NCBI GenBank assembly: GCA_013215775.1
Contig: JABSQO010000003.1
Coordinates: forward strand, 1-64,000
Direction of reading: 5' to 3'
Length of the DNA: 64,000 bases
From: Piscirickettsiaceae bacterium
GTDB taxonomy: Bacteria; Pseudomonadota; Gammaproteobacteria; Nitrosococcales; Methylophagaceae
Shown: piece after piece, positions 1-64,000 of the stretch
Position numbering within the stretch: the first letter of the stretch is position 1
Layout of the letters: the number at the start of each line of letters is the position of its first letter
Program-made: the position numbers and the translations under genes
Notes under the pieces: generated by a model
What the model saw: the letters and a program-made list of their open reading frames with translations, nothing else
Database searches by the model: none
What the model was told of the DNA's origin: nothing

Positions 1-5
1 TTCGC

Positions 6-1127
6 TCATAAGCCCTCACCCATTAAAGCCTGAACTTCAGCAGGTGTCACTTTGTCACCTGTTTTGTTGTCCCAAGCGTTGCGTTCATAAGTAATAACAG
101 CTGCTAGATCAACAGCAGAGAGTTGTTTGGCAAAAGCGGGCATTGCAGTCCCCGTTTTACCGTCCATAACAATTTTCAAATGTTCTGCCATTTCACCTGT
201 AGCGATAGCACTGCCATTAAGAGCAGGAAAGATGGGAGGCATGCCTTCACCACCTGCCTGATGGCAGACAGCACAGTTCTTCTCGTAGACCATTGCGCCC
301 TGAACCATCAGATCATCCATGGTCCATTCTTTTTGTGATGACGCAGCCACAGCCAATTTGCTGGCTTTTTGTTCTTGTAACCATGTTTGATATTCTGGCT
401 CTGTGACCGCTTTAACTTCAATCGGCATAAACCCATGATGTTTACCGCATAATTCTGCACATTGCCCACGATATGTACCAGGCTCATTGATACGTGTCCA
501 TGATTCATTAATGAATCCGGGTACAGCATCTTTCTTAACGGCAAGATCAGGTACCCACCAAGCATGAATCACATCATTTGAGGTGAATAAAAAACGAATT
601 TTTTTATCTATGGGGACAACTAAGGGATTATCAACTTCGAGCAAGTAGTTAGGGTTTTTCTTCTTTTTGTTTTCTATTTCTTCTTTGGATGTGGCTAAAA
701 CACTGAAAAAATCGACGTCTTCGCCAATATATTTATAGTGCCATTTCCATTGATAGCCGGTCACTAGAATATCAATATCTGATTCAGTGGAATCGTACAT
801 GTCGACAAGTACGGCAGTAGCCGGAACAGCCATGGCAATAAGAATGAAAAAGGGGACAATCGACCAGATGATTTCTACAGTAACATGTTCATGAAACTGT
901 ACGGCTTCATGCCCTTTCGACTTTCGGTGATGAAAAATGGACCAAAACATTACACCAAAAACAACAACAGCTATAGCCAGACAGACATAGAATATGGTCA
1001 TGTGTAAACCATATATCGCTTGACTAGTGTCGGTGACACCTATGGGCATATTGAGGTCCCAGGCAGAATATGTACTACCCGGATAGAGTACGAAAGCGAT
1101 GCAGAACAGATTGATAAACCTACCCAT
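6..1127 (-). CDS. coxB: Cytochrome c oxidase subunit II with fused C-terminal cytochrome c domain
   Basis: Electron-entry subunit of a heme-copper terminal oxidase in the inner membrane. The 373-residue product has a signal peptide or first hydrophobic segment, two transmembrane helices (about 43-65 and 83-105), then a periplasmic cupredoxin domain with the CuA ligands (His in DVIHAWW, and CAELCGKHHGFM). A linker leads to a cytochrome c domain with heme site CAVCH and an axial Met in GTAMPAF. The extra heme makes this the caa3-like type, longer than plain CoxB. I chose the ATG at 1127, which has AAGGAA about 12 nt upstream and starts a signal-like sequence; an in-frame start at 1181 would add 18 residues that do not look like signal peptide. 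The rest of the operon (coxA etc.) would lie left of the window. Confidence 0.95.
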   Translation of the reverse strand: MGRFINLFCIAFVLYPGSTYSAWDLNMPIGVTDTSQAIYGLHMTIFYVCLAIAVVVFGVMFWSIFHHRKSKGHEAVQFHEHVTVEIIWSIVPFFILIAMAVPATAVLVDMYDSTESDIDILVTGYQWKWHYKYIGEDVDFFSVLATSKEEIENKKKKNPNYLLEVDNPLVVPIDKKIRFLFTSNDVIHAWWVPDLAVKKDAVPGFINESWTRINEPGTYRGQCAELCGKHHGFMPIEVKAVTEPEYQTWLQEQKASKLAVAASSQKEWTMDDLMVQGAMVYEKNCAVCHQAGGEGMPPIFPALNGSAIATGEMAEHLKIVMDGKTGTAMPAFAKQLSAVDLAAVITYERNAWDNKTGDKVTPAEVQALMGEGL

Positions 1128-1235
1128 AATAATATAGTTTCCTTGCTTACTAGTTATGCCTTTCCAGGCAAGATCTTGCATGAACTATTATTTACGTTTC
1201 GGCTCAGAGTATATGGGGGTTTTTAATATTGGTAA

Positions 1236-1258
1236 AGTCAAATGATTCTCATTTGACT
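1236..1258. promoter_or_regulatory. 23-bp perfect palindrome resembling a Fur box, upstream of coxB
   Basis: Two 10-base arms (AGTCAAATGA and its complement) flank a 3-base centre. The core AATGATTCTCATT matches the Fur consensus core AATGATAATCATT at all but two positions. It lies about 110 bp upstream of the coxB start, between coxB and the end of maeA. Neither strand has a T-run directly after the arms, so it does not look like a terminator. Fur binding is inference. Confidence 0.4.
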
Positions 1259-1345
1259 AAAAAAATCAATAACTTCCCCATTTTTAGTGGGCTCAACAAG
1301 CTTAATTTAATTTTCGAAATCCAGCTGTATTGAACTTTATTAGTA

Positions 1346-3031
1346 TCAAATTCGCTTATATTGACGATAGTTTGGCAACCAGAAATTGCTTTCTATTGCA
1401 TCTGTTAACTGTTGATCTGTCATCTTGTCAGCAAAGCCTTGCTTTTGTGCCAGTTTAGCGACAGAAAAAGCAATCTTTTTACTTAAGTCAGCTATATCAG
1501 CTAAAGGTGGTAACAACGCCCCTTCCCCAGTGACAATAACAGGTGACGCTTGTGCCAATTCCTCACTAGAAGTCATCAACATTTCATCCGTGATCCGCGT
1601 TATTTTTGCCGCCACAACAGCCAAGCCGAAACCAGGGAAAATATAACTGTTATTACACTGCGGGATCGGATAAGACTCACCCTTATATTGAACAGGATCA
1701 AACGGGCTTCCCGTTGCTATGATAGCGCGACCATCTGTCCATTCAATCAATTGTTCTGGTGTTGCTTCAATTTTTTTCGATGGATTGCTTAATGGCAAAA
1801 TAATCGGCCTATCACAGCTATTTTGCATCGTTTTAATAATTGATTCTGTGAATAAACCTGGCTGTCCTGAAACACCGATTAACACGGTAGGTTTCGCAAA
1901 ACTCATTACATCAATTAATGGTGCATATTGCTCGGTATATTCCCAACCTGTTAGATTTGCTTTCTTTTGAGCTAAGTTTTGTTGAAAATCTAATAAATCG
2001 GATGAATCTTCGGTCAATAAACCATATCGTCCCACCATATAAATCTGACTGCGTGCTTGTTGTTCTGATAGTCCTTCTGTGCACATCTGAGCCACAAGTT
2101 GTTCGGCAATACCACAACCTGCTGATCCAGCACCAACAAAAACGATTCGTTGATCTGCAAGTCGTTCATTTTTGGCATAACTTGCAGCCAATAAAGTCCC
2201 TACAGTGACAGCCGCCGTACCTTGAATATCATCATTAAAGCAACAAATTTGGTCTCGATAACGGGTTAATAATGGCAACGCTTTAGTTTGTTGAAAATCT
2301 TCAAATTGGAGTAATACTTCAGGCCATCTTTTTTTAATGGCTGTCACAAATAATTCTAGGAATTCATCATACTCTTCTGTTTCAACACGTTCATGATGCC
2401 AGCCCATATAAAGCGGGTCATCAAGTAGTTGCTGATTGTTAGTTCCTACATCTAACACGATGGGTAAAGTATAAGCAGGACTGATCCCTGCACAAGCGGT
2501 ATATAAAGATAGCTTACCAATGGGAATGCCCATACCACCAATACCTTGATCACCTAAACCAAGAATTCGACTACCATCAGTAACAACAATGACCTTTACA
2601 TTTTTTTTGGTGACACTGTTTAGTATTCCGTCAATATTGTGCCGATCAGGATAAGCAATAAACAATCCTCGAGCACGTCGGTATATTTCAGAGAATCGCT
2701 CACAAGCCTCACCCACAACAGGGGTATAAATAATGGGCATCATCTCTTCAATATGTTGTTGAATTAAACTATAAAACAACGTCTCATTACTATCTTGGAT
2801 AGCACGTAGATAAATATGCTTATTAATAGGCTCATCAAAGCTTGAAAACTGCAAATAGCAACGGCTTACTTGTTGCTCAATTGTCTCATGTGCATCGGGA
2901 AGTAAGCCAATTAGGTTAAAATCTTCACGTTCTTCATCACTAAATGCAGAACCTTTATTTAGTAGCGGGATACTCAATAATGTTGGGCCAGAATAATTAA
3001 GATAAATCGGGCCATTTGTATTGAGTGTCAT
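1346..3031 (-). CDS. maeA: NAD-dependent malic enzyme
   Basis: Oxidative decarboxylation of malate to pyruvate with NAD+, in the cytoplasm. The 561-residue length and sequence closely match Escherichia coli MaeA (about 565 aa): an N-terminal stretch with [50 protein letters not shown], the metal-binding [16 protein letters not shown], and a Rossmann [13 protein letters not shown] near residue 305. It lies 43 bp downstream of sufT in the same direction, so read-through from the suf operon is possible. The gap holds AGGATG as a ribosome site and a T-run but no GC-rich stem. In a methylotroph the enzyme would supply pyruvate from C4 acids; that role is inference. Confidence 0.96.
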
Positions 3032-3074
3032 CTTTCATCCTAAAAAAACATTAATAATTGCACAAAATCTTAAC

Positions 3075-3407
3075 CTAAAACATCCCCAATTGTAACTGTG
3101 CGGCTTCGGTCATCATGTCTTTAGTCCAAGGTGGTTCCCAGACTAATTCGACTTTAACTTCATTTACGTTCGGTACTGTCGCTACTTTAGCTTCTATATC
3201 TCCAGGAAATGATTGTGCCACTGGGCAGCCCGGGGCTGTTAAGGTCATATTGATATCAACTTTTTTATCTTCACTAATATTGATATCGTAAATCAATCCG
3301 AGTTCATAAATATTGATTGGAATTTCGGGATCATAGATGGTTTTTAACATCTCAATCACGTCTTCTTTCAATTCGTCTAAGCTAACTTCGAAATAGTGTT
3401 CGCTCAT
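3075..3407 (-). CDS. sufT: SUF-associated MIP18/DUF59 protein (SufT-type)
   Basis: A 110-residue cytoplasmic protein of the MIP18/DUF59 family that helps load Fe-S clusters onto targets. Diagnostic are YDPEIPINIYELGLIYD near residue 25 and the conserved cysteine in LTAPGCPVA, with the C-terminal VELVWEPPWTKDMM. This is the short form usually found as the last gene of suf operons; the longer SufT proteins carry an N-terminal extension absent here. It starts 3 nt after the sufU stop, so it is translationally coupled to the operon. The exact role of the short form is less well established than for the other suf genes. Confidence 0.88.
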   Translation of the reverse strand: MSEHYFEVSLDELKEDVIEMLKTIYDPEIPINIYELGLIYDINISEDKKVDINMTLTAPGCPVAQSFPGDIEAKVATVPNVNEVKVELVWEPPWTKDMMTEAAQLQLGMF

Positions 3408-3410
3408 TTC

Positions 3411-3863
3411 TTACTCCGTAGTTATTGAAATATCATGGTCACTATCCATAGCTGCATGCATGGTATGCCATGATAAAGTGGCACATTTAACTCGTGCTGG
3501 AAATTCTTTAACACCACTCAACACTTCTAATTTACCTAAGGTAGTGCTATCTACTTCTTCACCAGTCATCTGTTTATGAACTTGGTCATAAAGTGTTTCG
3601 GCTTCTGCTAATGTTTTACCTTTGAGTGCCTCAGTCATCAGTGATGCCGATGCAACTGAAATGGCACAACCACTCCCTTGAAAACTGACATCTTCTATCA
3701 CGTCATCATCTAACTTAACGAACACAACTAAGGTGTCCCCACATAATGGGTTATTACCATGTGCTAAATGATTTGCATCATCCATTTCACGAAAGTTACG
3801 AGGTTTTTTATTATGGTCCATGATCACTTGCTGGTAGAGATCTCTTAAATCTGCACTACTCAT
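3411..3863 (-). CDS. sufU: SUF system scaffold/sulfur-transfer protein SufU
   Basis: A 150-residue protein of the NifU/IscU-N family. Ligand residues Cys41, Asp43, Cys66 and Cys127 are all present ([22 protein letters not shown]), and the extra segment between Cys66 and Cys127 is typical of SufU rather than IscU. In Bacillus subtilis SufU is a zinc protein that takes sulfur from SufS; the same role is expected here because SufE is not in the operon. The start codon overlaps the sufS stop by 4 nt (ATGA type). A SufU-type operon in a gammaproteobacterium differs from the E. coli sufABCDSE layout. Confidence 0.93.
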
Positions 3864-5083
3864 GCAAATAGCTCCTGTACTTTTTTGATCCCCGATACTA
3901 AAGAATCGACTTCTTCTATGGTGTTATAAAAGGCAAATGAAGCCCGTGCGGTAGCAGGTATTCCATAAAACTGCATCACAGGTTGAGCACAGTGGTGTCC
4001 AGTACGAATGGCGACACCTTGTTGATCAAATATCGTACCCACATCATGTGGATGTACACCGTCAATCATAAAGGACAATACGCTTGCTTTGTGTTCAGCT
4101 GTACCAATAATTCTAACGCCATCGATAGCGTTCAGTTTTTCAGTAGCTGCTATTAGTAAGTTATGTTCATGTTCAGCTAGATTTGAAACGCCCAAGTTCT
4201 GCATATAATCAATTGCAGCACCAAAACCAATTGCACCTGCAATATTCGGTGTGCCCGCTTCAAATTTATAAGGTAATTCATTATATTGAGTGTGTTCAAA
4301 ACTGACTGATAAAATCATGTCACCACCACCCTGCCAAGGAGGCATTTCTTCTAATAAATCCTGTTTGCCATACAATGCACCTATACCTGTCGGCGCAAAC
4401 ATTTTATGACCTGAAAACACATAAAAATCACAATCTAAATCTTGTACATCAACGACCATATGCGGCACGGCTTGTGCACCATCAAGTAAAACTGGAATAT
4501 TTTTAGCATGTGCTTTAACAATCATTTCTTTAACAGGATTAATAGTTCCTAACGCATTAGAGACATGACCTACTGCTAAGATCTTGGTCCGTGTCGTTAA
4601 CAAATCATCAAATGTCGATAGATCTAGCTCACCCACTTCAGTCATGGGAATGACTTTTAGCTTGGCACCAGTTTGTTCACATAATATCTGCCACGGCACA
4701 ATATTGGCGTGATGTTCTAAATGACTGATCAATATTTCATCGCCAGCTTGTAGCTGTGGTCGAACGAAACTTTGGGCAACTAAATTAATAGCTTCTGTCG
4801 CACCACGAACAAAGATAATCTCTTTATCTGATTTTGCATTTATAAAACCACGAACTTTGTCACGGGCACCTTCATAGGCATCGGTAGCACGTTGGCTTAA
4901 ACGATGTACACCACGGTGCACATTGGCATTGTCTTTTCGATAATAGTCAGCTACGGCATCAATCACCTGAATCGGTTTCTGACTACTTGCTGCATTATCA
5001 AGATATACCAACGGATGTCCATTAACATTCTGGTCAAGAATTGGGAACTCTTGTCTAATTGCTTGAAGATCTAGATGACTCAT
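3860..5083 (-). CDS. sufS: Cysteine desulfurase SufS (class II, PLP)
   Basis: Converts L-cysteine to alanine and a protein persulfide, feeding sulfur to the Fe-S assembly complex. The 407-residue protein has the PLP-binding lysine at K227 in [16 protein letters not shown], the AASSQKP motif near the N-terminus, and the catalytic cysteine in RTGHHCAQP near residue 365, on the short loop of class II enzymes. It overlaps sufD by 4 nt and sufU by 4 nt, so translation is coupled. Length and motif spacing match the family; nothing is truncated. Confidence 0.96.
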
Positions 5084-6390
5084 CCTGATATTCCACCTTG
5101 TGGTAGACGTCGTTCAATCACTTTTGACAAGGCATTACGAATGTCTTCTGCAGGAATTCTATCCAAAACATCTACAGCAAAAGCATGAGTCAGTAAGCTA
5201 CGCGCACTAACTTCATCCAAGCCACGCGTTCTTAAATAAAATAATTGATCTTTATCGATTTGGCCGACTGTGCTGCCATGTCCACACTTGACATCATCAG
5301 CATAAATTTCCATTTCCGGTTTACTGTCAATTTCGCAACCACGAGATAATAATAAATTCTTATTTTGTTGATTAGCATCGGTCTTTTGTGCATCTTTATG
5401 CACAATCACTTTGCCATTAAAGACCGCATGTGAATTGTCATCTAAGACACCTTTATACAATTCTTCACTAGTCGTATTCGGTACAACATGATCAATTCGT
5501 GTGTGATTATCAATATGCTGTTCATCATTCAGTAGATATAAACCATCCATCGTGACATGCGATTGTTCACCCAATAATTGACTGTGGACATCATTCCGTA
5601 CCAACTTGCCACCAAGAGAAATACTATTAGTAAGCCATTGACTGCTTGTCGCTTGTTTTGCCGCCAAAGTCGCGATATGAAAGGCATTGTCAGATTCTTG
5701 CTGTAACTTGTAATGTTTCAGTTCTGCATTTTCTGCCAATGATACTTCCGTCACAACATTGGTAAAATAGGACTCATCATTCAGTCCGACATAATGTTCA
5801 ATCACTGTCGCCTTGCTATTCGCTTCAAGCTTAATTACATTGCGAAGATGTATCGCTAAATTTTGGGTAGTTCCACTATTAATGACCAATAATTCAATTG
5901 GTTTTTCAATGTGGACATCTTCTGCCACGGTAATGACAACACCTTCATTCATCAACATCGTATTGAGAGCTGTTAATCCTGCTTTTGCAAGATCAACTTG
6001 TTGGCCTAATACCTGATCAATACTGCTCACCGATGCTGAGAAAGGGGAAACATTTAATCCATCTTCAACACTATCAATTGTCGATAGTTTTTGTGAAAAC
6101 ACACCGTCGACAATAACAATTCGATAAGTATTTTCTATTAGTGCAAGTTGATCACATTGTTCAATACTCAGGCTAAATGTGTCGGCATCATGAGTAAATA
6201 ATTGCTGTGAAAGCGACCATAAACTGGTGTATTTCCAATCTTCCACTTTTTTAGCTGGCAAGCTATTATTTTTGAATTGCATAGCTGCTTGCTGCCGCAA
6301 TTCATTTAACCACGCTAGATCCTGCCCCGCCAAAATGCTACTTTCAGCAACGCTGGCAAAATCAGTCGCCAGATCCGTTAATTGCTTCAT
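5080..6390 (-). CDS. sufD: Fe-S assembly scaffold subunit SufD
   Basis: 436-residue partner of SufB in the SufBC2D scaffold. The right-handed parallel beta-helix core is suggested by the repetitive beta-rich middle, and the family signature [23 protein letters not shown] lies near residue 355 (written here in part: [10 protein letters not shown], then [10 protein letters not shown]). The N-terminal third has the usual SufD helical region with [11 protein letters not shown]. It overlaps sufC by 4 nt upstream and sufS by 4 nt downstream. Compared with SufB it lacks the conserved cysteine-rich assembly face, as expected for the paralog. Confidence 0.95.
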
Positions 6391-7148
6391 GCTGGTTGAC
6401 CTTCAGGCGTATCGTGGATCCAGCTATAACCTTTTGCTTCTAACTCTTTCGCTAATTCTTTATCACCTGATTTAACAATCTGGCCATTGGAAAGGACATG
6501 GACATAGTCTGGCACAATATAATCCAGTAAACGCTGATAATGGGTGATCATCACAATTGAACGATCGGGTGAACGTAAGGCATTCACCCCTTTCGATACC
6601 ACTTTTAATGCATCGATATCTAAACCAGAATCTGTTTCATCTAGAATGGCTAATGTGGGTTCAAGTAATGCCATTTGCAAAATTTCATTACGCTTTTTCT
6701 CACCACCAGAAAAGCCTTCATTAACTCCGCGGTGTAGGAATTGTTCATCCATTTTAACCAGTTCTAATTTACTACGTACTAAGGTCAAAAAATCGATAGC
6801 GTCAAGATCATCTAAGCCTTGATGTTTTCGTACCGCATTCAATGCTGCTTTCAGTAAATAGATATTGCTTACGCCTGGGATTTCCACTGGATATTGAAAT
6901 GCCAAAAACACACCACGTTGAGCACGTTCTTCAGCTTTTAACGCCAATAAGTCTTCACCTTGGTAAGTCACGGTGCCTTGAGTAACCTCATAACCATCGC
7001 GACCCGCAATGACGTTTGACAACGTGCTTTTTCCTGAGCCATTTGGCCCCATGATGGCATGCACCTCACCGGCATTAACAGTCAGATTAATACCACGCAA
7101 TATTTCTTTGCCATCCACACTGGCATGAAGGTTTTTAATTTCTAACAT
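6387..7148 (-). CDS. sufC: Fe-S assembly ATPase SufC
   Basis: ABC-type ATPase that drives conformational change in the SufBCD scaffold. The 253-residue protein shows Walker [10 protein letters not shown] near residue 35, Q-loop [14 protein letters not shown] signature [14 protein letters not shown], Walker [13 protein letters not shown] and the switch histidine in [13 protein letters not shown]. The EKKRNE variant signature is specific to SufC and separates it from transporter ATPases. It lies 21 bp after sufB and overlaps sufD by 4 nt. Confidence 0.97.
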
Positions 7149-7169
7149 TTATATTCTCTATTTAAGTAT

Positions 7170-8615
7170 TTAACCGACAGAACCTTCTAGGGACAACCCT
7201 AATAAGTTCTGTGCTTCTACCGCAAATTCCATCGGTAATTGACGCATCACTTGCTTACAAAAGCCATTCACAATCATTGATACTGCATCTTCGGTATCTA
7301 AGCCGCGTTGTTTGCAATAAAACAACTGATCTTCACTAATTTTTGATGTCGACGCTTCATGTTCGACTTGGGCTGTCGGATTCTTCACTTCAATATAAGG
7401 GAAGGTATGTGCTGCACACTGATCACCCATTAACAATGAATCACATTCGGTGTAGTTACGGGCATTTTCAGCATTAGGTCCAATCCGTATCAAACCACGG
7501 TACGCATTTTGCGACCGACCTGCTGAGATACCTTTGGATATAACGGTTGAACTGGTATTTTTGCCAAGATGAATCATTTTTGTGCCAGTATCAGCTTGTT
7601 GCATATTATTGGTAACCGCTACCGAATAAAATTCCCCAACCGAGTTATCTCCTCGCAAAATCACGCTTGGATATTTCCAAGTGATTGCCGAACCTGTTTC
7701 AACTTGAGTCCATGAGACTTTTGAGCTAACACCGCGGCATAATGCTCGCTTAGTGACAAAATTGAAAATACCACCTACACCATTTTTATCACCGGGATAC
7801 CAGTTCTGTACGGTTGAATATTTAATCTCAGCACGATCATGCGCTACCAACTCGACCACCGCAGCATGTAATTGATTTTCATCACGCATTGGTGCTGTAC
7901 AACCTTCAAGATAGCTTACATAAGCATCATCATCGGCAATAATAAGTGTCCGCTCAAACTGGCCAGTATTAGCGGCATTGATACGGAAATATGTCGATAA
8001 TTCCATCGGGCATCGTACACCTTTAGGAATATAAACAAATGAACCGTCACTAAACACAGCAGAATTCAATGCAGCATAAAAGTTGTCTTTATAAGGCACT
8101 ACACTGCCTAAGTATTTTTTGATCAATTCTGGATGTTCGTGCACTGCTTTTGAAAATGGCATAAAAATGATGCCATCTTCTGCCAATTTATCTTGAAAAG
8201 TATTCGCAACAGAGACACTATCAAAAACCGCATCAACAGCAACACCTGCAAGACGAGCACGTTCATCTAATGGCACACCGAGTTTTTCATAGGTACGTAA
8301 TAATTCCGGATCAACTTCATCCAAGCTTTTAGGGCCATCTGTCTTTGACTTCGGTGCTGAGTAATAACTAATAGATTGATAGTCAATTTCAGGATAATGA
8401 ACATGCGCCCACTTTGGTGTTTCTAACGTTAGCCAATAACGATAAGCCTGCAAACGCCATTCTAATAAAAACTCCGGCTCACCTTTGATTCGTGAAATAT
8501 CACGAACAGTCTGTTCTGTTAAACCGGGTAAAAAAGTATCCGATTCAATATCAGTGACAAAGCCAGCCTGATAATCACTCTCTAATACGTCATCTATTTG
8601 TTGTTGTTCAGCCAT
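7170..8615 (-). CDS. sufB: Fe-S assembly scaffold subunit SufB
   Basis: Main scaffold subunit on which the nascent cluster forms. The 481-residue product contains the family stretches [26 protein letters not shown], and near the C-terminus [20 protein letters not shown], with the conserved cysteine in QLFYCKQRG and the glutamate/histidine cluster-assembly region. I chose the ATG at 8615 because GGTGAG sits a few bases upstream; a GTG three codons earlier (8624) is possible. The start lies inside the end of the regulator gene (8-nt overlap), so translation is coupled. Confidence 0.96.
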
Positions 8616-9078
8616 GTATCTCACCGTTATGTAATGTTGCTGATGGATAAAAATGTATCGGGCTTACGCCTGATGATTGGGGTACTAACATATCGGATAA
8701 CTTCACCTCATCCAATGCGTGATAAACCGCATTATTGATACGTGTCCAATTCGTTTGCACATCACAATGTGATTCTTGTTCACAGTGGATTTCTTCACTG
8801 ACACATTCTGTCAATGCAATCGGACCTTCCAGTGCAGTAATGATTTCAGCCACTGAAATATTTTTAGGATTACGCGTTAAGTTATATCCACCATGCGCAC
8901 CACGTTCAGATTGCAATAAGTCAGCATGAGATAGTGCTTTTAATACTTTTCTCACTGTTGGCAATGGCATTTGAACCGCATCAGACAAAGTATGTGCACT
9001 ATGTTGCTGATACGTTTTTGATGCAAGATAACTCATCAAAACAATACCGTAATCTGTCAATTTACTCATACGTAACAT
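8608..9078 (-). CDS. sufR: Rrf2-family regulator of the suf operon
   Basis: 156-residue winged-helix repressor of the Rrf2 family, SUF-associated subgroup. The helix-turn-helix lies about residues 28-60 ([19 protein letters not shown]) followed by the wing RGAHGGYNL. Three cysteines (C92, C99, C105) in [10 protein letters not shown]...SHC suit Fe-S cluster ligation, so the protein likely senses cluster status and represses its own operon. The ATG at 9078 is preferred: GGGAGGG lies 6-7 bp upstream. A TTG at 9093 would put that ribosome site inside the gene. The symbol is used for the SUF-operon regulator; it is not the cyanobacterial SufR. Confidence 0.9.
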
Positions 9079-9090
9079 GTCATTCCCTCC

Positions 9091-9117
9091 CAATTGATAC
9101 CATTATAGTACCAATTG
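9091..9117. promoter_or_regulatory. 27-bp near-perfect palindrome, putative suf operator
   Basis: CAATTG stands at both ends (9091-9096 and 9112-9117), and the inner 15 bases are also largely symmetric about 9104. It covers the -10 box, the transcription start and almost reaches the ribosome site of the regulator gene. Binding by the operon's own Rrf2 protein is the obvious inference. It does not resemble the E. coli type 1 IscR motif. Confidence 0.6.
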
Positions 9118-9130
9118 AATTAATAACCAA
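9094..9130 (-). promoter_or_regulatory. suf operon promoter
   Basis: On the minus strand TTGGTT (9125-9130) is followed by a 17-bp spacer and a perfect TATAAT (9102-9107). Transcription would start near 9094-9096, only about 16-18 nt before the ATG at 9078, so the leader is little more than the ribosome site. The overlap with the palindrome suggests repression by occlusion. Confidence 0.7.
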
Positions 9131-9213
9131 GTCTAACACTCGGTTATTTCAACTAATCATCACTAGCAAAATGTGAGAGAATGTGCCGCTGGTGAACTTT
9201 ATCGATATTGTGC

Positions 9214-9231
9214 TTACTAAGAAATTAGTAA
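9214..9231. repeat. Short inverted repeat upstream of the FKBP gene
   Basis: TTACTAA and TTAGTAA surround a 4-base loop, 54 bp before the ATG of the isomerase gene. It could be an operator or a weak leader hairpin. No function can be assigned. Confidence 0.3.
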
Positions 9232-9284
9232 TAAACAAGCGATGATATTTTTAACCTAATACTTACTATATAGAGCATATTTAA

Positions 9285-9974
9285 ATGAAATTAAAAACAC
9301 TCATATTTCTACCTTTTATATTTTTTGGAGCACAAGCAATGGCTGATGATCACGCCGCTACATTAGACACTGAACAACAGCAACTAAGCTATATTTTTGG
9401 TATTCAAGTTGGCCAAAACATGTTGGCTGAAGGCGTAGACCTTGAGATGGAAGCATTTTCTGCCGGTGTTGCAGACATGTTTGCAGGCAAACAACCACAA
9501 TTAGATCAAGCAACAGCCGAAAAAATCATTACAGCATTCCAACAAGGAAAAGCCAAAGAAATGGCTGCCGAAATGAATAAAAAACAAACTCTAGCTCAAA
9601 CTTATATGGACGAAAATGCTAAGAAAGATGGCGTTATCACCACTGATAGTGGCTTGCAATATAGGATCATCACCGCAGGTGATGGGGCGACACCGACTAC
9701 CGAAGATAAAGTTATTGCCCACTATAAAGGTACATTATTAGACGGTACTGTATTTGATAGTTCATATGACCGTGACGAACCCGCAACCTTCCCTGTAACA
9801 GGTGTTATTCAAGGCTGGCAAGAAACATTGCAACTAATGAAAGAAGGCGCTAAATGGGAAATTGTTGTTCCTGCTAACTTGGCTTATGGTCCTCGTGGCG
9901 CGGGTCAAGGTTCTCCAATTGGCCCTAACGAAACATTGATTTTTGAAATTGAGTTAATTGCTATCACTCAATAA
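9285..9974 (+). CDS. Periplasmic FKBP-type peptidyl-prolyl cis-trans isomerase (FkpA/Mip type)
   Basis: Folding helper that isomerises X-Pro bonds in the periplasm. The 229-residue precursor has a cleavable signal peptide (about residues 1-20, ending AQAMA), an N-terminal helical dimerisation domain with LSYIFGIQVGQNM, and a C-terminal FKBP domain from about residue 120 with VIAHYKGTLLDGTVFDSSYDR and the active-site stretch IPANLAYG-like VVPANLAYGPRG ending in LIFEIELI. The Mip/FkpA architecture is complete. It is transcribed away from the suf operon and followed by a long hairpin. The specific symbol (fkpA, fklB or mip) cannot be settled from sequence alone. Confidence 0.93.
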   Translation: MKLKTLIFLPFIFFGAQAMADDHAATLDTEQQQLSYIFGIQVGQNMLAEGVDLEMEAFSAGVADMFAGKQPQLDQATAEKIITAFQQGKAKEMAAEMNKKQTLAQTYMDENAKKDGVITTDSGLQYRIITAGDGATPTTEDKVIAHYKGTLLDGTVFDSSYDRDEPATFPVTGVIQGWQETLQLMKEGAKWEIVVPANLAYGPRGAGQGSPIGPNETLIFEIELIAITQ

Positions 9975-9986
9975 TCAGCTGAATAT

Positions 9987-10013
9987 GAAGTGCCAGAGCA
10001 ATTCTGGCACTTC
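9987..10013 (+). other. 11-bp perfect stem-loop without T-tract between FKBP and DUF1223 genes
   Basis: GAAGTGCCAGA and its exact complement enclose a 5-base loop, 12 bp after the isomerase stop. No T-run follows, so it is not a standard intrinsic terminator. It may protect the 3' end of the isomerase mRNA or slow read-through into the next gene 24 bp further on. Confidence 0.6.
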
Positions 10014-10036
10014 ATCAATGATATGGGAGATGTACG

Positions 10037-10780
10037 ATGAAAAAATCACTCTACACAAGCGCCCTATTATTTTTCTTTATTTCCTCAATCTCATCAGCTC
10101 AAAGTTTTACCAGTGACAGTGAACGTGTCAATATAATTGAACTCTACACCTCCGAAGGATGCAGTAGCTGCCCTCCCGCTGACAAATGGCTCAGAAAATT
10201 AAAACGAGATCCACGTCTTTGGTCTGAATTTATCCCCATGGCTTTCCACGTTGATTATTGGGACTACATTGGCTGGAAAGATCCTTTTGCTAACCCACAA
10301 TTTAGTAATCGACAACGCCAATATTCGATTGAGCATAATCTTTCTAGTGTTTACACGCCTGGCATGTTGTTAAACGGTCGTGAATGGACTTCATGGCGTC
10401 GACAATCCAATTTGAAACTCTCACCGAATGTAATAACAGGCACGTTATCTGTGGACTTAAATGATGGTGTCATTAATGCGAATTATCAGCCAATTAATAA
10501 AAAACAATCTGATCTTATTCTTAATATTGCGGTGCTTGGATTTGACTTAAATGTCGATATTACAGCTGGTGAAAATAAGGGTAAGACATTGACTCATGAC
10601 TTTGTGGTTCTTGGCCTGCATCGGGTTGCTATGAAATTATCAACTGACGGTCAATATACCGTTTCTTCTGCAAAATTACCTAAACTGAACATTCACCCTT
10701 CTACAATAGCCTTATCTGCATGGGTCAATAATGATAGTGATTTGAGCCCGATACAAGCAACAGGTGGTTGGATAAACTAA
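10037..10780 (+). CDS. DUF1223 family thioredoxin-like secreted protein (copy 1)
   Basis: 247-residue protein with an N-terminal signal peptide (about residues 1-21, ending SSAQS). The DUF1223 signature follows: VIELYTSEGCSSCPPADKWL-type motif around residues 35-55, then FHVDYWDYIGWKDPFA and FSNRQRQY. The fold is thioredoxin-like and the CxxC pair (CSSC) could be redox active; the biochemical function of the family is not established. A second family member lies at 18891-19667, with the pair as CGLC. The stop overlaps the convergent ampD stop by 4 nt. It is probably an extracytoplasmic redox protein, which is inference. Confidence 0.88.
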   Translation: MKKSLYTSALLFFFISSISSAQSFTSDSERVNIIELYTSEGCSSCPPADKWLRKLKRDPRLWSEFIPMAFHVDYWDYIGWKDPFANPQFSNRQRQYSIEHNLSSVYTPGMLLNGREWTSWRRQSNLKLSPNVITGTLSVDLNDGVINANYQPINKKQSDLILNIAVLGFDLNVDITAGENKGKTLTHDFVVLGLHRVAMKLSTDGQYTVSSAKLPKLNIHPSTIALSAWVNNDSDLSPIQATGGWIN

Positions 10781-11328
10781 GATTCCAGAACAGATCGAAA
10801 ATAAGACCAATCAAAACAGGGGCCAGGATCTGTTTTTCGTTCTGGAGCAATATCGCTATGCCCCACTATTCTATCTAAAGATAGCTGTGGATAGGCTAAA
10901 ACTAAAGCACGAATTTTTTTTACCAAGATTTCATACTGAACGGTCTCAAAAGTCTGATCATCACAGCCTTCTAGTTCAATACCAATAGTGAAATCATTAC
11001 AACGTGCACGGTCATCCCACAAAGAAATACCGGCATGCCAAGCACGCTGATGAAAAGGCACATATTGAACAACCTCACCATTTCGTCTAATCAATAAATG
11101 TGCTGAAACCCGTACATCTGCAATATGTTTAAAATACGGATGTGCTGATGGATCTAATCTGTTTAAGAATAAATCATCAATCCATCCTCCCCCGAATTCA
11201 CCTGGAGGTAGGCTAATATTGTGGATCACAATACCGGTAATATCCTGACTATCCGGTCGCTCATCTTGATTAGGCGAACAATGGTAATCGATTTCGGTAA
11301 ATAGACCTGTTTTAATATCAACCTGCAA
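10777..11328 (-). CDS. ampD: 1,6-anhydro-N-acetylmuramyl-L-alanine amidase
   Basis: Cytoplasmic zinc amidase that removes the stem peptide from anhydro-muropeptides during peptidoglycan recycling. The 183-residue protein has no signal peptide and shows the amidase_2 motifs: IVIHNISLPPGEFGGGWID with the first zinc histidine, AWHAGIS, IGIELEG, and VGHSDIAPERKTDPGPCFDW with the other zinc ligands. The start is TTG at 11328 with AGGAAG about 7 nt upstream. It begins 2 bp after the stop of the broken CBS gene, so both were probably one transcription unit. nagZ and a likely LD-carboxypeptidase of the same pathway are at 36-37 kb. Confidence 0.95.
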   Translation of the reverse strand: MQVDIKTGLFTEIDYHCSPNQDERPDSQDITGIVIHNISLPPGEFGGGWIDDLFLNRLDPSAHPYFKHIADVRVSAHLLIRRNGEVVQYVPFHQRAWHAGISLWDDRARCNDFTIGIELEGCDDQTFETVQYEILVKKIRALVLAYPQLSLDRIVGHSDIAPERKTDPGPCFDWSYFRSVLES

Positions 11329-11330
11329 AG

Positions 11331-11880
11331 TTACTTCCTGGCACCATGTAAAACCTTTCTGCTTAGGCTAACCACACCTATCAATTTACACTCTTCGACT
11401 ACTGGAGCTCTAGAGAGTCTAAATCGTTCAAATAAACGAGCGCAATATCGTATATCCATAGAGTCATCCACCGTAATAATCGGCTTAATCATAATTTCAT
11501 ACACATTAACACGATCTGGTGATTTATCATGTACCAATACATGGATGAGCAATATCTGACATTCTCACCACGCCATATTCATCATCTTCATGACGTTTAT
11601 CAACAAAAAACATCTTATTCTTATGATGCTTCATTTGAGATAGTGCATCAGAAATGGTTGTCATACCATCACCAATTGTGAACAAGCCCATTTCTAAACC
11701 GCGAATAAAGAACGTCAATCCCAGCATGATTAACAAAACACCTATTAGAATTTGCCCAATATTGGGAATAGGTTGTTGTAAAACAACTAGCTGGAAAAAG
11801 GCAATAACTGCGATAATAGAGGCAAGATCACGAGCACGGCTAAAGAAATAGCGTAAAAATATAGAAAATTGTTCCTTCAC
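11331..11880 (-). pseudogene. Broken gene: DUF1538-like membrane segment joined to a CBS-pair domain, +1 frameshift
   Basis: Frame one (11527-11880, 117 codons) starts with two hydrophobic segments (about residues 17-36 and 42-65, containing IGVLLIMLGLTFFIRGLEMG as in DUF1538 transporters), then the first half of a CBS pair (MTTISDALSQM ... DDEYGVVRMSDIAH). It stops at 11527. The second half of the CBS pair (VLVHDKSPDRVNVYEIM ... LSRAPVVEECKLIGVVSL) continues in the +1 frame to 11331. Skipping one C near 11543-11544 joins the halves seamlessly. The DUF1538 part is far shorter than the family norm, so this looks like two events: a deletion fusing a DUF1538 gene to a CBS gene, then a frameshift. 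A sequencing error or programmed frameshift cannot be excluded. Confidence 0.75.
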
Positions 11881-11945
11881 TCGTTACCCTGTGGAATGAT
11901 TCCTTATTAATCATTCTACTGAAATTAACCATAACAACCAAAAAT

Positions 11946-12785
11946 ATGACTATAAAATTTGATTTTAATCAAAATATCATTAGCGATAATGTCACACAGG
12001 CACTTAAAGAAGATATTGGCGCTGGAGATTTAACGGCTAGTTTGATACCCGAAACATCGACAACAGCAACAATAATAAGCCGAGAAAAGGCAACTCTAAG
12101 TGGTGTTTTATGGGTCAATGAAGTGTTTGCACAACTTAGTTCAAACATAAAAATTATTTGGTTCTTTAATGATGGGGATCGTATATCGGAAAATGACATC
12201 CTGTGTGAACTAACAGGCCCAGCCCGACAATTATTATCTGGTGAGCGTGTAGCGCTTAATTTTCTCCAAACTTTATCGGGTACTGCATCACTCGTTCAAA
12301 ATTATGCTGATACTGTTGTCGATCTTGACGTTAAAATATTGGATACTCGTAAAACAATTCCAGGCCTACGAATTGCTCAAAAATATGCTGTCCGCTGTGG
12401 TGGTGGACATAATCACCGTGTTGGACTCTATGATGGCATTTTAATTAAGGAAAATCATATTCTTGCTACTGGTTCTATAATAGCCGCCATTGCTTCAGCA
12501 CAGAAAATAGCCAAGGGAATTGCCGTTGAAGTCGAAGTAGAAAACTTTGATGAACTTGAACAAGCTTTAATCGCCCAGGCTGATATTATCCTGCTTGATA
12601 ACTTTGACGTTCCAAATCTCATAAAAGCAGTTGAAATTAATCAAGGCCGCGCTAAATTAGAGGCCTCTGGCGGTATTACTCTCGACAATGTTAGAACCAT
12701 TGCTGAAACAGGAGTTGACCAAATTTCAATAGGTGCGTTAACCAAAGATATTCGTGCTATTGATCTGTCAATGCGGTTTATTTAG
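11946..12785 (+). CDS. nadC: Quinolinate phosphoribosyltransferase (decarboxylating)
   Basis: Makes nicotinate mononucleotide from quinolinate and PRPP in NAD synthesis. The 279-residue length is typical. Motifs seen: [14 protein letters not shown] at the N-terminus, [12 protein letters not shown], the substrate-binding [11 protein letters not shown] and [26 protein letters not shown] (in part), EVEVEN, ILLDNF and the C-terminal [12 protein letters not shown] ... [11 protein letters not shown]. It is divergent from the broken DUF1538/CBS gene and ampD; nadC-ampD proximity is common in gammaproteobacteria. No clear Shine-Dalgarno precedes the ATG. Confidence 0.96.
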
Positions 12786-12787
12786 AC

Positions 12788-12820
12788 AAAAAAAACCGTG
12801 ATGCTATTAACACCACGGTT
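12788..12820 (-). terminator. Intrinsic terminator for the TonB receptor gene
   Basis: On the minus strand AACCGTGGTG pairs with CATCACGGTT (10 bp, one G-T) around a 7-base loop, followed by eight T. It lies 110 bp past the receptor stop and 2 bp past the nadC stop. The plus-strand copy has the A-run first, so termination is mainly leftward, though the stem may also help end nadC transcripts. Confidence 0.8.
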
Positions 12821-12834
12821 GAGAACAAAACTAA

Positions 12835-12851
12835 AACCTCAGAGAGAGGTT
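12835..12851 (-). terminator. Small hairpin ahead of the main terminator
   Basis: AACCTC and GAGGTT with a 5-base loop, followed on the minus strand by TTAGTTTTG. It sits between the receptor stop and the stronger terminator at 12788-12820 and may act with it in tandem. Confidence 0.4.
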
Positions 12852-12929
12852 ATAGTTATTGACTACTCATCATCAAAAAAGTTACATCATTTTGAAAAAC
12901 AATTAGTACAGGTATAAATCATACACGAA

Positions 12930-15269
12930 TTACATCAATACCTTTATACCAACCCAACCAGCTCGAGGTGCACCGGCACCAACAAAACGTGGGTCAGATA
13001 ATCCACCTAGACCGGGTGCTTCACCCGGTTCACCATAAAGACCAAATGTTTCATATTCTGTATCAAAAACATTATCTACTTTGGCAAAGAATTCAACATG
13101 CTTATTAACCGCATATCGACCATGTAAATTCATGATTGCATAACCACCAATTCTCGCATTGTTATTAGCTTCATCACCACGATAGCGCTGACTTGAACGA
13201 TATGACGCGTCAAAACCTAAAGATAGTCCCTGTGTGAAGGCATAGTCCGCACCAACCTTTATATTATGCTTCGGAATACCAGGGATATTGTCACCACTTG
13301 TTACTGTAGTGTCCTCACCTGCTGGATTGTTCTCATTATGCACATCAAAACTTGACTCAAACGTCGCATCAACAAATGAATAATTAGCAAACCAATTCAT
13401 TTTGTCATCATGTGCTAAGCCATTTAAACCAAGTTCAACACCTTTACGTTTGGTTCTGCCCACATTATCGAAATAACCATTGTTCAAGTTACCTGCTGCG
13501 CCTTCTTCAACGGGCAAGAAGATAATGTCATCATGATTGGTGCTGTGGAATGCAGTCACTGTCCAATTTACATTGCTGACTTGGCCTCGGAAGCCCCCTT
13601 CCCACGATTTTGACACCACTTGGTCAAGCGGTGGATCACTCAAAAACGAGTTAGGTAATGCACAAGGAACCGACTTATTCGAACAGGCTAATTCTGACGG
13701 TGTCGGTGCACGTGATGATTCACTATAGTTACCAAACACACCAAATGTCTCGTTAACAGCATACGTTAAACCAGCAGAAGGATTAATACGTCTAAAGGTA
13801 TGGGTACTACCTGATTCATTTAGGTTAGTTGCACCATTTTGACTGGTTCCTGAAATATCAATATGGGTCAGGTTATAACGTGCCGATAAAGTTAATGATA
13901 ATTGGTCGGTGACGGCTAAAGTATCAGTGAAATAAATCCCAAGCGTATCACTATCAATATCGCCATCTACAACACTATCCGCAAGTGTGACACCGGTACC
14001 GATTGTGCCACGATCATCTTTGAATACCGCCACTTCACTTCGCGCGTTGTATTCCATATCCGCATCATCATAACTGGCACCAACAATAAGCTGGTTTTCA
14101 CGGTCAAATAAATCATCCAAGAAAGTGAATTGTAAGCTAAAACCAAGGCCATCTTGCTCAGTTTCGCTAGTATTATTTAATGCCAAATCGTTAGTAGGGC
14201 TACCTAGGGCAGCTTCAGTAATCTCATCACCATTAGTATCTTCAATACCATCACCTACACCACCATAGGTTTCATCTTCTTCAACTAAGAAACCACTATC
14301 AATCTCTAGTTCAGCACCATCACCATTAAAGGTTGAACGATCATTGTTTCGGTAATAGGTATTGGCTGAAACTAGCACTGAATCAGATAACCAATGTGAA
14401 CCATTTAATGAAAACATTCTCAATTCGTTCTGAGTATTATCTGGATAAGTAAATACCGCTTTATCATCTTGCTTAACTAACTCAATGGGCGAGGCACCGT
14501 TACCATTCAGATCACTGTCTACAGCAGTTACGGACAAATCTAATGTGCTGGACTCATTACGGTAGCTCAAATTACCGAAAAACTGATCAATATCAGAGGG
14601 AGATTCATCACGCCAACCATCTTCTTCAATATGCGCACCAGTAATGAAGTAACCAAATGTACCATCATTAGCACCACTTTCTATGGTCGCTGACTTACGG
14701 CCAAATGAACCGGTATAAGTTTCAAGGCTATGACCTTCATGGGTAAAACCATTTTTTGTTTGAATAGAAATCGCACCACCCAAGGTATTCAAACCAAATA
14801 CGGGGTTTGAACCCGGCATTAAATTCATGCTGGCAATGGCAGATTCTGGAATCAACTCAAAGTTAACCGTGTCACCAAATGGTTCATTAATACGTACGCC
14901 ATCTTGGAAAACTGATAATCCTTGTGCCACACCCACTAACGGTGATGCAGTAAAACCTCGAAACTGAAGATCTGGTTGAAATGGATTATTTTGAGCAGAG
15001 TTAATGCTGACGCTGCCAAAAGTCTTATTTAAGAAATCGGTAATATCTAAGCTTTGACTATTTTCAATTTCTTCAGCAGTTGCAGATTGTACATTGCTGG
15101 CAATTTGGTCGGCTGGTAGCCCAACACCATGTAAAGGTGTGGTACCAATTACTTCAATATCGGTTAATTCTAGATCACTGTCATCTTCAGCATAAACAGG
15201 TGCTGAAATCATTGCTGTTATCAGCATTGAATATAACGCTTTGCGTTGGTAAAGGTCCTGCATTTGCAT
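12930..15269 (-). CDS. TonB-dependent outer-membrane receptor
   Basis: 779-residue outer-membrane transporter that imports a ligand using TonB energy. A signal peptide (to about residue 27, ending PVYA) is followed by a short TonB-box region (LTDIEVIGT), the plug (about residues 55-170, with LQFRGF, DGVRINEPFGD, GLNTLGGAISIQTK), and a 22-strand barrel ending in AGWVGIKVLM. The last residue is Met rather than the usual Phe/Trp. The ATG at 15269 has GGAG 5 bp upstream. The substrate is unknown; acidic, asparagine-rich loops suggest a cationic ligand such as a metal complex, but this is weak. It is divergent from a MoxYX-like two-component pair, a plausible regulator. Confidence 0.92.
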   Translation of the reverse strand: MQMQDLYQRKALYSMLITAMISAPVYAEDDSDLELTDIEVIGTTPLHGVGLPADQIASNVQSATAEEIENSQSLDITDFLNKTFGSVSINSAQNNPFQPDLQFRGFTASPLVGVAQGLSVFQDGVRINEPFGDTVNFELIPESAIASMNLMPGSNPVFGLNTLGGAISIQTKNGFTHEGHSLETYTGSFGRKSATIESGANDGTFGYFITGAHIEEDGWRDESPSDIDQFFGNLSYRNESSTLDLSVTAVDSDLNGNGASPIELVKQDDKAVFTYPDNTQNELRMFSLNGSHWLSDSVLVSANTYYRNNDRSTFNGDGAELEIDSGFLVEEDETYGGVGDGIEDTNGDEITEAALGSPTNDLALNNTSETEQDGLGFSLQFTFLDDLFDRENQLIVGASYDDADMEYNARSEVAVFKDDRGTIGTGVTLADSVVDGDIDSDTLGIYFTDTLAVTDQLSLTLSARYNLTHIDISGTSQNGATNLNESGSTHTFRRINPSAGLTYAVNETFGVFGNYSESSRAPTPSELACSNKSVPCALPNSFLSDPPLDQVVSKSWEGGFRGQVSNVNWTVTAFHSTNHDDIIFLPVEEGAAGNLNNGYFDNVGRTKRKGVELGLNGLAHDDKMNWFANYSFVDATFESSFDVHNENNPAGEDTTVTSGDNIPGIPKHNIKVGADYAFTQGLSLGFDASYRSSQRYRGDEANNNARIGGYAIMNLHGRYAVNKHVEFFAKVDNVFDTEYETFGLYGEPGEAPGLGGLSDPRFVGAGAPRAGWVGIKVLM

Positions 15270-15442
15270 ATCTTCTCCACATTTTTATAGATGCATCAAT
15301 TATGCAAGTATTTACAAAAATTAATATAGGAAAAATTCCTGATTATTGATGAGGATAATTTAGATATAATCTCGATAGTGCATAATGATCCAGCACAATG
15401 ACTAATCGACTGATCTATATTGATAACTAATAGAATGTATCC

Positions 15443-16786
15443 ATGAACTTAAAGCTACGTTTGAACCTAATAATCACTGTTACATTACTGCTAGTTATCG
15501 TTATTGGTGCAGTACTTACCATTAAAAATGCTCGCAATAATATACAAGCTGAAATTGCTTCAACTGCCATTCTTGCTGTGCATATGTTTGATGCGGAAAT
15601 TTCAGCACTTAGAGGACAAGAATTGCCTATTCTCAAAAGTGGATCATTCTTTCACCTAAGAGATCTTAAAAATGTTCGTCATCTTAAAATAGATTTTTTT
15701 GATACTTCTGGCAATCTACAAGACAGTAATCGGGTCAAAACCAGTGTTCATACAAACGATCCTCCTGATTGGTTCATTAATACTATGGATACCGTAACAG
15801 GTACGTTACTCAGTACTAGCCAACCGGTATTTATCGCTAATCAGCATATTGGGAAATTGGTAATTACTCCCGATATTTCTTATGAAATCATCGAAGAATG
15901 GCAAGAGACCAAAGGTATATTAGTGCTACTAAGTATCTTTTTTCTCGTCGTTAACATTGTCGTTTATTTTGCTGTAAGCATTGCGTTACGCCCTATCGAT
16001 AATATTATTGCGGCGTTAACTGAACTAGAGCATGGAAATCTTGCGTCTAGATTACCCAGATTCACCTTACCAGAGTTATCTAGTATCAGTGATAAATTTA
16101 ATATTATGGCTGAGACGCTACAGTCTAGTATTGAAAACAACCATCATCTATCGCAACAACTGATACGTTTACAAGAAGATGAACGGAAAAATTTAGCCCA
16201 AGAACTTCATGATGAAATAGGTCAGCATCTTACTGCGATTCATATGGATGCTTCTGCTATTAAAGGTGCTAAAACAATCGATTCAGCTCAAGCAAGTGCA
16301 ACAGCTATTGATGCTGTTGTTAAACGAATGATGGAGATTGTTCATACAATGTTGCAACGACTTCGTCCTAGTGATCTTGATGAATTGGGCTTAGATGCAG
16401 CATTAAAAGAACTCGTTTCAACATGGCTCGAACGTAATCCAAATGTAGGCTTAGATCTCCATATTTCAGGAAATTTTATAAACCTTGATGATGCCCTGTT
16501 AATTTCTGTCTATCGATTAGTGCAAGAATGTTTAACTAATATTGCACGTTATGCTGATGCCACTAGAATCACCATCTCCGTCAAAGAAGAAAACCAGCAC
16601 ATTTATATGATAATTAATGATGATGGCAATGGCTTTGATCACACCATCCAAGCCAAAGGTTTTGGTTTAGTCGGGATGAAAGAACGCGTCGAAGGTTTAG
16701 CAGGAAAATTTGAGCTACAAACAGCTATTAATGAAGGTGTAACGATCATTATTGAATTGCCATGCGCTATTGAAGGAAAACAATGA
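15443..16786 (+). CDS. Sensor histidine kinase, NarX/MoxY-like (LapD_MoxY_N-type sensor)
   Basis: 447-residue inner-membrane kinase. Transmembrane helices at about 7-27 and 157-180 enclose a periplasmic domain of about 130 residues resembling the LapD/MoxY N-terminal sensor family (RNNIQAEIAST start). A HAMP-like segment (ALRPIDNIIAALTELEHGNL) follows, then the HisKA_3 box with phospho-acceptor H256 in QELHDEIGQHL, N-box YRLVQECLTNIARYA and a complete G1 box DDGNGF with GFGLVGMKERV. It overlaps the response-regulator gene by 4 nt. In methylotrophs MoxY-type kinases control methanol oxidation genes; here the neighbour is a TonB receptor, so metal or substrate sensing is possible. The signal is unknown. 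Confidence 0.9.
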   Translation: MNLKLRLNLIITVTLLLVIVIGAVLTIKNARNNIQAEIASTAILAVHMFDAEISALRGQELPILKSGSFFHLRDLKNVRHLKIDFFDTSGNLQDSNRVKTSVHTNDPPDWFINTMDTVTGTLLSTSQPVFIANQHIGKLVITPDISYEIIEEWQETKGILVLLSIFFLVVNIVVYFAVSIALRPIDNIIAALTELEHGNLASRLPRFTLPELSSISDKFNIMAETLQSSIENNHHLSQQLIRLQEDERKNLAQELHDEIGQHLTAIHMDASAIKGAKTIDSAQASATAIDAVVKRMMEIVHTMLQRLRPSDLDELGLDAALKELVSTWLERNPNVGLDLHISGNFINLDDALLISVYRLVQECLTNIARYADATRITISVKEENQHIYMIINDDGNGFDHTIQAKGFGLVGMKERVEGLAGKFELQTAINEGVTIIIELPCAIEGKQ

Positions 16787-17421
16787 AAACATCCATTTCT
16801 GTCATGCTGGCAGATGACCATAGTGTTGTCCGTTCAGGTTTACGTCGCTTATTAGAGCAACATGACAATATTAATGTTATTGCTGAAGCAGAAAGCGGTG
16901 AGCAAGCTTATCAGCAATTTGGAGAATGGCTGCCCGATGTGTTGATTATGGATATATCAATGCCTGGCATCGGTGGATTAGAGGCATTACGACGAATTCT
17001 ACTTCGATATCATGATGCCAAAATAATCATTTTCTCAATGCATGAGAATGTTATGTTTGCAGTACAAGCTTTAACTGCTGGTGCAATAAGTTATGTTGCG
17101 AAATCAAGTGATGCCCACGAGTTAGTTCGCGCTGTAACAAGTGCTGCCGAAGGGATAAGCTATTTAACCCCTGCACTGTCTGAAAAAATAAACGCACAAA
17201 CTATTACTAATGAAAATCCAATCCAGAAGCTCACGTCTAGGGAGTTTGAGATTTTTAGATTGCTAGCAGAAGGGAAAACTGTCGATGATATTGCCACATT
17301 ACTAAATATTGGACAGAAAACCGTTGCTAACTATCAAACTATATTAAAACAAAAACTAAAGATCACTCGCCCCGTTGAGTTGGTAAGGCTAGCCATTAAG
17401 CATGGCCTAATCGAAAGCTAA
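16783..17421 (+). CDS. LuxR/NarL-family response regulator, partner of the upstream kinase
   Basis: 212-residue regulator with a receiver domain (phospho-acceptor D57 in VLIMDISMPG, acidic pair D11/D12, conserved Lys in SYVAKSS) and a C-terminal LuxR-type helix-turn-helix (LTSREFEIFRLLAEGKTVDDIATLL ... KTVANYQTILKQKL, given in parts). ATGA overlap with the kinase gene shows a pair. The architecture equals that of MoxX and of the second regulator at 48564-49238. Likely targets include the divergent TonB receptor gene, which is inference from position. Confidence 0.93.
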   Translation: MKTSISVMLADDHSVVRSGLRRLLEQHDNINVIAEAESGEQAYQQFGEWLPDVLIMDISMPGIGGLEALRRILLRYHDAKIIIFSMHENVMFAVQALTAGAISYVAKSSDAHELVRAVTSAAEGISYLTPALSEKINAQTITNENPIQKLTSREFEIFRLLAEGKTVDDIATLLNIGQKTVANYQTILKQKLKITRPVELVRLAIKHGLIES

Positions 17422-17428
17422 CAGCGAG

Positions 17429-18817
17429 TTATGAACCCTGAAACCACGATAATGAATCATGTAACTTCACCACATCCCCAATAATCACTAACGTTGGTGC
17501 AATAGGTTGTTCTTTTATCACAACACTGGGGAGTTCGGCAATAGTACTAATCCACACTTTTTGATGTTCTGTTGTACCCTGCTGTATTAGTGCTGCTGGC
17601 GTGTCACTGGCAAGACCATGTTGCTGTAATTGTTGACTTAAAACGGGTATCCCTGCTAGCCCCATGTACACCACAACTGTTTGTCTCGGTTGAACTAATG
17701 CCTGCCAATTAAGATCCAATTCACCTTCTTTCAATTGACCCGTTACAAAGGTACAACTTTGGGAATAATCACGATGAGTGAGTGGAATGCCCGCATAACT
17801 CGCACAACCTGAAGCAGCGGTGATTCCTGGTACAACTTGGAAAGGAATATTTTCAGCAGCTAAGGTTTCGATCTCCTCACCACCACGACCAAAGATAAAA
17901 GGGTCTCCTCCTTTCAGCCTTAAGACACGTTTTCCTTGCTTGGCATATTTTAATAATAATTGATTGATTTCTTCTTGCCGAACCGTATGCCAAGCACGTT
18001 GCTTACCCACATACACTTTCTCTGCTTCTCTACGTACCAATGCCAAGACTTCTTTACTGACTAGCCGATCATAAAAAACTACATCAGCTTGTTGCATTAA
18101 CCTTAAGGCTTTAAAGGTTAGTAATTCAGGATCGCCCGGCCCCGCACCCACTAAATAAACTTCACCTTGCTGATCTTCGTCTGTTTTAGCATCATTTAAA
18201 ATCGATTTTAATAGCTGCTCGCCTTGAACATCTCTTCCCGCCAAAACATGATCGGCAACTTTTCCTTGCAGAATCGACTCCCAAAACCGACGGCGTAAAG
18301 ATAATGTAGGTAATTTATTTTTCACCACATCACGATATTGGCCCACTAAACGTGCCAAATTGCCATAACTGGCAGGAATTAATGTTTCTAACCGTGCTCG
18401 TAATTGTCTTGCTAGTATCGGTGATTTCCCGCCACTTGATACTGCAATGACAATGGGACTTCTGTCCAGAATTGATGGCAAGATGAAGTCACACAATTCA
18501 GGACAATCTGCTACATTCACTAGGATATTATTCTGTTTAGCATGGTGATAAACATCACGATTAATATTTTCATCATCCGTCGCCGCAATCACTAAAGTAT
18601 GACCAGCTAACATGTCTGCTGAAAATAATGTGCTAAGCCATTTCACTTTACCTGCATCAATCAAGGATTTTGTGCTCGGTGAAACATCTGGTGCGACAAT
18701 GGTGACAGCTGCTTGGGCTTTGCATAGTAATCCAGCCTTACGTGCAGCAATTTCACCACCACCAACAACTAGACACGATCGATCTTTAAGGTCGACAAAT
18801 ATAGGTAAATAATCCAT
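17429..18817 (-). CDS. cysG: Siroheme synthase (trifunctional)
   Basis: Converts uroporphyrinogen III to siroheme in three steps. The 462 residues match the trifunctional form (E. coli about 457). The N-terminal dehydrogenase/ferrochelatase domain has LVVGGGEIAARKAGLL and VSSGGKSP; the C-terminal SAM methyltransferase domain from about residue 215 has VYLVGAGPGDPELLTFKALR, VFYDRLVS, RLKGGDPFIFGRGGEE and VVPGITAASGCASYAGIPLTHR (in part). It ends convergently, 7 bp from the response regulator. Siroheme serves sulfite or nitrite reductase, neither seen here. Confidence 0.96.
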   Translation of the reverse strand: MDYLPIFVDLKDRSCLVVGGGEIAARKAGLLCKAQAAVTIVAPDVSPSTKSLIDAGKVKWLSTLFSADMLAGHTLVIAATDDENINRDVYHHAKQNNILVNVADCPELCDFILPSILDRSPIVIAVSSGGKSPILARQLRARLETLIPASYGNLARLVGQYRDVVKNKLPTLSLRRRFWESILQGKVADHVLAGRDVQGEQLLKSILNDAKTDEDQQGEVYLVGAGPGDPELLTFKALRLMQQADVVFYDRLVSKEVLALVRREAEKVYVGKQRAWHTVRQEEINQLLLKYAKQGKRVLRLKGGDPFIFGRGGEEIETLAAENIPFQVVPGITAASGCASYAGIPLTHRDYSQSCTFVTGQLKEGELDLNWQALVQPRQTVVVYMGLAGIPVLSQQLQQHGLASDTPAALIQQGTTEHQKVWISTIAELPSVVIKEQPIAPTLVIIGDVVKLHDSLSWFQGS

Positions 18818-18890
18818 CTGTATTCGCTGTTAAATTCTACAATAGCTTATTTTACCCTGTACAGTGACAGGACAAAATGAAAAAATAAAT

Positions 18891-19667
18891 TTAATGGTCT
18901 GAATGCTCAGATAAAGGTAATGCCAAACCTTGTAATACAAAACCATCCTCTAAGTTGTGTACCACTGCTACGACACGTGTTTTATTGATATCCCATTCAT
19001 CTCCCATCATGACTGACGTTGAAAAATCCGTTTCGCCACCTTCGTTTAACGAAAAGGGGCCTAACCATTTTCTCACTAGGTGTTGATGGTTAAATGTTGC
19101 ACCAACATTATCCCCACCTTTAATTTCGCTCAATAAATCATCTTCTGTGATCGCTAAATAGAGTTGTGAATACTTTCTGTTTTCCTCGCCCTCAACGGCA
19201 ATATGACTATCAATAATCAATTCGCCATCATTATCTGACACGACTAATGTAATGCTAGATTCCGGTGCAAAGCCATTGACCACATGAATAACCTCTTTGA
19301 CATGTTTTTGCCAGTTATGAATAACTTCTCCACTGACTACAAACTCCGGTGTGTAAATCGTTTGAAAGAGATTAAGCTGAGCTTGTTGACGTTGTCGGTC
19401 TGAAAAAACAGGACTCGCAAAACGATCCACCCAACCTTTTTTATCATTCAGGTAATCGATATGAAAAGCTAAGACGATTAATTGATCATCCGTAATGCCT
19501 TGCTCCGGTAATTTATTAACCCAGCGATCAGCTGCCGGGCACAAACCACAACCTTCGGAAGTAAATAACTCCAAGACTGCCATTTGACGATCACCACTTT
19601 CAGCCTGCCATGTTTGAGCAAAGAGGCTTATTGGTAAAAGCAGCATAATGAGTAATATTTTCAGCAT
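18891..19667 (-). CDS. DUF1223 family thioredoxin-like secreted protein (copy 2)
   Basis: 258-residue secreted protein with a signal peptide (residues 1-17, ending LFAQ). The family motif is LELFTSEGCGLCPAADRWV near residue 35, followed by FHIDYLNDKKGWVDRFA and FSDRQRQQAQ. The CxxC pair is CGLC against CSSC in the first copy (10037-10780), and the region after WVD differs, so the two are diverged paralogs rather than a recent duplication. It lies 51 bp after truD on the same strand. Function of the family is not established. Confidence 0.87.
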   Translation of the reverse strand: MLKILLIMLLLPISLFAQTWQAESGDRQMAVLELFTSEGCGLCPAADRWVNKLPEQGITDDQLIVLAFHIDYLNDKKGWVDRFASPVFSDRQRQQAQLNLFQTIYTPEFVVSGEVIHNWQKHVKEVIHVVNGFAPESSITLVVSDNDGELIIDSHIAVEGEENRKYSQLYLAITEDDLLSEIKGGDNVGATFNHQHLVRKWLGPFSLNEGGETDFSTSVMMGDEWDINKTRVVAVVHNLEDGFVLQGLALPLSEHSDH

Positions 19668-19718
19668 GTATTTATGACCTTATCCTTCTGAACTCACTAT
19701 TTAAGAGGGTTTATGTAT

Positions 19719-20777
19719 CTAAATAGTTCCATGGTGTACATCGGTGATTATGGCTAATTCTCTCATAACCGCAGTTGCATAACTTCCTGCAGGTAGAGAA
19801 AAATCTAATTCTAACTGATTATCAGCTAAATATTGCCACTCAAAATTACCTGCAAATAATCTGAGTGATCGTCTTTCCTGATTGAGTCCAGCTTTTTCCA
19901 GCCCTTGCTGCCAATCATTCCAATCAGCCAAAATGTGTTGTTCTATATTTAAACTATCCAAGTGCGTGAGCTGCTGCCCCTTACCCCACATCGGACCTGT
20001 AGGATGTATATCCATACTATCAACACGATTCCGTAATTCTTCATCAACAGCATCAACATTAAATAAACTGGCTTTGGTGCCAGATAATAACATTACATCA
20101 CCCTCTAAAGGCTGATTCCAACTAGCTTTTTTGATGCGTTCTGCTAACACAAGATTAAATAACCATGAACGTGCAGACGATAAATAAATACTTTTTTGAT
20201 TGCGCTTTCGTGGTGCCTTTCCCGTTGAAAACCAATGTTCAACTCGCTGTAGATTACTGCCGTGATGGCCAAAACGCTGTTCACCAAAATAGTTTGGTAC
20301 ACCGTGTTGCTTGATCTGTTTTAAACTAGATTCCCACTGTGCTCTGTCACCTTGCAAGTCCGTTAATCGTAATTTAAAGCGATTACCAGACAATACACCT
20401 CGCTTTAATTTCTTACCGTGACGCGTTTGCTCAATAATTTGAATATCGTCATTTTCAAATTGTGTCCAGTTAGGTTCATCAAAACCTTCTAAATTAACAC
20501 TAAACCATTGACGAGTAATCGCATGGCGATCTTTGAGTCCGGCATAACCTACTGCAACTGATTTCACCCCTGAAAATTTGGCTAGTTCATTAGCGAGCCA
20601 ATCAGTATTGATACCTCGTTTCTGAATTTTTAACCAAACATGGCCGCCCTTTCCATCCGGTTTAAAGGGTAAAATCTCATCAACTTGGAAATATTCAGCT
20701 GACTGTCGAATATTGGCGGAACATGATGCTGCTGACTCGCTTACTCTAGGCAGCGATGCAAATTGATAATCTCTCAA
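19719..20777 (-). CDS. truD: tRNA pseudouridine(13) synthase
   Basis: Makes pseudouridine at position 13 of tRNA-Glu and others. The 352-residue length fits. Catalytic Asp83 lies in GYAGLKDRHAITRQWFS, and the second family motif NYFGEQRFGHHGSNL lies near residue 178. The gene starts 3 bp after the ispF stop (20781), the usual gammaproteobacterial ispD-ispF-truD order. Confidence 0.96.
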   Translation of the reverse strand: MRDYQFASLPRVSESAASCSANIRQSAEYFQVDEILPFKPDGKGGHVWLKIQKRGINTDWLANELAKFSGVKSVAVGYAGLKDRHAITRQWFSVNLEGFDEPNWTQFENDDIQIIEQTRHGKKLKRGVLSGNRFKLRLTDLQGDRAQWESSLKQIKQHGVPNYFGEQRFGHHGSNLQRVEHWFSTGKAPRKRNQKSIYLSSARSWLFNLVLAERIKKASWNQPLEGDVMLLSGTKASLFNVDAVDEELRNRVDSMDIHPTGPMWGKGQQLTHLDSLNIEQHILADWNDWQQGLEKAGLNQERRSLRLFAGNFEWQYLADNQLELDFSLPAGSYATAVMRELAIITDVHHGTI

Positions 20778-20780
20778 CTA

Positions 20781-21257
20781 TTATTCCGCTTGTTGAATTA
20801 ACACAACAGCATGAGCAGCAATACCTTCTTTCCGCCCAGTAAAACCCAACTGTTCCGTTGTCGTCGCTTTAACATTGACAGCATCACTTTCAATAGCAAG
20901 ATCCTTGGCTAATAAATCACGCATCTCTGGAATGAATGGGGCTAATTTAGGCGCTTGAGCAATGACCGTGCTATCAATATTATTTATTTTCCATCCACGT
21001 TCTGCCAAATCACTGACAACACGTTTTAGTAGCAATCTGCTATCAATATTTTTAAATGATTCATCTGTGTCGGGAAAATGATGGCCTATATCCCACAAAC
21101 CAGCAGCACCTAATAAAGCATCACAAATAGCATGAATCAATACATCACCATCTGAATGAGCCTCTAAACCATGTGTATGTGGAATCGTCACCCCACCAAT
21201 AACGAGATCGCTGCCGACAGCAAATTTATGCACATCATAGCCATGACCAATTCTCAT
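20781..21257 (-). CDS. ispF: 2-C-methyl-D-erythritol 2,4-cyclodiphosphate synthase
   Basis: Fifth enzyme of the MEP isoprenoid pathway; cyclises the CDP-ME 2-phosphate. The 158-residue protein has zinc ligands in GHGYDVHKF (Asp8, His10) and [18 protein letters not shown], the [20 protein letters not shown] region, and a C-terminal [20 protein letters not shown]. The start overlaps the ispD stop by 1 nt, so the two are coupled. Confidence 0.97.
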
Positions 21258-21973
21258 TACGTGCCCCTCTGTTGCTGGAGAAATAAACTTGCTAACGCTA
21301 AATCCTGTGGCACAGTAATTTTGATATTATCCGAATGCCCTTCCACCATCATCGGCTGCAAGCCTACTAATTCCATTGCACTCGCTTCATCCGTTACGGT
21401 TAATTGCTGTTTTTTAGCTGTTTGCAATGCTTGTTTAAGTGCTTGTAAACGAAACATTTGCGGTGTGGATGCTCGCCACAAACCTTGTCTTTCAACCGTT
21501 GCAGTAATTGTTTGATCACTATTTGTACGCTTAACCGTATCATTGACTGGAATACCCAAAATGCCACCGACTGGATGATCACTTAATGTCTTCAGCATGC
21601 ATGTAATATCTTGATGTCGCAAACAGGGACGAGCCGCATCATGAACAAGAACCCAATAATCATCATCAACAATATTATCTAATTCAGTTAATGAATTGAG
21701 TACCGAATCGGCTCGTGATGCACCACCTTCTGCTACATGAATAGGCTTATCAATTTCTAGTGATAGTTGTGGCCACCATGGATCATCTTTAGCAATAGCA
21801 ACGACGATACCTTTAATTTTAGGATGAGAAGCCAAGCGCTGTAAGGTGTGTTCAATAACAGTTTTACCTTCCAATTCGAGATATTGCTTAGGCTTGTCAG
21901 CTTGCATTCTCATGCCGGTTCCAGCTGCAGGAACAATAGCCCATACCGATTGATTAGTCACTATCTGATCCAT
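21257..21973 (-). CDS. ispD: 2-C-methyl-D-erythritol 4-phosphate cytidylyltransferase
   Basis: Adds CMP to MEP in isoprenoid synthesis. The 238-residue protein has the nucleotide-binding [21 protein letters not shown] loop (in part), VHDAARPCL, and [10 protein letters not shown]. The start at 21973 lies inside the last codons of ftsB (20-nt overlap); a GTG four codons later is an alternative start. Order ftsB-ispD-ispF is classical. Confidence 0.96.
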
Positions 21974-22241
21974 CTTCTATGATTTGGAAAAAAGTTTCAC
22001 CCTGCTTAATCATACCTAATTCACTACGAGCACGTTCTTCCATCGCATCTAAGCCACTTTTTAGATCTTGTACTTCAGCGGCTAAGACCTGATTTCTTTC
22101 TTCAAGCACAGCATTATCTTGTTTTTGTATTTCAACCGAACGATGGAGATGTAACACGGGTGGCAAACCGTCGTGACTAAACCACAGTCGATATTGCAGT
22201 AAAAGCAATAATACTGTCAGTAAAATCATAATTGGTTTCAT
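21954..22241 (-). CDS. ftsB: Cell division protein FtsB
   Basis: 95-residue bitopic membrane protein of the FtsQBL divisome complex. One N-terminal transmembrane helix (about residues 4-21), then WFSHDGLPPVLHLH and a leucine-zipper coiled coil (about 32-72, with the conserved NQVLAAEVQDLKSG) and the family motif EERARSELGMIKQGETFFQ near the C-terminus. Its position 12 bp after eno and overlapping ispD supports the call. Confidence 0.95.
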   Translation of the reverse strand: MKPIMILLTVLLLLLQYRLWFSHDGLPPVLHLHRSVEIQKQDNAVLEERNQVLAAEVQDLKSGLDAMEERARSELGMIKQGETFFQIIEDGSDSD

Positions 22242-22253
22242 CGTTAATCGATA

Positions 22254-23552
<1,299 letters not shown>

Positions 23553-23585
23553 TTAAGTAAAGTCATTTGTACTCATCCAATTAGA

Positions 23586-24421
23586 TTAAAGTAATGAATC
23601 TTCAATAAAATCTTGTTTTTTAACCGTACTATCAATCGCCACTAATGTTTCTAATAACGCTTCCATTTTATGTAATGGCCAAGAATTAGCACCATCGCTT
23701 AAGGCTTTGTCAGGTTCAGGATGTGTTTCCATAAAGATACCCGCCACGCCAACAGCTACAGCAGCTCGCGCAAGTACAGGTACAAATTCACGTTGACCAC
23801 CTGATGTACCACCTTGGCCACCGGGTTGTTGTACAGAATGGGTCGCATCAAATACCACAGGACAATCCATTGCTCGCATAACGGGAAGACCACGCATATC
23901 TGAAATCAAGGTGTTGTAACCAAATGATGTGCCTCGGTCACACAACATAATCTGATTATTTCCTGTTGATTTGGCTTTTTCGGCTACGTGAACCATATCC
24001 CACGGTGCCAAAAATTGACCTTTTTTAATATTGACCGGCAAACCTTGTTTAGCCACATTCAAAATAAAGTTAGTTTGGCGACATAAAAATGCGGGGGTTT
24101 GTAATACATCCACGACGCTTGCCACTTCATCCAACGGCGTATCTTCATGTACATCCGTTAAAATGGGTACACCCAATTCTTTTTTCACTTTTTCAAAAAT
24201 AGCTAGGCCAGCGTCTAAACCAGGACCACGATAACTACTGGTAGAGGTTCGATTTGCTTTATCAAAAGACGATTTATAAATAAAGTGTATGCCTAACTTA
24301 TCCGTAAGTTCTTTTAATTGCCCAGCGACATCCATCGTCATTTGTTCACTTTCAATGACACAGGTACCGGCAATTAAAAATAGTGGCTGTTTACCACCTA
24401 CTTCTTGACCACATAATTGCA

Positions 24422-24422
<1 letters not shown>
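23586..24422 (-). CDS. kdsA: 3-deoxy-8-phosphooctulonate synthase
   Basis: Condenses arabinose 5-phosphate with phosphoenolpyruvate to KDO-8-phosphate for lipopolysaccharide. The 278-residue protein carries [86 protein letters not shown] (in part), [15 protein letters not shown]. The start overlaps the pyrG stop by 1 nt (TAATG), so the genes are co-translated. Metal-dependent versus independent class was not resolved. Confidence 0.96.
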
Positions 24423-26110
<1,688 letters not shown>

Positions 26111-26312
26111 TCAAATTAGGGGTCTAAATTAACAGAGTTGGCGGTTTTTCTCAATGAAAATATCTGCCTCTGGCTCAGTAAAAAATAGTCATCGGCATGT
26201 TGAAATAGACTTCTCAACATCATCACCATATGCAAATACCTGCACACTGGTGAAACAAATTTAAATTGATACTGGTATTGTACACAAGGTGCGCGTTACT
26301 ATTTGGTACAGC

Positions 26313-26343
26313 TTGAATTATATGGGTAAGAACCCTTTATAAT
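26313..26343 (+). promoter_or_regulatory. Putative promoter of the orphan membrane gene
   Basis: TTGAAT (26313-26318), a 19-bp spacer (longer than optimal) and a perfect TATAAT (26338-26343). Transcription would start near 26350, about 60 nt before the ATG and just before the palindrome at 26367. Confidence 0.5.
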
Positions 26344-26366
26344 TTGAGCAAAAACTAGAGTGATAT

Positions 26367-26380
26367 ACGGAACGTTCCGT
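26367..26380. promoter_or_regulatory. 14-bp perfect palindrome ACGGAACGTTCCGT
   Basis: Self-complementary without a loop, 24 bp past the -10 box and 31 bp before the start codon. The placement is that of a repressor operator in the early transcribed region. TetR-family proteins often use such sites, but no regulator gene is adjacent. Confidence 0.45.
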
Positions 26381-26411
26381 AAAATAAACTGTTAAAAATT
26401 TAGTGAGAATC

Positions 26412-26762
26412 ATGTCAGAAAGTCAAAATAAAAACAAATGGAGTAACGAACACAAGCAACTTCTTCATGATTATTTGAAGCATATGGTTACGATAAGCAC
26501 AGGTATGATATTAATTATGGTCACCTTCTTACACCAAATATCAAAAAACCCAGAATGGAAATTTTGCGTCGCCATTGCACTAGTGAGCTTCATGGCAACC
26601 GTTTTTGGCTGTATTCTAGTTCAAACCGCAGATATTTTTGATATAAACCACAGTGAAGACTGGTCTGCAAATGTAGCAATATTTGGAATTTCTATCGCAT
26701 GGATGGGTTTTGTTACTGGTATTATTGCTTTGGTTGTATTTGGTTTGAAAAACATACTGTAA
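26412..26762 (+). CDS. Orphan three-helix membrane protein of unknown function
   Basis: I do not recognise this 116-residue protein. The N-terminus is charged (SESQNKNKWSNEHKQLL), followed by hydrophobic segments at about 27-45, 53-75 and 90-114; the last ends VVFGLKNIL. No cysteine pairs or enzymatic motifs are seen. The ATG at 26412 has GAGA just upstream; a GTG three codons earlier is possible. It is the only rightward gene between 17.4 and 47.2 kb, with its own promoter and a palindrome in the leader, so it is separately controlled. Confidence 0.65.
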   Translation: MSESQNKNKWSNEHKQLLHDYLKHMVTISTGMILIMVTFLHQISKNPEWKFCVAIALVSFMATVFGCILVQTADIFDINHSEDWSANVAIFGISIAWMGFVTGIIALVVFGLKNIL

Positions 26763-26904
26763 AAATTTTCGCAGAAATCAAATCGTTACTACACTCACTT
26801 CTCACTGGAGCGTAAAAATCTTTGATTTGTTCCCTTTGCGATAAAAACAAATAACATGAAGAGGAATTCGCTACATATATTCTAAAGCTAAATAATGCAG
26901 CCAT

Positions 26905-26936
26905 TAAATTAAAAGAAACTCTACCCTTTTAATTTA
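26905..26936. repeat. AT-rich inverted repeat over the tilS stop codon
   Basis: Eleven-base arms (TAAATTAAAAG and its complement) with a 10-base loop that contains the tilS stop. It may serve as a weak terminator for tilS, though no clear T-run follows. Confidence 0.35.
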
Positions 26937-28267
26937 GGGAAATAGCCCTGCTGTCCTTTGACGACAGTGAATTTATCGCTAATGCAATAATCAGCCACAG
27001 CAACCAGTTCTTCATCTTTATAGAACAGTGGAATTCGATCACGTTGCCACGGTGGAATAGCCCATTCTTGCAATAAATTCTTCACACTTTTATGGTGTGC
27101 ATGCCCTTGCGGTTGAATCTGTTCTCCACCCTGACGAAAGCGAACTGTTAAACCGGCTGTTATTGCCTGTTCACTGATTCCTTGTTCCATCGGCTGCCAA
27201 CGTAATGTGCGACCATCGGACAAGGTAATATCTTGCAGACTATGACAGTCAATAATTTGATTGTCATCATGTTTAGCCAGTGGAGACATAATATACAGTT
27301 GATCTTGATAGCGCCTGACTTCAACCTCTGACCAACTCACCATCGGATTACTATCTTGCTTCGCTAAACACACTTCATCAATCACTTGTTGTAAACACGC
27401 TGTCGATGGCATTGGAAAATGCCTTAATGTCAGGTAATAACGTAATAAGTTTCGGCAACGCGGAGGTGATAAAGTTAATAATCCAGAAATGGGCAGTGAG
27501 TCTTTTGTTTCATCCATGGCTAAATTTACAAGATCGATCATCGCTAGCTCATCTAACAGCTCACTTGCTTCAGCACAATGTTCTGCACTACGACTTATTG
27601 TTTTAGCGGCACTTGGCCAACGTTGCTCAATATCAGGCCAAACCGTATGGCGAATATAATTTCGATTCCATCGTGTATCACTATTACTCGGGTCTTCAAT
27701 CCACTGCAATTGATGCTGTTGGGCATAAGCGCTAATATCTTGTTGTGACACATTCAGTAGAGGGCGAATAGCCTCGGCATCGCCTAATGAAAACTGTGCT
27801 GCCATTGCCGACAAACCTTTTGGCCCTGCACCACGAAATAGCTGTAACAAGAGTGTTTCAGCTTGATCTTCCTGATGTTGCGCCGTGAGTAATACATCAT
27901 TGGCGGTCAATTGTTGTTGAAATGCTTGGTATCGTGCAGCTCTCGCTGCCGCTTCCATGCCTAATTGATCGATATCGGCAACGGTCACTTTGATATTACA
28001 GAATTCAACCTTTAAATCAGATGCCACTGCAGCACAGTGTTGTGTCCATTTGGATGAATCAGAATGTAAGCCATGATCAATATGGATCGCATAAATTGAC
28101 TTTATATCAGGATGATTAGCGGTTGCTAAAAGATGAAGTAATACATGTGAATCCACGCCGCCGCTATAAGCGACCCAGATCTTTTTCCCTATTGTGCAAT
28201 GAACAATGTCATCAATAATTTTCTGTGTATTCAACACGATCAAAGATCTGTTATTCCAAAAACTCAC
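26921..28267 (-). CDS. tilS: tRNA(Ile)-lysidine synthetase
   Basis: Adds lysine to C34 of the CAU tRNA-Ile so that it reads AUA; essential in most bacteria. The 448-residue protein has the PP-loop [46 protein letters not shown] (in part), and the C-terminal TilS domain with [11 protein letters not shown] and [20 protein letters not shown]. The start is uncertain: the GTG at 28267 lies inside the end of accA (17-nt overlap), and a GTG ten codons later is also possible. The order dnaE ... accA-tilS is conserved. Confidence 0.95.
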
Positions 28268-29207
28268 CGTAATTTAACAAACGATTTTGACGCTGCTCAA
28301 CCAACGTATCTAAAGGCAATTGCTCTAATTCGCTTAATTTTTCATCAATCGCATTTTTAACTCGGTTTGCTATCTCGTCTATATCACGATGTGCTCCGCC
28401 TAACGGTTCTGTGATAACTTCATCTACTAGACCTAAACCTTTCAGACGGTCAGAAGTCACACCTAATGTCGTCGCGGCATCAGAGGCTTTATCTGCACTT
28501 TTCCACAAAATAGAGGCACACCCTTCTGGAGAAATAACTGAATAAATACTGTATTCCAATATTATCAGATGATCTGCCACTCCAACAGCTAATGCACCAC
28601 CTGAACCACCTTCGCCAATAACGGTACTAATAATAGGTGTTCTAAGCTGTGCCATTTCAAATAAATTACGGGCAATCGCTTCACTTTGGCCTCGCTCTTC
28701 AGCGCCAATACCAGGATAGGCTCCAGGGGTATCAATAAAGGTCACTACCGGTAATCCAAAACGTTCGGCCATTTTCATTATGCGTAATGCTTTACGATAA
28801 CCTTCAGGACGAGGCATGCCAAAGTTTCTGGCTACTTTTTCTTTGGTATCTCGGCCTTTTTGATGACCAATAACCATCACAGGCCGGCCATTTAACCGCC
28901 CCATTCCCGTCACTAATGCAGCATCATCACCATATGCCCGATCACCATGTAACTCTTCAAAATCAGTAATGATTCGATGGATATAATCTAAGGTATATGG
29001 ACGTTGTGGATGACGTGCCATTTGTGTTGTTTGCCATGGCGTCAATGATGAAAAGATAGATTGAGTCAGTTCAACACTTTTCTGTTGTAACTTTTGAATT
29101 TCTTCAGTGATATTGAGATCACTATCGCTACTCATGTAACGCAACTCATCAATTTTTGCTTCTAACTCTGCAATAGGTTGCTCATAGTCTAAGAAATTCA
29201 TTTGCAT
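28251..29207 (-). CDS. accA: Acetyl-CoA carboxylase, carboxyltransferase subunit alpha
   Basis: Transfers carboxyl from biotin to acetyl-CoA, the first step of fatty acid synthesis, with AccD. The 318-residue length matches E. coli (319). Motifs include [21 protein letters not shown] at the N-terminus (in part), [57 protein letters not shown] (in part), [10 protein letters not shown] and [12 protein letters not shown]. The ATG at 29207 has AAGG 9 bp upstream; an ATG two codons later is the alternative. Confidence 0.97.
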
Positions 29208-29268
29208 TGTTTGCTACCTTAAAGATTCATATTTGATACGAATTATACACGCTGATAAGCTGCGTGTT

Positions 29269-30375
29269 TTACCCCATTATTAATTCACTGCCACTATCGT
29301 CATCATGCTCATCTGGTCCCGCTGACATACGAACCGCCAAACTAAGATCATTTTTCGAATCGGCATTAAATATCGCTTCATCTAAGCTGATTTGGCCAGA
29401 TTGATATAAAATCAATAATGCTTGATCGAATGTGATAGTGCCTTTCTCCGTGCTTTCTTTCATGGCACCTTTAATGCCACTAATATTACCTTTAGTAATC
29501 AATTCAGCAATAAATGGTGTATTGAGCATCACCTCGACTGCTGGCACTCGCTTGCCATCTTTCGCCACAAGTAAACGTTGAGAAATGATAGCTCGTAAAT
29601 TCAATGATAAATCTGTTAATAATTGTCGATGCGCCGTCTCTGGGAAGAAATTTAAAATTCTATCCAAAGCTTGATTGGCATTATTAGCATGTAATGTCGC
29701 TAAACAAAGATGGCCTGTTTCTGAGTAATTAATAGCATGCTTCATGGTCTCTATATCCCGAATCTCACCGATCATAATGACATCTGGAGCTTCCCGTAAC
29801 GCATTCTTTAACGCATTTTCATAGGATAAGGTATCAATACCTACTTCACGTTGTTGCACAACTGATTTTTCATGTTTGTGGATAAATTCGAGAGGATCTT
29901 CAATCGTTAAGATATGTGAAGCAGAATTCCGATTACGGTGACCAATCATCGCCGCCAGTGATGTTGATTTTCCTGAACCGGTTGCACCAACGACTAAAAT
30001 CAAACCACGCTGTTCCATGATGATTTCACCCAAAATAGGGGGCAAATTCATTTCTGTAAAATTAGGAATATGGATTTGAATAAAGCGAATGACAATAGAA
30101 ACTTCACCACGTTGCCAAAAAATATTGACTCGAAACCGACCAACATCATGCATTGGTACTGCAAAGTTCATTTCCATGGTCTCTTCAAACTCTGCAGCTT
30201 GAGTTTCATTCATTAGAGTATAAGCAATCTCTTTGACCTCCCCGGCTTCCATCTTTTGATTACCAACGGGTCGAATAATGCCATCTATTTTGAGGTGTGG
30301 TTCCGTTCCTGTGCAGAAAAACAGATCTGATGCCGCTTTTTCAGACATCAATTTAAAGTAGGGCGTTATATCCAT
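29269..30375 (-). CDS. pilU: Type IV pilus retraction ATPase PilU
   Basis: Hexameric ATPase that assists pilus retraction. The 368-residue protein has Walker A VGATGSGKSTSLAAM near residue 133, Asp box ILTIEDPLEFIH, Walker B VIMIGEIRD and His box TGHLCLATLHANNANQALDRILNFFP (in part). The ATG motif GATGSGKS, the LHANNANQALDR stretch and the C-terminal TEKGTITFDQAL separate PilU from PilT. pilT, usually adjacent, is not here; the gene stands alone between dnaE and accA with 60-120 bp gaps on each side. Confidence 0.93.
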   Translation of the reverse strand: MDITPYFKLMSEKAASDLFFCTGTEPHLKIDGIIRPVGNQKMEAGEVKEIAYTLMNETQAAEFEETMEMNFAVPMHDVGRFRVNIFWQRGEVSIVIRFIQIHIPNFTEMNLPPILGEIIMEQRGLILVVGATGSGKSTSLAAMIGHRNRNSASHILTIEDPLEFIHKHEKSVVQQREVGIDTLSYENALKNALREAPDVIMIGEIRDIETMKHAINYSETGHLCLATLHANNANQALDRILNFFPETAHRQLLTDLSLNLRAIISQRLLVAKDGKRVPAVEVMLNTPFIAELITKGNISGIKGAMKESTEKGTITFDQALLILYQSGQISLDEAIFNADSKNDLSLAVRMSAGPDEHDDDSGSELIMG

Positions 30376-30498
30376 TGCATCATTCCTATTACTTAACTTA
30401 ATGTTATCTACTAACTCTAATAACTAATTCATTATTATTCAACAAACTTTCATCAGGCGATAGTCTAGTGGTGTGAGGACTTGATAGAACAGACTCCA

Positions 30499-33400
30499 CT
30501 AAGAACCATATTTCATTTTAACGGTACTCACCTTTGGCGATGTTGCTAAATCAGCTAGCAGTGCATCTGTCGGAGTTACATTCCACTCTTCTCCTAGTGA
30601 GATTAGCGTACGAGCATCTTGATTTTTATAATCAACTTCTAGCGGTGTTAGCCCTTCCCTATAAGGACTTAATGTGCTTTTCAATGATTGTATCCAATCT
30701 TGATTATCGGTATTATTTTCAATACTTACCACCAATGCTTTACCGCACATCTCACGTGCTCTCGCGATGTCATACACTGTTTCCGCTGTTGCAGCTAAGC
30801 CCCCGGTGAAGTTATCTTGGCCAATTTTCCCTTGAATAACAACTAGTTTATCCGGTTGCATTAGTGACTGATATTGCTCATACACTTCTGCAAAAACGCG
30901 CACCTCTAACCGAGCAGTTTGATCATCCAAGGTAAGAAATGCCATCCTGCCACCATTTTTACTCTTCATCGTTCTAATCGCAACAATCAAACCGGCGGTA
31001 ATAACTGGGATCTCATTTCGCTGGTAACCTTTGGCTTCAGGAGCCTCTAATTCATTTATTTTTTTAGGAATAAATTTAGCGAGCTCTTCAGCATAACGAT
31101 CAATAGGATGACCACTTAAATAGAGTCCCAATGTTTCTTTTTCAGCAATCAGTAATTGCTCTTCTGTCCATGGCACCGTCTCAATAAGAGGCTCTTCAAC
31201 ATTCTGTTGGGCATCCACCGCCATCAGACCAAACATATCATCTTGTCCGCTATCATGATTACTTCGGTGTTGTTCAGCAATTTGCAATGCTCTGGTGACA
31301 CTTGCTTGCAAACTTGATCGATGGCCGCCTAATGAATCTAAGGCACCTGATTTAGTTAAGGCATCCATCACTCGACGATTAGCCTTACCCGCACGTTGAC
31401 AAAAATCATATAAGCTGGTGAATGGTTTTCCGTGCTCACGCTCATGAACAATCCCCGTCAATGCTGCTTCACCAACACCTTTAATAGCGCCCATGCCATA
31501 ACGAATAGATTGTTCATCTGCAACTGTAAAATGAATCTTACTGTAGTTAACATCAGGGGGAAGGACAGTCAGACCCATATCTCGGCAATCATCGATTAAA
31601 CCAACAATTTTATCGGTGGTATCCATATCCGCTGATAAAACCGCCGCCATAAAGGCCGCGGGATAATGTGCTTTTAACCAAGCAGTTTGATAGGCAATAA
31701 GTGCATAAGCAGCTGAATGTGATTTATTAAAACCATATTCAGCAAATTTTTCCATTAAATCAAAGATCGGACCTGCTGTTTTTTCGTCAATGTCACGCTT
31801 CTGTGCACCGGCTAAAAATAGCTCACGTTGTTTAGCCATCTCTTCCGGCTTTTTCTTACCCATGGCTCGACGTAACATATCGGCGCCACCCAAGCTATAT
31901 CCTGCCAAGACCTGAGCAATCTGCATAACTTGCTCTTGGTATACGATTACCCCATAAGTCGGCTTTAAAACTGGCTCAAGATCGGGGTGAGGATAAGCCA
32001 CTTTTGCACGACCATGTTTCCGGTTTACAAAATCATCAACCATGCCTGACTGTAATGGTCCAGGTCTAAATAAAGCTACCAAGGCAATAATATCTTCAAA
32101 AGTATCGGGTTTAAGGCGTTTAATCAGCTCTTTCATACCACGTGATTCGAGTTGAAAAACAGCCGTTGTTTCAGCCCGCTTTAACAAATCATAACTGGCT
32201 TTATCATCCAACGGCAGATTAGTGATATCAATTTTGGCCGCCTCATCTGGAGGCAACATCGCTTTGACATTTTTAACTGCCCAATCAATAACGGTAAGTG
32301 TTTTTAATCCCAAAAAGTCAAACTTAACTAAGCCGACACTTTCAACATCATCCTTATCATATTGTGATACTAAGCCGGCACCATTTTGTTCACAGTAGAT
32401 GGGGGTATATTCTGTTAATGCTTTAGGAGCAATAACGACCCCACCAGCATGTTTACCAACATTACGAGTCAAACCTTCTAACTGCAAAGCGAGATCAATT
32501 AGCGTTTTAACGTCATCTTCTTTGTCATAACGTTCTTTCAGTAAAGGCTCTTGTTCCAAGGCCTTGGTTAATGTCATTTTAATTTCAAAGGGTACTAATT
32601 TAGCCAGCCCATCAACCAAACCGTAAGGAAAACCTAATACTCGTCCAACATCACGTAATACTGCTTTGGCAGCCATCGTGCCGTAAGTAATAATTTGAGA
32701 CACATGATCACGACCATAGTGCTGAGAAACATATTCAATAACGCGATCACGGCCTTCCATACAAAAATCGATATCAAAGTCAGGCAACGACACCCTTTCA
32801 GGATTTAGAAAACGCTCGAATAGTAAATCATATTGTAGTGGGTCAATATCAGTAATTTTTAGTGCATAGGCAACTAAGGATCCTGCACCCGATCCTCGCC
32901 CAGGACCAACAGGAACCTCATTATTTTTTGCCCAATGGATAAAGTCGGCAACGATTAAGAAATAACCTGGGAATCCCATTTGATTGATAACATCTAATTC
33001 AATCTGCAACCGTTCTTCATATTCTGATCGCTTCTGCTCTAATACTTCTGCTTCAGGAAATAAAACAATTAGTCGCTCCTGTAGCCCCGTAAAAGCTTCT
33101 TGTGAAAAGAATTCATCAATTGTCATGCCTTCAGGTACAGGAAAATCAGGCAAATAATGTTTATCTAAAGTGAGTTCAACAGTACAACGTTTAGCTATTT
33201 CTACTGTGTTTTCTATCGCTTCAGGAATATCACTAAACAATTCCACCATTTCAGATGGAGTTCGTAAATACTGCTGATCAGAATAATTCCGATGGCGACG
33301 TGGGTCATCTAATAATCGACCTTCACTGATGCATACTTTGGCTTCATGAGCTTCAAATTGTGATGCATCTATAAATCGAACATCATTGGTGGCAACAACG

Positions 33401-33981
33401 GGTAAATCATGAGTTATCGCTAACTCTAAAGCGGCATCTATATACCGTTCTTCGTCTTCTCGACCGGTGCGTATCAACTCTAAATAAAATCTATCTGGAA
33501 ACAGTGCTTTCCAATGTTGAACTATTTTCTTAGTTTCTTCCGTCAGGTTATTTAATAAGGTCTTACCCAATAGCCCCTCACGCCCACCAGCAAGACATAT
33601 CAACCCCTCAGTCTGTCCCTCTAACCAAGCTAAATCGATCATTGGCACACCGAGATGCTGACCTTCAATATAGGCACGAGATAACAATCTTGATAGGTTG
33701 TGATAACCCGCAATAGTCTGACATAGCACTACAAATCGACTGCTTTTCTTAGCATCATCTGGATCACGTAATCGCAAATCAGCTGCTAATATGGGTTTAA
33801 TCCCAGCTTGTTGTGCAGCTGAGTAGACTTTTATCGCCGCAAATAAATTATGTTGATCAGACACTGCAACAGCAGGCATTCCAGCATCCGCCACTGCTTG
33901 CATTAATGGTTTAATTCGAACTAAGCCATCAACTAAAGAATAGTCAGTATGAAGATGTAAATGGACAAATTTAACTGTCAT
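30499..33981 (-). CDS. dnaE: DNA polymerase III, alpha subunit
   Basis: Replicative polymerase catalytic subunit. From the ATG at 33981 the product is 1160 residues, the same as E. coli DnaE; a GTG at 33996 would add five. The PHP domain (residues 1-270) begins FVHLHLHTDYSLVDGL; the polymerase domain has PVGPGRGSGAGSLVAYAL and the catalytic aspartates in LPDFDIDFCMEGR; further VGKHAGGVVIAP, FRPGPLQSGMVDDFV and YGFNKSHSAAYALIAYQTAW (in part). OB fold (PVITAGLIVAIRTMKSKNGG) and tau-binding C-terminus are present. It starts 3 bp after the MscS gene. Confidence 0.98.
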   Translation of the reverse strand: MTVKFVHLHLHTDYSLVDGLVRIKPLMQAVADAGMPAVAVSDQHNLFAAIKVYSAAQQAGIKPILAADLRLRDPDDAKKSSRFVVLCQTIAGYHNLSRLLSRAYIEGQHLGVPMIDLAWLEGQTEGLICLAGGREGLLGKTLLNNLTEETKKIVQHWKALFPDRFYLELIRTGREDEERYIDAALELAITHDLPVVATNDVRFIDASQFEAHEAKVCISEGRLLDDPRRHRNYSDQQYLRTPSEMVELFSDIPEAIENTVEIAKRCTVELTLDKHYLPDFPVPEGMTIDEFFSQEAFTGLQERLIVLFPEAEVLEQKRSEYEERLQIELDVINQMGFPGYFLIVADFIHWAKNNEVPVGPGRGSGAGSLVAYALKITDIDPLQYDLLFERFLNPERVSLPDFDIDFCMEGRDRVIEYVSQHYGRDHVSQIITYGTMAAKAVLRDVGRVLGFPYGLVDGLAKLVPFEIKMTLTKALEQEPLLKERYDKEDDVKTLIDLALQLEGLTRNVGKHAGGVVIAPKALTEYTPIYCEQNGAGLVSQYDKDDVESVGLVKFDFLGLKTLTVIDWAVKNVKAMLPPDEAAKIDITNLPLDDKASYDLLKRAETTAVFQLESRGMKELIKRLKPDTFEDIIALVALFRPGPLQSGMVDDFVNRKHGRAKVAYPHPDLEPVLKPTYGVIVYQEQVMQIAQVLAGYSLGGADMLRRAMGKKKPEEMAKQRELFLAGAQKRDIDEKTAGPIFDLMEKFAEYGFNKSHSAAYALIAYQTAWLKAHYPAAFMAAVLSADMDTTDKIVGLIDDCRDMGLTVLPPDVNYSKIHFTVADEQSIRYGMGAIKGVGEAALTGIVHEREHGKPFTSLYDFCQRAGKANRRVMDALTKSGALDSLGGHRSSLQASVTRALQIAEQHRSNHDSGQDDMFGLMAVDAQQNVEEPLIETVPWTEEQLLIAEKETLGLYLSGHPIDRYAEELAKFIPKKINELEAPEAKGYQRNEIPVITAGLIVAIRTMKSKNGGRMAFLTLDDQTARLEVRVFAEVYEQYQSLMQPDKLVVIQGKIGQDNFTGGLAATAETVYDIARAREMCGKALVVSIENNTDNQDWIQSLKSTLSPYREGLTPLEVDYKNQDARTLISLGEEWNVTPTDALLADLATSPKVSTVKMKYGS

Positions 33982-33999
33982 TATTTTATGATTCACCCA

Positions 34000-35754
34000 T
34001 TATGGGAAACGTACAGGATCAGGTTTCACACCTAAGCCTAAAGTGCCATCAACAATGGCTTCTGCTTGTTTTTTCCCCATGGAAAATGCATCTTTCTCTG
34101 ACATGGCCGCTTGGAATGATGGCATGCTCTGCGATGATGATTCACTCTCTTGTTTTAAATATAAAGTTTGTGTTGGATAAGCAAATTCAACATCTAATTG
34201 TTTTGCTAATCGCAATATATCCAACAAGAAGCGATGACGTTCACGTAGCTCGGTATTCCAATCTGGCGTTTCCCAAAATACATACACTAAGATGTCTAAT
34301 GATGCAGAATTATATTGATTAAAATACACTTGATAATAATCTTTGCGCATATAGGGGTGTAGCTGAATTAAGGCTCGAATACCTTCACAAAAAGCATCAA
34401 TCTTTTCTGGAGCAGTATCGTAAGTCAAACCTAACATTGTTTTCATCCGACGATACCGCCGCGCTCCCATATTATCAACTTTATTCGTTGTAAGAATAGC
34501 ATTTGGCAATGTTATCAATGAGTTATAAAATGTTCTTATTCGAGTGCTTCTAAAACCAACGTGTTCAACAGATCCTTCAACATCACCGATAACGACCCAA
34601 TCACCAATCTGAAATGGGCGATCTAATAAAATAGTTAATGATCCGAAGAAATTGCCTAATAAATCTCTAGCTGCCAAAGCAAAGGCAAGACCACCTATGC
34701 CCAAACCAGCCAACAAGCTTGTCACATCAACATTTAAATTATCAGCTGAAAAAATAATGCCGATGATGATGATAAATACTTTAAAACTTTTACTCACCAT
34801 TGGAATGAGTAAATCATCAAATTTGTTATCAGTATGTCTCGCTTTTGCCATCAATAAAGCTTGCATGACATCAACTAAACGGAAAGCGCTCCAAACAGCG
34901 GACAAACTAACTAATAATTTCACTGCTACTAACAATATTATCAACGCAGTATCAGGCAATCCTAAAAGACCAAGTCCAGCCCACCAAATTAATGCCATTG
35001 CCATCAATCCAAGTGGTCTTAGAATAGTTCTATCCAAACTATGATATTTAGGATATCGCTTATGCCATTTATCAACATTTCTAGCCAAAAAAAACGCTAA
35101 GAATTTATCAGCTATCGAACCAATCAATGCAACAATAAAGAGCCCAATCCATTGCCAATATTCTAATAAAAAACCATTTTTCAACGCTTCCGGCAATTGT
35201 GCTCGTAGTTTGATATGAAAAGGTAATGATCTTTGAGGATCCTTAGCACCTTGCTTTGCAGGCTTTGTTAGTAGTCCCTCTAAAATAGCAGGTAACGCCT
35301 CTAAGGTTGCTTGGCTGAATAACCAGCGATTATCATCTTGCTTAACAATTTCTACTTTCCCTTGAGAATAATGACCAAAAATAAAACGTCCATTCTTCGG
35401 GTTGGTACTGATTGAATTCAATACCACTTTTTTACTACGTTCTAAGATCGACGATAATGTATAAGCAAGTTCGTCACCCCTGGTCTCTCTGATTAGTTCA
35501 CTGATCCCAGATAAATCTAGTGTTTCCGCAGCCTCTTTAATTTGTTCATCATCACCGTTGTGAACGGCTTGCATTGCGGTGATAAACGTTCTCATCGTTT
35601 CACGAGGATTGCTAATAGCCTCAGGTACATCTTGTATCAATATTACTTCTGAAGGAACAACATCTTCGGCATATATAGCTGGCACACAGAACAAAAGCAC
35701 AAGCACCATAGAACTGAACAATATTCGATGCATATTCATTACTATTTTCATCAC
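34000..35754 (-). CDS. Mechanosensitive ion channel, MscS family, with N-terminal periplasmic domain
   Basis: 584-residue inner-membrane channel that opens under membrane tension. A signal peptide (to about residue 29, ending AIYA) precedes a soluble domain of about 160 residues, then hydrophobic helices at about 205-225, 250-270, 275-300 and 330-345, and the MscS pore helix with GLAFALAARDLLGNFFGSL. The beta domain GDWVVIGDVEGSVEHVGFRST and the C-terminal alpha/beta domain follow. It overlaps the nagZ stop by 4 nt. It resembles the larger YbiO/YnaI class but I cannot assign a symbol. Confidence 0.9.
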   Translation of the reverse strand: MMKIVMNMHRILFSSMVLVLLFCVPAIYAEDVVPSEVILIQDVPEAISNPRETMRTFITAMQAVHNGDDEQIKEAAETLDLSGISELIRETRGDELAYTLSSILERSKKVVLNSISTNPKNGRFIFGHYSQGKVEIVKQDDNRWLFSQATLEALPAILEGLLTKPAKQGAKDPQRSLPFHIKLRAQLPEALKNGFLLEYWQWIGLFIVALIGSIADKFLAFFLARNVDKWHKRYPKYHSLDRTILRPLGLMAMALIWWAGLGLLGLPDTALIILLVAVKLLVSLSAVWSAFRLVDVMQALLMAKARHTDNKFDDLLIPMVSKSFKVFIIIIGIIFSADNLNVDVTSLLAGLGIGGLAFALAARDLLGNFFGSLTILLDRPFQIGDWVVIGDVEGSVEHVGFRSTRIRTFYNSLITLPNAILTTNKVDNMGARRYRRMKTMLGLTYDTAPEKIDAFCEGIRALIQLHPYMRKDYYQVYFNQYNSASLDILVYVFWETPDWNTELRERHRFLLDILRLAKQLDVEFAYPTQTLYLKQESESSSQSMPSFQAAMSEKDAFSMGKKQAEAIVDGTLGLGVKPDPVRFP

Positions 35755-36797
35755 AGACTTAACTCCAATTCAGGATCAGGGGCATAATTCAATACTGTTT
35801 TAGCTGCCTGTTTCCATTGTTCGCTCGCAAATAAATCATCTCGATTAATAGAGTGTCGTCCATGCAGGCGAACTAGACGCATATGACGAACAGGATCATC
35901 AATTATTTTCAAACCATCAATCACTTGCACTACGCTCTCTGGATTATTACAGACCAACACCATATCGCAACCAGCTGACAATGCCGCTTCAGCACGTGCG
36001 AGGCTATCACCTATGACCGCAGCACCTTCCATACTGAGATCATCACTTAATACAGCACCTTGAAAACCTAAACGGTCACGAAGAATCTCTTTAATCCAGA
36101 ATGGTGAAAAACCAGCCGGTAAATCATCACTTTGTTCATAGACAATATGTGCTGGCATGATGCCTGCTAATTCTGAATGACACAGTCGACTGAATGGCAA
36201 CATATCTGCCTGCAACATATCTTCAAAATAACGTGAATCAACGGGTAAGCCTAAATGTGAATCAATTTCAACTGCGCCATGCCCTGGAAAATGTTTACCA
36301 ACCGCTGGCATCCACGCCCGTTTCATACCTTGGATATACGCATATGCCAGTGAAGATACTGCCTCAGGATCACGATGAAAGGCTCGGTCTCCAATAATTT
36401 CGCTAACACCATAGTCTAAATCTAATACTGGGGCAAAACTAAAATCCACGCCCACAGTACGTAATTCTGCGGCCATTAACCAACCCGAAATCTCAACATG
36501 CTCTAGAGTCAGTTTAGGGTGTTGCATATAGTGTTTACCTAATGCACCTACTGGTGGCAAGCGGGTAAAACCTTTTCTAAAGCGCTGCACTCGACCACCC
36601 TCATGATCAACTGAGATAATTAAATGTGGATCGCGTAATGCTCTAATACTTTCAGTAAGGGCTGAAACTTGTTCTGGTGATTCATAATTACGACTAAATA
36701 AAATCACCCCACCAACTAAGGGATGCTGCAAGATCTCACGTTCTTGTTCGCTTAACTCCAAGCCAAGCACATCGACCATTAAAGGACCCAGCGTCAT
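35751..36797 (-). CDS. nagZ: Beta-N-acetylhexosaminidase (family GH3)
   Basis: Cytoplasmic enzyme that removes N-acetylglucosamine from anhydro-muropeptides in peptidoglycan recycling. The 348-residue single-domain GH3 protein has ISVDHEGGRVQRFR, the catalytic His loop KHFPGHGAVEIDSHLGLP, and the nucleophile Asp in GAVLSDDLSMEGA. There is no signal peptide. Twelve bp separate it from the YkuD gene upstream and it overlaps the MscS gene by 4 nt. Confidence 0.96.
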   Translation of the reverse strand: MTLGPLMVDVLGLELSEQEREILQHPLVGGVILFSRNYESPEQVSALTESIRALRDPHLIISVDHEGGRVQRFRKGFTRLPPVGALGKHYMQHPKLTLEHVEISGWLMAAELRTVGVDFSFAPVLDLDYGVSEIIGDRAFHRDPEAVSSLAYAYIQGMKRAWMPAVGKHFPGHGAVEIDSHLGLPVDSRYFEDMLQADMLPFSRLCHSELAGIMPAHIVYEQSDDLPAGFSPFWIKEILRDRLGFQGAVLSDDLSMEGAAVIGDSLARAEAALSAGCDMVLVCNNPESVVQVIDGLKIIDDPVRHMRLVRLHGRHSINRDDLFASEQWKQAAKTVLNYAPDPELELSL

Positions 36798-36808
36798 AAA
36801 TCACACCT

Positions 36809-37288
36809 TTATTCATGGATATCGACTTTTGTACCTGGAACAACCAGATCAAATAGTGCCAATAAATCCTTATTATGCATACGAATACAACCATGTGATA
36901 ACGGCTCGCCCATTGGGGAGCTATCAGGACATCCATGGATGTAAATATAACGTTGCATTGTATCAACATTTCCCAAACGATTTTTACCCAATTCGAGGCC
37001 GCTAAGCCATAAAATTCGCGTTAATATCCAGTCTCTATCAGGGAAGTGTTGTCCTAATTCAGATGTATATATTTCACCCGTTGGTCGCCGACCATTAAAA
37101 ACAGTATTTTCAGGCTGATGACTGCCAATGCAGGCGCGAATTAGATGCAAACCGCGCGGTGTACAACCACTGTCTTTTTGTTCTCCTGCGCCATTAAGTG
37201 CCGTTGATACTAAAGCTTCAAATAGCACTTTGTTGCCATCAAGGAGTTGACAGTTTTGTTGAGAGATAGAAATATTAAGTATTGTCAT
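36809..37288 (-). CDS. YkuD-domain protein without signal peptide; probable cytoplasmic LD-carboxypeptidase
   Basis: The 159-residue protein is almost entirely an L,D-transpeptidase (YkuD) catalytic domain: IYIHGC with His118, and SHGCIRM with nucleophile Cys134 and Arg136. Unlike periplasmic L,D-transpeptidases it has neither a signal peptide nor a transmembrane segment (it starts MTILNISISQQNC). Signal-less YkuD proteins such as Acinetobacter ElsL and Vibrio LdcV are cytoplasmic LD-carboxypeptidases that trim tetrapeptides to tripeptides in recycling. The gene is 12 bp upstream of nagZ in the same direction, which supports that role. An ordinary transpeptidase with a missed signal is less likely, since no longer start is obvious. 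Confidence 0.85.
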   Translation of the reverse strand: MTILNISISQQNCQLLDGNKVLFEALVSTALNGAGEQKDSGCTPRGLHLIRACIGSHQPENTVFNGRRPTGEIYTSELGQHFPDRDWILTRILWLSGLELGKNRLGNVDTMQRYIYIHGCPDSSPMGEPLSHGCIRMHNKDLLALFDLVVPGTKVDIHE

Positions 37289-37423
37289 TGAAGAGTTTTT
37301 TTACGCTCACGTTGCACCATCGTATTTTCTCATTAGCAATCTCTACTGAAGATTACATGTTTTTATACGCTATGGCTAAGACTCAGTGCTACGAATAAAG
37401 TTATACGGCAAATTAAAGTATTG

Positions 37424-37621
37424 TTAGTCGATTTCATTCTCATCACGTACTGATACAGTGGGTTCGCCATTATTTGACATGTTCACGGTGAATACAATGG
37501 GCCGACAACAGACTTGGCAATCTTCGATATATTCTTGCTGTGCTTCTGAGCAGTCTATCAACACGTCGATAAATTCTCCGCAATATGGGCAGCTAATGGT
37601 AGTTTCAACTAATGGATTCAT
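37424..37621 (-). CDS. CPXCG motif-containing cysteine-rich protein
   Basis: 65-residue small protein with two cysteine pairs: ISCPYCGEFIDVLIDCS and EDCQVCCRPIVFTV, forming a probable zinc ribbon. Conserved family of unknown function, widespread in gammaproteobacteria. The ATG at 37621 starts MNPLVETTISCPYCG as in homologs; a TTG at 37639 would add six residues. The N- and C-termini are acidic (VRDENEID). It stands alone between the YkuD gene and an MFS gene. Confidence 0.85.
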   Translation of the reverse strand: MNPLVETTISCPYCGEFIDVLIDCSEAQQEYIEDCQVCCRPIVFTVNMSNNGEPTVSVRDENEID

Positions 37622-37677
37622 GGAACAGTCAATTCCCAAATTGGCGCATTTAAAAAATAACTCCAGTCAGCCAGCCG

Positions 37678-38853
37678 CTATCTACTCTCTAATACAATCA
37701 ATTCTTTTGTATGAAAATAGAAGATCACAACAATAGCTAATAGTATTACTGGAATACTCAATAGATTCATCACTTGCCAGCCTAGCGATGCCTCAAGCCA
37801 ACCAGAACCCAAGGCCGACAAGGTAACCATACTGAAAATTAAAAATTCATTGGCTGCCTGAGCTTTGGGTTTTTCAGCCTCTGAATAAGCATTAGTCACT
37901 AAATTAGTGGCGCTAACAAACATAAAATTCCACCCGACTCCCAACGTAAACAGCGCGATCGAAAAATGCAACTGTGACTGACCGTTAAGGTTGACGGCAA
38001 TGCAAGCCAAAATCACCATCGCACCAACCAACATCATTCGGACAGTACCAAATCGTGTGATCAAGTGACCTGTAAAAAAACCGGGAATAAACATACCTAG
38101 AGCATGCAGCTCAATCACCAAAGCAGATTGAGAAAAACTAAAACCATGACCATGCATTGCTAGCGGTGTTGCTGTCATAAGCAAGTTCATCACAGTGTAA
38201 CTGATCATGGCTGCCGCCACCGCCACCAGAAAAATAGGTTGGCGGATAATTTGTCCTATTGGTCGTATTTTGGTATCTGGATGGTGAACTACCTGTGGTG
38301 GGAACTTAACAGTTGTAAGTACCATCAATGCGATCACATAAAGCCCAAACAAACCCCAAAATGCTCCAACAAATGGTGCATCGTTAACGATATCCTTACT
38401 AAAGATAGCCAAGTTTGGTCCGGCAACTGCTGCTAGCACACCACCAGCCATCACAATAGAGATAGCACGCGCCTGCTGCCCTTTGTCACACATTTCAACC
38501 GCCGCAAAGCGATATAAAGTGCCAAAACCTATGGCAATTCCTAATAGAAAAGCCCCAAAACAAAACAACCAAAATGATTCGTTGTGTAGCGCTTGAATAC
38601 AGAACAAGGCGCCACTTATACCAATGACGTTACCTAAAGAAAACCCGCGTTTTCGGCCGATTTTATTCATAATCAGCGAGGCAGGAATAGTGGCACACAT
38701 TAAACCGATAAATTGGAAGGCCACGGGTAGCGTCGTCCACTCATTACTAGGCGCCATCTTTTGGCCAATAAGTGCCATAACTGACACCAACAGTATGGTA
38801 CCTGTAGTCAACAGTGCTTGACAGAGAGACAGAGAAATAATACCCAAATTCAT
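37678..38853 (-). CDS. Major facilitator superfamily transporter
   Basis: 391-residue inner-membrane protein with about twelve hydrophobic helices in two six-helix halves. The MFS A-like motif is MNKIGRKRGFSLGN between helices 2 and 3, and its second-half counterpart is HLITRFGTVRMM. The substrate cannot be told; the closest architecture is the drug/efflux or sugar-efflux branch. No regulator is adjacent and no cognate pathway is near. The gaps on both sides (56 and 166 bp) suggest a single-gene unit. Confidence 0.88.
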   Translation of the reverse strand: MNLGIISLSLCQALLTTGTILLVSVMALIGQKMAPSNEWTTLPVAFQFIGLMCATIPASLIMNKIGRKRGFSLGNVIGISGALFCIQALHNESFWLFCFGAFLLGIAIGFGTLYRFAAVEMCDKGQQARAISIVMAGGVLAAVAGPNLAIFSKDIVNDAPFVGAFWGLFGLYVIALMVLTTVKFPPQVVHHPDTKIRPIGQIIRQPIFLVAVAAAMISYTVMNLLMTATPLAMHGHGFSFSQSALVIELHALGMFIPGFFTGHLITRFGTVRMMLVGAMVILACIAVNLNGQSQLHFSIALFTLGVGWNFMFVSATNLVTNAYSEAEKPKAQAANEFLIFSMVTLSALGSGWLEASLGWQVMNLLSIPVILLAIVVIFYFHTKELIVLESR

Positions 38854-39019
38854 AATAACAACTAGCCAGCCAGTTTCTATGGAAAATTCGCTAGCTTATC
38901 CTATTAGGAGCAGTATAAAAAATCCGTCATTCTGACTTTCTGCTATCAACTAACGCGAAACTAAAGCAAACTCATAGAGAGGTAATAATACATAAGGCCA
39001 GATTAATATAGTCTTTTAA

Positions 39020-39664
39020 CTATTTTAGAAGCCAAACACTTTCTTTCGCAGCACATTTGCCTTTTAGCCCATCGGGTATATTCATATTTTCAAGTAAAAC
39101 TAATGAATAATGATCTTTATAGTGCTGTTTCACTTCATCGTTACTGACAGAAAAAGGAGGCCCGCTCATTAAATTTTGATCATACTCATAGCTAAGCAAT
39201 AGCTGCGGAGCTGCCTTGGTAATCTTTAGTACATGCGATGTATATTGCGTACGTATCACCTCAGGTAAAGCAACCAGAGCAGCTCGATCATAGATTGCAT
39301 CAACCACACCAAGGGCTTCGCCTGACAAATCAAAAACATTGCCAACATAAATATCAATCCCTTGTGCACTGTAGAGCGTCATGCCGTCAGACTTTGAACA
39401 CTGTGGTTCTATGCCCAGTTCTACAAACAATTGCTTAATGGCATCTTCACTCAGCTCGGCGCCAACAACACAATATCCTTCAGATAATAGCCATGCTATA
39501 TCAAGCGTTTTACCACACAAGGGAAGAAATAGTCGATTCCCTTTAGCTAAACTCAGCTCCCCGATGTATTTCACTAATAGCGAGTTAACCTCACTCAGAT
39601 GAAATCCTATCTCATTGTTTTTCCATTTTTGGTGCCAGAAATCTACATTTTCACATATCGTCAA
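39020..39664 (-). CDS. tpm: Thiopurine S-methyltransferase family protein
   Basis: SAM-dependent methyltransferase of 214 residues. Diagnostic are the N-terminal FWHQKWKNNEIGFHLSEVN, LFLPLCGKTLDIAWLLSEGY (SAM-binding) and VGAELSEDAI, then VDAIYDRAALVALPEVIRTQY (in part). Bacterial members methylate tellurite, selenite or thiopurines. It follows the PNPOx-family gene by 10 bp, so the two share a transcript. Confidence 0.9.
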   Translation of the reverse strand: MTICENVDFWHQKWKNNEIGFHLSEVNSLLVKYIGELSLAKGNRLFLPLCGKTLDIAWLLSEGYCVVGAELSEDAIKQLFVELGIEPQCSKSDGMTLYSAQGIDIYVGNVFDLSGEALGVVDAIYDRAALVALPEVIRTQYTSHVLKITKAAPQLLLSYEYDQNLMSGPPFSVSNDEVKQHYKDHYSLVLLENMNIPDGLKGKCAAKESVWLLK

Positions 39665-39674
39665 AATTTATGTC

Positions 39675-40331
39675 TTAACCTTCGCCTTTTTTGACGTCAT
39701 CTATCCATTCTTCAATGGTGATAATACCGCCTTCTTTTTCAGGACGTCCTTGGTCTTTAGGCGCTAAAACATCTTGCATTAGATCAACACGTTTCCAACC
39801 AGCCAGTGGCGTTTCTTCTTTTTGGCCTGGAACATAATGTGATAACTCTTTCAGCTCATATTTATGAATATATCGCGGACAATTGATCCACATTTTTGAT
39901 AGTTTGACACGTACAACCATATCAGCTTCATTAAATTCTGACATTAGGGGATCATCTGTTGAGACACTCGCTTCACCATGAAAACGAATACGGTGTGGTG
40001 TTTCAAAATCGATGAATAAAATCCCGACTTTTGCTGTTTCCTTAATGTTACCCATGGAATAAAACATGCCATTACCATCATAAGACGGGAAAGCAATCGT
40101 TGTATTATCAATGACTTTGACAAAACCTGGCGCCCCCCCTTTATATGACACGGTAGGTTGTCCATTATGATCAACTGTTGATAGAAAAAACATGACACGA
40201 CTTTCAATAAAAGCTTGCTCTTCTTCGCCAATTTCGTCGCGAATAATGACTTCTTCCATACGATCCGCTAATTTACGCGTTTCAAATGCATCCTGTAGCT
40301 CGCGATGTTTAGCACCATAATGATTGCTCAT
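39675..40331 (-). CDS. Pyridoxamine 5'-phosphate oxidase-family flavin-binding protein
   Basis: 218-residue cytoplasmic protein with a split-barrel FMN-binding fold: FFLSTVDHNGQPTVSYKGG near residue 48, IAFPSYDGNGMFYSMGNI and VGILFIDFETPHRIRFHG. It is longer at both ends than PdxH and lacks PdxH's signature, so it is a general stress or flavin reductase-like member, not vitamin B6 biosynthesis. It lies 36 bp after the metallo-beta-lactamase-fold gene and 10 bp before tpm, at the tail of the mxa transcription direction. Confidence 0.82.
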   Translation of the reverse strand: MSNHYGAKHRELQDAFETRKLADRMEEVIIRDEIGEEEQAFIESRVMFFLSTVDHNGQPTVSYKGGAPGFVKVIDNTTIAFPSYDGNGMFYSMGNIKETAKVGILFIDFETPHRIRFHGEASVSTDDPLMSEFNEADMVVRVKLSKMWINCPRYIHKYELKELSHYVPGQKEETPLAGWKRVDLMQDVLAPKDQGRPEKEGGIITIEEWIDDVKKGEG

Positions 40332-40367
40332 TTTTCTATCCTCATAATTAATTAAATATAGAACGTG

Positions 40368-41318
40368 TTAAAAACTATCCGCTTCCAATTCTTGAAATAT
40401 CCTACCAGCATTTTTCTTCGCCAGTTCGTCAAATGCATCTAAATATTGATATGCTGATTGATCAATAAGGTAGGCTTCATCTAATCCCAAATCATCATCA
40501 AGTAATTTTGTTACTTCAGCATGCATGTAATCAAGATACCCTTTCGTCTCACGTGTGACCGTAGCCATATCTGTTGGGGCACCATGTCCGGGAATGACAT
40601 GAGTCACGTCCATAGCAGAAAAAAGATCGAACGTTTCGATCCAATCCAAGGTTTTAGTGTCTGGAAAAACAGGTAACATTCGTTGATGAAAAGCCATATC
40701 ACCTGCAATAATGAGATCATGATCCGGTAAATAAACAGATATATCGCCTTCAGAATGTGCAGGACCAAAATGAATTAATTCAATTCGACTGCTTCCTAAC
40801 TGTATTAATTTCCGGTCTGAAAACCCAACATCTGGTAAGGCAATGCTTGTGTTAATTCCACGGTCTCGATTATAAGCTTGCATGCCTTCAAGCTCTTCCT
40901 CACCGTATTGGTCAATAACCTCTATTGCATCATCATGCGCAATGATCTCTACACCTTGTTCACGCCAATAATTATTACCTAACATGGCATGCCCTTGTCC
41001 ATTCTCATTAACCACATAACGTATAGGCTGATCCGTAATCTTACTAATTTCTTCATGCAAAGCTTTGGCAAGTAAATAAGATGCCCCCGCATTCACAACT
41101 AGCACGCCATCATCACTAATAACAAAACTTAAATTATTATTATGTCCGGCATTTGCATATGTCGGTGGTTGAGTAGCACCAATAGCAGACCACACACCCG
41201 GAACGACTTCAATAGGTTTGGAATAGAGCTCCGACTCAGGATATTTATCCGCGTCAGTATCCGCTATGCTACTTAAGCTAACGAAAAATAAAAAAATGAA
41301 TAGAAAAACAGCGCGCAT
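40368..41318 (-). CDS. Secreted metallo-beta-lactamase-fold protein with degraded metal site, at the end of the mxa cluster
   Basis: 316-residue exported protein (signal peptide about residues 1-19, ending SIAD). The fold motifs are recognisable, but the HxHxDH metal motif reads NENGQGHAM at 104-112: only the last His (H110) remains, and the Asp of the usual VVDTG is Asn (VVNAG, 74-78). The later ligands H188 (GPAHSEGD), D207 (AGDM) and H245 (PGHG) are kept. So neither a normal di-zinc site nor a full single-metal site is predicted. Position 53 bp after mxaL suggests a part in methanol dehydrogenase or quinoprotein function; related quinoprotein-linked metallohydrolases are known. Function unproven. 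Confidence 0.85.
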   Translation of the reverse strand: MRAVFLFIFLFFVSLSSIADTDADKYPESELYSKPIEVVPGVWSAIGATQPPTYANAGHNNNLSFVISDDGVLVVNAGASYLLAKALHEEISKITDQPIRYVVNENGQGHAMLGNNYWREQGVEIIAHDDAIEVIDQYGEEELEGMQAYNRDRGINTSIALPDVGFSDRKLIQLGSSRIELIHFGPAHSEGDISVYLPDHDLIIAGDMAFHQRMLPVFPDTKTLDWIETFDLFSAMDVTHVIPGHGAPTDMATVTRETKGYLDYMHAEVTKLLDDDLGLDEAYLIDQSAYQYLDAFDELAKKNAGRIFQELEADSF

Positions 41319-41371
41319 GACATATCCTTAAACTAAATAACACCTACTTACAGCTTCAAGCGTAGTTAAAC

Positions 41372-42304
41372 TTATAACCTACGACCAAACTGAAACGGTA
41401 AATACACTAACACCAACAATAATAAAGCTCCACTAGCCAACCAGGGAGACCAATCATAGTTCACTATTTGATCTCGTGTTTTAGCAATTTTTTCGATAGT
41501 TTTAACGAGTTTCTTTGATTTAGTCGGGGAAGCAACATAATCAAAGCCAATCATAGCTGCAAGTGATGTTAAATGTGCTTTCTTTTGTGATGACAAGTGT
41601 TCCGTTCTTGCTTTATTGGCATTCTGTTCACTTTGATCGCCACGACTAGACGCATAAACATCTTGATGTAATACATCATTAACTTGCCAAAAGCCGACAT
41701 CATTACCCTCAAGATCATGTTTTGGTATTGGTAATAAATCACTACCCCCTACCCCTACAAAAACACCGGTAATCTCTCCCACTGTTCCTCTAAATTTAGT
41801 ACGTAACGTTTTATGTAATGGTGGCGATTCATGACCATCGGTGATAAAAACGATACTTGGTTTAGGTTCGATCAGTTTCGCTTGTTTAATCGCAGTAAAA
41901 GCAGCTTTGGAGACTTCACTGGAAAGTGCCCATGCCATAGCACCATTTATTTTCTCTATCATTTGTATAAGATCATGATAGTTTCGACAAACCTCTACTG
42001 GATTCATCAATACTAAACTTCTAGATTCACTAAAAGCGGCTAAACCCACATGTGACCCACACGGTAAATCAACCAACGTTTTCTTAGTGAAGTATTTTGC
42101 CCACTCTAGCCGTGTGGCACTATTGCCATCTATTTCAGCATCTTGAACATCCATGCTTTGAGTTATATCCAACACAAACAGAAGATCCATCACTTTCACC
42201 GTGCGATCACTCTTTGGTGTCCATAAGGCCGCCATGACAAGACACAAAACGATCAACATGACCAAAGCTGAAGCCATGATCCTAGTTTGATAGGACAATG
42301 TCAT
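41372..42304 (-). CDS. mxaL: Methanol dehydrogenase maturation protein MxaL (VWA domain)
   Basis: 310-residue membrane-anchored protein: N-terminal helix at about 9-28, a von Willebrand A domain with MIDAS motif DITQSMD (a DxTxS variant) near residue 45 and ITDGHESPP, and a C-terminal helix at about 288-305. In Methylobacterium mxaA, C, K and L are needed to insert calcium into methanol dehydrogenase. It overlaps mxaK by 4 nt. Identification rests on domain order plus the cluster; on its own it would be called a BatB-like VWA protein. Confidence 0.87.
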   Translation of the reverse strand: MTLSYQTRIMASALVMLIVLCLVMAALWTPKSDRTVKVMDLLFVLDITQSMDVQDAEIDGNSATRLEWAKYFTKKTLVDLPCGSHVGLAAFSESRSLVLMNPVEVCRNYHDLIQMIEKINGAMAWALSSEVSKAAFTAIKQAKLIEPKPSIVFITDGHESPPLHKTLRTKFRGTVGEITGVFVGVGGSDLLPIPKHDLEGNDVGFWQVNDVLHQDVYASSRGDQSEQNANKARTEHLSSQKKAHLTSLAAMIGFDYVASPTKSKKLVKTIEKIAKTRDQIVNYDWSPWLASGALLLLVLVYLPFQFGRRL

Positions 42305-42855
42305 GGAAGATCAACTCGAAAACCGACCGATTCAATTGATTTTTCGCTTGAAATGGTTGGTTGATCAAAAACCGCATTATCCTCAGGTTCTTCTGGCACC
42401 ATGCGAAGTGCCAATTCCAAATTAAATCTAATGTCCCACGCGTTAGGTTGAATTAATAAGGCTGTCCGATAATCTTGTTTCGCTAATTCAACCAGAGGAA
42501 TTCGCTTTAAATCACCTACCGTCATTGCTTGTGCTTGCAGCAAATGAATATTCCCACGATTATAATAACTTGATGCTCTGCCATTATCATCAGCCTTAAT
42601 ATCATCTCGTGCTACCAAGCGAGTTAATGTATCCAGCGCTTCTTGTGGTCGTTCATTTAACGCATGATCAAATGCAGCCGAAAAGTATGCTTTGTAATGT
42701 GCTGGAATCTGCTGATCTGCTGTCTTATCACTCTCAATATACTGATTTATTTGAGTGTGTTGCCAAATATTGAAACCGGCATAGGCAGCAGTTAATCCAC
42801 TCAATATCAGTGTTATTACGACCAAGCTATAAGCAAAATGTAACAATTTATTCAT
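42301..42855 (-). CDS. mxaK: Methanol dehydrogenase maturation protein MxaK
   Basis: 184-residue protein with one N-terminal transmembrane helix (about 8-28) and a periplasmic TPR-like helical part (AAFDHALNERPQEALDTLTRL, SSYYNRGNIHLLQA, QDYRTALLIQPNAWDIRFNLELALRMVPEEPE-type repeats, given in part). MxaK is one of the four calcium-insertion factors. It overlaps mxaL by 4 nt and mxaC by 8 nt, confirming a tight operon. Confidence 0.85.
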   Translation of the reverse strand: MNKLLHFAYSLVVITLILSGLTAAYAGFNIWQHTQINQYIESDKTADQQIPAHYKAYFSAAFDHALNERPQEALDTLTRLVARDDIKADDNGRASSYYNRGNIHLLQAQAMTVGDLKRIPLVELAKQDYRTALLIQPNAWDIRFNLELALRMVPEEPEDNAVFDQPTISSEKSIESVGFRVDLP

Positions 42856-43858
42856 GTGCTTTCCTTACTCCCCATGCGGTGTACATTTGTGCCAAGCTTA
42901 ATAATAATATCGTCACTATTGCCAACCAATAAAATGGTTTTTCCTTCAGTTCTCTTGGCAAGGTTTCTTCCACAATTAATGTTTGATATTGCTGACGATC
43001 AATTTCATCCAAGGCATCTGAGAATGTTTGAACTGATTCAACTTCAAAAGCACGATAGGGTAATTCCAAAGACTTGAAATAAGTGTGTAGTTTTCGCTCT
43101 GGCGTATCAGTCCATAGAAAATTATCATTTCCCGTTTCATCTAGGGTCATGCCTTGAGTCGAACGCATATAGATCCAGTAGATACTTAAATTTAGTTCTT
43201 TATACAATGTCGCTATCTTAAGCTTATCTTCTGGTTCTAATTCTTGCCCACCATCAGACACTAATAATACAATTCGTGATCCCCGATACGTTTGACCCTC
43301 GTATAAGCTTGCTGCTTCCAATAAAGCTTTTGACATGTTTGTTTCTGATAAACCTTTCCCTAAAGCACTGGCATTGATAGTCGCAAGGATAGCTTCTTTA
43401 CTATAGGTAAGTGGTAGTAAATCAACGGCATTTGAACTAAAAAATACAAAACCAAAACGGTCATCAGGCCGCTGTTTTACGAATTCTGTTAAATATGATC
43501 GTGCGGTACGGCGTTTACTATCGCTTGTTGCCACACTTTTCATCAGCAACTGGCCTTTAATAGCAAAGGCATCATCCATACTTCGACTACGATCTAGTAA
43601 TAATACGATCTCTGCTCCAGCCGCTATTTTTTCAATCTTTTGTTCTGGTTTATATGGCCCCGCCAATGCCAAAATAAGCGATATGATAGCGAGTGATGCC
43701 AACACCTTAAGTGTCATGCCGATAACGGTGGATAATCGATCAGTAGGCACAAAATCAATCCAAGCAACTGCCTTTTCTTGATTATGATTGAACCACGGTA
43801 ATAGCGCTAAAGGTAATAACAGAAATAATTGCGGTAGTGACCATTGCAGGCCTATCAT
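42848..43858 (-). CDS. mxaC: Methanol dehydrogenase maturation protein MxaC (VWA domain)
   Basis: 336-residue BatA-like protein with hydrophobic helices at about 8-23, 45-65 and 313-330 and a VWA domain holding a full MIDAS motif (LLLDRSRSMD) near residue 87, then FVFFSSNAVDLLPL and VLLVSDGGQE. With MxaL it probably forms a membrane complex that acts with the MxaR ATPase. Overlaps mxaA by 4 nt. Confidence 0.87.
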   Translation of the reverse strand: MIGLQWSLPQLFLLLPLALLPWFNHNQEKAVAWIDFVPTDRLSTVIGMTLKVLASLAIISLILALAGPYKPEQKIEKIAAGAEIVLLLDRSRSMDDAFAIKGQLLMKSVATSDSKRRTARSYLTEFVKQRPDDRFGFVFFSSNAVDLLPLTYSKEAILATINASALGKGLSETNMSKALLEAASLYEGQTYRGSRIVLLVSDGGQELEPEDKLKIATLYKELNLSIYWIYMRSTQGMTLDETGNDNFLWTDTPERKLHTYFKSLELPYRAFEVESVQTFSDALDEIDRQQYQTLIVEETLPRELKEKPFYWLAIVTILLLSLAQMYTAWGVRKAHE

Positions 43859-44700
43859 GCCAGCTTCTCCTTAGACCGACATGACTTGGCTAATTTCAAC
43901 ACTGTCTCTAAATCAGGTACTTCTTCATCTTTTCGATTAAAAAAATGTTTTCCTGAAGCGAGATAAAATTGTGATATGTCTTGTTCTAAGGATGCAAGCC
44001 AAGGTACATCTATCATCAATTGTGACAGTTCACTATGCACCACAATAGTACCGGCTGTTTTGTTAAATGCCGCATGTAAAATTCGTGCAGCTTTATTTTG
44101 TTGTTTAGAGTGTGACCACTTCATTCGTGACAATTCATGCACCGCTTGAGCAAAAGGTCGTCGATTTCTCGGTCTCCAACCGATATGCCAAACCACTAAC
44201 AACACACCAAGAATAGTCGTTAATAAACCTGCTATTTTTAATGTTTCTTCATTTGCGCTTGTAGAAATTAATGTCGGTACATGATCAGCTTTAAACACCA
44301 TATTACTGGCCGAATTTCCAGCTTGTTCTGGTAATAAGGTTCCAATACTAAATGCTGCTTCTGGCACCTTAATCCATTCATCATCTAACTGTCTAAAATG
44401 AAATTCTGGCGTGTAAACTTCAATAGTATTAGTGGGTACATTGACCACTTGATAACTAAGCCACACCTTATTATCCACACTGCTTATGTTTTTTAAATAT
44501 AACCATGTGCCATAACGTCTATCTATTTGCGGTAAGGATGTCAGATCAATATTATCCACTGTGACTGGCAACTCAATTTGTTGTTGTATCTCATCCCCTA
44601 TTAATAAACCCCAAGCACGATCCAAACTTACTTCAGCAATCTGTTCAGCCATTAATGTTGCTGAGACAATACTTAATATTAGACCTATTAAAAATCGCAT
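43855..44700 (-). CDS. mxaA: Methanol dehydrogenase maturation protein MxaA
   Basis: 281-residue protein: signal peptide or anchor (1-18, ending TLMA), a periplasmic beta-rich domain with the family stretch RAWGLLIGDEIQQQIEL, a transmembrane helix at about 158-177, and a cytoplasmic tail starting RPRNRRPFAQAVHELSRM with a conserved HAAFNKTAGTIVV helix. The RPFAQAVHEL motif after the helix is typical for MxaA. mxaA mutants in methylotrophs make calcium-free inactive methanol dehydrogenase. It follows mxaS by 2 bp. Confidence 0.87.
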   Translation of the reverse strand: MRFLIGLILSIVSATLMAEQIAEVSLDRAWGLLIGDEIQQQIELPVTVDNIDLTSLPQIDRRYGTWLYLKNISSVDNKVWLSYQVVNVPTNTIEVYTPEFHFRQLDDEWIKVPEAAFSIGTLLPEQAGNSASNMVFKADHVPTLISTSANEETLKIAGLLTTILGVLLVVWHIGWRPRNRRPFAQAVHELSRMKWSHSKQQNKAARILHAAFNKTAGTIVVHSELSQLMIDVPWLASLEQDISQFYLASGKHFFNRKDEEVPDLETVLKLAKSCRSKEKLA

Positions 44701-44702
44701 GA

Positions 44703-45587
44703 TTACGCTCGCTTCAATCCTGAAAAATAATGTGTTAATTGTTCACCTGTGACATCACCATCTACAAATAAAGGTTTTACCCGATGATGCATAAAACAGG
44801 CAGCTAATTGCTCAAAATGATTGTTCATTGCTTGCTGCCAATTCTTTTTCATACTTGGTCTCATCCAAACACTTCGATTTTGGCCTGTTTCAGAATCTCG
44901 CATTTCTGTCCAACCAGCATGAGAAGGAAAATGGTCAACATCGTGATGCTGCCAAACAATGGGGACAACCGTGTAATTAGACAATTGTCGCAATGTTTTT
45001 TCGACCAAACTAATATCAACACAAAAATCTGATGCCAAAAACACCATGGCATGAGAGCTAGTGATCACATTGGCGGCATCAATTAATCCGTCTACACCTG
45101 GGTTCGTTGCTGCATCTGCATTCCTAATCATATCTGCAGCTAATAAAGGCATACTTCGCTGTGTAGTGGGCATAATAGATATATCTTGACGCCAAGTTGA
45201 GTCAAAACCTGCCATCGCAAAACGATCACCCAAACTAATCGCCGAATGAGCAATCATTTGAGCCAAGTTTGCTAACTGGCTATGATTCACTCTCGATATC
45301 GACATTGATTTTGACATGTCAGCCAGTAACCATAAGGTGATAGATGATCGTTGTTGATAACGTCTCACCAGCCAACGATTTCTATCTGTCACTGTGCCGC
45401 TGGATAAATTATTCCGTAAACTTGCTCGAATATCTAATCGTCTAGGATCAGGGTAATCAAATAGATCGGCAAAGCCCGCAAAACGGTCACCCGCACCTAA
45501 TGATGAACCAGCATGTGCTCCGGGAACATGGCCAAACACATTATTAGGAAAACGATAGTTAAACTCATCTTGTGTGTGAATACTCAT
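44703..45587 (-). CDS. mxaS: MxaS, DUF58 protein of the MoxR-associated type
   Basis: 294-residue cytoplasmic protein of the DUF58 family, a VWA-related fold that works with MoxR ATPases. The N-terminal HVPGAHAGSSLGAGDRFAGF and PRRLDIRASLR are family features; WLLADMSKSMSIS near residue 84 is the VWA-like motif. It lies 24 bp after mxaR and 2 bp before mxaA. The role in methanol dehydrogenase maturation is by genetic association in other methylotrophs. Confidence 0.88.
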   Translation of the reverse strand: MSIHTQDEFNYRFPNNVFGHVPGAHAGSSLGAGDRFAGFADLFDYPDPRRLDIRASLRNNLSSGTVTDRNRWLVRRYQQRSSITLWLLADMSKSMSISRVNHSQLANLAQMIAHSAISLGDRFAMAGFDSTWRQDISIMPTTQRSMPLLAADMIRNADAATNPGVDGLIDAANVITSSHAMVFLASDFCVDISLVEKTLRQLSNYTVVPIVWQHHDVDHFPSHAGWTEMRDSETGQNRSVWMRPSMKKNWQQAMNNHFEQLAACFMHHRVKPLFVDGDVTGEQLTHYFSGLKRA

Positions 45588-45611
45588 CTCGCAATACTCT
45601 ACTTAAAATAT

Positions 45612-46646
45612 CTACGGTGTTGAGATATTATTGCGTAATGCCTGCACAAATAGTGGCATTATTTGTTCACGTCGACTTTCATACACTGGTGATAGAAATA
45701 CTCGATGATTCAGTGATGGCAATAAAACCGCGTGAATATCATCTGGCAATACATGATCTCGGCCTGCTAACCATGCTGCAACTCTCGCAGCTCGAACCAT
45801 CGCTGACATACCTCGCACACTCGCACCAGCGACTACTAGATCCTCGATATAGATGTCAGGGATTTCAATGCCTGCCTTCTGAGGTTCCCATGTTGCATCC
45901 CACAACCTCACCACATAATTTTCAATTTCTTCTGATACAAAAATTGCATTTTGAATAGTATTATCAAGGGCATTAAGATCTTTATAATCTAATAGCGGTT
46001 CAGAAATATTTGCCAATAATCTATCGACATTATGAAAAATAGGATCGAAAATTAATTGACGTCTAATCGTTGAATCTGAAGGTCGATCAATACTGATTTC
46101 AAATAAGAATCGATCTCGCGCCGCAGCACTTAATTCGAAGGTTTCCTCTTTCTCAACCGCATTACGGTCAGCGAATACCACCATATGAGGAAATTGAAAT
46201 TCTCGCCCAAAGGCATCAGCACTATATTCAGACATTGCTCTTAATAATAAAGACTGAACTTGTGGGCGAGCACGATTAATTTCATTAAAGAAAAATACCG
46301 CAGTTTCTTCGCCATGGGCAATAAGAGGACCAGGATCAATAACGGGTCTACCGTCACCATCGACCCATGCACTGTATAGCAAATCATTAGGCATTAAATC
46401 AACACTGCCCTCGATACGACCAAAGGCACCGCCTAATGCTTTAGAAAATGCACGTAATAAAGTTGTTTTACCAACACCCACCCCACCTTCTAATAACACG
46501 TGACCACGTGCATGTAGTGCAATTAATATTAAACGAATGGCTTGTTCTTGACCGACCACCACCTGATTAACCACTTTTTCTAATGCTAAGGCATGTTCAC
46601 GTGATGTTTGAAGCTGAGTTTCTGACATTACATCTTTCCTATTCAT
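45612..46646 (-). CDS. mxaR: MoxR-type AAA+ ATPase MxaR
   Basis: 344-residue ATPase, the founding type of the MoxR family. Walker A is LLEGGVGVGKTTLLRAF (GGVGVGKT), Walker B AVFFFNEINRARPQVQSLLLRAM (in part), sensor 1 VVFADRN in place of the usual ATQNP, and the C-terminal lid has SPVYESRREQIMPLFV. It probably powers remodelling of the MxaC/MxaL/MxaA complex or of methanol dehydrogenase. It follows the four-helix membrane gene by 24 bp. Confidence 0.9.
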   Translation of the reverse strand: MNRKDVMSETQLQTSREHALALEKVVNQVVVGQEQAIRLILIALHARGHVLLEGGVGVGKTTLLRAFSKALGGAFGRIEGSVDLMPNDLLYSAWVDGDGRPVIDPGPLIAHGEETAVFFFNEINRARPQVQSLLLRAMSEYSADAFGREFQFPHMVVFADRNAVEKEETFELSAAARDRFLFEISIDRPSDSTIRRQLIFDPIFHNVDRLLANISEPLLDYKDLNALDNTIQNAIFVSEEIENYVVRLWDATWEPQKAGIEIPDIYIEDLVVAGASVRGMSAMVRAARVAAWLAGRDHVLPDDIHAVLLPSLNHRVFLSPVYESRREQIMPLFVQALRNNISTP

Positions 46647-46670
46647 GATCTAATTTACGCTACTTAATTA

Positions 46671-47069
46671 TTATGTATTTAAATAGTACTGAACGAAGGT
46701 ATAAGCGAGCCAGACAAAACCGACAGTTGTGATTACAAAGCTAATCGCTGAATAAACTTTCCAGACCATTTTGTCCCAAAAATTCTCATCTAAAGAGGCA
46801 ACAACAAAAATAGTGGGATTAGTGAAACCACCAATAGCCACACACCAGCAAGCAATGATCGGTAAATCAACACCGCTGGCACCGATCGCATAAAAAGCAG
46901 CACCAAAACCACCCATCAAGGCATAATCAACATGTGCCCGAATAAACGTAGCGTAATCAAATTTTCCATCTAAACCTGGGATAGGGAACCAGCGTGCAAA
47001 CGTCATTGTCCACGCCCCTATAATGAGTGCCATCATGCATGCTGCCGCACCTACTAATAATATTTCCAT
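46671..47069 (-). CDS. Four-helix membrane protein at the head of the mxa operon, styrene oxide isomerase-like
   Basis: 132-residue protein with four hydrophobic helices (about 3-24, 47-65, 70-90 and 104-128). The ATG at 47069 has GAGGAGAG 4-5 bp upstream; an earlier in-frame start at 47111 adds 14 poor residues. From memory, two motifs parallel styrene oxide isomerase (StyC): RAHVDYALMGG (His46) at the start of helix 2, matching the isomerase RAHVGPALNG that holds the heme-ligand His, and GGFTNPTIFVV matching GWSNVGFYFF. The substrate-binding Asn of StyC would be Met here. It is the first gene before mxaR on the same strand. Function unknown; alignment is needed. Confidence 0.75.
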   Translation of the reverse strand: MEILLVGAAACMMALIIGAWTMTFARWFPIPGLDGKFDYATFIRAHVDYALMGGFGAAFYAIGASGVDLPIIACWCVAIGGFTNPTIFVVASLDENFWDKMVWKVYSAISFVITTVGFVWLAYTFVQYYLNT

Positions 47070-47098
47070 TATTCTCTCCTCAAAAATATTTAATCGGA

Positions 47099-47117
47099 AC
47101 CACAAGAACACTGTGGT
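47099..47117. repeat. Short inverted repeat upstream of the mxa-cluster head gene
   Basis: ACCACA and TGTGGT around a 7-base loop, 30 bp before the ATG at 47069. It could be an operator for one of the two-component regulators or a leader hairpin. Nothing more can be said. Confidence 0.25.
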
Positions 47118-47227
47118 ATCGGTAGCAATGTTAACCTAAATCACGCCTAACAATCTCGGGCAAATATCCCTATGATGTCATATTATCTTTAAGGATTTTT
47201 CTTTAGGCCATAAACTGTAAGCCATTC

Positions 47228-48574
47228 ATGAATTTAAAAATACAACTTCTTTATCGTATCTTGTTTATTGCTGTTTTGTGTTTAATGGCTAGTGCTTTTT
47301 ATGTGCTCCATCAAACAGATCAACAAGCAATATCTGAAGCCAATTTAACCGCTAACCGTATTGAAAATCAGCTCGATAAACAACTTCTACAAATGTTCAC
47401 TCGATATGATTATTCAAATACATTTCCAAATACTAAGTTATGGCCAGATACTAATGGTTTAGCTGGTTCCTGTATTCAATTCTTATCCCGTGATCAAAAT
47501 CGTCACCGGAATCTATGTAATCAAGCTATTGAAACAGAACGAAATTGGCCTATATGGTTTGGTTCTTTATATCAGCACCTATTTTCTCCCTATTTTGAGG
47601 TAAAAAAGGATATTTCATTTAATGCCATCACTTATGGCTCAGTAGTAATCACCCTCAATGGACATATTGAAACTGCACGAGCATGGAACAATCTACGCGC
47701 TGTCATCGACGTGTTATTTATAAGTATTCTGGCGCTGTGTCTTTTGGTCTATGTCACTATCAATAGATTATTAAAGCCAGCTCAAATCATCGTGTCTGGG
47801 CTAGAAAAAATGAGCACTGGCAAACTAGAAACCCGACTGCCTTCATTTGATATTAATGAATGGAAACGCACCAGTGATGCCATAAACCAATTAGCTTCTA
47901 GCCAAGAGAGAAGTATTGGAGATAATAAAAAACTTGCTTGGAAATTAATTAATATCCAAGAAGATGAACACCGCTATATTGCGAGAGAGTTACACGATGA
48001 ATTTGGCCAATGTTTAGCAGGTATAAATGCCGTAACAACTTCAATCAATCAATCCGCAAAAATTCACTACCCAGATATTTTGGATGAAACAGATAGAATC
48101 CGTCACATTACTAACCATATGATGGATGTACTTCGTAATCTGTTAACTAGATTACGACCGGCTGACGTCGATGAGATTGGCTTAGCCCTAAGCCTTAAAA
48201 AGCTCATTGATAGTTGGAATAAACGATCTCTTAATCAAACGTTTTATTCAGTGATTATTGATGATTGCGACAATCTACCCGATCCCTTGCCCGTCAATAT
48301 TTATCGTATTGTGCAAGAGTGTCTGACCAATATATCAAAACATGCTCAAGCATCGGTTGCGACGGTGATATTGTCAAAGCAGAATCAAAATATTTCATTA
48401 TCCATTACCGATGATGGCATAGCAGAAGTCGATTCCTTTGATAATACGGTTGGAGTAGGTTTATTAGGTATTAGAGAACGAGTTCTAGCATTAGGTGGCG
48501 AGTTAGAACTAATATCATCTAAAAATAAAGGATTAATAATTAACATTAATATACCAGCACAACATGATGAATAA
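47228..48574 (+). CDS. Sensor histidine kinase divergent from the mxa cluster (MxaY-like)
   Basis: 448-residue kinase: transmembrane helices at about 10-27 and 157-177, a periplasmic domain with a cysteine pair (C82, C97) that could form a disulfide, HAMP-like RLLKPAQIIVSGLEKMSTGKL, HisKA_3 box with H256 in ARELHDEFGQCL, and N-box YRIVQECLTNISKHA. The G1 box reads DDGIAEV instead of DDGxGF, losing a glycine of the ATP lid, while GVGLLGIRERV is intact. MoxY/MxaY kinases flank mxa genes in other methylotrophs; position suggests the same role. Paralog of the kinase at 15443. It overlaps its regulator by 11 nt. Confidence 0.85.
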   Translation: MNLKIQLLYRILFIAVLCLMASAFYVLHQTDQQAISEANLTANRIENQLDKQLLQMFTRYDYSNTFPNTKLWPDTNGLAGSCIQFLSRDQNRHRNLCNQAIETERNWPIWFGSLYQHLFSPYFEVKKDISFNAITYGSVVITLNGHIETARAWNNLRAVIDVLFISILALCLLVYVTINRLLKPAQIIVSGLEKMSTGKLETRLPSFDINEWKRTSDAINQLASSQERSIGDNKKLAWKLINIQEDEHRYIARELHDEFGQCLAGINAVTTSINQSAKIHYPDILDETDRIRHITNHMMDVLRNLLTRLRPADVDEIGLALSLKKLIDSWNKRSLNQTFYSVIIDDCDNLPDPLPVNIYRIVQECLTNISKHAQASVATVILSKQNQNISLSITDDGIAEVDSFDNTVGVGLLGIRERVLALGGELELISSKNKGLIININIPAQHDE

Positions 48575-49238
48575 TAAAAATATAACTATTAAGATACTAC
48601 TGGTTGATGACCATGCTATTGTGCGTGAAGGTTATCGCTCCCTGTTACACAAACAAGATGGATTGGAAGTCATTGCTGAAGCTAAAGATGGTGAGGAAGC
48701 TTACATCGCGTATAAAAAATATCAACCTGGTTTAGTTATTATGGATATTTCTTTGCCTAAACAAAGTGGTATACAAACCATCGCCCGAATTAAAAAACTA
48801 GACCCTTCTGCCAAAATCCTCGCTTTTAGCATGCATCAAAACCCTAGTTTCGCTATTCAAGCAACACAAGCGGGAGCCTTAGGATACATCACCAAAAGTA
48901 GTGATCCTGAAGTATTGATACGAGGGATCTATGATGTCTATCAAGGGAAATATTCAATCAGTGCTGATATTGCACAAGCATTAGCCGCAGAAAGGTTAGC
49001 TGACACTGAAACAACATTAGATGAGCTAACTGTTCGAGAGTTTGAAATACTTCGTATGCTCGTCGAAGCTAAATCTACACAAGATATAGCTGACACTCTC
49101 AATATTAGCCCTAAAACTGTTTCCAATAGTCACTATATTATTAAACGAAAATTAAACGTCAGCAGTGATATTGAATTAACTCATTTGGCGATAAAGATGA
49201 ATGTGATTAATTTATTAGAAATTACCGGGCCTAATTAA
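48564..49238 (+). CDS. LuxR/NarL-family response regulator divergent from the mxa cluster (MxaX-like)
   Basis: 224-residue regulator with receiver domain (D15/D16, phospho-acceptor D61 in LVIMDISLPKQSG, Lys in YITKSSD) and LuxR-type DNA-binding domain (LTVREFEILRMLVEAKSTQDIADTL, given in part, and KTVSNSHYIIKRKL). The start ATGATG overlaps the kinase end. It is closely similar to the regulator at 16783 in both domains. Control of the divergent mxa operon or of a distant mxaF is the likely job, by analogy with MoxYX. Confidence 0.88.
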   Translation: MMNNKNITIKILLVDDHAIVREGYRSLLHKQDGLEVIAEAKDGEEAYIAYKKYQPGLVIMDISLPKQSGIQTIARIKKLDPSAKILAFSMHQNPSFAIQATQAGALGYITKSSDPEVLIRGIYDVYQGKYSISADIAQALAAERLADTETTLDELTVREFEILRMLVEAKSTQDIADTLNISPKTVSNSHYIIKRKLNVSSDIELTHLAIKMNVINLLEITGPN

Positions 49239-49242
49239 ATTT

Positions 49243-50538
49243 TTAATCCTTTGATAAACGTTCAATTATCCTGCCTATTGCTATTGTCAGTGTCGTTAAG
49301 TCAGACCGATTAATAATATACGGTGGCATAATATAAATTAGATTTCTGAAAGGCCTTATCCAAACACCTTGATCGACAATGAATTTTGGTAACCAATCCA
49401 TCTGATCATCTAAAGGTTGATGTAATTCAACCACGCCTATTGCACCTTTCACGCGAACATCTTTAACGGAATCCAGAGATTGATAAGGCATCAATTCAGT
49501 TGTTAATTGTTGCTCAATAATCTTCACCTGCTGTTGCCAGTTCGACTCTAACAACACATCAATACTTGCACAGGCGACTCGGCATGCTAATGGATTCGCC
49601 ATAAATGTCGGGCCATGCATTAACACTCCACTACCATCAACAGCCATACCCAAGGCTATTTTGTCAGTACATAAAGTTGCTGCTAAGGTCATATAGCCAC
49701 CCGTTAAGGCTTTACCCACACATAAAACATCTGGGCATATACTGGCTTGTTCATAGGCAAACATCGTACCCGTTCGACCGAAACCAGTCGCAATTTCATC
49801 CAATATCAACAAAACATCGAATTGATCACATAGAGCACGAACTTGTCTTAAATACTCGGGGCAATAAAAACGCATACCGCCAGCACCTTGTACCAACGGT
49901 TCAAGTATCACGGCTGCTAATTCATGATGATGCTCATTTATTAATTGAGTAAATTCGGCAATATCATGATCTTGCCAATCTTCATCATTGATACATGTTG
50001 GTGCCGGTGCAAATAGATGTTTTGGCAATACCTGTTCAAACATACTATGCATACCATTAAGGGGATCGCATACAGCCATTGCACCAAAAGTATCACCATG
50101 ATAACCGTTGCGAATGGTGAGTAAACGTTGTTTGTTTGTCTTGCCTTGAGCGAACCAGTATTGAATTGCCATCTTGATAGCAACCTCAACCGCGATGGAA
50201 CCAGAATCAGAAAAGAAGACTTTTTGTAACGGCTCCGCTGTAAGAGCAAGCAATTTTTCAGCAAGTTCTATAGCGGGTTGATGAGTCAGCCCTCCAAACA
50301 TCACGTGAGACATCTGATCAATTTGATCTTTGGCTGCTTGATTTAAACGTGGATGATTATAACCATGAATTGTCGACCACCACGATGACATGCCATCAAT
50401 GATTTCACGACCATCTGCTAGTGTTAAGTAGGTACCATTGGCAGATACAACTTCATGAATGCAGGAAGGATGAATAACGCTACTGTATGGATGCCAGACA
50501 TGCTTAGCATCAAATTTTAAATTTTCGCTTTGTTCCAT
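49243..50538 (-). CDS. bioA: Adenosylmethionine-8-amino-7-oxononanoate aminotransferase
   Basis: PLP enzyme that makes 7,8-diaminopelargonic acid with SAM as amino donor in biotin synthesis. The 431-residue protein has HVWHPYSS at the N-terminus, GMSSWWSTIHGYNHP, FFSDSGSIAVEVAIKMA, YHGDTFGAM, ILDEIATGFGRTGTMFAYE and the PLP lysine in CVGKALTGGYMTLAAT. It lies 34 bp after iscA. Other bio genes are elsewhere. The stop is 4 bp from the convergent response-regulator stop. Confidence 0.96.
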   Translation of the reverse strand: MEQSENLKFDAKHVWHPYSSVIHPSCIHEVVSANGTYLTLADGREIIDGMSSWWSTIHGYNHPRLNQAAKDQIDQMSHVMFGGLTHQPAIELAEKLLALTAEPLQKVFFSDSGSIAVEVAIKMAIQYWFAQGKTNKQRLLTIRNGYHGDTFGAMAVCDPLNGMHSMFEQVLPKHLFAPAPTCINDEDWQDHDIAEFTQLINEHHHELAAVILEPLVQGAGGMRFYCPEYLRQVRALCDQFDVLLILDEIATGFGRTGTMFAYEQASICPDVLCVGKALTGGYMTLAATLCTDKIALGMAVDGSGVLMHGPTFMANPLACRVACASIDVLLESNWQQQVKIIEQQLTTELMPYQSLDSVKDVRVKGAIGVVELHQPLDDQMDWLPKFIVDQGVWIRPFRNLIYIMPPYIINRSDLTTLTIAIGRIIERLSKD

Positions 50539-50572
50539 AGCGTGATCATATCAGGCTATGCTGTGAATGAGA

Positions 50573-50899
50573 TTATTTTGTTACGCTAAAACTCTCGCCA
50601 CAACCACATGCTGACACCACATTAGGATTATTAAACTTGAAGCTTTGATTTAAACCTTGTTTAACGAAATCCAATTCCATTTCATCCAACATTGGCATAC
50701 TGTTTTTATTAATAACAACTTTGACACCATCTTGTTCAATAACAATATCATCCTCTGCCACGACCTCAGCAAAGTCCAAAGCATAGCTATAACCAGAACA
50801 TCCGCTCTCAGTCACACCAATACGAAGTCCAATACCAGAACCTCGCTTGGCGACCATATCACGCACTCTATTCACTGCTGATTCTGTTAATTTAATCAT
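50573..50899 (-). CDS. iscA: A-type Fe-S carrier IscA
   Basis: 108-residue carrier that delivers clusters to apoproteins. The three ligand cysteines are present: GCSGYSYALDF and ACGCGESFSV. Sequence is of the IscA/ErpA type with GIGLRIGVTESGCSGYSY. It lies 13 bp after iscR, but iscS, iscU, hscB, hscA and fdx do not follow; bioA comes next. So it likely works with the suf scaffold. Confidence 0.9.
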   Translation of the reverse strand: MIKLTESAVNRVRDMVAKRGSGIGLRIGVTESGCSGYSYALDFAEVVAEDDIVIEQDGVKVVINKNSMPMLDEMELDFVKQGLNQSFKFNNPNVVSACGCGESFSVTK

Positions 50900-50912
50900 T
50901 ATTGTTACCTAA

Positions 50913-51359
50913 CTATTGAACATTAAAACTGATGATTTTGTCATCTGCTTTACTAGCATCATAAGACTGTACCACTTGTTCTAAGGTGATTCCTGACAAA
51001 TAGACTCGAATTTGATCGCTCAAACTTTCCCACAAATGGTGGCTGAGACACTGTTCACCATCATGGCAATTAGCTTTACCTTCACAAGCAGTGTTATCCA
51101 TCTTTTCATCCACCGCTAAGATAACATCTAAAATGGTGATCTTATCGGCTGATCGACTTAACGTATAACCACCACCTGGCCCTCTTGTACTACTGACCAA
51201 GTTTTGTTTACGTAAACGTGAGAATAACTGTTCTAAATACGATAATGAGATACCTTGGCGCGCCGATATATCAGCAAGGGTAATGGTACCTACCTCATAA
51301 TTTAAACTCAGGTCTAGCATTGCCGTCACCGCGTAGCGACCTTTTGTTGTTAATCTCAT
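50913..51359 (-). CDS. iscR: Fe-S cluster regulator IscR
   Basis: 148-residue Rrf2-family regulator. The winged helix is residues 1-70 ([47 protein letters not shown]). The [2Fe-2S] ligands C92, C98, C104 and H107 sit exactly as in E. coli IscR ([19 protein letters not shown]). With cluster bound it represses its own promoter through type 1 sites; such a site lies at 51396-51420. Confidence 0.95.
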
Positions 51360-51395
51360 ACAAATACCTTAAAAACTCTATGGGAATATTTTCAC

Positions 51396-51420
51396 ATACC
51401 CGAGTATTTTAGTCAACTTT
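51396..51420 (-). promoter_or_regulatory. Type 1 IscR site and iscR promoter, overlapping the cysE stop codon
   Basis: On the minus strand, the part TTGACTAAAATACTCGGGTA plus the next T fits the E. coli type 1 motif (YYGACTRWWWYAGTCRRSTAT) at 20 of 21 positions. TTGACT also serves as -35, with GAAAAT 17 bp on as -10. The cysE stop TAA is inside the site. It implies iscR-iscA can be transcribed apart from trmJ-cysE and be autorepressed. Confidence 0.8.
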
Positions 51421-52197
51421 ATCAGAAGACTCTTGTTGCTGTAGATCACACTGTTTAAGCTCTGGCATTTCAACATCCGCAAGTTGACCGCCTAACTGGT
51501 GAATCGTATCAGTCATCATATCCAGTCGTTTGTCTAATACTTGAATATGTTCAATCAAACCATGAATGGCCGTCGCAACCGGATCCAGCGTTTCACTTGA
51601 TGTGCCGTAAGCATCAAATCCAACTGCTTCGGCTAATTTTTGCTGCTGTTTTTTATCTTCTGTTAAATCTGTTCTCACAATACGACCAGGCACACCTATT
51701 ACTGTGTCACCGGCCACCACATCTTTAACGACAACCGCGTTCGAACCAATACGCGCACCCTCATGCAGACAAATAGGCCCCAACACTTTGGCGCCGGCAC
51801 CCACCACCACATTATTCGCTAATGTCGGATGTCGCTTACCTTCTTTCCATGATGTTCCACCCAATGTTACGCCATGATAAAGCGTGCAATCATCACCAAT
51901 TTCAGCCGTTTCACCAATCACTACACCCATACCATGATCAATAAAGAATCGACGGCCAATCTTAACTGCAGGATGAATTTCAATACCCGTTAACCAACGG
52001 CTAATCGTCGATGAGAAACGAGCTAACCATTTTAAGTTATGTGACCATAACCAGTGGCTCAATCGGTGCCATTGAATTGCTTGAACACCAGGAGAAGTAG
52101 TGATAATTTCAAAAACATTACGCGCAGCAGGATCACGGTCAAACACACACAGTACATCTTCTTTCATTTGTTGCCATAAAGTGACTTTCTCGGCCAT
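51409..52197 (-). CDS. cysE: Serine O-acetyltransferase
   Basis: Makes O-acetylserine for cysteine synthesis. The 262-residue protein has the N-terminal helical domain ([19 protein letters not shown]) and the left-handed beta-helix with hexapeptide repeats: [46 protein letters not shown] (in part), [25 protein letters not shown]. The C-terminal 60 residues extend beyond the short SAT form and are acidic and glutamine-rich. It overlaps trmJ by 1 nt. cysM is at 60.4 kb. Confidence 0.95.
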
Positions 52198-52925
52198 TAC
52201 TCTCCCCTTTTCGTTTCAGCTGCACGCAAAATGCCATGCAAAATTTGTAATTCATTTCTATCTAAGTCTGCACGATTAAATAATCGCCGTAACCGCCGCA
52301 TTAAATTACGAGGTTTTTCTGGATCTAAAAAGCCAATTGTAACTAATGATTGTTCAAAGTGACTATAAAGATGCTCTAAATCACCAGCATCTATTGCCTC
52401 ACGCTCCTCCCCTATCCGGCCAACTTCAATAGTTGGATCAAAGCTCATCTTCAGTTCATAAGCTAAGACTTGCACAGCAGCCGCTAAGTTCAATGAACTG
52501 TAAGCTGAATTCGCTGGAATATTAATAAGATGCTGACAACGGTCTAATTCATCATTCGATAGGCCTGAGTGTTCACGACCAAATACTATCGCAATCTTAG
52601 TTTCATTGGCAGATTGCTGAATTCGGTCTACCGCTTCTCGCGGATTGACGATCGGCACGGGTAAATGACGCAACCGTGCACTCATGCCATATACCTGCTG
52701 GCAACCCGCTAACGCCGAATCTAAACTGTCATGTACGACAGCTGCTGCCAACACATCATCAGCTCCTGAGGCCCGAGCAGTTGCTTCTGCACTTGGGTAT
52801 ATTTTAGGTTCAACCAAATGTAAGTTAGATAAGCCCATTGTTTTCATTGCGCGCGCAGCCGCACCAATATTACCAGGATGAGTCGTACCCACTAGCACAA
52901 AGCGTATGTTATCTAAGGTATTCAT
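52197..52925 (-). CDS. trmJ: tRNA (cytidine/uridine-2'-O-)-methyltransferase TrmJ
   Basis: SPOUT-class enzyme that 2'-O-methylates position 32 of tRNAs. The 242-residue product has [26 protein letters not shown] (in part), [18 protein letters not shown] and the trefoil-knot stretch [23 protein letters not shown]. trmJ-cysE-iscR is a recurring gammaproteobacterial order. The start overlaps the queA stop by 4 nt. Confidence 0.94.
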
Positions 52926-53953
52926 GAATCTTTTCTCGTTAGGAACATTGCATCACCATAGCTAAAAAAGCGATATTTTTGTTTTATGGCATGCTGGTAT
53001 GCCGTCATTATATTACTCTTACCCGCAAATGCTGATACCAACATGAGTAACGTTGATTCTGATAGATGAAAATTGGTTATCATCGCATCGACACTTTTGA
53101 ATTGATAACCCGGATAGATGAAAATATCTGTTTCACCTTCATAAGGTTCAATTTTCCCTGATCGTGATGCACTTTCCAATGCGCGAACACTGGTAGTACC
53201 CACAGCAATCACTCGACCACCACGTTGTTGCGTTGCTATAACTTGCTGGCAAACTGTCTCTGATACTTCTAACCATTCTGAATGCATTTGATGCATTTTA
53301 ATATCATCCACACGAACTGGCTGAAAAGTACCAGCACCAACATGTAAGGTCACCTGTGCTGTTTCAATACCAAGTCCATTAATAACATCTAACATCGCTT
53401 GGTCGAAGTGTAACCCTGCTGTTGGTGCCGCTACTGCACCAATATGCTGCGCATAAATGGTTTGATAGCGCTCCAAATCATCTTGCGCCACCTCACGTTC
53501 AATATAAGGAGGTAAAGGCAATCGGCCAACAGATTCTAAAACATCAATAACGCTCATCTCAGTATGAAAATAGAGTTCAAACAAAGAATCTTGTCGTCCT
53601 AATACCTCTATGTCTATCGTACCTTCCAATAATAAGTGACGACCTATTTTAGGAGACTTACTACTGCGAACATGCGCCAACACAGTATGATCATTCAGTA
53701 CTCTTTCAACCAGTACCTCTACCTTACCACCGCTATCTTTTTGGCCTAATAATCGTGCAGGAATGACCTTAGTATTATTAAATACCAACAAATCATCAGG
53801 TCGTAATAATTCTGGAAAATCAATGAATTGCCTATCATTCAGCACACCACTATTACCCTCAAGGGATAACAATCTGCTAGCGGTACGTTCTTTTGATGGA
53901 AATTGAGCGATTAACTCTGTGGGTAATTCAAATTGGAAATCTGTAAGTTTCAT
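52922..53953 (-). CDS. queA: S-adenosylmethionine:tRNA ribosyltransferase-isomerase
   Basis: Forms epoxyqueuosine on tRNA by transferring ribosyl from SAM. The 343-residue protein has [76 protein letters not shown] (in part) and [19 protein letters not shown]. It heads the unit queA-trmJ-cysE with overlapping stops and starts. No strong Shine-Dalgarno precedes the ATG. Confidence 0.96.
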
Positions 53954-54041
53954 GGTGGGGGATCATAACAAACCCCTATACATTGAGACTATAAAAGCTT
54001 TCTAGTACAAATTAATGCTTCCCTAAAATAGTGGCTATCGT

Positions 54042-54047
54042 TATAAT
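54042..54047 (+). promoter_or_regulatory. -10 box of the tRNA-Leu gene
   Basis: A perfect TATAAT ends 15 bp before the mature 5' end, giving a start near 54054. The -35 region (TTCCCT at 17-bp spacing) is poor. Confidence 0.55.
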
Positions 54048-54062
54048 TCTTCGCTTGATTTG

Positions 54063-54147
54063 GCCGGAGTGGCGGAACTGGTAGACGCGCTGGATTCAAA
54101 ATCCAGTTACTTCGGTAGTGGGGGTTCGATTCCCCCCTCCGGTACCA
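54063..54147 (+). tRNA. tRNA-Leu (anticodon CAA)
   Basis: 85-nt tRNA with encoded CCA. Acceptor GCCGGAG pairs with CTCCGGT (G-T at the first pair), anticodon stem CTGGA/TCCAG encloses loop TTCAAAA with CAA at 54097-54099, and the T-arm reads GGGGGTTCGATTCCCCC. The D-loop has GGTAGA-like sequence and a long variable arm (class II) with TTCGG, as leucine tRNAs require. It reads UUG codons. Confidence 0.95.
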
Positions 54148-54381
54148 ATCATCTTTAAAGACTATCTAAATCAGTCGATTCTCAAAAAGTTAGATTACAG
54201 CGCCAAATTGGTTTTTGTAACTCACAAACATTCTTACCTGTTATATCGGCAATACCACATTACCTTAAACGCAATGCCTCATTCTGAACGATTGGGAGAT
54301 TAGTTGTGCTAATCCTCTATTAAGGCTGGCCTAAAAAAAAGATACTTTACTAGTGGAAAGTTTGTGGCTATAAAACAAACG

Positions 54382-54570
54382 TTAAATATTACGTGGCCTT
54401 TTCCCATGAGTTAGTACTTTATGAGTAACTGCAGTAGATGCCTGGTACGCTTTCGTTTTGCTCTGCAATATGTCAGCCGCCCTTCCTGACATCCACCTTG
54501 CTTTCCGACCATATCTATTAGCTTGGTCAATTGCTATTGGCTCTTCTTTTTTATCTAGTACCGATTTCAT
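54382..54570 (-). CDS. Small basic protein of unknown function
   Basis: 62-residue protein, lysine- and arginine-rich (YGRKARWMSGRAADIL, HGKRPRNI), without membrane segments or cysteines. I do not recognise it. The ATG has AAGGA 7 bp upstream, good evidence of translation. It lies in an AT-rich stretch between tRNA-Leu and two micro-protein genes, all leftward. A nucleic-acid-binding or ribosome-associated role would suit the charge, but that is a guess. Confidence 0.55.
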   Translation of the reverse strand: MKSVLDKKEEPIAIDQANRYGRKARWMSGRAADILQSKTKAYQASTAVTHKVLTHGKRPRNI

Positions 54571-54703
54571 TTTTAAATCCTTTTAACTCATTTCGATGAT
54601 AAATTGGTTTTTATTGTAAATATTACATTTCACAAAAATAATGCCGTATGTAAACGGTAATATGCTATGAAAAGCACGACAATATACTCATTATTTACAT
54701 CTA

Positions 54704-54720
54704 AATCTATCAGATAGATT
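54704..54720. repeat. Inverted repeat after the first micro-protein gene
   Basis: AATCTAT and ATAGATT around CAG, 5 bp past the stop of the 37-residue gene. AT-rich, no long T-run; at best a weak terminator. Confidence 0.3.
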
Positions 54721-54724
54721 CTAT

Positions 54725-54838
54725 CTAACTGTTCAGCGACATAATTAAGCCGTAGACCACTAATCCTATCCATAAAACACAAAAGGAAAAAATAATTTCT
54801 GTAAATTTGTCGATGATCCAGTTTTCTAGTTTTTCCAT
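54725..54838 (-). CDS. 37-residue single-helix micro-protein (paralog A)
   Basis: Short frame starting MEKLENWIIDKFTE and continuing IIFSFCVLWIGLVVYGL, ending SLNS. AGGGG lies 7 bp before the ATG. The first 14 residues are amphipathic and charged; residues about 15-33 form one transmembrane helix. It shares about 19 of 34 aligned residues with the 34-residue product at 55002-55106, including MEKLE, FT-IIFSF, W and YGL, and each gene has its own ribosome site. Conservation between copies is strong evidence that both are translated. A class II FNR-type promoter lies upstream. Possible roles: small subunit of a membrane complex, or a type I toxin-like peptide. Confidence 0.75.
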   Translation of the reverse strand: MEKLENWIIDKFTEIIFSFCVLWIGLVVYGLIMSLNS

Positions 54839-54880
54839 AACAATTCCCCTAAACAAGAATAAACATCTTTCTTAAGGGAG

Positions 54881-54921
54881 ATTTTATCTGACAGACCAGA
54901 AATGACATTGACCTAGATCAA
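54881..54921 (-). promoter_or_regulatory. Putative FNR/Anr-dependent class II promoter for micro-protein A
   Basis: On the minus strand TTGATCTAGGTCAA (54908-54921) fits the FNR/Anr site TTGAT-N4-ATCAA with one change. Its centre (54914.5) is 29 bp from TAAAAT (54881-54886), which places it at about -41.5 from a start near 54873, the class II position. The leader would be about 35 nt. Confidence 0.65.
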
Positions 54922-54950
54922 TGATGAAGTAAATCATTGTTTTAGATATA

Positions 54951-54980
54951 AAAAAGGCCGGTCATCTGACCAGCCTTTTT
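54951..54980 (-). terminator. Strong intrinsic terminator after micro-protein B
   Basis: AAAAAGGC-C-GGTCA pairs with TGACC-A-GCCTTTTT around a TC loop (13 pairs, one mismatch). T-runs exist on both strands, so it can act both ways. It lies 22 bp past the stop of the gene at 55002-55106 and shields gene A from its transcript. Confidence 0.85.
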
Positions 54981-55001
54981 AGGGAATATATTGAATTTAA
55001 T

Positions 55002-55106
55002 TTATTGGTTTAACAAACCATAAGCAATTAAACAAAACCAGAAAGTCGAAAAGGAAAAAATAATTTGTGTGAAGTTTTCTATAATAATTTTTTCTAATTT
55101 TTCCAT
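55002..55106 (-). CDS. 34-residue single-helix micro-protein (paralog B)
   Basis: Frame starting MEKLEKIIIENFTQ, continuing IIFSFSTFWFCLIAYGL, ending LNQ. GAGAG lies 6 bp before the ATG. Like paralog A (54725-54838) it has a charged amphipathic start and one transmembrane helix. The gene is isolated between its own upstream region and a strong terminator, so it is a one-gene unit. No known family is recognised; it is too short for routine gene finders. Confidence 0.75.
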   Translation of the reverse strand: MEKLEKIIIENFTQIIFSFSTFWFCLIAYGLLNQ

Positions 55107-55142
55107 TCTTTTCTCTCAATATTGATTGCCGTACAAGCAGAA

Positions 55143-55159
55143 CAATACCAGTTGTATTG
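55143..55159. promoter_or_regulatory. Inverted repeat upstream of micro-protein B
   Basis: CAATAC and GTATTG around a 5-base spacer, 37 bp before the ATG of the 34-residue gene. Position suits an operator. It is not an FNR-type site, so the two paralogs may be controlled differently. Confidence 0.35.
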
Positions 55160-55172
55160 CAATTTAGCCAGT

Positions 55173-56297
55173 TTAATCTCCAAGCAATAAGTGAAATTGA
55201 GCTTCGGAATAAGCTATTCCATTAATTAATAGCTCAATCGTATGATTACCAGAATAATACTTGCGAGTAGTGATACTTTTAAAAGGGTGCGATTTGCTCA
55301 GTGATAAAGATTGCTGTGGCTGTAGAGTAATATTTTTCCATTTAAACACCTTACTCGTTGTTAAACCATTCGCCTTTACATGATGAATTTTATAATCCAA
55401 TACCAATGTTTGAATTTCAGAAGATTTTGATAATAATATCGTGCATAGATTAATATGTTGGCCTAAGGTTATTGATCGTTCTGCCAATTCAAAGACGGCG
55501 ATATTCAATTGTGGTTTTGAAGTATAACCAAGTAGAGGGAACACTTCTGGTCGACCAGATTTAACCAGACTTCTCAATGCACGCTGAACTAACCACTGCC
55601 TGCCTTGTGAAGCATCAATCATCCATCGCTGACATATTTCGATTACTTTTTCAGGATGATCTTTCGCAATATCATTTAAATTATTCGCCACTGATTTTCG
55701 AACATAAAGACTGGAATCATCTTTTAGTTGCTCAAGTATTGGGAAAATAACATCCGGATTATCACAAAATCGCGAAAGTTTCTTTCCCCACGGTAATCGT
55801 GGTCGAATGCCTTCTGAAGCTAATCGTCTCACATGTTCATCTGAATGTTGAGTCCAAGCTAGTAAAGACTGATAGGTTATTTCAAAGTGTCGCTCAATAA
55901 ATGGTCTAATCGCAAATTCGGCACTGAATAAAGGTGTTAAAGTTTTTAATACCTTTAATGCTAGTTTAGGCTGATTCAGACCGTATACTGCCACATAATC
56001 AATCAATGGCCATGCTGCAAAGCCACTTAAAGAATCCTTTTCGTCACCCCAATTCCAATGCTGTTTAATTTGTAACAAAATATTAACTGTTTCAGTAAAA
56101 TCTTTCGGTAAATATTGGGCTAAAACAATAATCAAATGATCGACTCTTTGTTTAAGCTCCAGATCTTCTAATCCGGCTAATGCATCTTTGGTAAATCCTT
56201 GACAAGGAAAATCGCTATCAATTGCAGTTAAAACATAACTTATTCGAGCAACTGCATCAACATCTAAACCTGATTTCATCGCCTTGTGCTCACTCAT
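55173..56297 (-). CDS. DNA alkylation repair protein, AlkC-like HEAT-repeat glycosylase with C-terminal Ig-like domain
   Basis: 374-residue protein. Residues about 20-250 are helical HEAT-like repeats with FAAWPLIDYVAVYG, WTQHSDEHVRRLASEGIRPRLPWG and DDSSLYVRKSVANNLNDIAKDHP (in part), typical of AlkC/AlkD enzymes that excise 3-methyladenine. The last 100 residues (about 275-374) are beta-rich and match the Ig-like domain of longer AlkC proteins. The ATG at 56297 lies 13 nt after the rlmD stop; a TTG at 56324 would overlap rlmD. The alkC assignment rests on fold and the SEGIRPRLPW motif. Confidence 0.82.
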   Translation of the reverse strand: MSEHKAMKSGLDVDAVARISYVLTAIDSDFPCQGFTKDALAGLEDLELKQRVDHLIIVLAQYLPKDFTETVNILLQIKQHWNWGDEKDSLSGFAAWPLIDYVAVYGLNQPKLALKVLKTLTPLFSAEFAIRPFIERHFEITYQSLLAWTQHSDEHVRRLASEGIRPRLPWGKKLSRFCDNPDVIFPILEQLKDDSSLYVRKSVANNLNDIAKDHPEKVIEICQRWMIDASQGRQWLVQRALRSLVKSGRPEVFPLLGYTSKPQLNIAVFELAERSITLGQHINLCTILLSKSSEIQTLVLDYKIHHVKANGLTTSKVFKWKNITLQPQQSLSLSKSHPFKSITTRKYYSGNHTIELLINGIAYSEAQFHLLLGD

Positions 56298-56310
56298 TAG
56301 CGTAGTGACA

Positions 56311-57645
56311 TTAACTTTTAACAAACAAAGCTATCGATTCAACATGCCGAGTATGAGGGAACATATCCATGATCCCTGTAGAAACCAGAGTATAGCCATG
56401 TTTATTGACCAACTCGCCAGCATCACGTGCTAGAGTTGCCGGATTACACGACACATAAACTAAACGTTCTGCACCTAAATCAGCCAATTGTTCTAATACT
56501 TCTAAGGCACCACTACGTGGTGGATCGAGCAAGATTTTATTAAAACCAGCCTTTGCCCAAGGGTAATCTTTTAATTGTGTTTTTGTTAGATCTGCTTGCT
56601 CAAATGTTGCATTATCTAGTTGATTATTACTAGCATTTTTACGTGCATGACGAACCAAAGCTTCATCACCCTCAACACCAACGACTTCTGTCACTCTCTT
56701 TGCTAATGGCAAACTGAAATTTCCTAAACCACAGAACAAATCTAGAATACGGTCATCCTCTGATACATCCAATAATTCCATAGCATACTGAATCATTTTT
56801 TGATTAATACTCGCATTAACTTGGGTAAAGTCGCTCGGTTCAAAATCAAGTTGCAAGCTTTGTTCAGGTGCGTAACTTAATTGCGGATTTTCAGGCCAAA
56901 GCGGTGTTACCGTATCAGGGCCTCCCGATTGCAAATAAATCCATAAGTCATTGGCTTTTCCATAACCAATCAATGCCTGTTGATCTTGTTCGGATAATGG
57001 ATCGAGATTTCTAAATATTAATGCAACATGATCATCATCCATTGCTACTTCAATTTGAGCAATTCGATTGTATGCCTCTAATTGGCCAATCATCTCACCT
57101 AATTCAGCTAATCGGGCTCCGACACGTTGGTCTAATACCTCACAGCGGTCTAGCAATGCTAAATATGGCGTTCCTTTCTCTCGAAAGCCAACTAATACGC
57201 GTTCTTTTTTAGGCACATGTTTAACACCTAGGCGTGCTTTACGACGATATCCAAATAATGGTCCGGTTAAAGGTTCTAACCACTTCTGAGGCGCCACATT
57301 ACCAAAGTGAGTTAAATGTTCCTCTAATGTTTTTTGTTTGAGAGCTAATTGTGCCTCTGGCGCCATATGCATCAAACTACAACCACCACATAGTCCAAAA
57401 TGCTGACATTTAGCTTCGACACGATCACTACTCACTGAAGAAATGACTTCAACAGTTTTGCCTTCATCGTATTTACTGTTCTTTTTAGTATAAAGAAACT
57501 TAACTGTCTCTCCGGTGAGGGCACCATCAATAAAAATTGTCTTGCCTTCAATGCGAGCAATACCTCGGCCTTCATGAGATAAAGATTCTATTGTTACTTC
57601 TACAGGATCTTGTGGTAATTTCCGCCTACGGTGTCGTCGTGCCAT
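56311..57645 (-). CDS. rlmD: 23S rRNA (uracil-1939-C5)-methyltransferase RlmD
   Basis: 444-residue SAM-dependent enzyme with an N-terminal TRAM domain (VEVTIESLSHEGRGIARIEG), a [4Fe-4S] cluster site CQHFGLCGGCSLMHM with a further Cys in LDRCEVLD, SAM-binding ILDLFCGLGNFSLPLA, and the catalytic motif VYVSCNPATLARDAG. It is one of the cluster-dependent clients of the suf/isc systems in this window. Confidence 0.96.
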   Translation of the reverse strand: MARRHRRRKLPQDPVEVTIESLSHEGRGIARIEGKTIFIDGALTGETVKFLYTKKNSKYDEGKTVEVISSVSSDRVEAKCQHFGLCGGCSLMHMAPEAQLALKQKTLEEHLTHFGNVAPQKWLEPLTGPLFGYRRKARLGVKHVPKKERVLVGFREKGTPYLALLDRCEVLDQRVGARLAELGEMIGQLEAYNRIAQIEVAMDDDHVALIFRNLDPLSEQDQQALIGYGKANDLWIYLQSGGPDTVTPLWPENPQLSYAPEQSLQLDFEPSDFTQVNASINQKMIQYAMELLDVSEDDRILDLFCGLGNFSLPLAKRVTEVVGVEGDEALVRHARKNASNNQLDNATFEQADLTKTQLKDYPWAKAGFNKILLDPPRSGALEVLEQLADLGAERLVYVSCNPATLARDAGELVNKHGYTLVSTGIMDMFPHTRHVESIALFVKS

Positions 57646-57670
57646 TTACTATTCTCTATAATTTAAAATG

Positions 57671-57702
57671 AAAAAATCCAGTGATGATCAACATCACTGG
57701 AT
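57671..57702 (-). terminator. Intrinsic terminator after ydbL
   Basis: ATCCAGTGATG pairs perfectly over 11 bp with CATCACTGGAT around a 5-base loop; on the minus strand six T follow. It lies 23 bp after the ydbL-like stop and ends the leftward cysM-ydbH-ydbL transcript before rlmD. Confidence 0.9.
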
Positions 57703-57724
57703 CCTTTAATATCACTATTATGAC

Positions 57725-58324
57725 TTATTTGGTTTGCCAATTACCACCACTTTGATACCACCAACCTTTGGCAGCCTTCTTCACCCAACGACGTGCAAAT
57801 GTTGATTGGATATCGGCTTTCCATTCTGGATGACCATTAGCTCTAGCAATTTCTGCATATAAAGCGTTACGATCTTTATTTTCATCAGCCACTAAACCTT
57901 TTACTTTATTTCTATCTTTTAAAGAAATGGCTTTAGCATCGCGTACTGTAATAAGACCATTATCCGTCAAACCGACAGCACCACTTACATAATATGGTTT
58001 TAAACTATTGTGGCGTTTTTTCATATTTGCCTGAATCGAATTAATCGCAGGCGAACTAATATTAAGATTGGCTTCTGCCGCTTCAACAGGAGAAACTAAC
58101 CAATTTAATACCGTTAAAGTGACATTATATTTAGGCTTGTTAAATAAGCTCTGCTGTTCTTCATCTACCGATGGTTCAGGTACCGTTTCAGCGCCCCAGA
58201 CATCCTCAATAATTCGATCTGCTGCCTTCTCCGCCGCCGCCGCAGGAAAATAAATATTGATTGTCACACATGACACCAACATTAGGCCTGCTACACTACT
58301 TGTTAACCATCTTAAAAGCTTCAT
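57725..58324 (-). CDS. YdbL-family (DUF1318) lipoprotein
   Basis: 199-residue exported protein with a lipobox LMLVSC (Cys19), followed by VTINIYFPAAAAEKAADRII, then DUF1318 (about 100-185: VGLTDNGLITVRDAKAISL, ENKDRNALYAEIARANGHPEW in part). In E. coli ydbL follows ydbH and the small lipoprotein gene ynbE. Here no ynbE lies between; instead this protein itself carries a lipobox and a TINIYFP stretch reminiscent of YnbE. It starts 34 bp after the ydbH-like gene. Confidence 0.85.
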   Translation of the reverse strand: MKLLRWLTSSVAGLMLVSCVTINIYFPAAAAEKAADRIIEDVWGAETVPEPSVDEEQQSLFNKPKYNVTLTVLNWLVSPVEAAEANLNISSPAINSIQANMKKRHNSLKPYYVSGAVGLTDNGLITVRDAKAISLKDRNKVKGLVADENKDRNALYAEIARANGHPEWKADIQSTFARRWVKKAAKGWWYQSGGNWQTK

Positions 58325-58358
58325 AACCTCTCCTTTTATATCTCTTAATCTTAGAGCC

Positions 58359-60413
58359 TTATCTCACTACTGGCCCTGCACTTTCACTCACGGCTTTTAA
58401 ACGTTCAATCAAATCAGGCCAATCTACTCGTCGAGTATAGCCGACTACATTAATTCGTGGAGGCAAACCACCACCTTTGACAATATAGTAGCCCTGATCA
58501 GCTTCTTCAACTCCCGACATTTCACACACTTCATTATGTAATGTGCAACTTAGACCTAGTTTCTGGTAAGAAAAATCCTCAAAGAACCGTAAAAAGCTAC
58601 GTTGTAGTATTCCACTTGCACCACCACCAATTTGGGATAAGTTGTCCACCGCTTTTTGGCTGATACGACGGCGACTTTTATCACCTTCAGGTGTGGCAAA
58701 ATTAGCTACAAATTGTACAGGCTGCCAATTTGATAATCGTAAATCACTGACTTTACCATCTAGTTTCCCCGTAATTTTACCAAAATCAAATGTTTGAGTA
58801 AGCGTTTCTAAATTTAATCCTTTCATATCTACATTGGCATATAGTTGTGGCAATGCACCAAACGGTTTATCGAGTTGTAAGTCACGAATCACCGTTGTAC
58901 CTTCAAATAATTTTACTAACAATGCACCATTCACTTGGATCCGTTGATCGGCATAACTGACATTAGGGATAACACCTGATATTTTGCCGTGCAATAAAGG
59001 CCAACCTAGAGCCGTACTTAATGATTCCATAGATATGGGCGTTAACAAGCCATCAAATATCCATTTTGACTTCTCTCCACTGGGACGTTGTAGACTAAAT
59101 TCACTCACTTGCAGTTCACCATCTAATATCGGTAACCGCCACTCATCTAATAAAGTCAATGAAGATAATTTTACTTCAGCCTTTACTCGTGAAGCCCCCA
59201 AAGGTATGGCATAAACATAACCACTTTGCCACTGTAATTCTGAGTTGACAGGCTGACTAGAGTTTGTCCAAGCCGCTGTCCCTGACACATTATCTAAGCT
59301 GAACCTTCCCGCATTATCACCAATAAAAACCTTATCTAAACCGAGTGATAATTGATAATCATCTGCTTTCTGTCTGTAGTGAAAATCGACTTCGCCAGCA
59401 AGTTCAATGCTATCCATTGCCGTACCAACGGAAAAGGGTTGTAACCATATTTCATATAAAGGAATAACATCTGTTTGTTTTAGTTTGAATTCTAACTGCT
59501 CTACCTTATCAAAATATCCTTTAAAACTCCCTTCTAGCTGCATGACATCACTATGGTCTAATTTGATATCCGACACCTCAAAATAATTATCATTTTGTTG
59601 CCAAAGACCCCCAGCGTCTATTGTCATGGGTGTTGCTTCAAAATCGATAAATACGGGTTCTCCGTATCCTTGCCCTTCACTAATATTAAGCGTTGTCTGC
59701 CATTGCCATGTTTGTTGTTCTCGTTCAAGATTGATGACCAAAGATGACTTTACTTTTTCCATCACATACTGTGCTTGAACATCACTTACATTCATTGCTG
59801 AAGCTGACAATTCCACTGTTAATTTATTAATCTCATCAGATTTTCCATATACCATTGACGATAGCTGTAGATCGCCTTCAATACTCCACTCTGTAAGAAT
59901 TTTAATCTGCTCATTTTGTAAGTGAGGTGTCATAAATTCAATTAAAGGTATAAGGGAAAGTTTTGGCGTGTCAATATTTACTCGCCAACTGTTTTTATCA
60001 AACTCTGCATCAATCGTAATGATTGATGATGCCAACTTTAGCTCAGTGATGGCTAATTGATAATGGTCTTTATTGGGACTTGCTATGATGTTAAACACTA
60101 ACGATTGCTGACCAATTTCTTGCTGTTTGAAATCAAGTTGACCACTGGCACAGGAAACGTATTCAGGTTTGAATATTAATTCATGACAATTAAGCTTTAT
60201 ATCAGTAATTAACCCTATGGGAGCCGCCAAGCTAACACTATCGGCATAGGCTATTAGACCTAGTCCTTTTGTTGTGATCGTTAAATCAAACTGTAAATTT
60301 TGCGCTTGTAAATCTTCAAAAGACCATTGACCAATTGATAACTTTAAATTATCACTAGCAACTGATATCCCTGACAAAAGAAGCCACGTACAGCATAGAA
60401 AACGGGCAATCAT
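58359..60413 (-). CDS. YdbH-family AsmA-like intermembrane phospholipid-transport protein
   Basis: 684-residue protein with a signal peptide or anchor (1-20, ending GISVAS) and a long beta-rich body of repeating AsmA/TamB-type strands. The C-terminal part carries the YdbH signature region (GKLDGKVSDLRLSNWQPVQF, KAVDNLSQIGGGASGILQRSFLRFFEDFSY in part). Such proteins form hydrophobic bridges carrying phospholipids to the outer membrane with YnbE and YdbL. It is shorter than E. coli YdbH (about 880). It begins 12 bp after cysM. Confidence 0.83.
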   Translation of the reverse strand: MIARFLCCTWLLLSGISVASDNLKLSIGQWSFEDLQAQNLQFDLTITTKGLGLIAYADSVSLAAPIGLITDIKLNCHELIFKPEYVSCASGQLDFKQQEIGQQSLVFNIIASPNKDHYQLAITELKLASSIITIDAEFDKNSWRVNIDTPKLSLIPLIEFMTPHLQNEQIKILTEWSIEGDLQLSSMVYGKSDEINKLTVELSASAMNVSDVQAQYVMEKVKSSLVINLEREQQTWQWQTTLNISEGQGYGEPVFIDFEATPMTIDAGGLWQQNDNYFEVSDIKLDHSDVMQLEGSFKGYFDKVEQLEFKLKQTDVIPLYEIWLQPFSVGTAMDSIELAGEVDFHYRQKADDYQLSLGLDKVFIGDNAGRFSLDNVSGTAAWTNSSQPVNSELQWQSGYVYAIPLGASRVKAEVKLSSLTLLDEWRLPILDGELQVSEFSLQRPSGEKSKWIFDGLLTPISMESLSTALGWPLLHGKISGVIPNVSYADQRIQVNGALLVKLFEGTTVIRDLQLDKPFGALPQLYANVDMKGLNLETLTQTFDFGKITGKLDGKVSDLRLSNWQPVQFVANFATPEGDKSRRRISQKAVDNLSQIGGGASGILQRSFLRFFEDFSYQKLGLSCTLHNEVCEMSGVEEADQGYYIVKGGGLPPRINVVGYTRRVDWPDLIERLKAVSESAGPVVR

Positions 60414-60425
60414 ATTGGTCGGCTG

Positions 60426-61313
60426 TTATTCTGCTGGGAAAACACCTGTGGATAGATATCTATCGCCTCGATCACAGATAATACTCACAATAACTGCATT
60501 GCTTACTTGTTCCGACAATCTTAATGCTGCTGCTACTGCGCCACCTGATGATACGCCACAGAATATGCCTTCTTCCGTTGCTAATCGACGCATAGTATCT
60601 TCAGCAACATCTTGTTCCATATCCAAAGTCAAATCAACTCGTTCTGCTTCAAAAATAGTGGGTAAATATTCTTCCGGCCAACGGCGTATACCTGGAATAC
60701 TGGCTCCATCCACTGGCTGAACACCCACAATCTGAATATCGTTGTTCTGTTCTTTTAAATAACGTGACACACCCATAATAGTGCCGGTTGTGCCCATAGC
60801 ACTGACAAAATGAGTCACCTCTCCATCCGTATCACGCCAAATTTCTGGTCCTGTTGTCTCATAATGGGCCAATGGATTATCAAAATTACCAAACTGATTT
60901 AATACTTTACCTTTACCCTGCGACCCCATTTCTAGAGCTAAATCACGAGCAATTTCCATGCTTTCTGTTAATACAAGTTCTGCACCATATGCCTTCATAG
61001 ATGCTCGACGTTCAAAGCTCATGTTCTTGGGCATAATTAATATCATTTTATAACCCAAAATGGCTGCTACCATTGCTAGTGCAATGCCTGTATTACCACT
61101 AGTCGCCTCGATCAAAGTATCACCAGGATTAATCTCACCCCGATTTTGAGCTTCACGAATCATGCTAATTACTGGCCTATCCTTAACAGACCCAGCTGGA
61201 TTATTGCCTTCTAGTTTTACTAAAATTGTATTAGTGGTATTTCCGGGCAACCTCTGTAATCTAACCAATGGTGTATTGCCAACGAAGGCATCAATTGTAG
61301 GATACTGTTTCAT
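60426..61313 (-). CDS. cysM: Cysteine synthase B
   Basis: PLP enzyme making cysteine from O-acetylserine and sulfide or thiosulfate. The 295-residue protein has the PLP lysine in NNPAGSVKDRP, EATSGNTGIALAM, TGTIMGVSRYLKE and GVSSGGAVAAAL. The B type is shown by IRRWPEEYLPTIF in place of the CysK lid sequence. It lies 1 bp after acpS and works with CysE at 51.4 kb. Confidence 0.94.
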   Translation of the reverse strand: MKQYPTIDAFVGNTPLVRLQRLPGNTTNTILVKLEGNNPAGSVKDRPVISMIREAQNRGEINPGDTLIEATSGNTGIALAMVAAILGYKMILIMPKNMSFERRASMKAYGAELVLTESMEIARDLALEMGSQGKGKVLNQFGNFDNPLAHYETTGPEIWRDTDGEVTHFVSAMGTTGTIMGVSRYLKEQNNDIQIVGVQPVDGASIPGIRRWPEEYLPTIFEAERVDLTLDMEQDVAEDTMRRLATEEGIFCGVSSGGAVAAALRLSEQVSNAVIVSIICDRGDRYLSTGVFPAE

Positions 61314-61314
61314 C

Positions 61315-61695
61315 TTATTGTTCCATTAAAGTCACATATGCCATGGCGTATTCATTTTCATCACTTAAACTGATCAAACTACGACCAATATTATTTTCAT
61401 CTATTAATGTTTGACCACGTTGAGAAAATGTTAATTCCGGTTTGCCTAATTTGTTATTAGACACGCCAATATGACGCAAACTCAAACCATCTCGAAAACC
61501 AGTCCCTAGCGCTTTAGCAACCGCTTCTTTAGCCGCAAAACGTTTGGCTAAAAATGCAGCCGGATTTACCGCCTTCTGAAATTCCGTAAACTCAGCGTCA
61601 CTCAAAATTCTAAGAGCAATCTTATCACCATGTTTATCTAATAATCCCTGCATACGTGGAATATGTACTAGATCAGTTCCTATACCAAATATCAT
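61315..61695 (-). CDS. acpS: Holo-[acyl-carrier-protein] synthase
   Basis: Transfers phosphopantetheine from CoA to ACP. The 126-residue protein has [12 protein letters not shown] (metal-binding Asp8) and [16 protein letters not shown] (Glu ligand). It overlaps pdxJ by 4 nt, as in E. coli. Confidence 0.96.
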
Positions 61696-62423
61696 CTGCG
61701 ACGTGCTTCCAGCATCAATTGTTTCATTTCACGTACCGCTGATTGAAATCCAGTAAACACACTGCGGGCCACAATGGCATGACCAATATTAAGTTCCACT
61801 ACATTCGGGATTTCGGCAATTTTATCTACATTGTGATAATGGAGACCATGTCCAGCATTCACTTGTAAACCCAAATTATGAGCATATTCAGCAGCATTAA
61901 TAATAATCTGTAATTCATGTTCTGTTTCGGCTGATGTTTCAGCACCGGCATAACGACCTGTATGTAATTCAATAACGGGTGCACCACATTCAACAGATGC
62001 ATCAATTTGGGCAAAATCAGGGTCAATAAATAATGAAACAATGACATTAGATTCTGCCATTCTCTGGCATGCATCAGTCATTTTTGATAATTGTCCCGCT
62101 ATTTCCAAACCACCTTCTGTTGTTAATTCTTGACGTTTTTCCGGTACTAAACAACAGTCGGCAGGACGATATTTTTCAGCCATCGCCAACATCTCTTCAG
62201 TGACTGCCATTTCAAGATTCATTTTAGTTTGTAAGATATCAGCTAACATGGCGACATCACGTTCTTGAATATGGCGCCTATCTTCACGCAAATGAAGCGT
62301 AATACCATCTGCCCCCGCCTGTTCTGCTTCAATAGCTGCCTGAATGGGATCAGGATAACGAGTACCGCGTGCCTGTCTTAATGTTGCAATGTGATCAATA
62401 TTTACACCTAATAAAATTGCCAT
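61692..62423 (-). CDS. pdxJ: Pyridoxine 5'-phosphate synthase
   Basis: Last ring-forming step of vitamin B6 synthesis. The 243-residue TIM-barrel has [23 protein letters not shown] (in part), [39 protein letters not shown] and [14 protein letters not shown]. Coupled to acpS downstream and 18 bp after recO. Confidence 0.97.
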
Positions 62424-62440
62424 TTAACTGTTTAACCTTG

Positions 62441-63160
62441 TTATTGATTCTTATCAGCATACTGCTGTAATTGAGCAAATAATTGTCTGCTCCGTAATGG
62501 TTTACCACCCAAATAGAAATGTATCACTGAACGCATCATTTTTTTGATTTCATTCAAACTTTCCTGATCAAAATTACGTTCCGTCAATAAATGTAACAGG
62601 CTACGTCCAGAAATTGCAATGGCATGTTCTGGCCGCCAAAGCGACAAGCCTGAATCTGCTTGATAAGTATATTGTTTTTGCTCATCAATCGCTTGACCAC
62701 TTTCAAATTCACGATCAAGTACCAAACCATATCCTAAATGACTAAGCAGGTGTTTCTCGAACAAGCGTAACACTCTCTCGGTGTGTTTTGCTTGCTGCAA
62801 GCCAAATAATGCTTGTTGATAGGCTTGGAATATCTCAGGCTCTACCACATGGTTAGGTAATAGCTTTACTAATAACTCATTAATGTATAAGCCACATAAT
62901 GTTGATTCTGCTCGCAACACAAAATTAGGCGAGGCAACTTCTGCAGCAGTTAATGTTTGTAATTCACTACGGCCAGACCATGATAATAATAAAGGTTGAT
63001 AAAGTTGTAATATGCCTGATTGGTTTCGTTTCTTACCCCGGACACCTTTAGCGATTAAGCTGACACGTCCATATTGCTCACTAAATATATCAAGTAACAA
63101 ACTTGTTTCACGGTAAGGTCGTTGATGTAAAACAAAAGCTGGCGTTAATTCAGCATTCAT
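62441..63160 (-). CDS. recO: DNA repair protein RecO
   Basis: RecFOR pathway mediator that loads RecA. The 239-residue protein has an N-terminal OB fold (PAFVLHQRPYRETSLLLDIF, GRVSLIAKGVRGKK) and a helical C-terminal domain. The zinc cysteines of some RecO proteins are absent, as in E. coli. Order era-recO-pdxJ-acpS is conserved. Confidence 0.94.
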   Translation of the reverse strand: MNAELTPAFVLHQRPYRETSLLLDIFSEQYGRVSLIAKGVRGKKRNQSGILQLYQPLLLSWSGRSELQTLTAAEVASPNFVLRAESTLCGLYINELLVKLLPNHVVEPEIFQAYQQALFGLQQAKHTERVLRLFEKHLLSHLGYGLVLDREFESGQAIDEQKQYTYQADSGLSLWRPEHAIAISGRSLLHLLTERNFDQESLNEIKKMMRSVIHFYLGGKPLRSRQLFAQLQQYADKNQ

Positions 63161-63170
63161 AAGTTGTCGA

Positions 63171-64000
63171 TTACAAATCGTCGTTATAACCTAAGTTTTT
63201 CAACATCCGTTCGTTATCTCCCCAGCCTTCACGTACTTTGACCCATAATCGTAAAAACACTTTCCGACCAAACAAACTTTGCATTTCAAGCCGAGCTTCT
63301 TTACCCACTGATTTTAATAATTCACCTTTCTTACCGATGACAATTGATTTTTGACCACTACGTTCAACATAAATAACGGCACCAATGCGATACAATTTTT
63401 CTTCATCGTCAAACTGTTCAATTTCAACTGTTATAGAATAAGGCAATTCTTGGCCTAAATGACGGAATAGTTGTTCTCTCACTAATTCAGCGGCTAAAAA
63501 ACGTGAACTCCGATCCGTTAATTGATCCTTGGGGAAAATCAACTCACCTGCTGGCATTAATTTTTTTATTTCTATTTCTAACTGCTCAATATTGACACCT
63601 TTTCGAGCTGAAATGGGTAACACATTGGAGTAATCAAATTGTGCTGATAATTTTTCAATGTGTGGCAGCATCACATTTTTATCTGCCAATTTATCCATTT
63701 TATTGATCACTAAAATAACCGGAGCTTTAGCATTAGTTTTCAGGCGCTCTAAAACACGCTCATCTTCATCTGTCCAATTCATACCATCAACAAGGAACAA
63801 GATGACATCAACATCATCAATAGACGAAGCTGCTGCTCGATTCATATAGCGGTTCATTGCACGCCTCTCATCGATATGTAGACCCGGTGTATCAACATAA
63901 ATTAACTGACTATCTTCTGATGTTTTAATGCCTAAAATACGATGTCTTGTTGTTTGTGGCCGCCGGGATGTAATACACAGTTTTTGCCCTAACACACGGT
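63171..64000 (-). CDS. era: GTPase Era, 5' part missing at the window edge
   Basis: Ribosome-assembly GTPase that binds the 3' end of 16S rRNA. The visible 276 codons begin within the switch I region (VLGQKLCITSRRPQTTRHRI); the P-loop lies beyond base 64000. Present are VDTPGLH (G3), VINKMDKL (G4), ISARKG (G5), and the KH domain with VERSGQKSIVIGKKGELLKSVG. The GTG at 63995 is internal, not a start. recO begins 11 bp after the stop. Confidence 0.96.
   Translation of the reverse strand, partial: RVLGQKLCITSRRPQTTRHRILGIKTSEDSQLIYVDTPGLHIDERRAMNRYMNRAAASSIDDVDVILFLVDGMNWTDEDERVLERLKTNAKAPVILVINKMDKLADKNVMLPHIEKLSAQFDYSNVLPISARKGVNIEQLEIEIKKLMPAGELIFPKDQLTDRSSRFLAAELVREQLFRHLGQELPYSITVEIEQFDDEEKLYRIGAVIYVERSGQKSIVIGKKGELLKSVGKEARLEMQSLFGRKVFLRLWVKVREGWGDNERMLKNLGYNDDL

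Follow-up and report, generated by a model that had tools for sequence, protein, structure and literature searches.

A conserved four-helix membrane protein of methylotrophs probably adds a new branch to the styrene oxide isomerase superfamily

We describe a gene, here called M, that belongs to a real and conserved branch of proteins, is found in methylotrophs and is without a name in the libraries searched. Profile comparisons place M in the styrene oxide isomerase (SOI) superfamily as a new branch, linked to the rest through a sister family, D. Judged by alignment, it keeps the histidine that ligates heme in the isomerase StyC, while most of the substrate network seems to have been lost. The gene lies in the window, by which we mean the whole stretch of 64,000 nucleotides that was analysed, and its surroundings are listed in Table 1. 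The original prediction for this region, of an SOI-like heme protein at the head of the mxa operon, was right on the SOI relation and wrong on the operon.

Table 1. Features of the M locus, in coordinates of the window.
Feature	Position	Strand	Basis
M: putative SOI-superfamily four-helix membrane protein, 132 aa	46671..47069	minus	ORF, homologs, predicted fold, profile match
MoxR-type AAA+ ATPase, 344 aa, 24 bp downstream of M	45612..46646	minus	Pfam AAA_3 + AAA_lid_2
DUF58 protein, MxaS-like position	44703..45587	minus	Pfam DUF58
281-aa protein, MxaA-like position	43855..44700	minus	weak DUF4381 match under Pfam cut-off
vWA protein, BatA-like, MxaC-like position	42848..43858	minus	Pfam VWA_2; NCBIfam BatA under cut-off
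TPR-like protein, MxaK-like position	42301..42855	minus	matches under cut-off
Second vWA protein, MxaL-like position	41372..42304	minus	Pfam VWA_2
Histidine kinase (HisKA_3), divergent from M	47228..48574	plus	Pfam/NCBIfam
NarL/LuxR-type response regulator	48564..49238	plus	Pfam/NCBIfam
Palindrome GGGATATTTGCCC, 101 bp upstream of M start	47158..47170	minus	pattern search, shuffles

The frame of M opens with ATG and holds both motifs that had been named for it, RAHVDYALMGG and GGFTNPTIFVV. The moxR gene does follow in the same direction at the claimed distance of 24 bp. MoxR AAA+ and vWA proteins are encoded together downstream of M (Pfam AAA_3, DUF58, VWA_2), and the six downstream genes stand in the order of mxaRSACKL. 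On the other side, 158 bp separate M from the divergent kinase gene. Beyond the response regulator (49243-53953), the window contains a class-III aminotransferase gene, followed by iron-sulfur, cysteine and RNA modification genes that were named by eye.

A scan of genome contigs by short exact peptides returned at least 66 loci homologous to M, with 54-95% identity; M is therefore a real gene and not a chance reading frame. At least 80 stretches matched the peptide pattern and further M loci may exist; the scan detects solely loci matching these peptides, and absence elsewhere carries no meaning. The locus titles name Methylophaga, Methylophilus, Methylotenera, Methylovorus, Methylomonas and other Methylococcales, Methylocystis, Methylosinus and Hyphomicrobium. 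The remaining titles are those of MAGs named at higher rank only, and overall the hosts are mostly methylotrophs. Methylophaga titles among the closest loci suggest that the window's family is Methylophagaceae. When the window sequence was aligned with 64 loci (leaving out L065 and L066, which have broken frames), 40 columns were invariant besides the start, which had been set to Met by script. These include R44 A45 H46 V47 D48, A50 L51 M52, G80 G81, N84 P85 and F88, as well as F82, which is Met in the 66th sequence (L079). H46, D48, M52, N84 and F88 are invariant in all 66, and H46 is the sole invariant histidine of M. Within the window's family, 24 of 57 genomes contain an intact M, and five more (G426, G431 with L140, G444, G449 and G450) have it only as fragments or broken copies. 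In two loci from Methylophaga-type genomes, L138 (G450, 6834-7302) and L066, a frameshift splits M at about residue 63.

AlphaFold2, supplied with 33 aligned sequences, predicts the four helices originally proposed for M (residues 2-27, 39-64, 71-93 and 101-131), with a mean pLDDT of 93.5. When the model was compared with Foldseek's 634 chains in a second look by VIA, it superposed on StyC (8pnu) with Z 11.1 and 2.8 A over 126 of 132 residues, a helix arrangement compatible with StyC, although, as VIA cautions, helical bundles with Z below about 13 may share no more than a common arrangement. Four-helix segments of heme-copper oxidases reached Z 12.5 in the same comparison, above StyC. A relation to MAPEG proteins, with Z up to 8.9, was rejected because the profile scores were at the null level. 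Foldseek itself, run on the PDB with the M model, gave nothing under E 0.001, and StyC was not among the best 50 matches listed. Searches of Pfam and NCBIfam with M, and of PDB sequences with M or its profile, gave no relevant match. Likewise, at E up to 1, M did not match the NCBIfam model for StyC, NF045734, on which StyC itself reaches 251.7 bits against a cut-off of 150. The name 'mxaP' was also considered as a label for M and dropped, as the open-licence literature gives unrelated papers only.

The relation to SOI emerged from profile comparisons. Family D, with the motif QAHxDFLxM ... FTNSxLF, was found, among the samples searched, in genomes of the window's family and in two further genomes of Gammaproteobacteria; both the D and the StyC-like sets were gathered by profile from samples of 369, 57, 398 and 337 genomes. 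The M family matched 13 D and in-between sequences with 98.9% probability (E 1e-17, profile-profile). A joint profile of 66 M, 16 D and one in-between sequence was then matched by hhalign to 38 StyC-like rows (36 genes, two present twice) with a score of 48.3 (93%, E 3.5e-7), in an alignment that spans 151 columns and has the axial histidine in register. The highest control scores were 20.8 among 60 column shuffles, 14.2 among 48 reversed-rotated profiles and, for MAPEG, 15.1. Forward rotations of the StyC-like profile reached 39.8, and were not counted as nulls because they retain most of the order and are expected to score highly. Against the StyC profile, M alone fell short of significance, with E between 0.15 and 0.006 depending on the setting and an alignment partly out of register, and the match of D alone was weak (E 7e-4, 26%); the SOI assignment is therefore based on the joint profile together with the compatible fold. 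Thus, the parallel with StyC that had been proposed stood at the level of the superfamily, by a controlled profile match and a compatible fold, and did not extend to a match with the StyC equivalog.

Like StyC (NF045734; PDB 8pnu/8pnv, 30tw), M has four compatibly arranged helices, with RAH in TM2 and the equivalent of Asn99 in TM3. All 120 rows (66 M, 16 D and 38 StyC-like) have His at the position of StyC His58, so that H46 of all 66 M sequences is in the register claimed for the RAH histidine. The place of Asn99 is also Asn throughout M and D (66/66 and 16/16). In contrast, the place of Asn64 is Met, that of Asp95 is Gly and that of Tyr103 is Phe in every one of these sequences; for M the residues concerned are M52, G80 and F88 (66/66), and the suspected replacement of the StyC asparagine by Met was thereby borne out. 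StyC Thr20, which positions His58, aligns with Leu15 of M. M further differs from StyC in lacking an NF045734 match and in its MoxR/vWA and methylotroph context. According to excerpts from the structural work on SOI (PMC11374702), the N99A and Y103A mutants are inactive, N64A and D95A are impaired, and the ligand, bound on the opposite face of the heme, is contacted by Asn64 from the adjacent subunit. With Met, Gly and Phe fixed at the places of Asn64, Asp95 and Tyr103, SOI chemistry appears unlikely in M. A few StyC-like proteins have His (L225, L226) or Gln (L227, L236, L237) at the place of Asn64; with the Met of M and D, four residues (Asn, Gln, His and Met) thus occur at this place across the superfamily.

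These observations are consistent with a model to which we give an even chance: M would form a heme-b trimer with His46/Met52 ligation, on which the MoxR and vWA proteins act and which a two-component system controls via the palindrome. In this model M would be an inner-membrane protein, most likely a trimer holding heme b between its subunits, with His46 in TM2 as one axial ligand. Given an invariant Met52 at the place of Asn64, and only Asn99 kept of the four other network residues compared, a six-coordinate His/Met heme is predicted, one that would be redox-active or ligand-sensing and not a Lewis-acid isomerase. By analogy with StyC, this ligation is the simplest prediction, as the Met would lie near the sixth coordination site. 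The MoxR ATPase and the vWA proteins might then serve in cofactor loading or remodelling of M. NorQ and NorD, a cofactor-insertion pair of the MoxR and vWA types, are understood to act on nitric oxide reductase in this way. As in such pairs, the MoxR and vWA genes of the window accompany a gene for a membrane protein that carries a heme-type motif; unlike in those pairs, the candidate client would be one four-helix protein, linked to them by gene neighbourhood. Finally, control of M by the histidine kinase and response regulator would operate via the palindrome, which lies about 100 bp upstream.

The intergenic region between M and the kinase gene contains GGGAWAWTTGCCC. The palindrome in it has the form GGG-N7-CCC, and its spacing from M hardly varies between loci from two proteobacterial classes. 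Its pattern was derived from 12 rows of the window's family and sought in 66 upstream regions (the window and 65 loci; L027 was too short). With up to 2 mismatches it was present in 23 of these, all 79-123 bp before M, as compared with 1.9% of shuffled regions. Eleven of the 23 lie outside the defining 12, namely five close relatives, the alphaproteobacterial L036, L039, L049 and L054, and the Methylophaga loci L053 and L059, in which M has neither cluster nor kinase in reach. Most upstream regions from Methylophilaceae and Methylococcales, and that of Hyphomicrobium L035, lack it (3 or more mismatches). The window genome has no other exact site, and 10 more sites with one mismatch, versus 5 for the reversed control; near xoxF we found chance-level matches only. 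The palindrome is a probable operator, presumably the site of the response regulator, and together with the divergent kinase/regulator pair it suggests a dedicated control of M.

A homologous kinase was present in the flank of 19 of the 66 M loci, of which four are alphaproteobacterial: L035 (Hyphomicrobium), L036 and L039 (Methylocystis) and L049 (Hyphomicrobiales), with a kinase identity of about 30%. In another locus, L139 (G426), where M is a fragment, a homologous kinase/regulator pair (6726-8736) adjoins a gene (8928-10610) that reads by eye as xoxF-like. Both the sharing of a flank by kinase and M over two classes and the arrangement at L139 would also fit a membrane co-sensor of the histidine kinase, with a heme or redox input and no enzyme activity. 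A possible analogy is offered by Methylomicrobium buryatense, in which the kinase MxaY controls the lanthanide switch, as stated in an excerpt of PMC5018670. However, 47 of the 66 M loci are without such a kinase in the fetched flank, and we regard a co-sensor as unlikely.

We also considered the neighbours of M and D in relatives. Of the 66 M loci, 21 have one or more genes of the MoxR cluster near M, and 19 have four or more of the six; the other 45 are without any cluster gene in the fetched flank, and in 40 both cluster and kinase are missing from the fetched flanks. Five Methylophilaceae loci (L021, L024, L033, L047 and L052) have a full-looking cluster 0.2-2 kb from M, with mxaI not in reach, and L013 from the same group has two weak cluster matches near M. 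An XoxF-like dehydrogenase gene, recognised by eye, lies in the flank of two of the 66 loci (L053 and L058). A homolog of the window vWA protein at 42848..43858 follows D in four of 15 D loci (L125, L126, L132 and L137; 45-58% identity), and was not found in the other 11 fetched from the family. By eye, D is divergent from an AraC-like regulator gene in eight loci (L124-L126, L128, L132, L133, L135 and L137). Given that M is linked with MoxR/vWA genes, and D in some loci with a vWA gene, M could also be read as a membrane anchor or scaffold of these proteins that has inherited the fold and the histidine but has lost the heme. We consider this unlikely: the invariance of H46, D48, M52, N84 and F88 in 66 sequences meets no obvious need of a scaffold, and the 45 loci without a cluster gene in the fetched flank also argue against it.

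Alternatively, M might keep an SOI-like Lewis-acid isomerase reaction and apply it to another, smaller epoxide or to a C1-related substrate. The heme-ligand histidine and Asn99 are indeed kept in all M and D rows, and the regulators beside M (the kinase pair) and D (AraC-like, by eye) resemble catabolic control. Nevertheless, three of the four SOI residues that are sensitive to mutation, according to the same excerpts (PMC11374702), are replaced in 82 of 82 M and D rows, which makes such a reaction improbable. Nor did an inspection by eye of eight further M loci reveal any epoxide pathway genes; sty genes (styAB/styD) were likewise absent from those loci and from the window.

The order and the domain types of the six genes downstream of M are those of the MxaRSACKL accessory genes. 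Unlike those genes, however, the cluster occurs in genomes without mxaI, and its MoxR differs from the mxaI-linked one. The window genome (99.8% complete) lacks mxaI and encodes two full-length PQQ dehydrogenases, both on other contigs, which read by eye as one XoxF-like and one divergent enzyme, neither of them reading as MxaF. In the 19 of 57 family genomes that have mxaI, the MoxR near it on the same contig is 44-52% identical to the window MoxR (44-48% in 18 of the 19), and the window-type MoxR (at least 76% identity) is a separate gene in 44 of the 57. The window MoxR is a paralog of the mxaI-linked one. Intact M and mxaI were unassociated in the 57 genomes (both 8, M only 16, mxaI only 11, neither 22; Fisher p = 1), as they were in the 36 better genomes (7, 9, 10 and 10 in the same order; p = 0.75). 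Intact M did go with the window-type MoxR, the corresponding counts being both 23, M only 1, MoxR only 21 and neither 12 (p = 0.004, kinship ignored), and 16, 0, 14 and 6 in the better genomes (p = 0.024, kinship ignored). Additionally, a tblastn search of the fetched flanks of the 66 M loci, which extend up to 8 kb a side and are often shorter, gave no mxaI with four MxaI sequences as queries. For the mxaR-cluster genes taken together we found no paper in the open-licence literature, so that absence from print stays unproven.

The claim that M heads an mxa operon is therefore not supported, the genome being without mxaI and the adjacent MoxR a paralog of the mxaI-linked one; the expected co-occurrence with mxa genes failed as well, intact M being found with mxaI in 8 genomes and without it in 16. 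The originally suggested role, that of a heme protein for the maturation of the MxaFI methanol dehydrogenase, draws on the mxaRSACKL-like gene order downstream and on the mostly methylotrophic homologs, but is very improbable in view of the missing mxaI, the lack of a dehydrogenase that reads by eye as MxaF, the separate MoxR paralog, the lack of association in 57 genomes and the failure to find mxaI in the flanks of 66 loci.

A more distant relation, to subunit I of the heme-copper oxidases, was suggested by the merged superfamily profile. Against helices IX-XII of 44 oxidase sequences it scored 33.3 (E 1.1e-3; controls up to 20.7), with the heme-ligand histidine in register with the first His of AHFHYVL, the His of the oxidase high-spin heme; the oxidase profile that reached this E of about 1e-3 merged aa3, cbb3 and class B and left out NOR. 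On single oxidase arcs the merged profile scored 30.2 with arc 3 (E 4.4e-4), 17.3 with arc 1 and 11.5 with arc 2, on a scale where oxidase arc 2 versus oxidase arc 3 scores 23.3. The arc 3 signal came from the StyC-like rows (27.3), and M and D alone gave 14.6. Among single classes only aa3 (25.9) exceeded the controls, with cbb3 and NOR at 15.8 each and class B at 14.5. The M family by itself gave E 0.48, 0.25, 0.47 and 0.0065 against the four classes, the last being class B (5.8% probability), and that match falls in a stretch seemingly after helix X. Only L110 (29.3) stood out among 48 single oxidase-type proteins, the next scoring 22.0; the best of 55 E. coli proteins reached 21.3, and E. 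coli CyoB, as a single sequence, ranked 45 of 142.

The M model resembles subunit I in that it superposes on helices IX-XII, and differs from it in having four helices and one invariant histidine, where subunit I has twelve helices in one chain and CuB ligands. Separately, we noted a StyC-like gene (L150, G392; 3227-3823, minus strand) about 3.5 kb from COX1, in a genome with three StyC-like genes. We found no paper in the open-licence literature that links SOI to the heme-copper oxidase or cytochrome c oxidase fold, which leaves absence from print unproven; the authors of the SOI structure state, in the excerpted text (PMC11374702), that a DALI search gave no substantial structural match. On one reading of the oxidase comparison, three four-helix proteins, with hemes at their interfaces and a histidine in TM2, would correspond to the twelve helices of subunit I in three arcs, with the high-spin heme histidine in helix X. 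The SOI superfamily might then be a living single-arc relative of subunit I, and M with its MoxR/vWA proteins might mirror nitric oxide reductase with NorQ/NorD. Because the single-class, single-sequence and M plus D comparisons were mostly negative, we retain this as a suggestive but doubtful reading.

The model of M as a heme-b trimer under two-component control, with MoxR and vWA proteins acting on it, offers a small and testable protein with a candidate regulator, a candidate operator and candidate chaperone-type partners. A methylotroph-wide branch with an invariant Met in place of the Asn that contacts the substrate in SOI would point to a heme fold serving a purpose beyond epoxide isomerisation. 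If true, the link to the heme-copper oxidases would also bear on the origin of subunit I from a four-helix unit.
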